Of a stretch of 64,000 bases of DNA, positions 1-64,000 are shown piece after piece. The DNA is from Flammulina velutipes. Taxonomy: Eukaryota; Basidiomycota; Agaricomycetes; Agaricales; Physalacriaceae. The position numbers and the translations under genes were made by a program. The stretch lies in assembly GCA_011800155.1 (NCBI GenBank), contig CM022376.1:930001-994000 (forward strand). The letters run 5' to 3'. The stretch's first letter is position 1. Every line of letters starts with the position of its first letter. A model generated the notes under the pieces. It was not told where the DNA came from, ran no database searches, and saw only the letters and a list, made by a program, of their open reading frames with translations.

Positions 1-1003
1 CTCCATCTTCCGTAGCCAATATGCAAGTCCCTTCTCTCGACTCATCTTCTCCTCCTTCCTAACCATTTCCCAGGCGGACGTTCGCGAGCTGAACGCAGCC
101 CTCGTTGCTGCTGGTCATCCCCACTTGGATTGCACCGCTCTCGACGTCCTCGCTCAGCGCCAGCTCACCCAAATCGTGAACTTCATGTGGAGCCACCGTA
201 TCTTCCTTTTGATCGTAAACAATCCCAGGTGGGATTTGGATGCAGAGGCGCTGTCGCAGCGTGCGCAGGATAGCACGCGTCTCCGCTGTCTCCGTGGATG
301 GGGGTGCATTCCCGATGTGCAGGAACGTCCTCCTTCGCTTAGGAACCGCCCGTTGTCCCACCCGGCGTCGGGTACGTCGTCCTTCGAGCCAGTCGCAGCC
401 TTCATGTCCTCCGTTGTCCAGAATCGAGCGGTCTCTTCCTCAGCCGTCGACAATTGGCGATCCTCAGTCAGGCCGTCGGTCAGGCCGTCGCATCTTCCAT
501 CTCGTCCCCTCCAATCTCCGCCCCCACTCCCCCGCTACAGTCCTACTCCCAGAGTCGCGTTTACCCAGCGCATAACCAGGTCAGGGAGGGTCGAGGACCC
601 CGAGATCCAGTACTTGGGTCGACGGCGCCAGAGCCATGGGGGCGACCAGCGCGCACGTCGGGGGTCCCGGAGAGACCTAGGAGCGCGCCTTCCGGCTTGA
701 CACGCCTCGCCTCCAACTACTCTTCCAACCTCCCGGGCCACCGGGGCCAATGCACTTGTGGCGCCTTCGACTACAGGGGGTTCTTCCCGACTCCTGTCCC
801 CACTCGCGTACCATCCTACCAGTCCTCCCCCTTGGAGTCCCGTTCCGGGAGTGGTCGCGGACGACAACGCCATTCCGCCCCTCGTGGACGTCCAAACTAG
901 CGATTCCACTCGCGAATCCATGAGCGAAAGTGATGACGAGGGGGCGGAATACAGGGACCATGCCGATTATGTCAAAAAGGAGTTTGACGTCGACTTAGAG
1001 TAG
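1..1003 (+). pseudogene. Unknown Pro/Ser/Arg-rich protein, 5' end outside window, in-frame stop
   Basis: The gene enters from the left edge. A splice acceptor (ttcccag) at about 65-72 is followed by an open frame starting ADVRELNAALVAAGHPHLD. The frame runs as an Arg/Pro/Ser-rich low-complexity protein to an acidic tail (SESDDEGAEYRDHADY) and a stop at 1001-1003. A TGA at 698-700 interrupts this frame, and coding-like sequence continues in the same frame on both sides. So it is either a nonsense mutation or part of an intron I could not place with good splice sites; a donor at about 611 with an acceptor at about 776 removes it but shifts to a frame ending at 900. No domain is recognised. It lies 5' of and co-oriented with the unknown gene at 1558-3269, and both look like fast-evolving accessory proteins of the mobile-element island. 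Confidence 0.4.
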
Positions 1004-1557
1004 TGGTTTTCCTGTTTGTTGTCGTGTAGGTTCGCGCCCGTAGTTTGAAAGCGAATGCAGTTGATGTATCCTATTTTTCCGAAGTTTTTCCAGTGTACGC
1101 GCCTCGGCTCCGTTCCCTTCGCGTCCTTCCTCCTCGTGTTCGTGATTATAAGCGTGAGTTGCCGATCCCATCCATCAATCTTGTCCAAGTTTGGTATAGT
1201 TCGCGCGACGACCAATTCCTTTCCCTGGCCGCGCGTCCCAGAAAGGCAAGTGCGTCATCACTACCCTTCATCAGTGCAGGCTGTGCAACGCAATGATCGT
1301 CCCGTGTCCAGAGTACGCGGTGGTATGTTCTTGTCCAGTTTCGGGTACTTGGCTTCCAATGTCGGGAGTTCTCCGTGCTTTGATTCCAGTAAGCTTTGGT
1401 GTCCGATCCTCTTCTTTGGCAGATTTCCCTTGATAGAGTTCGTCGGCATCTTCCGATTCGTTGGACGCGTTTGAAACTCCGCTCCATCGTTCTACTTAAA
1501 TCTGCCACGCGCCTTTTTCTTCTTCCTCTTCCCATCCTTCCTTCCACTTCATAGACG

Positions 1558-3269
1558 ATGGAACCCTTGTCTCCTCCAGAATTGCGTCAAGTTCAGTCCT
1601 TTATTTTCCGCTGCCAGGCCCTCGTCCTCGATGGTGCCCCCGCCCTGGCAGCCGCCCTTCCCGGGGTGTATCGCGGTTGGGTGCGTCTCCTTTTTGTTTT
1701 CGGTTTTCTTCTCTTTCCTCGTCGTCAGATCAGGCTGATGCGCTTCCTTCCGTAGGTCGACCTTTTCCATAGTTTGAATCCTGCTCGGGCTCTTGGTCTT
1801 CTCGAGCAGCCGCAGATGTCTCCCGTGCTTGCCGTCCTCCGCCTCGCCCACAACAATTACGATGCTTCGTGGGGCTCGACCTTCGAAGTCGCGCCTTTCG
1901 ACAACCTCGACTTATGGGAAGATCCCTCCCCCGAGGCGGAGCAAGGTGACACTGATGAGCTCGCGACTCTCCAGCCTTCTGCTCCCGCCAGTCCTTCGAC
2001 GACCGCGCGGTCTCTTCCCGTCCCTGTGGAAGAGATTCCAGTAAGTCGTCGTTCCCCCTCCTTGGACCATGGGGCTCCCGTTCTTCCTGCCCTTAGCCCC
2101 GACCGTGAGTAATTCCCCTTTTTGCCCTTCGCCCTTTGCCTGACCAGCCTCCTTTCCTTCCCAGCAACTGATCCTCCGACCCCTTCGTTCCGCAACCTGT
2201 CCCTCGTGGTTAGCCCCCGTCGTCCTCGCGCGCCCTCGCCCATCCTCGCCATTGCCTCTTCTTCTCCCCCGGCTGCCTCTACGGGCGGTAGGTTCGAGAG
2301 CGAGGAGGTCGACGAGATCGTAAGTGATGGGGTCATGGCCGCCGACGAGCTCGACGATGGTCCCGCTGCCTCCGCCGATTCCTCCTGGTCTTCGCTCCCG
2401 GTCATCCCGTTCCCTCGCTCGGTTACCGGTGGCTTCCATATTCGCTGGATCCAGCACTACGGGGGCCTTCCCGGGTATTCCGCCAAGAACCGTCGGTATG
2501 GCGAACACATCCCCGAAATCCTGGAAAGCCTACGCGAGCACCTGGGAAACGGGACGCTCCAGGTAACCTACCTTCCTACCCCTTTACATCCATTTTTCTG
2601 AAGGTTTCTTTCAGCTGTACGATCCCCAGTGTTGGCGCTGCAGTCACGGCAAGAATCCCCCTTGGTTGAATGGTCTTTGTATCAGCCGCGCTGGTCAGCC
2701 GACCCGCTGCTTCGGTTGCGCCCTTGCTCGCCATGGAGAGTGTAGCGCCAATAGTCCCGCCGATGTCACCAGCACTTCCACCGTCAAACGCAAAATCCTC
2801 CCTCTTCCTGCTGGCGCTGGTTCCTCGTCTTCTTCGGCTCCTCGTCCCCGTCCTCGTCCCGCTCGTTCGACCGGCGCTCCGACCGCTGGTCCTGTGTCCG
2901 TTGTCCTTGCGCGTCGCGCTACTGCCTCCCCTGCTGCTACGGCAGGCAAGAAACGTCCCCGCTCCCCGAGTCCTTCTCCCAGTACGTTCTTCTTCATACC
3001 TTGAGTTCCCTTTTCTAACCTTTTTGAAACCTCCAGCTCCCCCCGTGGGCAACAACGCCCTTTCCTCCCTCGACGAGGTAACCCCCGCCTGGGTCGCCTC
3101 GCACGCGGCTGAACTTGCCAGCGCCCTCGCCTCCTTGGACCAAACTTCCAATGTCATTCGTGACAGCCTTGCTCGAGTCCGGGCGCTGGAAACCTTGTTT
3201 CCCAGCGCCCCTCCCGCTTCCTCCGGACCCTCCAAGCGTCGTGTCGTCAAGAAAGCTTCCAAGAAGTGA
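1558..3269 (+). CDS. Unknown cysteine-cluster protein (5 exons)
   Basis: Five exons join cleanly: 1558-about 1692 (ends GVYRGW), about 1756-2106, about 2165-2563, about 2615-2980 and about 3037-3269, all with GT/AG borders and matching phases. The protein is about 430 aa. An acidic and Ser/Pro-rich middle contains the conserved-looking stretch HIRWIQHYGGLPGYSAKNRR. Next, right at the start of exon 4, is a cysteine cluster of the form C-x2-C-x11-C-x9-C-x2-C-x7-C (from PQCWRCSHGKNPPW to ARHGECSAN), which could bind zinc. An Arg/Pro/Ser linker follows, then a helical C-terminus and the basic tail KRRVVKKASKK. The basic tail and metal-site pattern suggest a nuclear nucleic-acid-binding protein, but this is inference. 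It looks like the lineage-specific proteins that surround transposons in mushroom genomes; no named family is claimed. Confidence 0.6.
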
Positions 3270-4097
3270 GGTGGCTGGGTGAATTTTCATAGGGGTCTGG
3301 GTCCATATATTTCGTAGTATTTTCCTCCTCGCGTCGCCTGTACTATTTCCTGCATGTTCGTGTTTTGAAAATGTAAATCGTTGCAGTCCTTGGTAGTTTT
3401 CGAACAGTTCCCCTTGTGTTCTTTCCCTTTGTATCAAAGTCCTGAGGCCTCTTTGGCGTCCCGCTGAGTACCCCTTCCATACCGTCCGGGAGCCACCCGT
3501 TCAGTAAGTTGATACCGCGCGACCTTGGTGGCGCACGCGACCTCCATAAGATATCCTGTGTTTTCCGCGTATGGTGATAGGTGTAGGTCCATGTCGTTCA
3601 TGGGTGGTTCGATCGATCGCCAGTTGGTGTCTTTCGCAGGTAGGTTGTGTTAGGTAGATTGTTCGGTGGTAGTGGCGCCTGGTCGTAATTCGGTCCCGAT
3701 GTTTAACGAATGACGTGCCACTGTATTGTAGGTACACATGTGGGCACCTGTAGCTGCAGGTAGATAGAAACATGTAGGCATCTATCCCCAGGTCCCCTTT
3801 CAAAGTATTAGGGATCTATCCCTAACCGGGCCAAAGCCACCGATACTTGCAAATTCTCCTGCACTGCTTATACACCGGCCCGTGAAGCCCCATGGTACAG
3901 CCACCTAAATGACATCATATCCCGCCAGTTCATCACTATCCCGCCCATCCTTTCCGCCCCCGGCTCAAGCAGAGGCCTAAAGCGGACAGGCAGCTTGGAA
4001 AGTCCGGCGTCTCCAGGAACCGAGTCCGCAACGGGTAGAAATTAGACGCAATTGCGTGCAATTACTACTATGATACAAAATACTCTGTTGCGCCACT
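3270..4097. other. Intergenic, no gene seen
   Basis: About 830 bp between the cysteine-cluster gene and the 3' end of the KDZ transposase. No open frame of interest. It contains short tandem-like AGGGATCTATCCCT sequence near 3809-3823 (an imperfect palindrome). I looked here for a terminal repeat matching the other side of the KDZ gene and saw none by eye. Confidence 0.5.
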
Positions 4098-7000
4098 TCA
4101 ACGTGACACCATTACATTGACCCGTCTCTTTTTACCTGTCCGACCCAGTTCGTCGTTTGCAGAGAAGCGTGCCTCGAAATCTCCGTGCAGCTTTGTTTTC
4201 GTCGCTGCCTGATGCAACGCATACGCCCGCTTCCCCTCTGCAATCCGATCAGCACCACCAATCTCTTTATTCCGCCGCAACCATTCGTCTCGCTCATACT
4301 CCAGTGACGCCAGGACCCGCCGCATCTCCTCCTCCAGTAAAATTACTTCCTCCCTCCAGCGCTCCTTTCGCGCGTAGGCTTTCGTCCATTCAATCCTAAT
4401 GGCTACTCTGATGTTAGAAGTGAATGTGGCGCAGCCAGAAAAATCGGACTTACATTCATGTAGATATTCATCTGTGTCTGGGTCTGGGACACCGTCAGCC
4501 GTCCAGATCCAGCTCAGCTTGCGGCGGCTCGCTCCCCGCGCTTCAGCACCATTCTCCTCTTCATCCTCCACCTCTGCATCCGCAACCATAGCACGCTTGC
4601 CATTTCGACCGATTTTTGCAAGGCGCCGGGCTCGCTGTCCATCATAGTCTGTGACAAAGCGAGTCGACACGTCACTGTCTGCCAGAGGACGGAAGTGCTG
4701 CCATTTGGTCTCGCCATCCAACCAAACCAATGCCTGACGACCAACATGATAGCGACGGACTGAGCTATCGATGCGGTCACTCAGGCGGTCGAGAGCGCCA
4801 CGGGATCGTGTAGTCTTCGTTTGACCACGGAGGTTGGCGTTTCGGAACCGAATTAGATGGGATTTTGAGTGCAGATGGATGCGCAACGTCGCCAGTTGAG
4901 TCGAGCATTGCGCCTCCCGCAAGCGAGACTCCGTTGAAAACACCGAACGCCGATAGGACTGGCCACGATCCGCTCGAGGAATTTCGGACGGCAGGAACAA
5001 CTTCACATCCTCCGCTTCCAACACCTTCAGCGGAGCCTTGGCCTTCCGCGCTGCCTCGTCCCTCTTGAGTGACATTGCCTGCTCATACTCTGAAGCCAGA
5101 ACCAACGCCTGAGGCATATATGTCGCCTGTAGCGCGCGGAATTGCCTAAGCTTCTTCCAAAATCCAGTTCGCCGTGATTGAAGAAGGCGTGCGTGCCCAT
5201 CTTCTTTGCGACGAGCCTTCTTCATGTTTTTGATACGTAGCCTACACAAAGTTGGTCATAAGTTCTCACAGCTACAATAAACAGATAGAGGGGAACGTAC
5301 TGGGTGCTTTGAATGTGAAGTCCTAGACGAACAAAAGCCAGAGCCCCGGCCATACCCTTCTCCTCCCGTGCCGAAACAGTAGTATCTCTTGATGGGGTGG
5401 TCTGCTCACGTCGGAGTTCCTCCTGCTCCTCCCGATCTAGCTCGATATGGACTTTGTCAACCGTGATAGTATCTACATCAACTGTAAGCCATCCGCCCCG
5501 AAGAACACCGTTACAAGAAAGAAATACATACCTTTCCTCCATGACATCTCATAGGGATTGTCCACAGTCTTGTCCTTGCGTAGAACGAACTCTTGGGCAT
5601 GCCACTCCTTGATCCATGTCATCCATTTTTCACGCAATTTGATGTCGAGGGTGGCACTGGTGGCCTTGAAGCTCTCCGCTTGATCCTTCTGTTCCGCTTT
5701 CGCAACCTCATATCGCCGTCGTAAAATGACCCCTACAAAGTGTTGTCAGTCATGATCAGTAAGATTGAGACAGCAAGAGTCTCTTACCCAGCCCAAGGTT
5801 CTTCGTCCAGTTGAGATCATCCATGGTGTCCTCCAAGCTCTCGTGTCGCGTGTTCTCATGCATCTCCTTCGTCGCCCACGCTTTCGGGCCAAGCTTGCTC
5901 CACACACGCTCCACCGCCTCCCCATCTGTCATTCCCGCTCCTTGCTTAAACCTCAACGACTCCGAAGATGCGCACGCCTCTTCGTGCACACCTCCATGCC
6001 AAACTGGAAGTCCAACACAAATCTTTCTCCCCGCAATCTCCTCTCGCAGAATGGCAGGAAGCCGCTTCCTACGCTCCGTCAAATTTATCTTCCATTGACA
6101 TCCCACATCGTATGATACTATCAGATGGAGGAGCTCTTCACCCAATATCGACGCCCAAAATATGTAGTCCATGTTAGCATATCTATGTACCGTTCATCAG
6201 TAACTTCAATCGGACAACAAAAGGCAGAATACATACCTTTCCCCCTTCAGAAGGTCCCCCAATCCGAGCGGTCGAATCACTTCATGTCGCGTACAGATAC
6301 ATCCACCCACACCCGTCGCACGCAACCCTTTCGACAGGCGCGTATCCTTTTGCATGAGGGCGGCGAAAGCTATACAACTGCTGATCTGTGAAGCGCGTTC
6401 ATAAATCAAATTTTCCTAGGGCGACAGAATTATTTGACTTACATCCTCTTCTTTGACATAATTTTGAAGGTGTGAGAAGTAGCTTTCGTGCGGGACGATG
6501 CAACCCAAACCATCGGACAAGATAGTGTACTCCTTATTCTTGCTTTTTTGACGGAGTCGATTTTCCATGCGAAAGCAAGCGTCCATGCCCAAAATCAGTG
6601 AGTACTTGAACCTGTCGAAAGTTCTGTCAGCCCGTATATGTCGATCAGAAGGCGAGTACGTACTGCAAATTGTCGTCAACATCCTTCCAGTTCGCGGGAA
6701 GGTTGACGTTAACTCGAGGACATGCCAAACAACGAACGGCCGTTGCACCCCAAGGTGCTGAGCGAAGCCCTCCTGGAAGATATGCCACCCCCGAGCGACG
6801 CAAGCGATCCATATACGACACTTGTTGAGACATGAGACCAAACGATTTGTACCGATCTGGAACGATTTCCAGCCCCATCGCGTCGGAGAGGCGCTCAAGT
6901 GTCGTCACATAATCGCGAACGTTCACATTCGCGACAACATTCAACCGTCGGAAATGGCGAAGAGACTCAAAAGACGCCAAAGTTCGAGGTTGGGCAGTGG

Positions 7001-8259
7001 AAGCGGGGTACCAGCCCATGCGGATGTACTGTCGCCATTCATTTGCCTCGTCGGACAGGTCACAACCGCAAATCGAGGTCGCTACTGAATGGACGCCGTT
7101 GGTGTGCATCACCGTCACCAGTCTGACAGCACCTGGTAACGGGCAGGGATCGCCACCATGTCCTAGCTGCAGGCACAAACCTAAGTCCCGCAAAGACGTG
7201 CGCGAGAAGTGGCCTGCAGCAGTCCAAACCTGGAAGAATATCAGCTTCTGGATCCTTCAACGGACAAAGGCAAACCTTGATTGCATGCAGAGGGGTATAG
7301 CGATGACGTGTCAGACAGCAAGAGCGGCATTCCAGGAATTCCCCGCACGTCGTGCACTTGAAAAGTTCACTGACGGTGGAAGCAGGGGGGAGGTCCGATT
7401 CTGAGCTCAGTGACGGAGAAGGAGGGACAGAGGACGCGGCCTCAGGAGTTGGTGGAGAGGAAGCTGTAGTTTTCGGTGGGGTTTCCAAGTGAGTTTTGCA
7501 AGTCTGGCAGCAAGGACTTGGTGGTAGACTTTCACGGACAAAAATCTCGTCCAGAATTGTGGTAGCCATTGGAATGAAAAGGGACATTGGATCGTCCTAT
7601 TGTTCGTCCGGTCAGTTGGCTTCAAGAAGATAATAGCACGACCAACGTACTGAGCTCATGTAGGTCTTTTGCTTGCTTTCGCGTTTTTCACCTGTCTCGT
7701 CAATGACCGCGGCTGGATTGGAGTCCTCCTCCAAGTCGTGCCAGTTCCCCTCTGCATCTGACTCCTCCGAAGCCAGACTATCCTCCGAATCCGAATTGGC
7801 TCCCCCGATGGGTTCATCCCCCACTACTCCATGACCCAGCCAACCTTCTTCCCCCGCGGGCTCAGATAGACGAAGACGCTTTGGTATAGGTACGTCCCGC
7901 CCCTCCGCGACTCGTACAGCATGACGCCCAGTTCGAGAAAATTCAATCGTGGTGTCGACAGCTTGGCGAGTATACCCCGGCAGTGTACTAGGGCCTGCGA
8001 CAGGAAGCGAGATGTCAGATGTGTTGTTTTTTTGACGTCTGGCGGGACGAATTGCCGGGATGGTATACACTCCAGGCAAGGTTTGGGAGGGCGGACGCCG
8101 AGTCGGGGAAACGGGTGGGTTAGGAAGTCCTTTTGCCAAACGTGCTGATCGTGGGCTGAGGATGGAAGTCGTTCCAAAGTTTCGGAGTTCGTATTCGCGA
8201 CGCGCGTTATAATCCTCAGCACCGCGAGCTCTCATGTCCCATGACGATTCGGGAGCCAT
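4098..8259 (-). CDS. KDZ-superfamily transposase with N-terminal CxC2 zinc cluster
   Basis: Multi-exon minus-strand gene, ATG at 8259, stop at 4098. The order is a disordered acidic N-terminus ending KTYMSS, spliced to DDPMSLFIPMATTILDEIF, then cysteine pairs PCCQTC, FKCTTCGEFLECRSC and HRYTPLHAIK, then LGLCLQLGH and the ICGCD motif that mark the CxC2 cluster. The catalytic core follows: LILGMDACF (first Asp), a GLRATGVGGCICTRHE segment, LIVSYDVGCQW (second Asp), and MTDGEAVERVWSKLG (Glu). The C-terminus has the IEWTKAYARKERWREEVILLEEEMRRVL helix typical of the family. KDZ enzymes are DDE transposases expanded in Agaricomycetes. Every exon I checked joins in frame and no stop breaks the core, so the gene looks potentially functional. 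Terminal repeats of the element were not found. Confidence 0.9.
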
Positions 8260-8724
8260 GGGTGGGCAGCGTTGCCTCTGTACAGAATCATGGTGAGGTG
8301 AGGTTGGCGATGAACGTAGGAGAAGCGTGACAAACTGTAACTGGTCACAGAATCTTGATCTTCGTCTCGTCCTCTCACCAGCTCGAACTTTATGCGTCCA
8401 ATCTGACTCTCTCGACGTTGCTGTTCACGGATCTCGCGACTCTGACTGGCAAGTTCAGAAAGTGGCTGTCCGAACCTAAAACTGGCTTATCCGTAAGCAA
8501 TTTGCCTGATGTGTGCGCCTTGTCCTAATTGACCAATCATAGCTTTCAACAGGATGGTGCGCCTCGTCGGGTACCCTGCAGTACCTGGTTGTTATTTGCC
8601 TGATTCTTGTGTCGCCTGGTGTCGCCACGTAGCCATGCGGCGCGGCGTTTGTCTGTTGGTCTGATCATGGTTTTGAATAAATAGGTCGTCATATTGTTCC
8701 CATCCTCACCCCCTGCAGCGAGCG
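8260..8724. other. Upstream region of the KDZ gene, divergent intergenic
   Basis: About 465 bp between the KDZ start and the unknown plus-strand gene at 8725. Probably holds both promoters. A TATA-like AATAAATAG lies near 8676-8684, about 45 bp before the plus-strand ATG. No other feature seen. Confidence 0.4.
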
Positions 8725-9232
8725 ATGCCCAATCTCTCGACGTCTCTGAAGGACTCCACTCCTACCAAGGCTCCGTCCTACACGAAGAAGTCTAGGCCTA
8801 AGGTTCCGAGAGACAATGCCTTTCGCATCAGTACAGGTGGGCTTTTGTTCCATTCAGTGTATATCCTTGCCTATATTTATCATGCCTTGCAGCGACGTGT
8901 CTGTTCTTGACTCCCGTCCAATTCCGTGACCTGAGAGCCAACCGCACGGAATATCTGAAGCACAGGGGCAATCCTGAGGACCGTCTTCAATACCTACTCC
9001 GCATCTGGCACGAATTCTTGGACCTTTATCCGGAGCACAACATGCCGCCGTTTCCAGAAGATGAGGATATGGTCCAACGTTTCCACCTGTCTCGCGCCAG
9101 GGTACGTTCAATTTCTCGGACCTGTTTTCTCTTACTCATGTGCTCTCCTTGTAGGCTTTGGGTCGTAAACTGGATGGCATGCTTTACTTTGCGGCTGGCG
9201 TTCAGCATCCTTATCAGCTTCGCGCTGCGTAG
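8725..9232 (+). CDS. Unknown small protein (3 exons)
   Basis: Begins MPNLSTSLKDSTPTKAPS. The first exon ends at about 8836 with a donor GTGGGC. The second exon starts after a TTGCAG acceptor at about 8892 and reads LFLTPVQFRDLRANRTEYL and on to LYPEHNMPPFPEDEDMVQRF. The third starts after TTGTAG at about 9154 and ends GVQHPYQLRAA, stop at 9232. The product is about 130 aa: basic N-terminus, then a helical acidic part. No family recognised. It starts 465 bp from the divergent KDZ gene and could be an accessory gene of that element, but nothing proves it. Confidence 0.45.
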
Positions 9233-9589
9233 ACACGCGTCTGAGCGTCCGTATTTTTTTTGGCGCCGGAAATATGTTATCCATGTGTTTCCCGTTCCAT
9301 TCGCTCGATCTCCTATTTCTTGGGCTGCTATCGCCACGGCTCGGAAGCGGTTCCACGCCACCAAAATGAGCACGTTGTACCGTGATTTGCGTAGGGGTCT
9401 GACACTCTTACCAAAAACCGTCATGAGTGATCATGCCCCCAAGAGCCCAGCTTCCACCGTTGCCCGTCCGCCTCACTCACTCAGACATTCCGGTGAGTAT
9501 GTTACGGCCCCACGCTATTGCAATGACCAATTATTTTAGCCTTACCCAGCGACGCTGAGCTGCTTTTAGCCTGACAGTACTTCCAACGA

Positions 9590-9784
9590 GATGCTTTGCG
9601 CCTCCCCGCGTCGTTGATGCAACTCGTCGTCTCGCAGCCAAGCTGGCACCGCAATTGCCACCGGCAGCCGTGTTCCATGTCTTACGATTTCATGTGTCGG
9701 AAGAAGGGAAAACTTATGATTACCGATGGCGAGTCTGTGGATAGTATGTGGGGAAAGTTGGGCAAAGTAATGAGCAAGCTGTAG
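9590..9784 (+). pseudogene. Possible KDZ transposase remnant (catalytic Glu region)
   Basis: A 62-aa open frame contains ITDGESVDSMWGKLG, which matches the TDGEAVERVWSKLG catalytic-Glu motif of the intact KDZ gene nearby at T, D, G, E, V, W, K, L and G. Flanking sequence does not continue the family in a single frame; a shifted frame reads RRLAAKLAPQLPPAAVFHVLRFHV upstream, which may be the preceding part of the same relic. No Asp motifs are seen. Best read as a decayed fragment of a different KDZ copy, on the opposite strand from the intact gene. The similarity is short, so this is tentative. Confidence 0.35.
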
Positions 9785-9821
9785 AGTTGGTTGGTGGCTA
9801 GTACTCCAAGTGTCGTCTGCG

Positions 9822-10548
9822 TTATTCTGGACGCATCCTTGCGTTAATCCATGCTTCCCTCCGCTCCGTTTCTTTCCTTGCTTCGTCCTCCAGTACTCGC
9901 TCTTGCGACCGCCATTCTGCCTCATCAAAAAGGTACTCGTGTTTCGACTCTGGATTCACCGCAGTCTTCGACGCTTTCACATACGCATACTCCACGGGGC
10001 GGGCATATCGCAATAGAGCAGACTTAAGTGATACCCAAGACTGTGGTGTAAGATCTAGGGCCCGCTGCAGCTCGATTGTGAATTGCCCGGAGCTCCGCAG
10101 ACAGCAGGCGACATTGACGAGGTCGGCATGCTCGTATATGCCGAGATCGTGGAAACGGGCTGTGAGCGACTCCAGGGAATTATCGCGCATCCATTCCTTG
10201 ACGCTTGCATGAACGAAACAAGTGTCTGGCGAGATCATTAGACCGCACGTCAACTTGGAACGATAATAGATGCCCTCCTCCGCTTCCGGGCAACTCTCCA
10301 GATCTGAAAGTGGTAAGCTTTGTACGCCTTTCCCCAATTTTTCAAATCTGCCTACCTGTATATAAACTAGCCTGCTCGAGATAGTATCGCTCTGGTATGG
10401 GGCGGAGCGTACGAAGGGTTCTGATGATATGCCTAGCCGCCAGTAAGTATACATGCATTCTCACTGACTGCTAGATTTAAATTGATACGTACTCACAACT
10501 GAGCTCCGTGTAGACAGAGCGCAGGCGAATCTTCTCGGCGACGGACAT
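9822..10548 (-). CDS. Unknown protein (3 exons)
   Basis: ATG at 10548 (MSVAEKIRLRSVYTEL). A consistent model uses a donor GTACGT at about 10490 and an acceptor CTAG at about 10436, giving HIIRTLRTLRPIPERYYLEQ. A second intron (GTAGGC...TTTCAG, about 10359-10302) leads into LESCPEAEEGIYYRSKL and a helical protein with a Glu/Arg-rich tail ending at 9822. About 210 aa. The N-terminal pattern is faintly like LYR-motif mitochondrial proteins, but the LYR tripeptide itself is absent and I do not assign it. Its 3' end overlaps nothing, but the gene ends only 37 bp from the KDZ relic on the other strand. Confidence 0.5.
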
Positions 10549-10945
10549 GGTATGTATCGGTGGAAGAGGCTGACATTGTGCATATGAATGTATGGTAAAG
10601 GCGTCCATTTCCAACGTCAGGGCGCCAATCCATGAGTGCATTACTTGGGCTAATCACCTATTCTTTCGCTGGGTCATGATATATATTCAAGTTCATTCGA
10701 GGCATTGACGGAGACAAAGAGAAGCCAAAGCATAATTTATACCTAACTCCGTGGTTTTAACCACAGTGGGTACACCAGGGCACCGCCAATCGCCAATTTT
10801 CATAAATATCCAATAAATGTCCAATAAAGGTCCAAGATAAGGAAACGTTGATGTACATCCTGTACGTGTTTAACAGTGAACGTCCATCCATATCTAACTC
10901 TCTGATTATTTTCCGCGGGACACTCTGCGCGATCTGACCGCTGAC

Positions 10946-11682
10946 ATGGGCAGAAAGCGTATCTATTCAACAGAAGCAGAGAAGACTGAGGCGCTGCGCC
11001 GTAATCGTATGAATTGGTACGATAGGTAGGTGTTTCTATCATTATAGGTGGTGGACTTCATATTGATATTACTGACAGGAATCGCAAGAAGATACTCAAA
11101 GCATACAAGATCAAGAAGGCTGAGCAGGGCTCAGCTGGCTTGAAACCGAGGATACAGAAGCCTGCTACACCGAATGTGGCGCCATCACGGACACTGGAAA
11201 TTCAAGTCACGAAAGGGAAACAGTGCGTCGAACCCGACGCAGTTGAGGGGTATAACATTTTTTAAATTATTGGATAGCTACTGACAATATTCACAAGTGT
11301 CAGCAGTGATTGTGAGCAACCGACGCCACAGATGATCCTGGGCCACGTTCACAAGCAAAATCAACTCTTGCGCATCTTCATGGATGCTGAACCGGAGATA
11401 TTCTGCATGCATGTTGCGGAGGAGGCTTTACGCGCTCAGAAATCACACCAAATCGGGGTGGTTAAATCATATTTGGAAGCTGTGGCGACTTTCATTGATG
11501 CTGCCCGTCCTCATACTATGAGGCTCTGGAACAACTTCGGAATGTCGGCCGATTGGAGGGAGGCGAAGAATGTTCAGAATGATATGTGCCTCATCGTGCA
11601 ATATTTGGATGAAGTGCACCATGGCATTGAAACAGGGGATTTGAGAAGTGCATTGAGTCTGAATCTACTCTCTTTCCAGTAG
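10946..11682 (+). CDS. Unknown protein with basic N-terminus (3 exons)
   Basis: ATG at 10946 (MGRKRIYSTEAEKTEALRR). Intron 1 is 11026-11078 (GTAGGT...GACAG). Intron 2 runs from GTATAAC at about 11250 to GTCAG at about 11305, keeping the frame through VEGSDCEQPTPQM. The last exon ends ALSLNLLSFQ at 11682. The product is about 205 aa. Residues 1-50 are strongly basic and helical (RRNRMNWYDRNRKKILKAYK), suggesting nucleic-acid binding. The C-terminal 110 residues are helical and neutral. No catalytic motif. Similar short basic helices are common on transposon-linked proteins in mushrooms, but no family is named here. Confidence 0.5.
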
Positions 11683-11737
11683 GCATACATGTATCTGGTC
11701 GTTATCGATTGCCCGTAAATACTTGTCCTTGGCTACG

Positions 11738-12598
11738 TTAAACGACGAAAAACTTTCGTGAAGTGAAGTCGGCGCTCCGATGGAAGAAATATTGGCTTCG
11801 ATGCTGTGCACTGCGTCAATGATGGGACACCACGAAACTTAGGAGACTCACATGGATGGATAGATACCGGGCTGATATCCGCGATAGACGCAATAATATC
11901 GCCTGTAGATCTCACTTGGACACAGTGGCGTCAGCGCAGGCGGAACGAGGCTCCGCAAATTGAGAGGAGCTGGGGGAATGTTGGGTGTCGGTCGTTGCCC
12001 TGCTTCGTTACTGACCCAACCGTGATCCCGGGCATACTCCCAGGCTGCCTCCGCCTCTGGCAATGTACGATAACCTTTGGCACAATTCCCACTGACACCT
12101 TTGATCGCACGTTTGGCAGCGCGCCAACTTGAGAAAACACCAGGTGGCCTTCCAATGAACACGACATGGTATGGCAGTCGCGGCGGGCGGGGCTTGGTTC
12201 TTTTCTTTTCCGCCACAACATCTCTACCTCCTATCTGAGCAGTACCGGCGGTCGCCCTGCGAATCTAACTGTCACTAACGGATGGAAACAATCAGAAGGA
12301 TAGCACGCGTACCAGTGTGCGGTTCCAGTGGCGTTGGCCAACGATCCCACCCGATAGAACGTTGCATCCGCGGCAGCTCTCTCTATATTGGCAATGCGAT
12401 TAGCATCTCCCCAACGATCGATACATCAAGACGCGTACCATCGGCCTCGTTCTCTGCGATGGTCAGAGCAATGATCAAGCGAGTGATGTCGCCATCCTGG
12501 TCAGAGAGGTCAAAGCTATCTTCTGCGCAGGTGGCATATTCTCCAGACGAGTCAGACGACGATACCCAGATAACGACGCCGGGGTCGGAATCACTCAT
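11738..12598 (-). CDS. RNase H1 N-terminal (caulimovirus viroplasmin-like) domain protein
   Basis: Gene on the minus strand. Exon 1 (from 12598) reads MSDSDPGVVIWVSSSDSSG and is acidic. A GTACGC...ATATAG intron joins it to RAAADATFYRVGSLANATG. A downstream exon carries the domain: YHVVFIGRPPGVFSSW, then GVSGNCAKGYRTLPEAEAAWEYARDHGW. This matches the RNase H1 N-terminal fold: the Y-x-V-F-x-G-x2-P-G-x(1-2)-S-W core, then SG...KGY...EA. A second copy starts at RRYYCVYRGYQPGIYPS but appears shortened after a further intron, ending near 11738. In RNase H1 the domain binds RNA/DNA hybrids; here there is no RNase H catalytic domain. Exon borders between 12200 and 12300 are uncertain. Confidence 0.6.
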
Positions 12599-12734
12599 GG
12601 AAGGAGGTAACAGAGGATCACTTGTATTTGCAACTATTTAAATGTACCGAGCTGCCAACGGGACCAAAGCTTCAGAGAGTTTCGGGACGGCTGAACAATG
12701 ATAAGTTCCTGGGCACAAGGCAAGAACAAATTAC

Positions 12735-13308
12735 TTACGCAGCGACATTCACCCATCCAGCGTTGCGAGCAGCATTGAAGTGGTCGACGGCTTCGCGCAA
12801 GCTATCTTCCTTCTTGCTGTGGGCGGAAGGGACCTTGCGAGTAGCCTGATCAGCGAAGAACCTAACGTAAATAGTGAGACGGAGCCAAATGTGCAAAAAA
12901 GTTAGACATACGAATACTTGAAGACACCGACAAAGATTCCCCGACAGACAACATACCACTCCCTAGCCTGCTCTTCGGCGGCAATGTAGACCATGTCGCT
13001 GACGGGAGTGGCATAATATTTGACGCCATGGACGACGGCAGGGACATGAGCGACCGAGGAGGGTTCAGCTAAACCATAGAAAGTCAGAAACAAGAACACA
13101 ACATATTATGTCTCGACGTACTGAGGAGACTGAAATCGCTGAGGCTGGAGACGTCAGTACCGTCTTCGGCGGTCTCGATATCGGGATCGTAGTGGCGCAT
13201 GTAGTCGGCGCCGGGAACGTTTGCGGAGGCTGCAGCTGTGTCCGACGACAACGAGCACTGATCAAACTCTTGCTCGCTGGCGTCGAAAGGCTGCTGAGAT
13301 TGCGACAT
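12735..13308 (-). CDS. Second RNase H1 N-like domain protein
   Basis: ATG at 13308 (MSQSQQPFDASEQEFDQ). The acidic first exon ends near 13125. The next exon reads EPSSVAHVPAVVHGVKYYATP and EWYVVCRGIFVGVFKYS, and a GTATGT...GTTAG intron leads to FADQATRKVPSAHSKKED and SLREAVDHFNAARNAGW. The WYVV-RG-x2-VGVF core and the closing A-x2-AGW are the hallmarks of the RNase H1 N/viroplasmin fold, though more diverged than in the neighbour. The stop at 12735 overlaps a good donor (GTAAGT), so the true 3' end may lie further left. It is tandem with, and co-oriented to, the gene at 11738-12598; the two may be old duplicates. Confidence 0.5.
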
Positions 13309-13491
13309 CAGAGGAATAAAGATGGGAATGAAAAGAGAGGAACACAAACGTTGCGCTACTTGAGGGAAATTGGAGAGGTCCGGTTGAATGCGGCGAAAGA
13401 TCCGATGCATCGCCATGTGTTGGTCCATTGGAAATGGTGATTGGAGAGAATGTTTGTGGCGCGGCAAGGAACCCGCCTATCCTCTTGCTAG

Positions 13492-16144
13492 ATGCCCCGA
13501 AAATACACCAAGAAGGAGAAATCACAACGCGAGACCAATAAGGGATGGGCAGAGGGTGCTCGCGAAGACTTCCTCAGTCAGTATGTTGACGAGTTCGCCA
13601 ACGCTATGGGCAAAGGGACATCCGCCGAGGACGAGGTTCTTCGCAAAGTGGTCCGCCCTTACTTTTTTTACTTCGACATGGACGACAACGTTGAACCGAC
13701 ACTGCCGCTGAAACCGTTCGACGAGGCATGGATACCTCCACCCGACGACTGCTCGCTCGAGGAATTGCGCGCCAAAAGAGACCTGCGAGAAAAGAAGAAA
13801 AAGGTTAGCACTGTTCGAGAGCGATGGTAGACAAATGGGCTGACCAATATCATAGGCTATTCGAGCATGGCTGCAGTATCGTGCACAGAAAATAACAACC
13901 ATACGTTCCACGGTGCGCCGTCGACTTCTTAGCGACGCGTACCTCGCCCTCCTGAATAGAGTCGGAAAGCTGGGAATACGTCCTCCAAAGGCCCGTTCGG
14001 CATTTCAGGAGTGGCAAACATCGAACAAGGACGAAGCCACTCGCATCGTGACAGAGCTGTGGGAGGTTGAGGTCGCTGCCGGGCGACAGATGATCCCAAC
14101 CAGAGGGGGAATCTGCCCGAAATTCCGCCAATCAACAGTGCAAAATCACTTTCGAACGCTGAGTGCGGACGCGCAGAAGGATTGGGCGGAAAAGGCTAAA
14201 GCGACATCTGAAAAGAAGAAGGCCGAGTGGGACGAGACCTATCACGGTCCACCCTCGACAGCGCCTGAGGATCGTGCAAAGTGAGTGGCTTGTCTTCTCT
14301 GACGAGGCGCTGATACTGACCATTTCACATAGTTGCGTCAAGAATTTACCGGCGTTTTTGCAACCTGTCGCCGAAGGGATCATGGCTTTGACTGGGCTCA
14401 TGACGATTGTTCACGTCGTCGGGCCAATGGGCGTCCTGGGTGGAGAGATCGGAGTCGTTAGGTTCGTCAAACGAAACAAATATGAGTAACGCACTGACCT
14501 AGTATCGCTAGTGTTTGCTCCGGAAAGAATTTGGATGTCGTTCCAGTGTCGGTAGCCAAGTGGGAGCCGAAGGTCTATGAGGACTGGAGGACTCATCTGG
14601 TCCAGTATGCTCAGACAGCCTATACGCAAGCCGACAAGGACGCGACGAAGCTGACATCGAGCGCGCAGCTTCCTGCCGACTTCAAAGGCGTGGTTTTCGA
14701 TGACGATCCTCTGGAAAAGGTCGTTGCGTCTATGAATGCGGAAATTGCGGCGAAGGGTTCGGGGGATATGGGGGGAACAGACGACGAGGATGACGAGGAT
14801 GACGACGAGAGCGACGTGCCTAAGTCACGAAAGCGACCAATGGCCTCGCTGGCCAAAGATTCGTCGAGAAAGCGGTCGAAGAAGTCTGGTGACAGCGATA
14901 ACGAGGCGGAGGGTCGGGAGAAGAAGGACTCGACGGGTAACCTCGTAATGGTGGATGGGAAATGGAAGTCAAAATACGAGATCGAGAGGGAGGGGAACAT
15001 CCGACGGAATCAGGCCATTTTGGACTCCCTGAACCTGAAGACGGCGGCGGCGGATATGTTGACTGTCGGTGCAAAGAAGGTCCAGGTTGCGCAGCGCGCG
15101 AAGAAGATAGATAAAGCACCTGACCCAGCCCAACACAGGCAATCCAGTCGATTGAACCAGGGAGCAGAAGGATCTGGAGCTAGTGAGAAGGACGATCAGC
15201 CCATGGATGTGGATCACCCCGAAGAAAACAACGCACCTATGGAGGTTGATACAGAGTCTCCAGCGACGGTGGAGGCAAGTCGCCCAGTCCTGCCCCTTTC
15301 CAATCCCGACACTCCTACTATCCCACTTCACGCATCCTCCCTTCCTTTCGTCGCGTCCGCATTGGCTCCGAATACTGACGGAGCGGTCATTCCTCCTGCC
15401 CCCCTTATCCCTCTCGTCAAGCCCACTCCAACTCTGGCCACTGGCGCCGTCGCTCCTGTCGCTCCCGATATCCCTTTCGCAACGAGTCCTCTAGCGGACA
15501 CTGATGCTGCCCCTACACCAATTCAATCAGGTCCATCAGTGAATTTCGACGACACGAACTCACTGTTGGTTGAACCGGGAACACAGGTCGACAGCGAGGC
15601 GCGGGAGCTGCTGTTGGAGGCACCGGACTGGTTTACCCTGCCTTTCCATGTTTTTGCGAGACCGATTTGGGGTGATTCATGGAAGACGCTGCTGGAGTCG
15701 TTTGTGAGGTTGGAGGGCTCCGTCGAGTTTGCTATTGCCGAAGGCAGTCTGCCAAAACCAGGGTGCCCTGCTATTCTGTCCGAATGGATTGGAGATGGTC
15801 GATTGAAGCCCAAGAAAAACGGAGCCGCCGTGAGGAGGATGATAACGCTGAAGGCGAAAGACGTTCCTGCCTTCAAGGCGACATTCTGTGCGTGGTGGGA
15901 TGGCATGCAGCCATCCTGGAGGAAGGCGGATAATGCGGGACAATGGTTGAGGAAAGGCCATAGGCGAGACTTCGGGGAGCTGGATGCGTGGGGCCAAAAT
16001 GGCTGGCTATCGGTAGTGGCATGCCTTTACTGGTGGAGGGAGGGAGAAACGCAGGAGAACGAGATCAAAGTGTGGGTTGAGTACGTAAACGATGCCTCAT
16101 GGATGATGGAAGGGTTGGTAAGTCGTGGACACAAAGATAGTTAA
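13492..16144 (+). CDS. Lineage-specific unknown protein with HMG-box-like middle
   Basis: ATG at 13492 (MPRKYTKKEKSQ). Introns fall at about 13803-13855, 14281-14333 and 14460-14515. The product is about 790 aa. It has a basic N-terminus and an SDAYLALLNRVGKLG helix. Then comes FQEWQTSNKDEATRIVTE through FRTLSADAQKDWAEKAKATSE, which resembles an HMG-box-like region. A conserved hydrophobic piece (LPAFLQPVAEGIMALTG, VVGPMGVLGGEIGVVS) follows, then a long acidic and Pro/Ala-rich linker, and a C-terminal module rich in Trp (DWFTLPFHVFARPIWGDSW, CAWWDGMQPSW, LSVVACLYWWREGE). I recognise this layout as a recurrent mushroom-specific family of unknown role. A donor-like GTAAGT lies just before the stop, so a small last exon is possible. 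Confidence 0.65.
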
Positions 16145-17354
16145 GTTATACGTATGACTGAGTCGTTAGCATAATGTACATTCATGTTCACTAGTGTGGC
16201 GTTGAATTATAATTTATTGCTTGTCGGGCGTACCCGGATTATGTCATCACGGAGTGGACTTAGAGAAATTTAAACATGTTGATTTCTACGAACATGGATA
16301 GAGAACTGAGAGGGGCCCAGCTGTTCCAGATGGTATTGAAAAGTGTTTCAGTAGTTGTTGGGGCTTGTCCTGAGATTGGAGGACTATCAATGGTATTGCG
16401 CACGCCCGGAGGGGGATCTCTCCGGCGTTTCAACCATTCGCGCTCCGAGACACATCGCTGCAATGATTCAGTGGTCTCGTTCAGGAATGAAGTGGCACAA
16501 TCAACGCACGTGCCCGACCGTGCGCCACATCTCCAACCGCAAGCAATACAGTGTTTATACATTCATGTGGCTCGAGAATTTGTAGGAAGGTATGTATATC
16601 CTACCCCACTCATGGGTCTAACGGCACGATTATAGTACTATCCGGAACGAGCGCCACATACCTGATATGATGGTCGCTCCGGCATTTAAACAATCATACG
16701 CCAAGGCACGTATTGCAAACAGATAGTATCAATATAAGTCGAGCTGCTCACGTACCCAGGGATTCAATTACCACGCTATCCAAAATGGGCGCACATTTCT
16801 AAACAGGCTCGATCCGGCATTTAAACAAGTCAATACACGGTGAGACAGTGTTGACGTCTATTGCCATTAGTATGCAGTGATATAGTATGAGTACGCATCA
16901 ACGGGATCCTTTTAATGAGCCTGAATAAGGATGCGCCACATTTGAATGGTACAAGCCGGACCAGCGGCAACGGGAAAAGCCGTTATATGTAAGCAATAGG
17001 TTTTGCAGTGAAATCGGACCCAAACGGTGGTTCCTGACCGGTACGGGAAGCTGACAAACCACGAGGGCGCAGCTGCTAGGCGGGAGGCTTACAAATCGCC
17101 GGGGGTTCAGGTGCAGCGTGCACATCTTGTCAAGCCCAGTAGGGATATACCCTCAACATTGCAACCCTTCGTTGGGGATATATCCCTGTACCTTTGGCTC
17201 TATATTACAGCCATGGCTCATGTGGGTTATTATATCGATTCGAGATTCGATAGTCCTTCCCCCAACAAAAATTTTGTCTCGATCTTGATTTTCCAGATTT
17301 TATCTCCGTGTGCCAGAAATGGCGCTCCCCCCAACTTGGTGAAAAACTCCCGTC
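16145..17354. other. Non-coding stretch 3' of the retroelement pol
   Basis: About 1.2 kb without a convincing gene. It would be the place for the element's 3' LTR, but I see no match to the 36.4-37.3 kb side. There is a short direct repeat, CCGGCATTTAAACAA, at about 16680 and 16815 (about 135 bp apart). Purine-rich runs on the minus strand just after the pol stop (GAGAAAGGGGAGTAAGACGG and, further on, AAGTTGGGGGGAGCG) are candidate polypurine tracts. A 100-aa minus-strand frame at 16260-16562 has two CxxC-like pairs but no support. Confidence 0.4.
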
Positions 17355-20300
17355 TTACTCCCCTTTCTCGTCGCTCTCCATTAAGCGCTTCGTCTCCTCA
17401 TCCGTCAAAGCTCCCGTGTAGTACCAAGGCAATGATATCCGCTCCCGCGCCAGATATTTCATGACACGTCGCGCCGCTACCGTGTTAGCGAGCCTTGTGC
17501 CAGATAGTTCGCAAAGCTGGTAGGCGCCTCCTTTCGTCCTGAATAGTACCACAAGGGGCCCAAAGTAGCGGGCTTGCATCTTGTCTTGAAGTCCCTTTCG
17601 TCCTTTAGAATTTTCCAGTAGTACGAGATCGCCACGTTTGAAATCGAAATCCACAACTCGGTTTTGGTGCTCCTTCTCCCAACGATTTGCGGCGTCCACT
17701 CTAGACTTCCAAACGTCTTCTTTCAGCTTCTCCATCTCCTTCTCCCTGTTCCATAAATCCATGGCTCTTTGCACGATGACATCACCGTGGGAAACTATAC
17801 CACTGAACGGCGTAGTTAACCAGGTTGCTTGCACAAAGTCCAGAGGTAGCAGAGGTTCCGCTCCTGTCGCAGCTCGGTAGGGGCTCATGTGCATAACACG
17901 GGAGATAGTAACTCTCTCTGCCCACATCATGGCGAATGTCCCTTCTGACCACTTGGATTCGTTTCCTTTGGCTAATTTGAATAGACCCTCCCGAACATCG
18001 TAATGCCTGTTTTCGATGATACCGTTTGCCTGAGAGTTGTAGCCAGAAATCCTGATGTGTTTCACTCCGTATTGTCGAGATAGTCGGTCCATTGCAGCAA
18101 TAAACGCTTGTCCATTATCCGTCACGATTTCCCTAAGCGATCCCCATCGACATATGAGCTCCTCGAATATGAAAGCTGCTAGAGTGTTTTCGTTCTCCTT
18201 CCTGAGCATCCAGAATTCGGGGTACGCCGTTAGAGAACACCTCGCGTGTACGAAGTATTTGAAACCGTTTGAAGGTGGCATGAAAAAGGTGTCGATATAT
18301 GCTTTCGCAAACAAAGGTGCTGGTTCCGCTACGACCGGTGGAATATGCCAGTGCTGCGTGCGTCGCAGCTGACACTCGTGACATGTCGATAGATACCACT
18401 TGATGTCGTTTAACAGTCCCGGCCACCAGAATTGAATCTGTACGGTATGGCGGACTGAGAACGTTCCTTTGTGTCCCAATCTGTCATGCGCCGATCGTAA
18501 AATCCCAAGTCGAGCTGGTGGCTTGACCACTAGTTGATGCTTCCCGTTTTCCATCCTGCGCCACAGGTCACTTTCCCTTCGAAAGAAACCCGTTGCGTAC
18601 TTGATGAACCTCTTCCTCTCCTTCTCTCCCATCCTCTCCGGTATTTCCAATTTATCCAAGAAACGCAGGATTTGCACAAGGCGCTCATCCTGCGCCATAT
18701 GTTTCTTCGACCTGGGAATCTCCGGTGTGGCGTCTGGCTGGATGTTCGGATTTAACTCGTCGTACGAGTAGTCCGGGACTTCCACCAGCTCCCTCAACAG
18801 TACCTCACAAACGGTTGCTTCCGGTTCCACGTGCACCGACGCTATTACCTGAAGGAAACCGTAATGCCTATCCACCCAATCTTTGTCGTCCTCCTCCAAC
18901 TCCTCTCCAGGAAACGGTCGCCGACGAGATAGACCATCTACCCCGTGACGAATCCCCGGAACGTGTACCAGCGTGAAGGTAAATAGCAGGACACCTGCGA
19001 CCCATCGGTTTATTGTGGCGTTCGGGTTCAGATCAGGATTGTTGATCATTCCCTTAATAGCTGTGGCGTCCACTTCTACGACCAGATTCCTAGCTCCGAT
19101 GATGTACATGGATACCGCTTTCAGAGCCCTGTAGAGTCCGTATAACTCCAGTTTTGGCTGACTGTAGTTGGTTTCCCTGGGGTTCAATGCCATAGATCCA
19201 AAACGGTTTGGGTACCGCAAGCGTGCGTCCTCTTCGTCTTCCTGGAAGAGAGCGTAGCCGATCGCGATAACGCTTGAATCTACGCATAGAATTATAGGTG
19301 CGCCCGAGTGGTAGTCCAAAGGGCGCAATGCAGGTGAATTTAGCATCGCAGCTTTCAGCTCGTCCTGCGCCTCCTGTTGTTCTGGTCCCCAATAGAATTC
19401 GGCATCCTTCTTCGTCAAGTCCACTAGAGGCCTAGATAAACCCGCGAAGTTCCATATGAACACCCTCATGAGGCCCACGGTCCCCATGAATGCTCGTACA
19501 TCCGTGAGGTCCCTGCATGGTCCCCAGTTCCTCACCTTCTCCATCTTCGTTTCGTCGGGTTCCCTCCCTGCGTAGGTACACTTGTGTCCAACAAGCATGG
19601 CTTCTGGAACGCAAAGGAAAGCCTTTTTCCCGCTCCAAGTACATCCAATGTACCAAATCCTCTGGACGATCCGTCCGAGTGCCTGAAAATGCTCCCAAAC
19701 GAATCTCCGTATCCCCTCGTTTCCTTCAATCGTCTCGTACCCTCCGTCCTTGGTCTTGTATCTTGTAGGTGGTCCTCGAATACCTGCGTCATCCATAAAA
19801 GGTATTGTGAATTCCGGTATTTCGTCCTGCAATGCGTAGGTGACGTCCCCATGTAAAATGGGTACACTATTCGTCCATCCCATTGGTAGCTTCGTGAGTC
19901 GAAAGGTGCCTAACGGTGTCTGGAAAGTCGTATAATCCCTAGACGGCTGCGCAAGTCCTCTTTGATCGAACGCCACAAAGAGATCCAGAACTCCATAACA
20001 TGCGCGCCCAGCAAATGACTCCGCCAGCGTTTCGACGAACGGTAACATCCCACTATCGCGTATAGTGACCGCGTTCAGAGGCTGTAGGTCGTGTACAATC
20101 CGCAAAGATTTCCCGTCCTTCTTGAGTACCGTGAACCAGCGCGATCGGTAGGAAGAGCTTGATGGCTCGTACGCTCCGGACGCGACCTTCTCCCTAACGA
20201 TGCGAATGACTTCGTCGTATATCCCAGGTGGTATCGGCATGTTCCTATTGACCCAAGGAATATGTTCTGTTATTCCCATGTTTACCGGCGGGAAGAAGTC

Positions 20301-20978
20301 TTCCCGAAAGTGTCCTTTTTCCGTTTCGTCCCAAGCGAATCCTTTTTCGTGTAGCGCCATAAAGTGATGCATCAACTTCCTCTCTTCTGGCCAGAGAAAT
20401 CCCTCGGGATGCAAGTCGTCGATGATCTTTTTCCTTTCCAGAGTGTATCGTCCCCGTGGCTCGAAGTGTGGCGGGCGCACGGGTAGTACGGGTAAGGTTT
20501 CCAGAGGGTTCCCCACGATGTTCCTGACTATCCTGAAGTCCTCTGGTAGAGTGGTGGCGACTGGTTTGATCCTGTTCGCGACCTTTTTGTATTTCTTTCC
20601 TGCAAACACAGCGACCGGCGCTTTCGTATCCAATATCACAGCCATTCCACCCCTCCCATGACTTCGCGCCTTTGGAACTCCCAATGGACGCGATGAGTCG
20701 CTTTTGGTCGGGGTACAAGTGTCCGCGTAGAGTGCCGTAGCCAGAACGAATGCCTTCTGCGCCAATGTTGCTGCGCCATCCGTCTGTACGGCCTCTTCCA
20801 ATACTTCCCCTGTAAATCCTGAAATAGATATTCCGTATCCTGGTATACTTTCCCAATCTTCGAAGGTTTGTGGTCCTTCCAGAAGCTTTCCGATGTGAGG
20901 TGTCCTAGATCCAATGCCGTTCCTGTGTGTAACCGTTATAACAAGCCCTGTTTGTTCATCTTCTTGCATAATCATCAT
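17355..20978 (-). CDS. pol: Ty3/Gypsy Pol: reverse transcriptase, RNase H, integrase
   Basis: A single uninterrupted 1,207-aa frame, ATG at 20978. The RT palm reads LKKDGKSLRIVHDLQPLN, YGVLDLFVAFDQ, LPMGWTNS, and the catalytic IPFMDDAG, where FMDD replaces the usual YxDD. RNase H follows with CVDSSVIAIGYAL (Asp), PKLELYGLYRAL (Glu) and VEVDATAIKG (Asp). The integrase has the HHCC zinc site (AHDRLGHKG ... CHECQ) and the DDE core: YIDTFFMP, IVTDNGQAF and SQANGIIENRHYD. A GPY/F-like module (MQARYFGPLVVLFRTKGGAYQL) ends the protein; no chromodomain is seen. The start overlaps the protease stop by four bases (ATGA), suggesting coupled re-initiation. No frameshift or stop: this Pol looks young. Confidence 0.93.
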   Translation of the reverse strand: MMIMQEDEQTGLVITVTHRNGIGSRTPHIGKLLEGPQTFEDWESIPGYGISISGFTGEVLEEAVQTDGAATLAQKAFVLATALYADTCTPTKSDSSRPLGVPKARSHGRGGMAVILDTKAPVAVFAGKKYKKVANRIKPVATTLPEDFRIVRNIVGNPLETLPVLPVRPPHFEPRGRYTLERKKIIDDLHPEGFLWPEERKLMHHFMALHEKGFAWDETEKGHFREDFFPPVNMGITEHIPWVNRNMPIPPGIYDEVIRIVREKVASGAYEPSSSSYRSRWFTVLKKDGKSLRIVHDLQPLNAVTIRDSGMLPFVETLAESFAGRACYGVLDLFVAFDQRGLAQPSRDYTTFQTPLGTFRLTKLPMGWTNSVPILHGDVTYALQDEIPEFTIPFMDDAGIRGPPTRYKTKDGGYETIEGNEGIRRFVWEHFQALGRIVQRIWYIGCTWSGKKAFLCVPEAMLVGHKCTYAGREPDETKMEKVRNWGPCRDLTDVRAFMGTVGLMRVFIWNFAGLSRPLVDLTKKDAEFYWGPEQQEAQDELKAAMLNSPALRPLDYHSGAPIILCVDSSVIAIGYALFQEDEEDARLRYPNRFGSMALNPRETNYSQPKLELYGLYRALKAVSMYIIGARNLVVEVDATAIKGMINNPDLNPNATINRWVAGVLLFTFTLVHVPGIRHGVDGLSRRRPFPGEELEEDDKDWVDRHYGFLQVIASVHVEPEATVCEVLLRELVEVPDYSYDELNPNIQPDATPEIPRSKKHMAQDERLVQILRFLDKLEIPERMGEKERKRFIKYATGFFRRESDLWRRMENGKHQLVVKPPARLGILRSAHDRLGHKGTFSVRHTVQIQFWWPGLLNDIKWYLSTCHECQLRRTQHWHIPPVVAEPAPLFAKAYIDTFFMPPSNGFKYFVHARCSLTAYPEFWMLRKENENTLAAFIFEELICRWGSLREIVTDNGQAFIAAMDRLSRQYGVKHIRISGYNSQANGIIENRHYDVREGLFKLAKGNESKWSEGTFAMMWAERVTISRVMHMSPYRAATGAEPLLPLDFVQATWLTTPFSGIVSHGDVIVQRAMDLWNREKEMEKLKEDVWKSRVDAANRWEKEHQNRVVDFDFKRGDLVLLENSKGRKGLQDKMQARYFGPLVVLFRTKGGAYQLCELSGTRLANTVAARRVMKYLARERISLPWYYTGALTDEETKRLMESDEKGE

Positions 20979-22224
20979 TGGTCGTGTGTGTTGGCGCGAG
21001 CCGTATGAATATGCGGTGAGTCCAATTCGTGTTCCCGTGGTGCAGAGAATCTCGGTACGCCTTTCTTATGCGTCGGAATTGCTATTGTCCGTTCTGAGTT
21101 AGGGTCCCTGAGAGTAATGGTTTGTTTTCCGTCGATGTAGTTCCTTGTAACACTTTCGGTAAGTACGCCGAAAGGTCGTCCTAGTAGAATGTCGTAGGCG
21201 ACTCCTCGTAGAACGTGGACTTGCAAGAATATCGTAAGGTCGTTTCCGATAGTGAAAGGTACGTTCCGGCAAACCCCCAGTGCAGACTCAACACCTTTGT
21301 TGGCAGACTGGACTTGAATTCTTGTTGAGGTGTCCAATGGCAGTCCGACGTGCTCCCACACTTCTTCTGACATTGCCACTAGTTGCGCCCCTTCGTCCAA
21401 GATTGCTTCCACCTCGTACTTGTGATCGATCACCGGAGTGATCGCGCGTAAAGCCAGACTTTCCGCGCCGACGATCACCCCTTGGTCCGCGAGTGATTGA
21501 TAGAATGCGTCGATCAATTCCCCCGCTTCCACGGATTCCAAGTTTTCTTCTGAGAGCGGTTCCTCGTCATCGTCCTCGATGGCGAGCATTCCCGTTTGCG
21601 CCACATCTTGTAATATCCTTCGGTTTGATACCACTTCCTTGATGCGTTTCCTAATCTCCGGTGCTACGGCCAGTAAGTCTTTGTTCGACAAAGTGGACGA
21701 TCCTCCTAGTATAGTGTCGAAGACCCTATCGCTAGATTCCTTTTCGTTCAGGCCCGGTCCTAATTGGGTACGATATTGTTGATCGTCGGCCCGAAAAGGG
21801 TTCCTTGATCCGATCTGCGGATTTCCTTTTTGCTGAACCTGTTGTGGCTTAGGTGCTGATGGAGCGGCAGTGACGGTAGGCTTCGTCTGCTGCGCTTGTT
21901 TAGGCAAGACGTATCCTGGTGGAAGGTTCGGTCCGGGCGCTGCATCGTGAGCTGCCTTGGGGTCCACCCCAAATGGAGGTTTCTTCCACGTCGTTTTTGG
22001 TATCTCTACTCCTCGAAGTGCCATTCGTTTGCCTGGCGGCATTGGCGGTCCTTTGTAGTTGTTTCCCGGCCCCGTGTTTTCCTTCTGGTTAAGGTTCAAC
22101 GTAGCGTTCCAAAACTGTTCAGGTTGTTCGGTGATAATCTCGTTGCTGAGAAAGGTGGAGGAAGGCGGTATCCTCGATCCTCCTCCCCCTGGTCGAGTCA
22201 CTTCCAGTAGGAAAGCCTTCCCTT
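20975..22224 (-). pseudogene. Retroelement protease half of a split Gag-Pro frame
   Basis: The frame is open from 22224 but has no ATG near its start (the first usable upstream-like codon is GTG at 22201), because the 5' part lies 12.7 kb away at 34,962-36,252. The Pro/Gln-rich N-terminal linker (PGPNLPPGYVLPKQAQQ) leads to an acidic region and then a retropepsin-like domain: VEAILDEGAQLVAMS (flap-side active site DEG where retropepsins have D-T/S-G), EVWEHVGLPLD, and VAYDILLGRPFGVL. DEG variants occur in the mushroom Gypsy protease family. The stop at 20977-20975 overlaps the Pol ATG. Rejoined with gag, the frame would be 847 codons counted from the first open codon at 36252, with no internal stop. 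Confidence 0.85.
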
Positions 22225-22226
22225 CT
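22225..22226 (+). repeat. Target-site duplication CT (left copy)
   Basis: The two bases CT directly precede the left inverted repeat; the partner is 34962-34963. Choosing this pair, and not the alternative AT pair three bases inward, is decided by reading frame: only the CT choice rejoins gag and protease without a stop. Confidence 0.75.
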
Positions 22227-22250
22227 CATCAGGAAAAGCCCTCCTGGCCT
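22227..22250 (+). repeat. Left terminal inverted repeat
   Basis: Starts CATCAGGAAAAGCCCTCCT and continues GGCCT. One mismatch in 24 to the right end. Beyond this the similarity falls off (5 of the next 8). Confidence 0.85.
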
Positions 22251-22254
22251 TAGC

Positions 22255-22985
22255 TAGCCTCAGTTAACCTAGTAAGCCTAGGTTGCTCAGGTTCCGGTTG
22301 ACTTCAGGTAAAGGTTCAGGTCAAGACTTGACCTTAAGTAACTTGAAGAAAGCTTGAATAAATCCCCGATGTACCTAAGTATTGAGACGATACTTTGCTC
22401 TACCTATAGTTCAAGAACAAGAAAGCAATAACCTGAGGTATACAGAAGTATAACTTGTAGAATACTCTAAGTATTGTAATAGCTTGAACCTTGACTCACA
22501 GTATACTTCTGTAGTACCTATATTTAGCGATAGGTCAAGTACTGTCCATAAACTCAACTCTATGTGAACCACAGATCAACGAACAGGGTACGATAGGTAT
22601 ACTCTAGGTACGATCTATCTTTGAACCTTTACAATAGGTCTACCTGTATGATACTCAAAGTATTACCTTATTTGTAGAGTTAACTCAATGTAACTTGTAG
22701 TCAATCATAAGTAATACTCTAGGTTACTCAATCTACAAGACCTTAACATGAAGAAGACTCAGAGTTATCATTAAGAATACTATTGATATACATATGTCAG
22801 AGCTTGATATAGAGTTACACCTACAAGTAGCATGAGAGAAACATAAACCTGTCTTGAAGAAATCATTAAGTATGCTTGAATAAAGCTTCAAGAAGACGAA
22901 GCTACTAAATTATCCTTACAAAACCAGATAAAAATGCGGACAAAATCATGATTATTATTGGAAACTAAAACCCCTAAAGGCTAGC
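22255..22985. repeat. AT-rich left subterminal tract with repeated short motifs
   Basis: About 730 bp much richer in A+T than its surroundings and without open frames. Variants of ATACTCTAAGTA recur at about 22457, 22609, 22655 and 22712; GTATAC(T/A) and AAGTATT recur, and an imperfect duplication of ACTTGAAGAAAGCTTGAATAAA appears at about 22342 and 22853. In CACTA-like elements such subterminal repeats are the transposase binding sites; that role is inferred here. Confidence 0.55.
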
Positions 22986-23090
22986 TATCCATACAAGCAA
23001 ATATAAAAACAAAACCAGATTACTAGTGAGTGTAGATAGACGATATAGTGATGATAGAGTATGCACAGGAGTAAAGACAGAATAAAATGA

Positions 23091-24866
23091 TTAAGAGGAC
23101 GACGACGAGGCAGTAGCACCAACAGCTGCTCGACGAGCCTGAGCAGCTGCTTGGATCTTACTATAATCAATATTGTCATCAGCCACATCGTCCATAGCCT
23201 TCTGAAGAAGCCATTGCTTGTTGGACTGACGGCTGAAAAAGAAGTTAGAAGCAAAACAAATACAAGTAGAAGACGTACACAATGTCTTCAAAGATACCAG
23301 TAGAAACTTCAGTCCAGTAATCCGGAGCTAGCTTTTGGAGCTTATCAATGCGGGCCAGAAAATCCAGATAACTAAAGCAAAAGATATTAGACGGGCTAGT
23401 CAACAAGAAAAAAGACGCACTGGGACGACGACTTATGATTAAAGTCAGCCCGGGAGTGTGTCCCATCTTCCCACTCTGTAAGAACATGGAACGCCTAAAG
23501 GAAGAGATAAGTATCAGTAAAAGACAGAAAGAAGAAGACGTACCATGGTTGAAAGCAAAGCAATAGTGGGCCCGGGAATTTGCTGCACTCCAATGATAGC
23601 ATGAAAGCCAGGAAGATCACTCTTGCCCTGTTGTTCGAAAAGATACCATCGAAGTACCAGGACAAACCACTCAGCCAGGAACTGCTTGTCAGCATCAAAT
23701 GTCTTCGACTTGGACAACATTAGTATATATGTGAATGATAAGAAAAGAAGAGACGAACCTTCATGTCCAAGTTGCCAAAGATGAAGGCCAGTGTACTCTT
23801 CAGCCAGGCGACGTTCGTCTGAATGCTAGCCTTGTCAGTCCCACACGACGTGACCAAAGGATGGATGGCACTCCGAACATGCGTCATCATCCGATACTTG
23901 ATGTCGCCATCCCCGTAATGAATCTACGAAAGAGTTAGAACAAAGAAACATACAAGAGGACAGACTCACAAAGTCCCCAAAGATGTTCATCGATCCAGAC
24001 TCAACACAATTGTTCAAAATGCGAAGAACTGTCTTGACCATGTCCTCTGAGCCCATCTTGGGATCATGAGCAACTTCGGAGATGAGACTCTTGTAGTATT
24101 CAAGGCGGCTTTCGGGGGGAACAAAGGCATTGGCAGTAACGGTCTGACCACGAGCGACGGTCTTCACTTTGGCCATGACACGGGCAGTACGGGGAGTGAA
24201 GTGAGACATCTTGCGCTTGCCCCGAATGTCGTCCGGGTGGGCGGTAAGACCAGGAGGGATTCTCTGCCTCTTCTGCATTGGTGCAGTGGACAGGCCGCCA
24301 GAAGCGACGCGCTTGCGAGGACGAGTGGGAGTGCAGACATCGGCCACATCCTGCAAGAATATTAGTACTGAATCCATCGTGAAGAAACAAAAACGCACCA
24401 GCTCGTCATCAGACTCTAGACCAATATCAAACACGTCCGACGAAGGTGGAAGATCTCCGTTGTAATCCTCATCCTCCACGAAGTGAGGTGGGGAAGAGGC
24501 AATAGGTAATTCAAAGCCAAGGCCGTCGTCGTCGTCATCATCGAGCTCCTGCTGCGAGGGTGCAACAGTACCCGACGGAGGATCAGGAGTCTCACTCTTG
24601 TTACGTCCAGACGGCGAGCCAGAGTCCAACTCAGCATCGGCTTGTTGCTGACTGAGCGCCTTGAGAAGATGAGCCTTGAGCGCCGCAGCACGCATGCGCA
24701 CAGCTAAGCAGAAGAGTTAATGTCTATCATATTAAACACAATAACATAACACACCAGCGTCTTGCTCTGCCTTCTGAGCTTTGGCAGCAGCAGCAGCAGC
24801 AGCCTTCTTGGCCTTGGCCGCAGCAGCAGCAGTTGCAGTTTGAGTATTCTTGCGACGTCCAGACAT
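23091..24866 (-). CDS. Unknown cargo protein, Ala-rich N-terminus, Ser tail (7 or so exons)
   Basis: ATG at 24866 (MSGRRKNTQTATAAAAAKAK). Introns with GT/AG borders lie at about 24754-24705, 24400-24355, 23968-23925, 23760-23715, 23545-23490, 23425-23370 and 23280-23235. The joined protein is about 470 aa. It has an Ala/Lys-rich coiled start, a Gln-rich stretch LLKALSQQQADAELD, an acidic run (ELDDDDDDGLGFELP), then a globular helical part: TARVMAKVKTVARGQ, YYKSLISEVAHDPKMGSED, MTHVRSAIHPLVTSCGTDKA, FLAEWFVLVLRWYLFEQQ, FHAIIGVQQIPGPTIALLS. It ends with a helix and a Ser run. No family is recognised. It is the leftmost cargo gene of the transposon and is convergent with nothing; the TET/JBP gene lies 200 bp upstream on the same strand. 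Confidence 0.55.
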
Positions 24867-25066
24867 AGCGAGGGAGAGTGAGATTATGAGGTGAAAGAGT
24901 GGGGGGAAAGGGAATGAAAGAAAGGGAAAGTTCGAAGAACACCAATATTTAAACAAAGTCAGACAGGGTCTGAGGCGGCCATGACGCCGTGGGGCTAATA
25001 AATGAGGCCAGATTCTCTAATATAATAAGTAAAGAGTGCCAGGGAAATAAATAGGGTCAAGTAGTC

Positions 25067-26692
25067 CTACAGGCAAAGCGGAAAGCATGTATCTAAAAGC
25101 TGAGAGTTTCTCTCCCTTTCAGCAGTGACCTCTTCCTCCTCGAGACCTGGATTGCGGGATAGATGTTGTTGCCAGGCATAGAGGGGAAGGCCACAGCGAT
25201 GCACCCATTCGAACAATCCACCCGCTGAATATGAAGTTGTGGAGAAGCGGGTTTCACCCCTTTGTAGTTCCGTGTTTCCGTGGATAAAGCGTGCGCTAGG
25301 GAAGAAGAATTCGGGGCCAGGAGGGAACTCGAACATGACACCTAGATCCCAAAAGACAACGTGGCCACCCTTCGTGTGGTCGAAATGTCCGAACGCTCTC
25401 AGAGTTCCCCAGCCAAATGAGAAGTCGTTCTCATCTGCGTGAGGAACGCAAACGGTTTGCGGGCCAAAATTAATAGTAGTGGTGGAGAAGGCGCTTTGAG
25501 AGAAGTTCCAATGGAGATCGGGATACTGGCTAGACAGCGCCTCGCGTACGGTCCAATATAGCTTTCTCATACCGGGATTGAATACCTCTAAAGCGACTAA
25601 GACCACCGTTAGTTTGAAATTGCTCTTATATCTATCTGGACTTACTATCAGACTGCCTCGCATCTTCTTGGAAGTCTGCGTCGCCCAAAAGTTTGTTGAG
25701 AACTTGTGTATTCCCGGCGTTGTTCACTACCCGACTTGGTTCCTAATCCTTGAATTAATACGAGGTGGATGTCCAAGAAAATAACTCTCACCCATGTTCC
25801 TCCGCTATGGATGTGTCCGTCTCGAAGTACTCCAAACGACCCTCGTCGCTCTGTCTCAAAGATGGCCTCCCTTCTCGCGCTATCGAGTGAGGCAGTCATA
25901 CGCTCCTGCCTCCCATAGCCTTCCTCTGAGCCGTCACGCTTTCGAAGAAGCATAACGAGTCTCCGATTTCGATCCAAAAAAACATAGGTGGTGTCTCCGT
26001 TGTAGGGAAATGTCTGGAAGTTCCGCTGCTTCAGTTCCTCCACACTAAACGTCCTCCGATCCGTGGGACGCTGGCATCCGCGAAAACCGCTGGGTCCGAC
26101 TGGTAGAGAGGTGATGTCGAAATCTGGCAAGATAATAGGTTGGGCGTTCATGAGATGTTTGAGCCATATATCTCGTAGACCTCGAGGGCGGGATTCAGCT
26201 GCGCGCTTAACCCTCCGTATCTCTTTCTTCTTCTGTTTGCGACGCTGTTGCTCCTTTTCGCTGTCGTGTCGCTTGCGTTTTCGCGTGCGCGTCTTCGAAG
26301 GAGGGGCGAGCTGTGGGGCCGATGGGGTCTTCTGCTGTAAAACCAATGGAGACGGGATGGGAAGTGTGACTGGGATTGAAGTGGAGATCAAGTTGTCAAG
26401 AGAGGTGGATTGCGCTCGAGAATGTGCAGATGGTGGATATGTGGGAAGGGTCTTTTTTCTCCGGCGCGTAGATGGCGAGCGCAGTAACGTAGTTGTTGCA
26501 GTGGGACGCGATTTTGGATGGTTGCGCTGCACTGTAAACTTGGAGGTGTTCGGTGGCGGTGACTGTTCACGGTCAGAAATATTGCCCTCGTCGCTATCAC
26601 TTGCTCCTGACAATTCATCTAGCGCGCCACCAAAGAGCTCTTCAATCAGAGCCGCGCGCTCATGCGTGTTCCACGTAGTGACCAGGAACTAA
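25067..26692 (-). CDS. TET/JBP-like 2-oxoglutarate/Fe(II) dioxygenase (transposon cargo)
   Basis: The first seen exon starts after a CTTAG acceptor at 26692 (WNTHERAALIEELFGGALDELS); an upstream coding start was not located. A long basic, Ser/Pro-rich region has a nuclear-type signal (KTRTRKRKRHDSEKEQQRR). The core begins near DTTYVFLDRNRRLVMLL. The catalytic part is in the last exon: VPHADENDFSFGW (the HxD iron ligands), FDHTKGGHVVFWDLGV, FEFPPGPEFFFPSARFIHGN (distal His) and GETRFSTTSYSAGGLFEWV (the Arg that binds 2-oxoglutarate). This pattern is that of fungal TET/JBP proteins, which oxidise 5-methylcytosine or related bases in DNA. Intron 2 (about 25640-25590) joins well. The junction at about 25800-25740 does not keep frame with canonical sites, so a frameshift or an unusual site is possible there. 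Confidence 0.82.
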
Positions 26693-27472
26693 GATCAGGT
26701 GAGCAGAGAGAGCCAGTAGGTAAAAAAACTATTCCAAAAAGCACGGAGGTTGGCCACCAGCAACGGTAGCCATCCTCAACATGTTCAGAACCCCCAGTGA
26801 GTTGTGAGAGGCCGGCCACCAGCGACGGCGGCCATCCTCAACACCCCACACTGAAGTTCATTACGGAGGCCGGCCACCAACGATGGTGGCCATCCTCTAC
26901 GCGTTGAAGGAGATACGAAACCAAATCAATAGACTATGCGCACCTTTTCGGACATTGACGCGTCGATATCGCGTCTGGTACTTCTCCTCGCGTGTTTATC
27001 GTGTCCAATGGTTGCAGGAGCTGTTAGCGCGGGGCCCGACAGCAAGATAGATCTCTCAGTCACTATTAGCGCGGGGCCAACAGTGTCTGGAGAGAAAACG
27101 AGTGACTAGCGCGGGGCCCTGTCACTGGTTTCGACGATGTTTGAAGAAGCGAAGATAGAGAGCATGGGTGATGGTGGACGTTGAGGACAGACAGTGTAGG
27201 ACAAATATTGACAAACTGGTGATCCTTGATCACGTGTGTACGGCACTTCGCGTATCTGCTCATTTATTGTCAGGAATAAAGTTATATACATTGTACGGTG
27301 TTCTAGCTGATATACAAAAAGAAGATACATAAAGAAAATCAATGCGACAAGAACGAAAGAAGAAACAGGACAATACACGCTTGCACAACGATCCACCCGC
27401 TTCATCACTCATCTTTCCGCCCAATTCGTCACTCATCTCGTGGTGTGCTGCATTGTTTTCACCCCCGAACCT
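26693..27472. promoter_or_regulatory. Region 5' of the dioxygenase gene with two sets of GC-rich repeats
   Basis: Three copies of a roughly 35-bp unit (core GGCCACCAGCGACGGCGGCC and ...CATCCTCAAC) lie at 26745-26780, 26807-26842 and 26865-26900, about 60 bp apart. Three copies of TTAGCGCGGGGCCC lie at 27024, 27066 and 27106, about 42 bp apart. Both sets are CpG-rich and part-palindromic (GGCCGGCC, GGGGCCC). They sit between the dioxygenase and the next cargo gene, so they may be protein-binding or modification sites; this is inference. No other gene is seen. Confidence 0.5.
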
Positions 27473-29744
27473 CTATTTCTGCTCTTCAAGCTGGCGAGGA
27501 AGCGTTGGCGGCCGTGCAAAGACCTTGTAGAACGTCCTGATGTAGTGACGCCCTACATCTTTGGTGAAATTGACGATCTCCTCTGCAAAGACTGTGCTAA
27601 TGCCCTGGAGCTTCTTCGTCTGCTCATCCAGAACCACCGGCAAAGTAGCGCTACCGCCCCAGCCCCGCATCACAGTTACCAGCTCGCAAAGAGCCGTCTT
27701 GCGCTCAGTAGCGCTTGGAGCAGCAAACCCTCGAGACAAAAAAAGGTCGTCCTCTACAACGACACTACCGTTGAAGTGCGAGATCGTGTTGAGCACCACC
27801 ATGCGCCTCTCCGACGCTGACGCATCATGTCCTTTGGGGTCGAAGACAAAAGCGTCCAAAAGGACAAGCTCTGAGCGGAAATTAAGTTCGTACATCTCCC
27901 ACAGCATTTCCCGGCAAACAGATTTCGAGGGAAGGGAGCCATCGTCGACGAGGATGGTGCCGTTGCGCCATGAGGCTTGAACGTTTCGGAGATTTGAGAT
28001 ATCCATGGAGACCTAGTTAATACATGAGAAAAAGCTGGCTAGACAAAGCGGGAACCCTCACCTCCAAATTAGCATCAGCCATGCTCTTATTCAGAGAGTC
28101 AACAGCAGAGGCGCGCTTGCGAGCAGCCCGCCCTGCTTTCTTGTTGGATGCCAGGACACCTATCCCTAAGACGGTGCGCCAAATTTGAGGATGTAAGTTT
28201 TTGACGCCAACTCGAGGGTCATTGACGGAATCCAGCCGGTAGTGTATGAGAGGGCGAAGACGAGCATAGTTCAGAAATGCGCCAGCCTGGGTGCTCTCCT
28301 TCTCCATAATGGCAAAAATAAAGCCGTCCGGTGCTGCATAGTGACTGTGTTGAACAGAGACACCAGGAAAGGTGGGCTTATCGTGGTTGCTGGCAGCGAG
28401 AACAGCCTTTTCTTCGGCTAGGATGGCCATCCAATAGTCCACAGCTTGTGGCATGATGGGGCTCTCAACGTCGAGCCAGCGATCTCGGTCAGTCAATATA
28501 GGCGGGCTGGACGAACGTATCTTCTTTGCTGATTGTCGGTTGTGTTGGGGGTCTGGTGAGCGGGTACGTTTTCTGGAAGATTCTGGTTAAAAATGTCAGT
28601 GATTGGTATAAATGGTGAGGATATACTTACGGGAGGAAGAGACTGTCAAAGATTGGGGGAGACGAACAAGCAAGTGGGAGGAAGAACCTGGGTGGGAGAC
28701 GGAAGAAGAACTTGGCTGGGAGACGGGAAGCTGAGATCGCGTTGTTGTCTCTCGGATTGAAATGTTGCGCTGCAGCACCTTGGACATCACAGCATAACGA
28801 GCTGGATCGCCTGCGTCTCCTGTCCAGAGAACCTCTGCACCGGGAGCAGGTGTCAACGAGAAGAGCCCGTCTTCACTGCCGGGAGCCCCCATCTGCTCAG
28901 AACGGACGGGAATGGTGGTCGCTTGGAGAAGCGCTTGGACTTCGGAGTCGGTAAAATAGTGTTTATACATGTATGGGCGGGCAGCGGAGGCATCGAAGAC
29001 AAACCAAACGGGCAGGCCAACGTAAAAACATTCCAGTGCAGTAGTCATATTGGTTGTGATGCAGCCGGCGCGAGAGGAGTCGACGGGAAGGGGTTTGTCG
29101 GGGAGATTTCTGAGTCGAGGAAGGAAGATTGTGATGAAATCCAAATACGCTGAGAGGTTCAAGTGCAAGCGCTGCACGTTAACCCAACGAAAGACACATT
29201 CATCGAAGGACGCAGGGCGACGAACTAGGCGGTGATACAACGAAAGGTACCAAATATCGCGCTTGGTCTTTTCGTTGTCCAAATACTCGTGCTTGATGGG
29301 GCCAGATTTTCCCGCTGCGTCGTCTGTCGCTCGTTTGAACCTCCTCACGAGTTCCCGGCCATGCTCGACAAGCATGCCTGTGATAACCTCATTCAACACC
29401 CCCATACCAGTGAAGGCTTGAACACTGGGTGACGGAACCCAGTCGGACATGGAGACACGGCGGAACAGGAGGTGGTCAAGTCCATCCACGGTGGAAGCTC
29501 GCATAGCGACAAGATACTGCGAGGAGCGATGGTATGGTTGAGGATGGGCAATGGGATCATGGAATCCAAAACGAAAATCTTCATTGAGAATAATAGATGC
29601 GGGCTGGTCGATGAGGGGACGATACATAACATCCGCGTTGGGTGTCGAGACTGCAATGTCTCCAAATGTAGCACCAATGCGCCCATCAGTCCGTAGAGTA
29701 CCAATGTCAGGCCAAGTCGGCGGAGCCTTTTGAATGCTATTCAT
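27473..29744 (-). CDS. Large unknown cargo protein (mushroom-specific family)
   Basis: ATG at 29744 (MNSIQKAPPTWPD). Exon 1 runs to about 28627, a GTAAGT...ACCAG intron leads to SSRKRTRSPDPQHNRQSAKK, and a GTGAGG...ACTAG intron at about 28060-28018 leads to VSMDISNLRNVQASWRNGT; stop at 27473. The protein is about 720 aa. Distinct segments are ADVMYRPLIDQPASIILNE, IWYLSLYHRLVRRPASFDEC, VNVQRLHLNLSAYLDFIT, TALECFYVGLPVWFVFDAS, then a Ser-rich basic linker and a C-terminal domain (MPQAVDYWMAILAEE, PDGFIFAIMEKE, NLRNVQASWRNGTILVDDG). This layout recurs in Agaricomycetes as an unknown family; the reaction, if any, is unknown. Here it is carried between the dioxygenase and the transposase. Confidence 0.6.
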
Positions 29745-31027
29745 TGATTCTAAGAGACATAAGTATATTCACCAGTGGGATATGGATTACGCACCGATAG
29801 AACAGATGAAACACGCTAACAGAGCTGAGAATCAACGACACGACAGATAGACAGACGGCACGACGAATGGATGGACGATTTGAAGAACAGATGGATCGAT
29901 GGACAGTGCGAGTGCAGGAAGCAGTGTTCAGCAGCAAACAAACGCTTCGGGAGCGTATGCACCGACTACTTCGGGAGTAGACAGCGGCTGGCTTGAGACA
30001 CAATGTGAACGCTGCGGGAGCGTCCAACTGATGTCGCTGTAGATGGTTGTGAACAAGGCGCAGTATCCCGACTCCCAATAATTTGTGCACTGCCACTACC
30101 CCGGTTCGATCCTCCTGCCTCTTCCGGTCATGCTCGACACGACTAGTTCAACGATGTGAGTACTCATTCTCTTCCAATGGAGGGATATAGACTCACTTAT
30201 ATATCTAGTGCCAATCTCTGGAAACAGCAGCTTATTGGTGGTGCATTGGACCCGTTCCTGCACTGTCATGCACGTTGGACTCGTTCCTGTGCGCGCCACT
30301 TTGACATCCCATATTCCCGCAATAAGGAGATGTGGAAGTGGCATACTATTGGCCTACGATGGACGCTCTCCCCTGCCGTGGGAGGCACCGCTTGACGACT
30401 GGACGCCATTTCTCAAGCCCCCCTCTATCTGTCTCAGCACGTACGCCTATTCTATCGCACATTGACGTCTGTTTTCTCATTTCACCAATAGAACTCAAGT
30501 TTATGGCTGGCATGGAGCGCCAGCTCCTCTACTTCTCAGCATCGCAACATACGCAGCGCAACGGGAACATCTTCGCATACCCCTATCCATTCGTTCCAAC
30601 GTTGCCGCCCCACCGTTGGCCAACACCGTCCTATACGGACGGCTAGTCGCTCTTAGCGACTTGGTCCAACGGTGTGTCTCCCTTTTGTTGTGGATCGTAA
30701 CGACTTCTCATTCATAGTCTATTCAGCCATACAACGCCTAACGATATTCCGGAGGCGATGCAACCAGATATGTTTTAGGGTTCTTTTCTAGGATAGTAAA
30801 TGGTAAGTTTCCTCTTCTTCCGCTGCTCCATTTGCCCCTACGTTCCATTTCGAATGCCTGCTCAAACGATCCTCACAGATGACCCGTGTATCCAAATCAA
30901 TCCATCGAGCATCACCAGGCCATCGATAATCAGCGAGTCTGGTTGCCTTATCATAGATGTACATACCGTCAATATCATTCCCTTCTTACCCCCAATCTTT
31001 TGCCCGACTACTCCCAAATACGCCAAC
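29745..31027. other. Inter-gene spacer inside the transposon
   Basis: Divergent spacer between the unknown cargo gene and the Plavaka gene. It includes short repeats around 29935-30030 (CTTCGGGAG, TACTTCGGGAG, GCTGCGGGAGC) and a GACAGATGGAT-like run near 29840-29905. A small possible gene is listed separately at 30130-30395. Confidence 0.4.
30130..30395 (+). CDS. Possible small gene, unknown
   Basis: ATG at 30130 (MLDTTSST). A GTGAGT donor at about 30156 and a TCTAG acceptor at about 30210 lead to NLWKQQLIGGALDPFLHCH and MWKWHTIGLRWTLSPAVGG, stop at 30395. Trp-rich, about 70 aa. Downstream sequence to 30645 has further short open frames but no joinable model. Coding status is doubtful. Confidence 0.25.
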
Positions 31028-34000
31028 ATGTCGGCTCAAAGTACTGGTTTCCGCTGTGAAAACCCCATGTGCACGATCTCATTTGCGACCTACGGCCATA
31101 TGCGCAGCCATCTGAAGCAGGCGGCGTCCTGTAAATGGTGGCCTAGCCACGCGAAGGAGGCAGCTACCAAACTCAGTGCACCACTGGCGCCAACTATTGT
31201 ATCGGGATCCATCCGCGATATGACTACTTCATTCTGGGAGGATGGGGACGACTTGTGGATCGACAATGAGGATGAAGACGACGACGCAATGGGAGAAGAA
31301 GACGACGACGACGAGGAGGAGGAAGAGGAGGAGGTTGAAGAAGAGGATGGTCGTGTGGATAATGTTTCTGGTCCGTCTCCTGAGCTCCTGCGGGACCTCA
31401 TGGAAATGAACGATCCAGAGGATTTCTACGACGTCGTTCATCCGAATGTTGCTGTTGGAGAGGCAGGCCCGGGTCCCTCGACGTTACGAGCTCGCTTAAA
31501 CCGCATGTTGGGCGCTCGTCTGCGTCACTTAGATGACGGGGAGGAAAATAATGACGAAGAAGACGGGCGGGTATACGATGAACATCCCAAGGGTGGCGCT
31601 GTTATCAAAATGGCTCGTACGCTACACGAGCGTTGGGCAGCTCTTTTTGGAAGGACACCGACACCGTCAACCATTGACGCGAAGATGGACGGCAGCGGCG
31701 AGCATGATCTGGGGGACTTCAATATCTACCATCCGTTCGCTTCTAAGCTGGACTGGGAGATCGCCCAATGGATGGTGGAGGACGGTATAGGTCATAGCTC
31801 CTTTAATCGACTCCTGAACATTGACGGGGTGTGTTCTATCATTGCTTTTATATTTTTCACAGTGCTGATGTGTGATTCAGGTAAAGCAAAAGTTAGGCCT
31901 ATCCTACTCTAACACGAAGGGTCTTCACGAAAACCTCGAACGAATCCCGCGGCGGGCGGGGACATGGCACACAAAACACATCACCTTTCCCGACCGTCCA
32001 GACGATCCTTTTACCCTCCGTCATCGCGATCTACTAGAGGCGATCCGGAGCCTGTGGGGGGATCCGAAACTTGCGAAATATCTCGTGTACAAACCCCGCA
32101 AGCTCTTCACAAACCAGGATCGCAAGACACGTATTATCAACGAAATGTGGACCGCTGAGTGGTGGTGGAAGGTCCAGGTAAGTCTTATGACTGTCAGCTA
32201 GCGCATTAAACTGAGTTCTTGCAGGATCTACTACCACATACACACACACTGGCCGCCCTCATCGTTTCCACAGATAAGACTCAATTAACCCAATTCTCCG
32301 GCGGGAAACAAGCGTATCCAGTGTATCTTACGCTGGGAAATATACCAAGTTATCTACGCCGTAAGCCCTCCGAGCAGGCGTGCATTCTGATTGGTTATCT
32401 ACCTGTTGAAAAGGTTACTCCTGGTGACCTCTCCAAGACCGAAGTATCTGCCCGTTACCGTCGCCTGTTCCACGCTGCCATGGCCGTCCTCTTCGAGCCA
32501 CTCAAGGATGCTGGTATCCACGGTGTTGAGATGACCAGCGGGGATGGGGTCGTCCGAATGGTACATCCCGTCCTTGCCGCCTATGTGGCGGACTACCCAG
32601 AGCAGTGTTTAGTGACCTGCTCCAAGTACGGAACCTGTCCGAAGTGCTGGGCGGGCGCCACTGAGCTTGACGATGATACCAGATTCAAAAATCGAACCCC
32701 GAAAACTACCTTGGACGCAATGGCGGAGGCTAAAGCTTCGACCTCTTCCCGGACTGCCTATATCAAGGCTTGCAACGCGAGGAACGTCAACGGCACCGTA
32801 CCGAACCCATTTTGGGATGGACTTCCCTACACCAATATCCACCTATCGCAAACGCCAGACGTTTTACACCAACTCTACCAAGGTGTACTTAAACACTTAC
32901 TGGAGTGGTGCCAAACCCTCATGACGGAGCAGGAGCTTGACCGTCGCATTCGTTGTCTTCCTCTTGCGATTGGTGTTCGTCACTTCAAGAATGGGATCAG
33001 TGCACTTTCCCAGATCAGCGGCTCCGAACGAAAGAACATGGGCAAAATCTTGTTAGGTTGCATTGCGGATGAGCTTGACAGCCGCGCTGTGACCGCGTGT
33101 CGAGCTATTCTAGACTTTATTTATCTGGCTCAATATCCAACACACGACGACGAAACTCTCGGCTACATGGACACCGCACTCGAGACTTGGCGCCATAACA
33201 AGAGCTACTTCACTGATGTTGGCGTCCGAGACCACTTCAATATACCCAAGTTCCATTCCCTTGTGCACTACGTGGAGATGATACGTCTTTTCGGTACTAC
33301 GAACAACTACAACACGGAAATGTTTGAACGACTTCACATCGACTTCTCGAAGAAAGGTTGGCGCGCCTCCAACAAGCGGGATGAATTCCCTCAGATGACG
33401 GAGTGGATTACTCGAAAAGAGAGTGTTCATGGGTTCCAAACCTACCTCCAATGGGTCGCTAAGCAGCGAGGTAAGTTTTAGTAGGTTTGAGTGTCCAAAT
33501 GCTGAAGATGTGTGCAGCGCCGAAACCCACAGTGCCGAAGCCCGCGTCTGTGCCTACTCCGTCTCTTATAGCTGCTTCTTCCTCAAACGACCCATCTGTT
33601 CCACTGCCACCCGTGCCCGTTACGCTGCCACCCGCGCCCGTTCCATTGCCACCCGCGTCCGTTCCATTGCCATCCGCGCCCGTTACGCTGCCACCCGCGT
33701 CCGTTCCATTGCCTCCCGCGCCCGTTACGCTGCCGCCTACAGAGGTGCCACCGACTGCAGAGAAAGATACGGAGACGATTCGGAGCCAAGCATCTAAAGA
33801 ATACCAGTCTATCACGCTTCGAAAAATTCCCAGCGCTCCCCAAAAGCTGCTTGGAATGATTGCTCGAGAACACAATGTTCCAGACTTCGCCACCCATCTC
33901 CGTGACTACATCAATGGCATTGAACAGCTTTTTGCTGCATCGCCTCTCGTCTACGATCCCCTTCCCTTCAAGCGCATTGACGTCTTTCACTCTTTCAAGT

Positions 34001-34553
34001 TCAGCCGTGAAGGCCTTCTGGACGATACACTAGAGCGGGACTGGGTTCGGGCTTCACCAGTCGATGGTGGGCGCTTTGATACCGTGGTAGTCCTCACGGG
34101 AGATGAAGCTGAGTCAACAGGATTGGATGGTAGGCAAATGTTTTTCATTTTGAGTACTTCTTCTCACTGGATTCAGGCACTCGGATCGGGCGCATACATG
34201 TTATATTCAAGGTACCAAGCACAATTCGACTCAAGGGCGACAATATACCGACACCATCGTACTGGCCAAAAGCTCCGCTGGCTTATGTTGAATGGTTCAC
34301 AAAGCCAAAGCTAACGCCCCGTGCCGCCAAAATTCACAACATGCCATCGGTTTCAAAGGATATCCGTAACGGGAAGCCCGTTTGGTCTATCATACCACTC
34401 GGTAATATTCGCCAATCTTGTATGCTGTTTCCTGACTTCGGTAAGACGGCGTCGAATGTGTGGGATACCAACGAACCAATTTTAGATACTTGTACACATT
34501 TTCTTATCAATAACTGGCAGAGTCTTTACACATATCAGACATTATATATATAG
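31028..34553 (+). CDS. Plavaka transposase
   Basis: ATG at 31028. Residues 1-35 hold a C2H2-like finger (FRCENPMCTISFATYGHMRSHLK), followed by a long acidic run (about 31258-31360). Exon 1 ends LLNIDG; exon 2 (31881-32175) and exon 3 (32225-33470) give the Plavaka core: KLGLSYSNTKGLHENLE, WKVQDLLPHTHTLAAL, IVSTDKTQLTQFSGGKQAYP, LGNIPSYLRRKPS, KCWAGATEL, PDVLHQLYQGVLKHLLEW, IPKFHSLVHYVEMIRLFG and TEMFERLHIDFSKKGWRASN. A Pro-rich repeat linker and a C-terminal RIGRIHVIFKVP ... LAYVEWFTKPKL module complete it. All splice phases agree and there is no stop, so the enzyme looks intact. Plavaka is a DDE-type transposase family of mushrooms related to CACTA enzymes. It is the only transposase within the element and so its likely mover. 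Confidence 0.9.
33605..33740 (+). repeat. 24-bp coding minisatellite (Pro-rich linker of the transposase)
   Basis: About five to six imperfect 24-bp units of the type CCCGTTACGCTGCCACCCGC / CCCGTTCCATTGCCACCCGC encode V(T/P)LPPA(P/S) repeats. The unit is a multiple of three, so copy number can vary without loss of frame. Confidence 0.7.
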
Positions 34554-34937
34554 CTAACTCGTCTATGATATTCCTACTTACAATAATGATTCTATTAACC
34601 AAGATATGAGAGTCAACTCTAAGCTTCAACTTCAAGGGTACTGAGGTCTCTGTGTCTTGCAATACTAACCAGAGGTGATTTGAGGCATACCAAGGTCAAT
34701 GAAAGGGTAAGAGGTAGCTTAGTGACACTTTAGGTCTGCATAGGCTGATTGAGATAATGATGCAGACTTATGGATATCCTAGACAGACTTGGGTCAGACG
34801 GAGGAAAGTCCCCAACTTATGGTTTATCTCGGTATACTATAAGATACCTGAGTTTCCAAGGCTTGTTGAGTCAATTAGGTTAATCACAGACTACTTAAGG
34901 TTGAGCATTGTTGAATAATAACACCTCCTGCTACCCG
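34554..34937. repeat. AT-rich right subterminal tract
   Basis: About 380 bp, A+T-rich, no gene. Shares short motifs with the left tract in inverted orientation: for example the plus-strand GTATACTATAAGATACCTGAG near 34831 compares with CCTGAGGTATACAGAAGTATA near 22432. Likely the right-hand transposase-binding zone. Confidence 0.5.
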
Positions 34938-34961
34938 AGGCTAGGAGGGCTTTTCCTGATG
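34938..34961 (-). repeat. Right terminal inverted repeat
   Basis: On the minus strand it begins CATCAGGAAAAGCCCTCCT, then AGCCT; 23 of 24 identical to the left end. It is read through as the false C-terminus of Gag (after GQP). Confidence 0.85.
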
Positions 34962-34963
34962 CT
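34962..34963 (+). repeat. Target-site duplication CT (right copy)
   Basis: Directly follows the right inverted repeat and matches 22225-22226. Confidence 0.75.
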
Positions 34964-36252
34964 GGTTGTCCCGTTGGTTTGAGATGCGGATTTTTCAGGT
35001 TCCACTGCACGATACGGTCGTACAGCGATCCTTCTCCCCTTGGGAAGTCCCTGGATCCGTCCCATAACGTGGTCCTTCCACCTGGAGAGATCAAGACTAC
35101 TTTGTCTTCGACCGCTTTCCGATGTACTGGACAAACGTTCCAGCTCCTGCATTCGGTTCCTCCGCAGAAACATCTAGGTTGGAACTGATTTCGCCTGGTT
35201 GATTCCTCGAACCTTTGCGTACTCGTGGATTTCACGTTTCCGCCATTCGCTTGTGGGTTCCTTTGTGGTTGTGGTCCTTGAGCGTTACCTGGTCCATTCT
35301 TGTTCTGTCCCGTCGATACTCCTTGTAGAGTCAGCGCTTGTAGTACCGCTTGTACCACAGCCGCTGGTTCAAATCCTTCGATTTTGACGCTATGTTCTTT
35401 TACGCCCGCTTTCTGGTTGGCGATAAACGTAGAGGTGCCAGTGAGACAGAACTCAGATGCTGATATGAGGTCGGCGAGCTTATGAGGCCTAGTTGGAGGA
35501 TGGTCTGGGAATTTGATTTCCAAGCGCCTCTTAACCATTCCTTTCAAGGCTTCTCCCAAGCCGCGCTCGAACAGGCGCGCGAGCTCGGGGTCCGAAACCG
35601 CACTCTCTTCCTTGAGAGCTAACCCAATCCTCTCGAATGTCCGCGTATATTCTCCTAGGGTGTGTAGGTCCTGAGGTGGCGCCAGATGGCACTGATCCGA
35701 TGCGTCCTGTAAGTCCGATAATTCGTATCGTCCTTTCTCCCTTGCTCCTGGGTACTTGTTGAGCACCGCCTGTACGAAGGCGTCCCATGTTGCCTTGGTT
35801 ATGACTCCTAGTGCGGATGTCACATCCTTTGCTTCTGGGATACGGCGCCAGTACTCTCGTGCTTCTGCTGGTAGATAGTACAGGGCGTACTGGATCCAGT
35901 CCGCGTCGTCCTTCTTCCCATGTTCCACACAAAGGTTTTTCACGTCTTCAAGGTAGTCCATCAGGTCTTTCGGATTTTCCGTAAAGGAGGGGGCACTTTT
36001 GTTTCCCCTTCCCGGCATCGTTTTGTTAGACATGTTGGGTGTAGGTGTATTGTTGGTTGGTGGGTTGGTAGGTGTATTGGTAGGCGCGGGGTTGTCTCCT
36101 CGGCCTTGGTTTCTGGCTTGATGCGCCAGGAATGGATTTGTAGGTGGAATTGTTGTTCCAGGTGGTCTCGCGGTTGTGGGTACCGTGAAGTCGAAGGGTT
36201 GTAAGGTGAGGGCAGTAAAGTCGATGTCCAAATCTTCTTGTACAGGAGTCAA
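34962..36252 (-). pseudogene. gag: Gypsy Gag half of the split Gag-Pro frame
   Basis: The frame is open from a TAG near 36375 but has no ATG before 36033 (MSNKTMPGRGNK), which is probably the start; the upstream part is Pro/Thr-rich. The capsid-like region is ENPKDLMDYLEDVKNLC, DWIQYALYYLPAEAREYWRR, ATWDAFVQAVLNKYPGAREK, then FERIGLALKEE and LARLFERGLGEALKGMVKRR, as in retrotransposon Gag proteins. The cysteine site is CFCGGTECRSWNVCPVHR. The true frame is lost at the transposon junction; the apparent tail down to 34891 is transposon sequence. On the minus strand it lies upstream of the protease fragment, as expected for one element. Confidence 0.85.
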
Positions 36253-36377
36253 CGGGTTTACTGGCTCTCCTCTGTCCTCGGGGTCTTCGGTTGTACGAAC
36301 TTTCTTCGCGAATCTACCGCTGCTCTCTCTCGGCCTCTTTCCTCCAGCCAGAGTCCGACCCTCGGTTGATTCCTAGA

Positions 36378-37250
36378 CTCCTTTGTCTCGCGACGACAAG
36401 GAAAGTGTTCGGAAGAACAAATGGGATCCTTGTTGTAGTATCCCCTCGCGGTGGGCTCCAGATATAGATCTCTTAACGAGTCTGAGTTCGTTGTGATGTT
36501 GAGGGGACTACCCGGTGGATTCCTGCTCTTGTTCTGGCGCACCGAGGTCGCAGACCTTGGTAGGTGAAGAAGTCGGGCGGCGAGCTGTCGCAGATGACGG
36601 TGGCACTTCCAAGTACGTGTTCGTCGAAGTACTAACACGTGCGCGAAAGTATAGGTTCCAAAAGTCTCTCGACAGTTGCAAGGGGCTTCTGTGTTGATAT
36701 TGTGGGGTGATAATTCTATATATGTGTTTCTACGACATGCTACAGTATTTATACTGTACGCTGTCGGCTTTCTCTTCCGTCTAGTTCTACGCTTAGGCCT
36801 CTCGATGCCTGCGTCATGTACCCTGATCGAGCGATCGTGCGACGATCCGGGGTTTGAGTCCGTGATGTGATTGGTGTTCCGTCGCGTCGAGTCAGACCAC
36901 CTCGCGATATGACTCTTCGAGGGTGGTAATTCTCTCCGTTCCTGTCGGCTTTGGCATCCAGATTCCCGAAGGTGCCTGGGCGCCATGCATGGCGCACAGC
37001 CTTGGTGTAATCTCTTCCCATCGATCTGGATCTTCTCGTTATCGATCGTTGCAATCCATCGATTAGTTCGGTAGCTTCCGTGTTCTGAAACGTCCATGCT
37101 TGTGCCGTGTGAAGTGCTGCGCCATATGTTCCTAATGCGGACGCGCCGTGGATGGCGCGTTCACACGTTCCGACCTATATGGCGCTGGCGCCGTCGTGCG
37201 CCACACCCATGTTTAGTATCAGTTCTGCACTCAGCCCAAGTGCAGGCTGT
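36378..37250 (-). promoter_or_regulatory. Leader/probable 5' LTR zone of the Gypsy element
   Basis: Non-coding sequence upstream of gag. A TATA-type box, TATAAATA, lies on the minus strand at 36753-36746 inside a near-palindrome (ACAGTATAAATACTGT). The right limit is set by the point where hAT-transposase homology stops (about 37250). A matching copy on the 3' side (16.2-17.35 kb) was not found, so LTR ends are not defined. GGCGCC-type palindromes cluster at 36980-37205. Confidence 0.4.
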
Positions 37251-38647
37251 ACAATAGCCCGCCATGTTGCTTCCGTCGTGCGCGCCAAAGATACCCTTAA
37301 AGCCAACAACTTTGTGCTGCACTGTCCAAACCCTTGTCAGTGGATCAACATCAACCCAGCAGCCTGTTGCACCCAGAAAGGGCTGCTTCGTAGTATCCGC
37401 CGACCAGCCATCCCCTGTCATCGCAACCTTCCCGAGAGTCATCTGTGCTGACGTCAACCATACAATCTTGGTGCCAGGACGACGACGAGCCAACATACCT
37501 CTATCACCGCCTTGGTCTCCTCCAAGTACTGGACGAAGCGGTTATGTATGAGCGTGCAGACTTTGTGCGTAGACAGGAGCTCGCTGGACTTGGATTTTGG
37601 GCGCATGGACACAAGAGCGTTGCGGAAAAACATATTGTTGGCGGTTGCGAGCGGCTGGAACATTATGAGGTGCGCTATCTCTATGCAGATTGATCTTCAA
37701 CTCACCTTATCGCAACAGGTAATATATTTTGCAACGTTTTCCAACACACCTTCGGTAGTGAACTCCCGCGGGCCAAGCTGCTTTGTTAAATGGGTGTCCA
37801 ACGTACCCGCACCAGCAGCTTCTCCTCTGGCAGCAGCTGCTGCCTCAGCCTCTGCTTTCCGAAACGCACTCAAAACATTTGGCGGCATAGCGTCGGTGCG
37901 TAGTGGGATCTTCTTTTCCTCACAGTGCTGCTTATAAACATCCCAGTGCTGCTTGCAGTGGCCGCGACAAGACGATATTCCTCCACGCAAGAACGCCTCA
38001 TCCTTCGCATCCCCCTTTTTCCTTTCCCTTTAACGCAGGTAAATATCCATGCCTAACCATCTATGCAAGCTGCTTACCGACATATAGTGCACCATCGGCC
38101 TTTGGCTTCGACTCTCTCCCGCTTGCCTTTAATGAAGACCTTCGACGTCTGCATCGGCGTGAATATGGTGTAGACGTCTTCTGCGGCCTGCTTCGTATGG
38201 TACTCTTCGGGAATCGGTGTGTCATGGCGAGCTTCCAGTATCTGGGATGCTGTCAGCTCACTATTGATAGGCACAACAACAACGTACCTCCACCTCCCCA
38301 TCCGAGGCAGCACTGCCGCTATCGCTATCATTGTCATGTTCCGGACTCACTTGACGGCGCTTTTTTTTGCGCGGCTTCACCTTTGGCTTCATTGGTTGCG
38401 GTGTATCTGAGTGTTCCTCAACATCCTTTACCACCTTCTTGCGCGACTGCGCAGCCGCCTTACCCTTACCCTTTACCGGACGTTTTGGAGGCAGGACTAC
38501 ATCTGACTCGCTGTCCTCTTGTTGGGAGGGTGAATCATCAACAGTGGAGAGTGATTCGTGCGCGCGCTTGTGAACTCTTGCCGAAGACGATGATGCCTTG
38601 GAGTTCCCTACCTGATTCGTTCGAGAACGAGTACCAGGTGGCGCCAT
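37251..38647 (-). pseudogene. hAT-family transposase, N-terminal half only
   Basis: ATG at 38647 (MAPPGTRSRTNQVGNSK). A basic, acidic-patch linker (KPKVKPRKKKRRQVSPEHD) is followed by an exon at about 38225-38090 (HDTPIPEEYHTKQAAEDVY). A BED-finger-like exon near 37975-37710 reads SCRGHCKQHWDVYKQHC, and a further exon reads RPKSKSSELLSTHKVCTLIHNRF. The catalytic-domain start is at 37440-37255: KVAMTGDGWSADTTKQPFLG and GFKGIFGAHDGSNMAGY, the segment with the first Asp of hAT transposases. Homology stops there; the remaining catalytic residues and the C-terminal dimerisation region are missing. The break coincides with the start of the retroelement leader, so the Gypsy insertion probably truncated it. 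Confidence 0.75.
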
Positions 38648-38835
38648 TAATTGGTGAGGTGTGTTTCGCAAATTTCTGTCTTTTTGTGTTCTCAACCTTG
38701 TTGCAGCCTTCAGGTAGGCCTAGAGCAGAGCAGGGCAGAGGGTGTTTAGACTGGGTAGAGGGTTGACTATTTAGTGACATAGTAAAGTACGTAGCATAGA
38801 ATTCTGTGGAGTGCCGACATGTGGCGGCCATGTAT

Positions 38836-38916
38836 ATGACCGGTCGGGACTAGTCGGACTGATCGGTCGGACCGGTCGGACCACTTGTCGGTTTGACCGG
38901 TTGGACTTGGTCAGTC
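38836..38916. repeat. GGTCGGACC-type imperfect tandem repeat
   Basis: A run of part-palindromic units around ACCGGTCGG and GGTCGGACC, about eight in 80 bp. No coding potential. Confidence 0.7.
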
Positions 38917-38944
38917 TGCGGTTCTCTATTTCTGAAAAAATCCT

Positions 38945-39050
38945 GGAACTGCAGACTGCAACCAGTCCTGCGCCACAACTGCATGTCTTGCAGTCCAGTT
39001 GTAGGGGGTTGAGGTTCAGTTGAGTTTGCAGTTGCTTTGCAGTTTGACGG
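38945..39050. repeat. CTGCA/GCAGTT-rich low-complexity tract
   Basis: Repeated ACTGCA, TTGCAG and CAGTTG words, following directly on the GGTCGGACC tract. Confidence 0.6.
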
Positions 39051-39250
39051 ACCCGACTTTTAAACTCTATCCGTCACACCTTCCTCTCTCGACCTCTGCC
39101 TGATAGCTTGAGCTTCCCAAGCGGTGGTCTTTTTCCAATCCAAGGAAAACTTCCCGCAGTAAACCTGCAGCGCGTTGCAGAGAGGCTTGTCGCGTTTGTA
39201 CGTGAGTGAAAGTGATAGACTGCCAAATAGGCCAAAACATCGAACCTGTA

Positions 39251-40043
39251 TGGTGCTGTTCACTTAGTCACCACAACTTTGTGACAACCGTTTTGTAGGG
39301 GTCACCTGTGACCCAAATTCTTATCCCTTTAGTAGAAATGCTCCAATTGATGAGGGGAACAAATCCTCTAGACTCTAGAGGGATTTTTTATTGCGTCAAA
39401 ACTGGGCGAGTTTTTTTTGAGGCTCGGACCGGATTTGGCGAGCGTGACGATTCTCGCGCAAGATGTCACGTATTGTCACACTTTCGGCCATTTTTGGGTC
39501 TTCGGAAATGGACGTTTCAGGCCATTTGAGATTTCAAAAAGTTCTCAGGAAAATTCAGGGGGCAGGCGTCGGAGAAAGCCGTGAAATTGGGTGGTGCAGC
39601 TAGGTCGTGGGAATTTATCATCGGCAGGTCGGCATTCGAGCGTGGCGCTTGTGTTGAACTTTCTCTCTCTTTGTTCTCCGACGCAATGGCAAGGACACTT
39701 CGTCTAAGATTGATACACATATGCCTTATAATTGTATTTTCCAGTCAATTCAAGCAATCCACTTGATATCTTGCTTATTGTCACATTTAAGTCGAAGGTT
39801 TTTTCTCGTTTAAACGAGCCATAGCAGCATTGAGCAACCCGAACATCGAATTACTGATACTCCGTCTCATATACATCGTAAGTGATGAAAAAGCTTGCCT
39901 CCTACTTCACTGTCGCCGGCCTGCCGATGATAAATTCCCACGACCTCGCTGCACCACCCAATTTCACGGCTTTCTCCGACGCCTGCCCCCTGGGAAAATT
40001 TGGCGGCTGGACAAAAATAGTGGTGACTAAGTGAACAGCACCA
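39251..40043. mobile_element. 793-bp MITE/fold-back element with TA duplication
   Basis: Perfect 24-bp inverted ends begin TGGTGCTGTTCACT (39251-39274 and 40020-40043) and are flanked by TA on both sides (39249-39250, 40044-40045). A second inverted pair lies inside: 39556-39633 and 39915-39992, 78 bp with about two mismatches. The distance from the outer to the inner repeat is about 280 bp on the left and 28 bp on the right, so the arms are uneven. No coding capacity. TA duplication points to mobilisation by a Tc1/mariner-like enzyme. Confidence 0.8.
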
Positions 40044-40483
40044 TACGCCACATGCCGGCTTCCGTCTTTGAACAAGGGTCAAGAGAGGCTAGCCTGGGGG
40101 AAGAAGGGATATCTAACTGGGACGAACTTGGCCGACATTTCAGCCTTATCCTCTATGTCGCTCTACTCGTCAGCTTATTCTGTTCGTCTAAACTAGGCAT
40201 CCCAAGCTGGAAGATAAACGCGTCGACGAGTGAAGACAAGGAGACATGATTATCCGATCAGCCAAACACGACATAATATGGGGGCGCCACATTTATGCTT
40301 GTCCAGTCACCATCATGATCGTTCCGCGTTTTAAATGCAAGACTTGTTCCTTCAGCGCCCGGACGTTGTAAGTTCTTCTATTTTAATATATACTCAATTG
40401 GCTTATTCGCCGAATGGGAAGTTGATTACACTGTGGTGTCCTGGAATACAGCGCCCACTGATCGGTGTCTGCACGGTTATCCC

Positions 40484-40489
40484 TATAAG
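40484..40489 (+). promoter_or_regulatory. TATA-like box of the monooxygenase gene
   Basis: TATAAG 41 bp before the ATG at 40530, allowing a short leader. Confidence 0.4.
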
Positions 40490-40529
40490 AGGATGATTTT
40501 CTCTTGACATCATCTCACCTTATCCTCCA

Positions 40530-42715
40530 TGTCTTCTTCCACTATCCCTGTACTCATCGTGCGTACTACTGTAACTGCCTTTTTCCGAGTCCTCGTCTGA
40601 ACATAGCACAGATAGGCGCTGGACCTGCAGGCTTAGTCTCTGCGCTTTGCTTGGCAAAGAATGGGATACCAGTTCGCATCGTCGATAAAGCCCCGACATT
40701 CCATGTAGGTTCTCGCGGCTTTGGAGTTCAGGTCAGCCCTTTGTATCGCTCTTATTGACTCGGACTCATAACTGACTGTGACCTCAGCCACGTACATTTG
40801 AGCTCTTCAAGAGCCTCGGCGTACTCGACGATGTCCAGAAATTGGCGACACCTATCCCCATTATGCGGGCTTACAAGCTTCCTGGCGGCACAATCCCAGT
40901 CAAGACCTGGAATCTCTACGAGAAAGGCGATGTCTGGCCTGATCGTCCATTCGTACGTTTCGTTTTCCTAATGTGTATGTTATCGACTCATTGGACACTA
41001 GGCCAACGGGGCATGTATCGGACAGTCAGAGCTTGAACAGGTCTTGCGTGATCACCTTGCTGCTCTTGGGATCTCCATTGAGCTTAACATCGGCCTCGTT
41101 GCCCTCGAGCAAGACACAGACTCGGTGAAGGTGACACTCGCATCTTTCGAGAACGGCGAGCAGACGGACATGACCGAATTAGTTGAGACTAGATACCTCA
41201 TCGGCGCTGATGGCGCCAGAGGTGAGGCTCTTGATTGTGATATCTTTTTGAGAATGACATTGACACATATGCTATTATTGCAGGTAACTCCCGTAAACTT
41301 CTGGGCCTTACCTTCCAAGGCGAGACACGCGACGCTGATGGTATGGTCTGGGGAGACGTCGAGATTACTGGACTAGGATCAGATGTGAGTACCAGTGTCC
41401 TCTCCTCTTCAATTGGTCAATATCCTCTCCATTATATCTTTAGTTCTGGCACATTTGGGGAAAGCCTGGCCATTTCACGTTCGTTTTGTTCCTTCGTGCT
41501 GGCTCTACTCTTACATTGGTATAGTATCATGGCGCGCCCTTTGAAACCCACCGGAAATAAGTTCGGGCTCGGAATTACGGGCCAGAACTTCGACCCCACT
41601 GACCTTGCAGAACCTGCCAAAGTTGTCGAGTTTTTCAAGCAGGAGACTGGACGTACCGATCTTGAGTTCGGAGACTTTACGTGGCTTTCATACTTCAAGT
41701 AGGTGGACGCCGTCTTTACCTGAAATGTCGCGCTAACGACTTCAGACCCAACATGCGTATGGTGAACAAGTTCCAAGAAGGCCGGGCATTTGTCGTCGGT
41801 GGTATGCCATATTGAGAGACTGACCTATTTCATCACTCTGACCATTTGGTAGATTCAGCACATGTCCACTCGCCTACAGGTGGCCAAGGAATGAACACTG
41901 CGGTCCAAGATGCCGTAAGCTCTCTATACCCTCTCCATTCCCTCATATTACTTACGGGCTCTTAGTCGAACCTCACCTGGAAACTAGCCCTAGTCCTCAA
42001 GAAGCTCGCACCAGAATCTCTTCTCCTCACGTACAATGCAGAGCGTCTTCCTGTCATCACCCAAATGCTCCACGCCACATCCCAACTCTACACCCACACT
42101 GTTGCGAAAGAGACTGTGGCCCTAGTCGAGAATGATCATGGCAGAGACAATCCAGAGGACAATAAGAAGAGTGGCTGGTTCCGTTGGAGGAACTCCGCTC
42201 TGGAAATGTACGGTATCAACTGCCGTTACAGCGATATCGTGCTGGAGGAACGCAGTACCACGAGCCAGAACAAGGAGGCTGTTCTTGCGCACGCGTATTC
42301 CGGGTATGAAACTCAAGGCACTTTGCTTGCGGGGGATCGCGCCCCAGAGGCTCCAGGGTTGCTTGACGGGGAGACGGAAACGACACTACTCCAATTACTA
42401 AAACCCGATCTTCATACCGTGCTGGTTTTTGGCTCCATTGGTGAAGATGTTGTTGACGCAGTTCGGTCGGCACCGAATGGTACAGTCCAGGTGTTTGTCA
42501 TCGTTATAGAAGGTACGGGCAGTGGGGGGCAGCAAGGGCCCGGCATTAACAGTGTCGTCGACCGAGATGGACATCCTCATGCTACATATGTCGCGAATGG
42601 TGGCAGAGAAAGCAGAAATGTCGTGATAATTCGACCTGACACCTTTATAGGTGCTATCCTCCGGGATGGCAAGGGTGTCACGAAGTATTTCTCCAAGATA
42701 TTCGGCCCTAGATAA
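40530..42715 (+). CDS. FAD-dependent aromatic (phenol/pentachlorophenol-type) monooxygenase
   Basis: Nine or so exons, ATG at 40530 (MSSSTIPVLI). The dinucleotide-binding GxGxxG is IGAGPAGLVSALCLAKNGI, split from the start by the first intron. RYLIGADGARG is the conserved DG motif, and FVVGDSAHVHSPTGGQGMN is the second FAD (GD) motif. All introns have GT/AG ends; one at about 41494-41544 must be removed to join GKPGHFT to IMARPLKPTG. The C-terminal 200 residues form a thioredoxin-like domain (GTLLAGDRAPEAPGLL, FIGAILRDGKGVTKYF), as in phenol 2-monooxygenases. It uses NAD(P)H and O2 to hydroxylate an aromatic ring; the substrate cannot be told. The gene is first outside the mobile-element island. 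Confidence 0.9.
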
Positions 42716-42884
42716 ATTATTGAGCACGTATGGTGACTGTGATTCCCGTGTATGAGTATGTACCACTGTGCCATATCGTCGCGAACAAAGAAAGGAATCG
42801 CCCGGCACCGCCCATTGCGGCGTTAATGATGATTTGGGACAAGATCAACTTGCTTTTAACTTTCATCACAGTCCATATCTGCAA

Positions 42885-44330
42885 ATGACCACGCCGGACT
42901 CGGACGAAATCTCACTCATTTCTCTTCATCCATCGATCTGCGCTGATATCTTGGACACATTTATTCATTCATTGGACCCAGAAACGCCAACATACTGTGC
43001 TGAATTCTATCGATCATGTTTCAAAGTTTCCGCATCATGGACCGATCTCCAAATTCTTCGCGCCACTAGCTTCGATTTCTTTACGGTGGCACTACGCTTC
43101 CTCACGTACCAAAGGACGAACGAAGATCTACACAGGTTGGATCAGCGCATGTCTATTTGCCAATGCATTCCGACTAGACCACTGACAGTGGTAATGCACG
43201 ATATCCAGCACGAGGGACCATCCAACTTGGAGACCCTGTTCAACGCCATTAGTTACACCCTCGCTCGCTGCTTCCGTGGCGCTCCCACGTGGGGAGATGT
43301 TGTACCACTGCCTATGGCTCTCGACACAAGTCGAAAACGCGCCAAAAAGGCACATATGAAAGGAAGACGCCCTCCATGGCCTGAAAAAACGACAGACCTC
43401 TTGATCTACCCTCCAGAGCAGATGTCGGCGATGTTGTGGCAAATCTTCCATACGTACGAAGCGTCTCATGTTCTCTTTTTCTTAAAGACCATCACGATCG
43501 CTGCGGGAAGTACGTTCGCATCTGCGATCCAATCCCTCCCATTCTTTCCGCGACAGTACATGTCCCATCTCGAACGCGCCATCTTCGCTGAAGATCAGTT
43601 CATCCAGCTCGGAAGCTTTGCCAGATTCTTGAAGTACATTACCCAGCAATCAGGCTACCACGATAGTATGCAGCTTGCTATCTGGCTTCCTCATGTGCAG
43701 GATATGATTGCCCTCCTCACCAAGGCCATTGCAGCGTTACCACAAAGTCATGCGGCCGAGGACGACACTGGCCTCGAACCCATAATTCCTTGCCTCGTTG
43801 ACATCGCGGTCACCTTGATCAGCACGTACAAATCTTCCATCACCCTCGACCTCTCGCACTGCGCTCCCGAAATCCTGCAAAAACTGGCAGATTCCCAAGA
43901 ATCCAGAGGAAACGGTTTCATCATCCAAGTTGCATGGGCGCACGTCCGTAATCTCGCTCGGTCAGACCAATGTCATATGCCTGGCTGTTCCGAGACGTTC
44001 AGCACGCAGAATCGCAGATTCTCTGCATGTGGCGGATGTGGGATCGTTTCGTATTGTTCCAAGGCGTGCCAGACGGAAGATTGGAGGTACCCGCTTCTTC
44101 CGCATAGGGCGCTGTGCAAACCACTGCATGCGTATAGCAAGAGGTTTGGGTTAAATTGGCAGAAAGTCGGCTCTCGGGATGCGGCAGCTGTTATGGCGAT
44201 GTCTGAAGAAGCGGGTGTGACGGAGGAAGAGGCGGCTGCTCTCATTAAGCTCTTGCATCGCAAGACTTTGGTGATTCCGGAGGAGTTCAAGGATATTGTT
44301 ACGAAGGGGGCTGTGATGGAAATCGGGTAA
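42885..44330 (+). CDS. MYND-finger protein, copy 1
   Basis: Single exon, 481 aa, ATG at 42885 chosen because the paralogue at 46735 starts at the equivalent place; an in-frame ATG at 42768 exists upstream. Helical body, then a C-terminal MYND zinc finger: CHMPGCSETFSTQNRRFSACG, then CGIVSYCSKACQTEDWRY, then H and C in LLPHRALCK. MYND fingers bind proline-rich peptides of partner proteins. The tail has an EEAGVTEEEAAALIKLL helix. Large families of such intronless MYND proteins are found in mushrooms; their function is unknown. It is 170 bp downstream of the monooxygenase. Confidence 0.85.
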   Translation: MTTPDSDEISLISLHPSICADILDTFIHSLDPETPTYCAEFYRSCFKVSASWTDLQILRATSFDFFTVALRFLTYQRTNEDLHRLDQRMSICQCIPTRPLTVVMHDIQHEGPSNLETLFNAISYTLARCFRGAPTWGDVVPLPMALDTSRKRAKKAHMKGRRPPWPEKTTDLLIYPPEQMSAMLWQIFHTYEASHVLFFLKTITIAAGSTFASAIQSLPFFPRQYMSHLERAIFAEDQFIQLGSFARFLKYITQQSGYHDSMQLAIWLPHVQDMIALLTKAIAALPQSHAAEDDTGLEPIIPCLVDIAVTLISTYKSSITLDLSHCAPEILQKLADSQESRGNGFIIQVAWAHVRNLARSDQCHMPGCSETFSTQNRRFSACGGCGIVSYCSKACQTEDWRYPLLPHRALCKPLHAYSKRFGLNWQKVGSRDAAAVMAMSEEAGVTEEEAAALIKLLHRKTLVIPEEFKDIVTKGAVMEIG

Positions 44331-44489
44331 ATTCATTGAGCTTATGCTGCTAGACAAGCCAGGATGTAGTATATATTTAGTAAAGTGTGGCGCTACCATA
44401 CCCAAAAGGCAAATATTTCCCACAGTGGTTTCCACCAGTTCGGCCGCGTCGTCATTGACAGAAATCTTAACTCACGCCTCCATGTCTTC

Positions 44490-45052
44490 ATGACATTACA
44501 TTTTGCCTTGGCTGGACGAACTACGCATTCATTGCCTTTCATCAGAAGATATGCGACGCGTCCGAGAGCTGTTGGACACGGCCAAAATCTGTCGGAACGT
44601 TACGCTCGCCTGGAGAAATCTCTTCGCGAGAAACAGGCTCTGGCTACTGGAATCCGGGAACTCAAAACTCGCGATGATATAACTGAGGACCAATCTACAA
44701 AGGCCCTCTTCTCCAAGAAACCCATGAATCTCTTTAGAGGATTGGTCGTTCCCGAGAAACCGAGGCCACCCGAGTCTGACGGTGAGCATCATAAAATACT
44801 GTCTGCGTGTCGGAGGCTTATCCTGGAATAGAATGCTGCATGTCTGGATGTGCTGTTTGTGTGTACGATCTCTATGAGGAGTCGGTAGATGCGTACAGGG
44901 ACAAAATGGTGGCGTTCAGGACGAAACTCGGAGAGATGGGCGTTCCGGAGGATGAATGGCCTCGGGATGAGCCAGAGAAGAAGACGAACGTTACGTTGAG
45001 TGTGTTTGAACAGATGGAGAGGGCTTTGAAAGAGAAGCAAGCGTCGCGTTAG
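44490..45052 (+). CDS. OXLD1-like small mitochondrial protein
   Basis: ATG at 44490. The N-terminus MTLHFALAGRTTHSLPFIRR is basic and hydrophobic without acids, like a mitochondrial presequence. Exon 1 ends RPPESD; a 54-bp intron (GTGAGC...AATAG) joins to ECCMSGCAVCVYDLYEESVD. The CC-x3-C-x2-C-x2-D-x-Y motif defines the oxidoreductase-like (OXLD1) domain. Total about 168 aa. The human relative is mitochondrial with a poorly known role. It lies between two MYND paralogues that face each other. Confidence 0.82.
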
Positions 45053-45331
45053 TCTGTGTCTTGAACTTCTCTTGCTTTTTCGAACTGACTGTTCGATAGA
45101 GGCGTATATTCGACCTCCGGAGTCTCTCCCTCTGAAAAGAAATATCCAGGAGGTAGTAGAGGGTCTGCGATGGGCATTGTTTAGTAATCGTTGAGCGCAT
45201 GACGTTTTAATTCGAGTGTTCTGTGCGCAAACAATGAATCGGTTTGTATATATGGAAAGTGTTTATATTCCCTTGAGAGGATGCAAGATGGCTCAGATTG
45301 TCAATATAACGATGTGGCTGGCATGTTCCTC

Positions 45332-46735
45332 TCAGCGCGCTTCGGAGAGCGAGAAATCAACTCTACGTGCCAAGAGCCTCAAGAGAGCACTCGCTTCCTC
45401 TTCCGTTACGCCTACTTCTTTGGAAATAGCGGTAACGTATAGAACCTCCGGAGAGGAGACTTTCTTCCAATTCTCGTCAAACTTCTGGCTGTACTCGCGG
45501 AGGGCTTTACAGAGTGGCTTGTGCGGAGCATTCACATCCTTCCAATCGGCCACCTGACACGCCTTGGAACAATACGCCACGATACTACATCCGCCACATG
45601 CCGAGAACCTGCGGTTCTGGGTGCTGAATGTCTCCTGACAGCCAAGTGCGTGGCATTTGTCTGACTGAGCTAGGTTATGGACATACATCCACGCAGTGTG
45701 CACGTATGTAACAAAACCCTGCCGCTTGAGATTTTCGTTGTCTAGAACTTTTCGTAGGATTTCGGGGGCGCAGTGGGAGAGGTCGAGGGGGGTAGATGGT
45801 GTGAGCATGGAGATTAAACGATACCCGAGGAGAGCGAGGCAAGGGATTAGCGGGTCATCGTCCGTGTCATCCTGGGATATTTGGCTGGATGCCTTTATAG
45901 CGTCGGTGAACATGGCGAGCGTCTCTTCAACATGGGGGCGCCAGGTCGTAAACAGGATACTGTCGTCATAGGATGTCTGTTCGTAAATGCATCTCAAGAA
46001 TTTTGCAAATTCTCCGACCTCGTGGAATTGGTCGTCGATGGTCATGAGGCGTTTGAATTGGTAGATATACTGCTGGGGAAACGAGGGGATAGTATGGATG
46101 AGACACGTGAAGGTGGTTCCAGCGGCTACCGTGATCGTCTTCAAGAAAAGGAGGACACTTGGGCCTTCGTACGTGTGGAAGATTTTCCAAAGCATTGCCA
46201 ACATCTGCTGCGGAGGGTACACAAAGATATCCGTCGTCTGCTGGGGCCATAGCAGACGCCGCCCGTCCTTCTGAGCGTTTTTGGCGCGCTTTCGACTTTT
46301 ATCGAGGGACAGTGGCGCAAATTGTTTGACTGCGGACAGTTTGGCATCGCAGAAACAGCGAGCCAGAACATATCCGAGGCTCTCAAAGAGCTGCCTGAGG
46401 TTGGACGGTGTAGGGTGAACGATGGCGTGTATCATCCACGACACTACCCCCTCCCGACTACAACGGCAAACCGACATCCGCAAGTCCAATGCTTGCATTT
46501 CTTCTATCGTCCTAGGATGAGTGAGAAATCGTAGGGCAGCCGTGAAGAAATCGGAGCGAGTAACACGAAGAGTCTGGAGAACATCCCATGATTCGAAAAC
46601 TACTGTGCATGTCCTATAGAAATGTGCACAGTGCTGTGGCGTTTCTGGGTGCAGAGACTGGACGAAAGAGTCCAAGATAGCAGCGAGAACAGATGGATCA
46701 AGTGGTCGCGGATTGAGTTCGTGCGATGCAGACAT
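45332..46735 (-). CDS. MYND-finger protein, copy 2
   Basis: Single exon, 467 aa. Clear paralogue of the protein at 42885-44330 along its whole length: shared pieces include LDSFVQSLHPETPQHCAHFY, SRKRAKNAQKDGRRLLWP, YPPQQMLAMLWKIFHTYE, LDLSHCAPEIL and FSTQNRRFSACGGC. The MYND finger reads CHALGCQETFS, CGGCSIVAYCSKACQVADW and HKPLCK. The tail EVGVTEEEASALLRLL is also kept. Opposite orientation and about 1 kb apart from copy 1, with the OXLD1-like gene in between: an inverted duplication. Confidence 0.85.
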   Translation of the reverse strand: MSASHELNPRPLDPSVLAAILDSFVQSLHPETPQHCAHFYRTCTVVFESWDVLQTLRVTRSDFFTAALRFLTHPRTIEEMQALDLRMSVCRCSREGVVSWMIHAIVHPTPSNLRQLFESLGYVLARCFCDAKLSAVKQFAPLSLDKSRKRAKNAQKDGRRLLWPQQTTDIFVYPPQQMLAMLWKIFHTYEGPSVLLFLKTITVAAGTTFTCLIHTIPSFPQQYIYQFKRLMTIDDQFHEVGEFAKFLRCIYEQTSYDDSILFTTWRPHVEETLAMFTDAIKASSQISQDDTDDDPLIPCLALLGYRLISMLTPSTPLDLSHCAPEILRKVLDNENLKRQGFVTYVHTAWMYVHNLAQSDKCHALGCQETFSTQNRRFSACGGCSIVAYCSKACQVADWKDVNAPHKPLCKALREYSQKFDENWKKVSSPEVLYVTAISKEVGVTEEEASALLRLLARRVDFSLSEAR

Positions 46736-47057
46736 TTTAGCACAGGATTTATGACTTCAAGTTCAAAGTTGCTCAAAGAGAAATCGATGTAACGGACGAT
46801 GTGACGCAGTGTGACTCCTTCATCCTCGACCCCGACGCCCACGACCTCCGTGCCGTTGCTCTGCTCACTGTTCGCGACGACGACGAGCTCGTACATGCGT
46901 CTGTACTGCTGAGCTTTGGACAGACGTTGGCTGTACGTCTTGCGACCGCGTCCGGATCAGTGACCTGCATCAACCGCCAGGCCACAATTAGGACATTTAA
47001 GCGTCTTCCACAAATTACCGAAGGAGCTGCCATCGCCGTCGACGATAGGCGAAGCAC

Positions 47058-50000
47058 ATGGCATCAGCAAGCTCCAGCTCAAACGCAAAGAACTCGCGGT
47101 TCTCAAGTTTTAACGTCTTCAAATTATCCAACAAGAAGAACAAGTCGGACGCTGCTCTTCCTCCACCACCACCACCAAAGGACCCATACTACCTTCACAA
47201 CCGCTCGCTACTCTCGCTGTCTCCAGACTCTCTTTCCCTACCAAATACACCGCTCTCTGGCCCCTTCCAGTACCAATTTCCCCGCAAACCGAGTTCGCAG
47301 TTCCTCCATCCCAGCAGCTCTTCCATGTCGCTCGTCTCGTCTGCAGCGTCGGCCGTCTCCTACTCGCCAGAGGTCCGTCCGACCCTCAATAACAAAAAGT
47401 CTGGTTTCTTCAAATTTGGCCGACGCAGTCCTAGGAGCCCGTCCGTTAAAAGCGGCGTGGGGACGGACGAGACGTCGACTCAGTCGGTAGAGGCCAGCGA
47501 CGACGGCATATCGCAGCCGTGGAATTTCCAAGTACGTTTCTCTTTCATTCACGTCAGCACACAGGCTTATATTTTGCAGCACAACGTACATGTGGACGAT
47601 GGGTGCGTTGCGATTCTTCTGATTATCTGCGCGTTATCTCACACCTTTCAGGCTTGCCGGCCTACCGCCCTCATGGATGACCCAGCTTGCGGACGCAGGT
47701 CTCTCGGAGGACGAGATCGCGGCCATTCAACAAGCACGACGAAATGGAGCGCGTTCACCAGCGTCGCAATACCTTTTTAACGACCGTCCACACTCTCCGT
47801 CCATGTCTATCAGCACTTCCTCCTCTTCAGTCCTCACCAGGCCTACGCCTCGGTCTACGTCCCTTCCCCGACAATACACAGATTCTTCATCCCAAAACTC
47901 ACATCCTGTACCACCAGTGCCGGCCATCAACACTTCGCCATCAATATCATCGCTATCACTGCATACCACACCCACCATGCCCAGGACTCGAAACGACTCT
48001 GGCAGTGGCACGTCGCTGTCCGTATCGATCAGCTCGGACCACGCTCGCCCCATGGATCACGCATCTCCGTCGGGCGCTGATGCGGGCACTCCAGTCACGC
48101 CCCCGACCCGCAGGTTTCATGTGGTCAACACTAGCCCGGGGATTGGCAGTCCTCCTCCGTCCTACGCCAATTCCGTGCATAATGGATATCCGGCGGACCG
48201 AAAGGATCGCTCTCTATTTAATTCACCCGCTACCGCCAAACCCCCATCACCTCCGCAACGTGCCCCAAGTAACGCCAGTACAACATCTTACGCCAGTTCG
48301 AAGCGGAGGTCGAAACGTTTCACTGCATTACCACCTCGTTTGTCTCTCCGCGAACATGACTCTGACCTGAGCTTGTGGAGTGAGGCTCTAATTAGTGCCA
48401 TACCGAGCGAGCTTTCGAACAGTCCAACGAGCGCAAGTGGGAGTGGAAGTGGAAGTGCTGGTCCGAGCTCGAGTACCAAAGCAACTGCTGGCATATCAGG
48501 GGCTTCTTCGTATTCATTCCTTTCCAAATCATCTCCTTCTACAGGTGACAGCACGCGAGCAAATGGAAAAATGAGTGGGCAGCCAATGTCATCACCAATA
48601 CCACCTGTTATCGTCAACGATGTATACGGCGCCGACGACACACTCTCTACTTCTTCGCCTCTTGGAGGCACCTTCTGGAATCAACAGCTTGGCCCCCGGT
48701 CGAGCGAGTACATCGCGCCTGCTCTAAGCGAGAGTCAGAGTCCCACTCTACCTCCAAATTCTGCCAAGGAATCTGGGAATGCGAGGTTGAGCAGTCGGTG
48801 GATCGATGACGACGAAGACACGGATCGACATAGCTACCTGAGCGCCAGTAGTGGTGACGGGCGACGAGACTCGAGCCAAAGCAGTACTTCGACCATGTCG
48901 AACGTAACGGTAACCGCAACGACTATCGTACGAGACGTCAACATAGCGCGTCGGATGACGGCCAATGTGCTAAATCACAGAGGCACACCTTTACCGGGGA
49001 TGGGAGAGGAGGAAGGGAATGGGTTGTTACCATCTCCTACAGCGGCAGATTTCATGGGGCGTTCGGGTTCTCGCCCAGATAGCCTTCGGCATCCAGCATC
49101 GCCTCTGAGCTCAAACTTTGGCAGCGAGGAAGGTTCAGGGAGCACCTCTTCTAGTCTCAGCCAGGAGACGCCTACGGATCCGGATAGGGAGGCTTCGTCG
49201 TTGATGTACTACCCCGAAGAATCCTCGCCGGACCCTATGCGGACAAAGTTCGATTCTGATTCTCGGAAGGACGGTATGTATAGCCCTGTGGACATGGAGG
49301 AGCTTGGGGAGGAGGAGGACGAGTTTGATGAAGAGGAATCCGACCAGGAGGAAGCAGAGGTGCTGAGTGGAGGTTCTCGGACGAGCATGGCTATTTCGAG
49401 GCCGACAATATTCATCAACAGCACGAGCCCACCGACGCCTGTATCTCCCAGTCTACTTACGGCTAAAGCGACTGCTGGGACCCCTGCTACGCCGGCTCTA
49501 CGATATCGCGGATGGTTATCGGAGGTGGTGAGGCCACTCGAGGAGTTTATCGACGAGCCTATCGATCCTCGGAAGTTTTATCTTGACCTGCAGGAGATCG
49601 CGGAAGGCGAGAGCGGCTCAGTGTACGCTGCTACTCTGGCTCGTGAGAACCTTCACAAGCTAAGGCTGGCGCCTGCGGTGAAAGCCCAGGACAAGGAGAA
49701 CGCGGCGGCGAGTGTCCGGTCGCTTGTGGCGATCAAGTGTGTATCGATCTTGCCAACTGGATCTGACAAGCTGGTGGATTTGGAGCGGGAGTTGAAGTTG
49801 TTGAAGGGACTGGGGCATCCGCATATGCTGGGGATGGATGCAATGTATGTTGACTTGCAGGAGGACTCGTTGTGGATACGGATGGAGCTTATGGAGAGGA
49901 GTTTGGCGGATGTGATAGGCCTTGTGAGTGAGGGTTTGATGTTGCAGGAGAGGATGATGGCGCGGTTTGCGAGTGATGTGAATTCTTTTCTTCGTCGTCA

Positions 50001-50716
50001 GCGCGTTGGGGGTTTCTGACTGTGGTTTTGTAGGTGATGGAAGCCCTCCAGTACTTGCAAGCGAATGGTATTGCTCATCGGGACGTTCGGTCGGATAACC
50101 TGCTGCTGAACAGCCAAGGGATACTCAAACTTAGTGAGTTGAAGGCTCACTTTGCGACGTGAGTGCCATGACTGACTTGTGGCTCGTAGCCGACTTTTCG
50201 AATGCTGTCAAGGTGACACCGCAGTCTTCGATGTGCACTGATCAGGTTGGCGTGTTGTACTGGCAGGCGCCCGAAATCAGAGCGTGAGTGCCGTTGGTTC
50301 ATGAGCGAGAGCATCCTCCTAATACCGTTTCGCAGAGGTCCTTATGATGCGCTCAAGGTGGATGTGTGGTCGCTGGGTGCGACTGTGTGGGAGATGGCGG
50401 AGTCGGAGCCCCCATTCTCGGATGCCGTCTCGATCGAGGACCGTTGGCCGCCATTATCCCAACCAGAGCTCTATTCGCCCGCCTTTCGGGATTTCCTCCG
50501 AGCGTGCTCGGAGCCTGCAGCGAAGAGACCGTCGCCTGCAGACTTGATCAAAGTAAGGCCTTCTTCCTCTGTTCGTCAACCTTATCACTGACGTTTACCG
50601 AGCAGAACCCGTTCATCAACAACGCATGTGGGCGCGTTGTGATAATGCAAGTCCTTTCGCAATGTACGGCTATCGAGAAGATGCTGCAGGAGCGCGAAGA
50701 GTACCCGGCTTCATGA
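47058..50716 (+). CDS. PAK/STE20-family protein kinase with CRIB domain, DFS variant
   Basis: ATG at 47058. The CRIB (p21-binding) motif, ISQPWNFQHNVHVDDG followed by GLPPSWMTQL, is split across the first three exons; it binds Cdc42/Rac-GTP. A long Ser/Pro-rich linker (about 600 aa) has acidic runs. Kinase domain: loop AEGESGSVY, VAIKCVSI (Lys), LERELKLLKG (Glu), HRDVRSDNLLL (catalytic Asp), LTDFSNAVKV (DFS for DFG), YWQAPEIR (APE), DVWSLGATVWEMAESEPPF. The last exon ends at 50716. The loop lacks the first Gly of GxGxxG (EGESG). With Lys, HRD and the DF Asp present it may still be active. The long linker and DFS set it apart from standard Ste20 and Cla4. Confidence 0.88.
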
Positions 50717-51168
50717 TGTATACCCCCCTCCCTCCATTATTATTATGCTCCCATTTCATTAAGCACCTCATTTATGACCCATCATGGCTTTTTACTATCA
50801 CATAGGCATGGATTCGTGCTCTTTTTTTTGTTTTCGGATATCTGTTCATGGTCCACTACTACCGTCGTCTTTGCTTGTTAGATATATCTTTGCATCTATT
50901 TTTATTTGGAAAGGGAATGGTTTTGAGTATGGGATTCGGTGATCAGTGTCAGTGTAATGAGAGATGGAGATGGATGTTCTGTTCTTTGAGAGGTAGCTGG
51001 ATCCTGTCTTTCTTTGAGGCCTAACTAAGATATCACTACGAGGTGAGTATGCAAAATGGCACCTAACACTGTTGAGAACATGTGTTGCATGTATCCTTTC
51101 ACCTCTTTACGTATGAACGTGACCTGCATGCGCCACCCGATCAGACCACTTCTTTCATCCAAACCATC

Positions 51169-51960
51169 ATGCCAAACTGTGCTGTTTGCGCCCATCCTGG
51201 GCTCTTTCGCTGCACAGGATGTACAAAGATCTACTATTGCTCTCCTGGTGAGCTTTCATGACATCGCGTACTTTCTCTACGACGTTAACCTCTGGTCGCA
51301 GAGCACCAGAAATTGGTATGTTCCCTCGTTGCATCCCTAAACCAATGTTTTACGCGATTCTAGTCATGGCAGAAACATAAACGGCTTTGCAAGATCTATC
51401 AACGCGTCGCTCAAGGCGAGCCCATGCCCGATCCCAAGACGTTCTGCGGTCTTTGTGGGAGGACTGAGGGTCCTTTGAAGACTACTGAGTGCTGTGGGAG
51501 GACAATTTGCGACGATTATGAGAAATATGTACGTTCTTCGAGCTGTCTTTCACCCCTCAAAGCTTGATGCTTAGCCGGTAACAGCAAATGTTTACCTATT
51601 CCCGAGCGAGCTGCGCGCGTAACCACGACCGATACACGCGATGCTGCTTCCACCACAACGAAGGCCACGCGGGCAATTGGAAAGTATGCACTCAGTGTGA
51701 GAGCCAACATGATGTACGTGTCTTTGACGATAGTGCAAACGTTCAAAGACTGATGTGTGGCGTCCTTTGAATAGGCGGAAATGGCAGCGTGGTATCAGAC
51801 GAACGAGTTCAACTTTCTCGATGATCCGCATCCCAACCCAACCAAGTTCGAACCTACGCACTGTGCTTCTTGCTCGAAGATGGTCAAGGTGGGCTGCGAG
51901 GGCCATTCAATGACGAGGGACGGTACGTTGTGTGAGAGGTGTATGATGAGTGTTCGTTGA
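51169..51960 (+). CDS. MYND-type zinc-finger protein, small
   Basis: ATG at 51169. Exons are joined by GT/AG introns at about 51249-51301, 51316-51363, 51528-51585 and 51715-51774. About 187 aa. The N-terminal MYND finger reads CAVCAHPGLFRCTGCTKIYYC, then SPEHQKLSWQKHKRLC. A second cysteine/histidine cluster follows: FCGLCGR, TECCGRTICDDYEKYQ, SCARNHDRYTRCCFHH and WKVCTQC, then HCASCSKMVKVGCEG and LCERCM. Many zinc sites, no enzyme motif: a protein-interaction protein. It is not close in sequence to the two larger MYND paralogues. Confidence 0.78.
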
Positions 51961-53033
51961 GCGAGGAGGTAAAGCTTGGTTGTGGCGATAATCCATTTCT
52001 TTAGATCTAATATGTGATATCAAGTATGTTTTCTTGAAGCCTTGCGCGGCTGACACTTGTCGCTACGGTGTGCACGTCCAAATTGGCAAACCACTTTCCT
52101 CCTCTGCTCAACATCTATCTTGCTGTTTTTCTCATTGGATATCTCAGGTTTGGAGTAACGGAGTATTCGCCTCACATTGTGAGCTATTAAATTTGTTCAT
52201 AGGTTCACTGATGAGTGATGACTGACCTCTCCAATTATGGGCGATATGACGGGTTATGTTTTGTCCTATCTTTATTTTGTATATAACTGAAATATCTACA
52301 GTAAGGTAGCGGAGGGAAAACATAGCAAGGATCGACATCTAAACTTCGGCTGGTGAGTACTTACCACAGCCTATTGGGAACAACTCTTAACTGACACTTG
52401 CTTAATCTCTGCTATGGGCTCTAGTGCCACTGCACATGGTAAGTAACACTATGCAGCATGAGTGACATCCTGACGGTCCGATGGCGATACGCCACACCGC
52501 CACATGACGTCGGTTGTGGACCTCTGTAGACACCGGCAAATCCCGGCGCTTGTTGCTTCCGTTTACTAACTTCAGATGGTCAACCGCTGGCGCAGCACCT
52601 ATTCATCGGCGAATACACTCTAGCGCCCGCACCGATCTCGCAATGACACGTACGCTTGGACTTGCCTTGGACCTCGTACGACCTGCCAAGTGGTAAGATC
52701 CTAGTCGGGCCATGCCACGTATTTCGAGTGGAAACATGTTTGAAGCGTTGTGTACGTATTTTCGAGGCTGAGATAATTAAATGACTGTTAATGAATTATT
52801 ACAGGCCGATGATTCAGAACTAGGGGCCTTCGGAAAATTTGGATGTTGCAGAAAAAAGTCCTCTTGTATTCTCTCTAGATCTGTCGCTCAGTCATCGCCA
52901 CTCTGCTCCATATTCGAACATTCCATCTGCAAGGAACAACAGGACTGGCAACTAAAACAGAATGGATTCGTGTTTCGGTCAGAATGGTAATCTTGTGATT
53001 CATAACGGCGATGACTCAGGGCGCATGCGCAGC
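51961..53033. other. Intergenic, no gene seen
   Basis: About 1.07 kb. Only short frames without motifs. The right end leads into the TATA box of the next gene. Confidence 0.5.
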
Positions 53034-53040
53034 TATATAA
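53034..53040 (+). promoter_or_regulatory. TATA box
   Basis: TATATAA, 94 bp before the ATG at 53134; this also argues that the upstream in-frame ATGs at 53053 and 53074 are too close to the transcription start to be used. Confidence 0.55.
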
Positions 53041-53133
53041 GCGGAGCGAAAAGTGGACTGCGGCGAACTACGCATGTCCCACTATAAATCGCAGACGCTT
53101 CGCTCCTCCCAGCCATCCGCACATTTTCCCGCC

Positions 53134-53619
53134 ATGATTGCACTCGATCTACCTTCTCCCAACTACACAACCAACGGTCGCCAGCTCCCCTTTGTCGAGT
53201 CGTACCCTCAGAAGCTCGCACGCGCAGAGTTCATCCAGCTAGGGCAGCGTGCAAGTGACATGCGTGTGGCGGCTTGGGTGCAAGGACAACGCCTTCAGAC
53301 GGAATCGCTCTGGGAGGGCACCCCACTGGCTCACGTCCCTCGTCGGGAACCATATATCCACCAGCCCCATTCATTCCCTGCCCAGGAAAACCCGATATCC
53401 TGCTACTCTGTCCCATACATCCATCCCGACGATGAGGAGCCATTCATATTCTACTCGACGTCCCCCAAAAAAGCGGTTTTTACCCCAGAGGCCGAGGTCA
53501 TTTATTCGACCCCAATACCTACTCCCGCTGCAAAGCCCCATAGGCCGAAACACATGCGCCACCGAAGACAACCGTCCCACCTCGGAGTCATTCCCGAGGA
53601 GATGATAGTTGAGGGTTGA
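53134..53619 (+). CDS. Unknown small protein
   Basis: Single exon, 161 aa, ATG at 53134 (MIALDLPSPNYTTNG) with cccgcc before it. Contains YPQKLARAEFIQLGQRASDM (an amphipathic helix), Pro/His-rich middle and a basic patch KPHRPKHMRHRRQPSH near the end, finishing VIPEEMIVEG. No family recognised. Its own TATA box suggests regulated expression. Confidence 0.6.
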   Translation: MIALDLPSPNYTTNGRQLPFVESYPQKLARAEFIQLGQRASDMRVAAWVQGQRLQTESLWEGTPLAHVPRREPYIHQPHSFPAQENPISCYSVPYIHPDDEEPFIFYSTSPKKAVFTPEAEVIYSTPIPTPAAKPHRPKHMRHRRQPSHLGVIPEEMIVEG

Positions 53620-54029
53620 GTACGTTGTGTCTCCTCGCTCTTCATAATCTCAAGGCCATGCCCGCCGACAACAATTGGCAATCGTCGCTCTCGGCATAGC
53701 CGTGCGTTGGATTCGCCCAGACTGCATCACGGCCGACGTGCCATCGTTCTCTGTACATATACCCCTCATTGGACTAACAACATTTATCGTACTACTACTA
53801 CTGCATACCTACATACCCAAGCAATTGTAATTTCATTGATGTGAAAATGATGTTGATTGAGTTTGTTGCAAGAACGGCTTTGGCAAGCTTACGATACGAC
53901 CACCACCATCAGCGTAATGTTCGGTCTTTGCAACGTCTTCGCGTATCTGCCAGTCTCAGACTTGTCTCAAGCGAAGATGAAAGAATTTGCAATGATCGGA
54001 TATACCTACGCCCCTTGTCTTTCTCTTTC

Positions 54030-57000
54030 ATGAACCGAGGACCTCGTCGAAGCGAGCCGTTTCCTTCTGGATCAGCTCACAACGCTGGCGCTAAGCGCAG
54101 ACACTCAGATGGCTTTCCTTTTCAGCGAAAACGCCAACGGAGGACACGCACAGACCCTGGCCTCAACATTTCCCGTCCGATTCCTTTCAGCATTTCCCGA
54201 GAAACTGAGGATGGCGTCCCAGGCATAATCATTGCTTTCCGCGGCTTCCCAAACAATGTCCCCCCTCCAACGCGTCTTGAATTCCAAGAGGTCCTAGAAG
54301 ATTTATTTGCCGAATTTCAAGACGACCGAGGCAAAGTGATCAATTTCGACGTATTCATGAGGGTACGTATCCATTTGTCGGCTGTAACGCGCAATTATTC
54401 ACATGTTTCTAGCACAATGACCCACCCGTTGCATTTGTGACGATGCCATACGCGGAATTGGGAGAGTTCTTCGTCAATTCCGACGACTTCGACGTTGAGT
54501 GGAACGGTGTAGTACTTCGAAAGTCTATAGACCGGAAGCAGCCCGACCCGATGCTTCTCGACGACCTCCGACGTATCGATTATGTTCCCGCAGCCGAAGC
54601 AAGGAGGCGTGAGGAACTCGCCAGGGAGTTGCAAGAGTCCCTCGCGTTGTCTCAGCTGTCATTTGGCGCTTGGCACGAGAACTCCTTTTCACCCGAGTAT
54701 ACCATCCAGACCAACGCTGCAGATGTATCAATGAAGATATTCTACCACTCAACTCGTTGCGCTCTTGTCATTGAAAAGGAAGCCGTCCAGGTCAACCTCG
54801 AGCAGCAGCGAAACCATCCCGCCCGCCTTCTGACCATCATTCCCGCGCACGAAATCAACCGTATCTTCGCCCAATCAGACGGGACCATCCACTCCATCCT
54901 CTTCCAGATGCATAGCTCGGTGCAGTTCGAACTCGATGACCTCGTGGAAGGTAGCACGTCGAGGAACTTTTCCTTTGACATGGAGCATGAAGTTCTGGCC
55001 CCCTTCACCAGCGCCTTCATCCTTATCAACTTCAAGGATGCTTTGACGTATCGTCTATTCCAGGACAAGATGAGTAAGGCGTCACATATCCCTCGTGTTC
55101 AACTACGTTTCTTCCGGGTGCGGGAGCTGGCTGTTTATGATAAGAGACATCTGCTCTCTCTGGACCGTTGGTACCAAAGTATCCCTCTCGCTGTCGCGCT
55201 GCAGTGTGAACAGGCCATCCATGGTGGTGCCCTCACGCCCGTCCAGCTTCAAGCCCTCAGACCCCTAATCGACGAGACTCTGATAGAGTCCGAGAAGGAG
55301 GTGGTCGTCGCCGCGATGCAGGATATCATCATCTACTTTTCGGACCAGGACCCCATGAAGCGTTGGGTGAGCATCTTGACCATCGAACAAAAGTTTCGCG
55401 AGGGGAAGGCCCAGGCGATGGCGATGGCTGCCAACATGCGGCGTGCAAAGGACGTGAACAACTTTGCCTGCCATCAGCTCTTCATGACTCCTACTAGCTT
55501 CATCCTCGAAGGTCCATACGTCGACAAGTCTAACCGGGTTCTGCGCACGTATGAAAACTTCCATGAGCATTTCCTGAGAGTGTCGTTTACCGTTAGTCGT
55601 TTTGCGTACTTCTTTTGATTTGCTCGACTCATTTTTTATCGATGCAGGAGGAAGGCGGGCAGAATCGACGACTTTCAAAGACGCACGGGTCTAATATGGA
55701 CTTCCGGGACTTGATAAATCGCAAGATCGGTGTAACACTCAACGAGGGGTTCCGTCTTGCAGGACGCAAATGGGAATGGCTTGGGTACTCGCAAAGTGCT
55801 CTCAAAGACCGCCAGATGCTCTTTGTGGTGCCTTTCGTAGACGAGGCCGATCGTCTTGTCGATGGAGATCAGATCCGTCAGGATATCGGGGCATTTGAAG
55901 CGGTCCAAAAAATTCCGGCGAAGTATGGAGCTCGTATTGCGCAGGTAACATTATTCACTATTCACTCCGTTATTGCTTTGTTTCTCTAACAGAGCTTGTA
56001 TTGATTTTGCAGGCTTTCTCGGCTACCAGTTCATCTATTGTGATATCGGACGATGAATACATATCTATACCAGATATTGAACGCAATGAAGTGACGTTTA
56101 CCGACGGCGCTGGTGATATGTCCGTCGAAATGGCTAAGGAGGTCTGGTCGAAGATTAGCCATCGTAGACTGCACGACCCAGATCCTCCCAGCGCATTTCA
56201 GGCAAGGTATGTCCATCCTTTTTACTTTCGCTAGCTATGACATATCAATGTGCTCAGATTCGCTGGATGCAAAGGCGTTTGGATGGTGAACCCCGAGCTT
56301 CCCGGGAAGCAACTTCGCTGCACCCCGAGTCAGACAAAGTTTGAATCTCTTTCCCGGACTTTCGATGTGGCTAGTGAGTTACTTGTTGTGCTGCTATTCC
56401 GTTTCTCATAGTTCCCGAAGATCATTCTCTGTATCCAGGAGTCACCTTCTTGAACCGGCCTCTGGTCAAGCTCTTGGAAGACTTGGGGATTGAGAAAGAC
56501 ACTTTTTTGCGCATTCAACAGAGGGCTGTCGACCAGGCTGAACTGGCGAGCACGTCTTTCGAGCACGCTGCTGTTCACTTCGCGAAGAACAATCTGGGGT
56601 TGCCGTTTCGAATGGCACGGCTCTATGATAACCTTCAGTCGATGTTGGGTATCGATTTCGACGCGTCGCCTCTTGGGCATATTGATTTTTATAAGAGTGT
56701 TGCTATGCTGGGTGTTACTGCGGTATTGAGGTGGGTGGTTTGATATTGTGCAGTTGAATGTATACTGAATAATTGTTTCCAGAGACATTAAGTATAAAGC
56801 GAGGATCCAAGTTGCGGGACCTACGTTGATTGGTGTCTGTGATACTTGGGGTTATCTCAAGGAGGGAGAGATTTATGTTAAGGTTAAAGGGCAGCATACT
56901 TCACGGATTATACGTGGGAGGGTTGCTGTAACGAGGAGGTGAGTATATCTTTTCGGTACTGAGACGTGTTGGCTTAGTCGACTATAGTCCCGTCGTTCAT

Positions 57001-58728
57001 CCAGGAGATGTACAGGTACGTTGATTACGCACCGATTGCCTTGTCATGGCTCATCCCAATGGTAGACCGCCATGGCTGTCAATGTCCCTCGTGATCATCC
57101 TCTTGCGACGCTAGTCAATGTTGTTGTATTCAGCTCTCAAGGTATGTTCAATCCTATCTATGGTTTGATCTATTTTTCTAACATTCGCTCCAGGACGGCG
57201 ACCATTACCTAGCATGCTTGGTGGCGGTGATCTTGATGTAAGTAACATCCTTTTCTTTGGCGCTCGCATTCTCATTCCTGGCGCAGGGAGACCTTTTCAA
57301 TGTCATTACCGACTTCGACCTTATACCCTCGCGTACGGAAGAGCCAGGGAGTTACGAACCGGCACGACCTAACGAGCTGAACCGCATAAGTCAGATGAAG
57401 GATGTGGCTGATTTCGTGGTACGTTGTATTCTTCGATGTGTCCTAGTATGTCGCTGATCATCTGGATAGTGTGAATATATATACAGTACGTTTATCCTGC
57501 TCTGCTAGGTATCTTGGGATGCTAATCGACATTTAGGCGACGTGGTTGGACAATTATCGACTAGACATCTCCTAATCGCCGATTACAGCGAGTTAGGGAG
57601 TAGAGACCCACGTTGCCTTGAGTTGGCTAAACTCTCCAGTCATGCCGTTGACTTCGTAAAGTCTGGGCGTCCCGTGGATCGTCAACTCATACCAAAGAGA
57701 CCTTGCCTATACACGCCTGACTTCATGGCTAGGGAGGACGAGGAGAAGACCTACAAATCGAACAAAGCATTGGGCGAAATGTTCCGCGCCGTTCCCGTCA
57801 GTCGCTTCCTATTCTACAGCGATATCGTTTTCCTGACTTTTGTAATACGCAGATTCAAAAGTATCTTCGTCCGTTGGGTGAAACGCAGAACAAGTGAGCC
57901 CGATTCAGACTTTTTGTGGAGACGTGTTGTTAACATGAACAAAGGGTCGACGCGTCTGTCCTTCACAAGATTCTTGCATCCGTGGAGATCAAGTACGCGC
58001 AGCTCCCTCTGCGACAGTGGACGTCGAAGCGCTCCGAGTTCGCGTGGAAAGCCTACGCTGTCCTCTTTTGCGCGGAGTGCGAGAAGATTGCGTTCAGGAA
58101 CTCTCTTTCCCGTCGGGATAACCATAAACTCGGCGAAGAGGAGCTCGCGGTCGGGACAACGGGTAGTCTGAGGGTGGAGAATGGCGAGATGGATATGATG
58201 CATCGCGCGCGCACTCAGATGTCGGAGTTGGTTCGCAAGATGCGGATCTACATCAAGGACTTGAAGGAGGGGGATGAGGATCTTGAAGAGGATCATGTTG
58301 AGCTGGAGAGCGACGATGATGGCAATGTTGCCATTGTCAAGAAGGAGGAGCAGGGAGACGAGGATGATTCGAGTCTGTTGGCGAAGCTGGCGGCTAATCC
58401 AGAGCTTGCGGTGGAGCGTGTTAATGTTGAAGAACAAACTTCGGATGACGAGGTTGAGGAGATTGATGCGGCATTGTGGGGGGTCAAGAGGGAAGGTACT
58501 GATTTGAGTCCTTCGGAAGGTGGGAGCGAGAGTGGGAATGAGGAGGACGATGATCAAGTTGAGGAGACTAGACGTCCTGATTGGCGTATTCTGGCTGCTG
58601 GAAGAGCATACGGTGCGTGTGTTTATGCTCAGGATGCGTTGGAGACTCCCAAGGTGCCTTTTGGGATGAGACTTTTCTCAATGGTTGCGGTGGAGACTTT
58701 GTTGTCAATTATTAGGAGCATGTCGTGA
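54030..58728 (+). CDS. Cellular RNA-dependent RNA polymerase (RNA silencing)
   Basis: ATG at 54030 (MNRGPRRSEPFPSG), about a dozen exons, about 1,250 aa. The N-terminal half covers VTMPYAELGEFFVNSDDF and the YHSTRCALVIEKEA region. The polymerase core includes NEVTFTDGAGDMSVEMAKEV, AFQARFAGCKGVWMVNPEL, TFLNRPLVKLLEDLGI, LRDIKYKARIQVAGPTLIGV and the catalytic GGGDLDGDLFNVI. That DLDGD loop is split by an intron (GTAAGT at about 57240 to CGCAG at 57286) between DLD and GD. Then comes SRDPRCLELAKLSSHAVDF and an acidic C-terminus. Enzymes of this family (QDE-1, RDR) make double-stranded RNA for Dicer in quelling and related pathways. All motifs are present. The exon borders at 57420-57540 and 57795-57950 are approximate. 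Confidence 0.9.
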
Positions 58729-58974
58729 TGTTCTATGTTCCTTATGTTGTACACTTTTATTGTTGTAGGGTAGAAGGTTGTAAGTATTAGCATGTCGCCT
58801 TGGCTTGGAACTCGTTTAGAATAACGTGATCGTGAGTCTCACAATTTGATTTGCAACCTGGACGCGTTCCTTTCTATTACCGCCATCACTTTTACCAGGC
58901 ATTTCGCATTATTCGAAGTAATACACGATACACACTCTTAGCAACGTCGACTGATTTCCCCTATATCTAGTATC

Positions 58975-59670
58975 ATGGCCCATCCATTTATCTCCCTCAC
59001 GCCTTCCCAAGTACGGGACCAGCCTAAAGAGACGGACTTGACGAGCACCCAATTGTCCTTACTCACCAAAGTCAATACCATCGTGGAAGAAGTGCGACAG
59101 CGCTCACCTATGCACCTAACCTTGCCCGAGCTCCAAACTATCATGGACTACAAACTCGCGTTTGGCCAAAACCGACCGGCGCTCCGTGCTCTGATAAAGA
59201 AGAACACGGATCCACAAGTGAAAGACGTATCGGAGCGCGCATTCGCTGTCTCTGGAGAAGACTGGCAAGCGGTGGAAACCGCCATGACGATCCTGTGCGA
59301 GCTCAAGGGAGTCGGACCGGCTACTGCTTCGCTCATTCTCAGTCTTCAGTATCCATTGACTGTACCGTTCTTCTCCGACGAGGCGACGGTGGACGTTTTA
59401 CGGCCCTCGGGCGGGAGGAATGGGATCAAGTACACCATGAAGACATACAAGGCGTTGTTTGAAGCGTTGGAGGTTATTGCTGTGGCGGTTAACAAGAATG
59501 GCTCGAAGGAAGAGCCCCTTCTAAGGGGAGAGCTTGAACGGTCTATCTGGCATTCATACAGACTGGGGGAGAAGTTGAAGGAAGGGGAGATAGGCCCGTC
59601 GAAGAGAACACGTTCTGCTGACGGAAAAGGAGAAAGTTCATCTCGAAAGACCAAACGGAAAAAACTCTAA
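58975..59670 (+). CDS. Conserved fungal helix-hairpin-helix protein
   Basis: Single exon, 231 aa. LTLPELQTIMDYKLAFGQNR and FAVSGEDWQAVETAMTIL precede a clear helix-hairpin-helix, LCELKGVGPATASLILSL, then VPFFSDEATVDVLRP. The HhH (LxGVGPxTA) is the DNA-contact motif seen in DNA-glycosylase folds. A basic tail (SRKTKRKKL) can be a nuclear signal. The family is widespread in fungi without an assigned role; DNA binding is inferred, and no glycosylase active-site Asp/Lys pattern is visible. Confidence 0.7.
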   Translation: MAHPFISLTPSQVRDQPKETDLTSTQLSLLTKVNTIVEEVRQRSPMHLTLPELQTIMDYKLAFGQNRPALRALIKKNTDPQVKDVSERAFAVSGEDWQAVETAMTILCELKGVGPATASLILSLQYPLTVPFFSDEATVDVLRPSGGRNGIKYTMKTYKALFEALEVIAVAVNKNGSKEEPLLRGELERSIWHSYRLGEKLKEGEIGPSKRTRSADGKGESSSRKTKRKKL

Positions 59671-59838
59671 ACTGGAGTTCGTTCACGATTTATTTTGTGT
59701 TCCTGTTTACATTGTAGCAGCCGCAGTACTATATATCCATAGGTTCATCGAAATCCACAGGTGGTACTTCGGCCTTCTTGCCAAGACGACGACTAACCAG
59801 ACTGAGAGAAATGCAATTAGCATCGTCCTCTGTCCTAA

Positions 59839-61196
59839 CTAAATGGAAACACACCGAGAGAACTTATCTAACGGAGCTTCGTCGTCCATGGCACCGTCAT
59901 AAGAGGCAATGGGCACCCAACTACTCAAAGGGCTAGATCCAGATTCGTAGCTCGCCTCCGCCACGTAGAGCAGCAGCCCATCCGCACCCACTGTAGCATC
60001 CACACATATAACCCCAACGCCAGAATCCATGTCACCTTCAGTGGGGACTTGCACCGAAACAACATACGGTGTACGCGCCAACGGCACGATGACGGTGATC
60101 AGATTCGACAAGGATGTGTCTGTGTGATGCGGGACGGGTATAAACGTCGTCGGGTAACTAAAGCGGTAAGCAGTCGTGGTCGCGTCGGTGCCATTCGTAT
60201 ACGACGCTGACGGCGGGGGGGACTGAGAAAGTTCAGCCAGTCGAGTATCGCGCCACCAGAACCTAGAAAAAAAAGGTTAGGATGAAATGTAACTAAAGGC
60301 AAGGTACTGTCCACTAACCTAAACGCAGTTTCACAATCACCTATATCCTGACCCTTCCACTTGATAACGTCCAAGATGTGCAGGATGCCGTTGTCTCTCC
60401 AATTGGCATCGAGGATACAGTCTACAATGGTATTGGGGGGTATGGTCGATGGGAATCGGGGCATGAGAGGTTTTCCGAGCGCTCGAGACCGCAATGTCGT
60501 ATTAGGTGCTGAAGAACATTGAGAGATACAAACGACAAGAAGACAAATACTGACCTAAACCTGCTCCTTGGTGAGATATGGCCAGACAACGTTTTCCTGC
60601 GGGTACAGGCGCGATAGCAACCCATCCCGTTTCGAGATCGTCGGGTAAACCGTCAGAGCCGCTCCAGGGATCGTCGGCATGCATCTCGAGGAGCTCGGCG
60701 TACATGCACTTGTCCGCCCATTCACTTGGATGCGCAGGATCGTGTTTCTTGATGCGTGTTCCCCGTCGTTTTTTGGGTTTTCGTGAAGGGCTGAACGTCG
60801 GCGCTGTTTCTGCTATAACTGCAGACGATGCCGATGGTGCTTCGAGGGTATTGACGAAAGCTCCAAGACCTTGTCGGACGATTTGCGACGATTTGCCATC
60901 TTCTTCATCGGATGAACCAAGATTGAGGTTGGCGAAGCTGTCGAGTTGCCTCGAGGCGTCTACTTTGCGAGCTCTGCGCTTAGCTCGAGGATTTCAGCGA
61001 GGCTGAGAGGTGGAATCGGCAGGAGTCGAGATACCTTTTTCTGTTCTTCGAGGGCCTTTACTGCGTTCAGTTCGCTGGACGGTGGAAAAATAAGTGTTGA
61101 CGTTACCTTTGTTCTCCTAGCTTGTTGAGATAGCGAACTGTCTGCTATTGAAACATGCTTGTACGCCGCTTTGCGTGCATTTACATGGTCGGCCAT
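59839..61196 (-). CDS. Snurportin-1 homologue (snRNP import adaptor)
   Basis: ATG at 61196 (MADHVNARKAAYKHVSIADS); an earlier ATG at 61211 would add five residues. The N-terminal basic helix with QQARRTK resembles the importin-beta-binding domain. The central exon reads LETGWVAIAPVPAGKRCLAI, where the human protein has the cap-binding WILVPCPVGKR region. Then come MPRFPSTIPPNTIVDCILDA, HILDVIKWKGQDIGDCETAF and FWWRDTRLAEL, matching the m3G-cap-binding fold in order (PSSLPGG, DCI, YVLDVMCW, DCQTDFRFYW). The last exon carries the rest and ends at 59839. It would carry trimethylguanosine-capped spliceosomal RNAs into the nucleus. Some exon joins between 60700 and 60960 are approximate. Confidence 0.82.
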
Positions 61197-61319
61197 GATG
61201 GTGGTGGTCACTGTTCAAGATGCACGCGTTGTTGTATCTTGTTTGCTCTGAATGTGTGGCGCTCTTAAAGTAATATTCAACGATACAAAATATTGAGAAG
61301 GGTGGATATGATTCAATGT

Positions 61320-62556
61320 TTAATCTTGGAGATCAACAACGATAGGTCTATATCCCGGCCCTCCAGTTTCCTGCCTTGTCCGCCCTCCAGGTTGGTTAGC
61401 AGCATTCACAAAGACCGTCGAGTCACCACCCGTAGAAAGCGCCAAGGGCTCTTTGTAAGTCCTGTTATTATCAGGGTACTTGTCCGCATCCACGCGCACT
61501 TCCCACTTTTTGAACACCCCGGACTGCATTTTTGGCGGTGTAGCCTGCTTGGGCGACCAAGTATGGACATGCGCACCGTGGCCTTCGTGTATGTGGCCAA
61601 ATACGTGGAGACGAGGGCGGAGATAGGGGAGGCGAGCAGCAAGATCACGACAGCCTGCGAGAGAAGGGGACAACGTCAGGTCAAAGATGCGAAGGGGAGG
61701 CCCGTGCGTTATTCTGCGAACGGAGTGAGAGAAAACGGAGCATTGAGTGGAGTTAGACTTACAGTATATCAGACTTGGGGTATTTAGATATCAACTCTGG
61801 AAATTTTGAGTTGATGAAAGGCGCTAGACTGGGAGTGTTTACCTTTGCCTTCAGTACGAGGGTAGTTGAATGCCCATCCTCCAAATGCTGGGGACCACTG
61901 AATGAACGTTAGTAGGAGAACATCCACCGAGACTGAAGATTGAACGAACAGGAGATCCATATACACTCCAGACTCTACCATTTTCTTTCGCCTGGAACTC
62001 GTATAAACTATCCTGTATATAGCGAATACCAGCTTCGATGGCTCTTGGTCCTTTCAAGAGAGACATTATGGCCTGTACATCCTAAACAGCGTCGTCAATA
62101 AGATAGTATTCTTGCTCGCCGATTCGAATTACCTCCATCTCATATCGATGCCACCGCGAGAAATGCTCATCATACCACCGCTCGTGAAATGTTAAGTCGT
62201 GGTTCCCGCCAATGATGCTAAAAACGAGTTTTCAAGTAGTTACCCATCCGAGGGGCTCACAGCTTAGTCTTATGCGGAAGGGCGTACAACCATTCCATCG
62301 TATGCTCTAAATCCGCGAGCCGCCCAGTATCGCTTAGGTCTCCAGCATGTATGAGGACGTCTCCAGGGGGAACATGGAATGTGGCGCCGTGGGTATCGCT
62401 GATGCATACAAAGCGCGTCCAAGACTCGGGCACAGGTGGAAGATCTTGCGCCTCGGGATGCACGATAGCATCTTTCGATCGTAATGTAGCCACAGATTCT
62501 AACATTGACTTTCGCAGAGATTTCGATATACTGCGGGTTGTGAACGTCCGAAGCAT
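61320..62556 (-). CDS. Calcineurin-like metallophosphoesterase (MPPED-type)
   Basis: ATG at 62556 (MLRTFTTRSISKSLRKSM). Motifs in order: FVCISDTHG (D-x-H metal ligands), VLIHAGDLSDTG (GD), IIGGNHDLTFHERW (GNHD), ILLTHGPP (H) and FGHIHEGHG (GHxH). This is the complete set of binuclear-metal ligands. GSPWSPAFGGWAFNYPR between them is typical of the MPPED1/MPPED2-like branch. Introns lie near 62256-62223, 62125-62085, 61945-61890, 61850-61800 and 61760-61660. The N-terminal 40 residues are basic and could be a mitochondrial presequence. The substrate is unknown. Starts tail-to-head with the snurportin gene. Confidence 0.87.
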
Positions 62557-63217
62557 ACCCTGCGTTGTGTCGCATTGTTTGCCAAGGTCGTGTGGCGCAC
62601 TTTTATTTATTCCCTTGTGATCACAAGCGTACGAAGTAGATTAACTCGGTAGATATGCGCTGTACTCGGTGCGTATTTTGAGGCGTGCTGTAACACAGTC
62701 GTCAACGTATACACGGACAACAGAGCTGGTAACGTACTACGCGCCAGGAATCGCGGGTCAATGATACGACTATCAGTCATGCGGAAAATCGGTATATACT
62801 CCTACTGTGATATCCTGAGAGACAGTATGTTGCTCGCATAGTCAAGGTATTGACTCGATGGTGGTAGTAGAAAGCAACGACCGGACATCGGACCGTGCGC
62901 CCCTAGCAGGACTCTGATGTGGCGATAATAGTGCCAACAGTAGTTTTGAGATGGCGGGTGACATATTTCCTTTAAATGTAACGGCGTGGCCACTGTCGAC
63001 TTCAAAAACCACGAGAAACTGAGCCACAGATTGAGAAGCAACTCGGAAATCCATCATGAGAGACGGGAAAGGGGGAATTGTCGACAGCTCATACATTCAA
63101 CCTTCATTCATTTCCTAGCACAATTGGAAAGCTTGCAATCGTATGCAAAGCATATATCGTTCTCAGAATAACGATCCAATCATACCAACGATTTCCCCAT
63201 ACACAATCCTAGTAACT
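62557..63217. other. Intergenic, no gene seen
   Basis: 660 bp between the phosphoesterase start and the dehydrogenase 3' end; short frames only. Confidence 0.5.
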
Positions 63218-64000
63218 TCAAGCAAGGTCCTTCTCTCTAATAAAATCCATCGTCACCTCCCACAGACGCCGAGACGAATCTTCATCCCTAGCCATAGCAG
63301 AAGCCGGAGCGATACTGCCCGGCGTAGGACTAGGCACGAGATACGCCCCTCGGTACTTCTCCTCCTGCGCTACCTTGTCATTCGTAGCCGCAAAAAGCGT
63401 AGTCAGCGCGCCAACCTCCGGCTCCTCAAACACCAGCCTAATGAGGGGACGCAAGAAGAACGGGAATCTATCAGAGAAGGTATTGACTCCGCCGGGATGG
63501 ACGGCAACGACGACGATCTGAGCCTTATTATCCTTGAAATAACGCTGGAGCGCCGTCGTCCAAAGGATGTCGAGAAGCTTGCTGTGCCCGTAACGCAGGA
63601 CGCCAGCTGCGAAGAAGGTTTTGGGGTACTTGACGTTTAGGTCTTTGAATGAATCGATCTTGAATGGGGATGGAGTCATTGTGTGGATCGTGGACACTAG
63701 CTGTGTGTTGGGGCATGGTTAGAATTGGGAGCGTGAAACAGGTTGGGGGATGGCGTACGTTGACGATCCTGACGTCGGATCCTGGGTGCTGGGCGGTGGA
63801 CGAGAGGATGGGAATGAGGTGGTGGGTGAAGACGAAAGGACTCAGATAGCTAGTATGAAGAGGTGGTTAGTTAGGTTATTCTTCGCTTAGAATAGAGAAA
63901 GAGTACTTGGTGACAACCATGTCCGATACCCCTGAAAAATATATGTTAGTTGACATCCAATAAGTACACGGAGTGTTGATACATGCCTTCAAAGCTTTCC
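63218..64000 (-). CDS. Short-chain dehydrogenase/reductase, 5' part outside window
   Basis: Minus-strand gene running off the right edge. Exons at the edge end in GIG-like HMVVTKYL-type sequence (about 63930), then SPFVFTHHLIPILSSTAQHP and DVRIVN (beta-5 strand), then after an intron LVSTIHTMTPSP (the catalytic Ser region) and the active-site YGHSK (Y-x3-K), VVAVHPGGVNT, and a C-terminal tail ending IREKDLA at 63218. This is the classical SDR order. The Rossmann GxxxGxG is beyond the window. Substrate unknown. Confidence 0.82.

Follow-up and report, generated by a model that had tools for sequence, protein, structure and literature searches.

Work by Iyer et al. from 2014 reportedly found basidiomycete TET/JBP genes in the neighborhood of Plavaka transposase genes. 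The closest described elements are those of Kojima 2025 (PMC12730594), the available part of which reports TET-carrying PlavakaB in Agaricus bisporus and Gymnopus confluens, gives the PlavakaB signature as CATCA..TGATG termini with 2- or 3-bp target duplications, and lists Plavaka solely among carriers of PE-type enzymes, marked by HxE. The same text states that Iyer 2014 had implied a Plavaka-TET link; as cited there, that association came without complete borders, whereas the elements described here are bordered. A second class of carrier, the KDZ (Kyakuja/Zisupton) elements with an AG-type, CcTet-like TET, has a transposase unrelated to that of Plavaka. Plavaka elements of Marasmius oreades resemble ours in being defined by PF18759 and have a characterized terminal inverted repeat (TIR) motif but, in the portion of the report available (PMC8290104), no TET cargo is mentioned. 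A 2026 review (PMC13297926) describes transposon-encoded TET/JBP enzymes, in the sections at hand, as not yet functionally characterized, and our literature search on the cargo returned nothing on TET-Plavaka beyond Kojima 2025.

Here, we analyzed a 64,000-nucleotide stretch of Flammulina velutipes DNA (the window; C9:930001-994000, where C denotes a contig) within a searched genome of 38.1 Mb in 23 contigs. A preliminary description of the window had presented Plavaka as a novel carrier of a TET gene, a claim that gives way to the available text of Kojima 2025 (PMC12730594), which describes TET-carrying Plavaka and credits Iyer 2014 with the link. Such elements are already known, and the window holds a well-bordered, multi-copy variant. 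It shares with the PlavakaB of Kojima 2025 the Plavaka transposase, the CATCA..TGATG termini, the 2-bp duplication, and a TET/JBP gene inside the TIRs. It differs in its enzyme, which in the part of that paper available is PE type with HxE and here has HxD with Asp/Asn at His+5 (14/14 Plavaka-associated copies). Relative to that text, a Plavaka-borne enzyme that has HxD and a pocket of the conventional 5mC type is apparently new and adds a TET type to the known Plavaka carriers. Also apparently new are the acquisition of TET at least twice by a single Plavaka clade, the probable status of DUF6532 as a core Plavaka gene, which ties this family to Plavaka in this genome, and the CpG-poor ends of the TET-carrying elements examined.

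As read from its sequence, the window element is a cut-and-paste transposon that is complete and apparently intact, ends in PlavakaB termini, and carries a TET-like oxygenase as established cargo (Table 1). Its TIRs, the best pair of inverted sequences flanking the genes, matched at 28/32 positions, compared to 22 matches for the best 32-mer in 20 shuffles of both TIR zones. The element interrupts a Gypsy retrotransposon, a second copy of which is uninterrupted on C6; when the window flanks were joined with one CT, they matched this empty site at 237/238 positions. Because the C6 Gypsy copy runs on across the junction, we place the Plavaka borders at the two outer ends of the TIRs. The ends, CATCAGG..CCTGATG, fit the PlavakaB termini 5'-CATCA..TGATG-3', and the target-site duplications (TSDs) are of PlavakaB length both in the window (CT) and in seven other TET-carrying and three TET-less elements (2 bp). 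The TET gene therefore does lie within the TIRs of a Plavaka element, as initially described. The interval first given for it, 25067-34553, joined the open frames of a TET pair (25067-26688) and a transposase (30800-34553); both genes proved real, but the interval covered open frames only, with the TIRs and the DUF6532 gene falling outside.

Table 1. Features of the window element and related Plavaka elements in the same genome (window positions unless a contig is given)
Feature	Position	Strand	Remarks
Complete TET-carrying Plavaka element	22227..34961 (12,735 bp)	+	Bounded by TIRs and a 2-bp TSD; paralogous site without insertion; sister copies share the termini
Left TIR	22227..22258	+	Starts with CATCAGG
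Right TIR	34930..34961	-	Terminal letters TCCTGATG
TSD CT, left copy	22225..22226		C6 empty site with single CT
TSD CT, right copy	34962..34963		
Gypsy retrotransposon, pol half, host of insertion	17355..22226	-	
Gypsy retrotransposon, gag-side half	34962..37160	-	
DUF6532 gene, 478 aa spliced	23091..24866	-	PF20149, 2.4e-17 after splicing
TET-like 2OG/Fe(II) oxygenase gene, 511 aa	25067..26955	-	Splices without stop, GT-AG borders
TET exons	26944-26955 (guess), 25792-26688, 25646-25742, 25067-25596	-	First exon 12 nt, guessed
26-bp repeat, three copies, TET intron 1	26752..26897	+	
Gene C, 724 aa spliced	27473..29744	-	Relatives beside other Plavaka transposases
Plavaka transposase gene, assumed start codon	31028..34553	+	PF18759; spliced frame without stop
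TET-carrying element	C1:1248662-1260998		TIRs, TSD GT
TET-carrying element	C8:955501-969640		TIRs, TSD GG
TET-carrying element	C8:2609078-2622022		TIRs, TSD TA
TET-carrying element	C12:1771615-1803674		TIRs, TSD TA
TET-carrying element	C1:1265389-1291293		TIRs, TSD TA
Shorter TET-carrying element without gene C	C12:1437644-1447250		TIRs, TSD TA
Shorter TET-carrying element without gene C	C6:1717k		TIRs, TSD CG
TET-less complete Plavaka	C10:1340465-1347203		TSD TG
TET-less complete Plavaka	C3:3124066-3130475		TSD CA
TET-less complete Plavaka	C8:848591-855433		TSD TA

Other accounts of the locus were rejected. The inverted repeat does not belong to the Gypsy element, since other copies are bounded by the same termini, which the C6 Gypsy lacks. 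The TET gene is not a separate nested insertion: between positions 20000 and 40000 of the window, the terminal motif scored above 15/21 at the two ends of the element only, which settles the nesting check proposed at the outset. Ownership by KDZ is contradicted by distance, the closest KDZ among the matches listed being 19 kb away and beyond the TIRs, and RIP or CpG decay of the element by a CpG observed/expected ratio (o/e) of 0.92. Seven other TIR-bounded elements of the clade keep the gene, in agreement with the original assignment of the TET gene as Plavaka cargo rather than as a KDZ or nested gene.

The transposase carries PF18759 in two exons (1.4e-19 and 2.2e-82; 70.9 and 277.3 bits; cut-off, 26.3) and a C2H2-like N terminus that scores below the Pfam cut-off. 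The CMCT motifs of Kojima 2025, namely, D, D, C(2)C (CxxC), H(3-4)H (HxxxH), and E, are complete in the window transposase; among 17 copies, the partial copy C1b has both D positions gapped, and single replacements put S at a Cys and Y at a His. At 33574-33762, 21-bp tandem repeats code for a proline-rich stretch in the C-terminal part of the protein. DUF6532 gave 11 matches at 10 places in the genome, nine of them 2 to 9 kb from a Plavaka transposase (the exception being C8:553k) and three of these nine in TET-less elements. Because DUF6532 lies this close to a transposase at 9/10 places, TET-less elements included, the two look like a core pair, transcribed divergently with TET and gene C between them. 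One paper in the literature searched names the DUF6532 family beside Plavaka and KDZ. Gene C had no Pfam family above cut-off. Its relatives are listed at 37 places in the genome, and at 12 of these a listed Plavaka transposase is no more than 15 kb away; seven of the 12 belong to the window element family, and the others include loci on C15, C21, and C22, which look alike, with DUF6532 present and no TET match nearby. The 26-bp repeats in TET intron 1 are spaced by about 60 bp, are partly dyad, and have no match in the rest of the window. They occur in 2 to 4 copies per element in 6/6 elements examined (window included) and are possibly a regulator-binding array.

We next consider the oxygenase itself. 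In Pfam, the window protein matched only PF12851, at 17.8 bits and below the cut-off of 34.9; among relatives, the family was matched at an E of 0.01 in 13/80 and annotated in 4/105 listed. Because of this low score, the TET identity rests on a fold search with the model of a homologue. The closest named proteins come from Cylindrobasidium torrendii, and the fold model is that of the Cylindrobasidium homologue rather than of the window protein (324/562 residues at pLDDT ≥90; an earlier structure prediction from seven sequences had a mean pLDDT of 37). In the fold search (best 50 rows listed), CcTet, NgTet1, TET2, and CMD1 scored above all other families, so that the modeled protein has a TET-type oxygenase domain, its double-stranded beta-helix being nearest to those of TET enzymes with solved structures. 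When PDB was searched by sequence, neither the protein nor two profiles yielded a TET match.

The HxD, distal His, and Arg of a TET/JBP-like enzyme, noted in the preliminary description, are all present in exon 4 as H52 and D54, H105, and the 2OG-binding R116. Conservation of these residues was nearly invariant (alignment A3, ungapped rows: H52, 76/76; D54, 76/76; H105, 76/76; R116, 74/75). Across the TET copies of the genome, 28/29 have HxD and one has HxN, and the PE-type mark, HxE, is absent. HxD and the whole catalytic set are intact in 14/14 Plavaka-associated copies, while the 15 others include one D->N and two R->H changes. Counted from the His, the pocket has Asp/Asn at +5 and Gly/Cys at +11 in 29/29 copies, and the AG-type marks (Gly/Ser at CcTet 331, Asp at 337) are absent from all 29. 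CcTet itself, in the available part of its description (PMC11040006), has Gly331 and Asp337 at the positions of our Asp/Asn and Gly/Cys. From Asp/Asn at His+5 together with Tyr at Arg+6, the enzyme is predicted to be of the conventional 5mC kind, not a CcTet-like 5mC/6mA enzyme; a literature search on the TET2 pocket found no paper.

Sister copies were located by tblastn with the window exons. The order DUF6532(-), TET(-), C(-), transposase(+) was also found at C8:955-970k, C8:2609-2622k, and C1:2939-2953k and, broken up by inserted DNA, at C12:1772-1804k. Two further loci, C1:1249-1261k and the interrupted C1:1265-1291k, bring the four-gene set to seven, window included. This repetition at other genome sites shows that the TET-Plavaka arrangement of the window is not a chance one. 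Collecting Plavaka by TIR, as first proposed, yielded eight TET-carrying elements with 2-bp duplications (window included) and three complete TET-less elements. The two shorter TET-carrying elements are 93% identical over the end stretches compared. The count of eight leaves out the TET-carrying copies at C2:378k, C5:242k, C5:2023k, and C1:2940k. The search for ends at C1:2940k gave just the one on the transposase side, and at C2:378k and C5:242k an end pair was looked for and none was found; the end pair C6:2816378/2837818 had no matching target duplication. The TET-less elements measure 6.4 to 6.8 kb each and have no TET match. The genome therefore holds a graded series: DUF6532 and transposase only, these plus gene C, plus TET, and plus both.

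To trace the TET gene, we compared transposase and oxygenase trees. In the transposase tree (17 rows), 14 copies share one branch (100/100), 13 of them TET-linked. The 14th, C21:85k, has a TET of the matching subclade 30 kb off, which is counted among the 14 Plavaka-associated copies. The three TET-less elements fall outside this branch and so do not supply the gene-less copies of the element itself that had been named beforehand as counting against the assignment. In the TET domain tree (31 rows), 12/14 Plavaka-associated TETs group with three C. torrendii proteins at moderate support (90/87). The remaining two, C5:242k and C5:2023k, join non-Plavaka copies in a separate TET clade (100/98), although their transposases are sisters (97/97) inside the TET-carrying branch. 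The comparison of trees proposed at the outset thus shows disagreement for the C5 pair, whose TETs also share the strand of their own transposase, whereas the two genes are on opposite strands in other carriers. This tree leaves out C11:110k (truncated), C1:2452k, C8:581k, C5:154k, and C8:236k, and 2/31 sources (C5:1004k and C10:2267k) were without a match. A single Plavaka-TET clade was rejected (AU P = 0.0016; 0.0026 with the C. torrendii proteins included); a single clade of the other carriers was not rejected by the transposase data (P = 0.11). Because the single clade is rejected, the trees point to at least two TET acquisitions in this Plavaka clade, independent or by replacement, apparently drawing on a single family of HxD TET genes within this genome. 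Capture by Plavaka, initially offered as one possibility, is accordingly supported, with at least two events.

We consider it fairly probable that the locus, as a whole, is a complete transposon with termini of the PlavakaB kind and an established TET cargo, gained at least twice, whose enzyme oxidizes 5mC of the element and so relieves silencing. In this mechanism, the enzyme would oxidize 5-methylcytosine in the DNA of the element and possibly also near its target. The oxidation would relieve methylation-based silencing by the host, and that relief would keep the element transcribed and mobile. Of the roles considered, this anti-silencing one appears the likeliest from the sequences compared. 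Given two TET acquisitions and a graded series of siblings, the benefit of carrying a demethylase is directly testable within one nucleus.

The base composition of the genome gives mixed indirect signs on this mechanism. DNA methylase matches above cut-off were found at four loci, and four stretches elsewhere, chosen for low CpG, have a CpG o/e of 0.25 to 0.31 with TpG and CpA at 1.23 to 1.37, the mark of 5mC decay; one of the four is an insertion within the C1:2.95M copy. The body of the window element has kept its CpG (0.92), and the TET-less Plavaka loci with flanks have kept theirs (0.94 to 1.00); since the latter do so too, CpG retention is independent of TET and is not to be credited to it. 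The ends are different. The lowest CpG of the window lies at 22200-22950 and 34450-34961, and when the window was cut into 1275 overlapping stretches of 250 bp, the 13 with the lowest values all fell at the two ends of the element. Over 500 bp, 12/12 TET-carrying ends from six elements have a CpG o/e of 0.20 to 0.57 (pooled, 0.34), although the window element and C1:1249k have near-identical left ends, so that the 12 are not all independent, compared to 0.80 to 1.24 (pooled, 1.05) for six TET-less ends. When 250 bp are taken instead, one TET-less end, the left one of the C3 element, is CpG poor as well (0.37). TpG/CpA stands at 0.90/0.88 on the left TET-carrying ends and, with a slight gain, at 1.10/1.11 on the right, so the poverty of the left ends does not come from decay. 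AT-rich DNA in this genome is generally CpG poor (0.65 at a GC of 0.36 to 0.40; 15 stretches), and the low CpG of the ends is therefore partly compositional.

A speculative reading, which we hold to be possible but doubtful, is a two-part defense against methylation, in which a conventional TET would act for the CpG-rich genes and CpG-avoiding ends would leave the transposase sites little to methylate; TET-less Plavaka lack both parts, save for one 250-bp end. Under such a defense TET would be favored, since it was acquired at least twice. The CpG-poor ends could also mean that the enzyme acts in transposition, with oxidized or hypermodified bases at the ends or target guiding the transposase instead of relieving silencing. 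The end contrast over 500 bp, the TpG/CpA values, without gain on the left and slight on the right, and the Asp at His+5, shared with CMD1, the maker of a different modified base, fit this proposal. The same CpG poverty, however, would leave few CpG substrates by the TIRs, and Pfam found no partner modification enzyme among the element genes; we regard a role in transposition as improbable.

Selection was estimated from codon comparisons. Between the window and C1:1249k, dN/dS was 0.066 and 0.076 for the two catalytic exons of TET, 0.39 for its N-terminal part, and 0.13 and 0.17 for two exons of gene C. Median values over usable pairs were 0.069 and 0.086 for TET, 0.039 for the transposase, and 0.17 for the DUF6532 exon; for TET exon 4, 17/21 pairs were unusable, with silent sites saturated. 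These ratios place the oxygenase under purifying selection. Were the gene a chance pick-up carried without benefit, its conservation would reflect only recent common ancestry of the copies. Related HxD TET genes do occur far from any listed transposase, and the family decays elsewhere, as the three substitutions among the 15 other copies attest. Against this stand the dN/dS of about 0.07 in the catalytic exons (even though silent sites are saturated in most pairs), the catalytic set kept in all Plavaka-associated copies, and the repeated acquisition, and a mere passenger is in our judgment quite unlikely. Exchange between copies was also visible. The window element and C1:1248662-1260998 form a mosaic: their identity is 95 to 99% in the leftmost 2.75 kb, which holds DUF6532, about 90% where the TET gene has its 3' end, and mostly 63 to 88% beyond that point, with lower values in four bins. 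Plavaka elements thus seem to exchange blocks, a possible route for movement of the TET gene.

Lastly, we asked where TET genes lie in the genome. Collapsing 62 matches gave 33 TET loci (C8:151k, with an N-terminal match only, was left out). Eight of the 33 have a Plavaka transposase no more than 8 kb away, compared to 0.7 expected (maximum of 4 in 1000 draws), and at least 12/33, of the same TET family, lie within 15 kb of KDZ, among the KDZ matches listed, compared to 4.6 expected (maximum of 10 in draws). TET/JBP genes are expanded in mushrooms and have been linked to KDZ transposons, as the preliminary description noted. That the oxygenase serves the host, the transposon having merely dispersed a host gene family, would suit the many TET-like loci spread near two transposon classes or neither, but is likewise quite unlikely given the grouping of 12/14 Plavaka-associated TETs with only three other-species proteins among them (90/87, moderate) and the place of TET between DUF6532 and transposase in the TIR-bounded elements that carry it. 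Elsewhere in the window, a KDZ transposase at 5810-6604 (C9:935810) has an equally scoring copy at C9:912533, with a TET-like gene (C9:924134) between the two. An open frame at 54413-55618 has a 37-residue match to RNA-dependent RNA polymerase (PF05183), an RNA-silencing enzyme family, and MYND-finger frames occupy opposite strands at 42756-44327 and 45335-46756.
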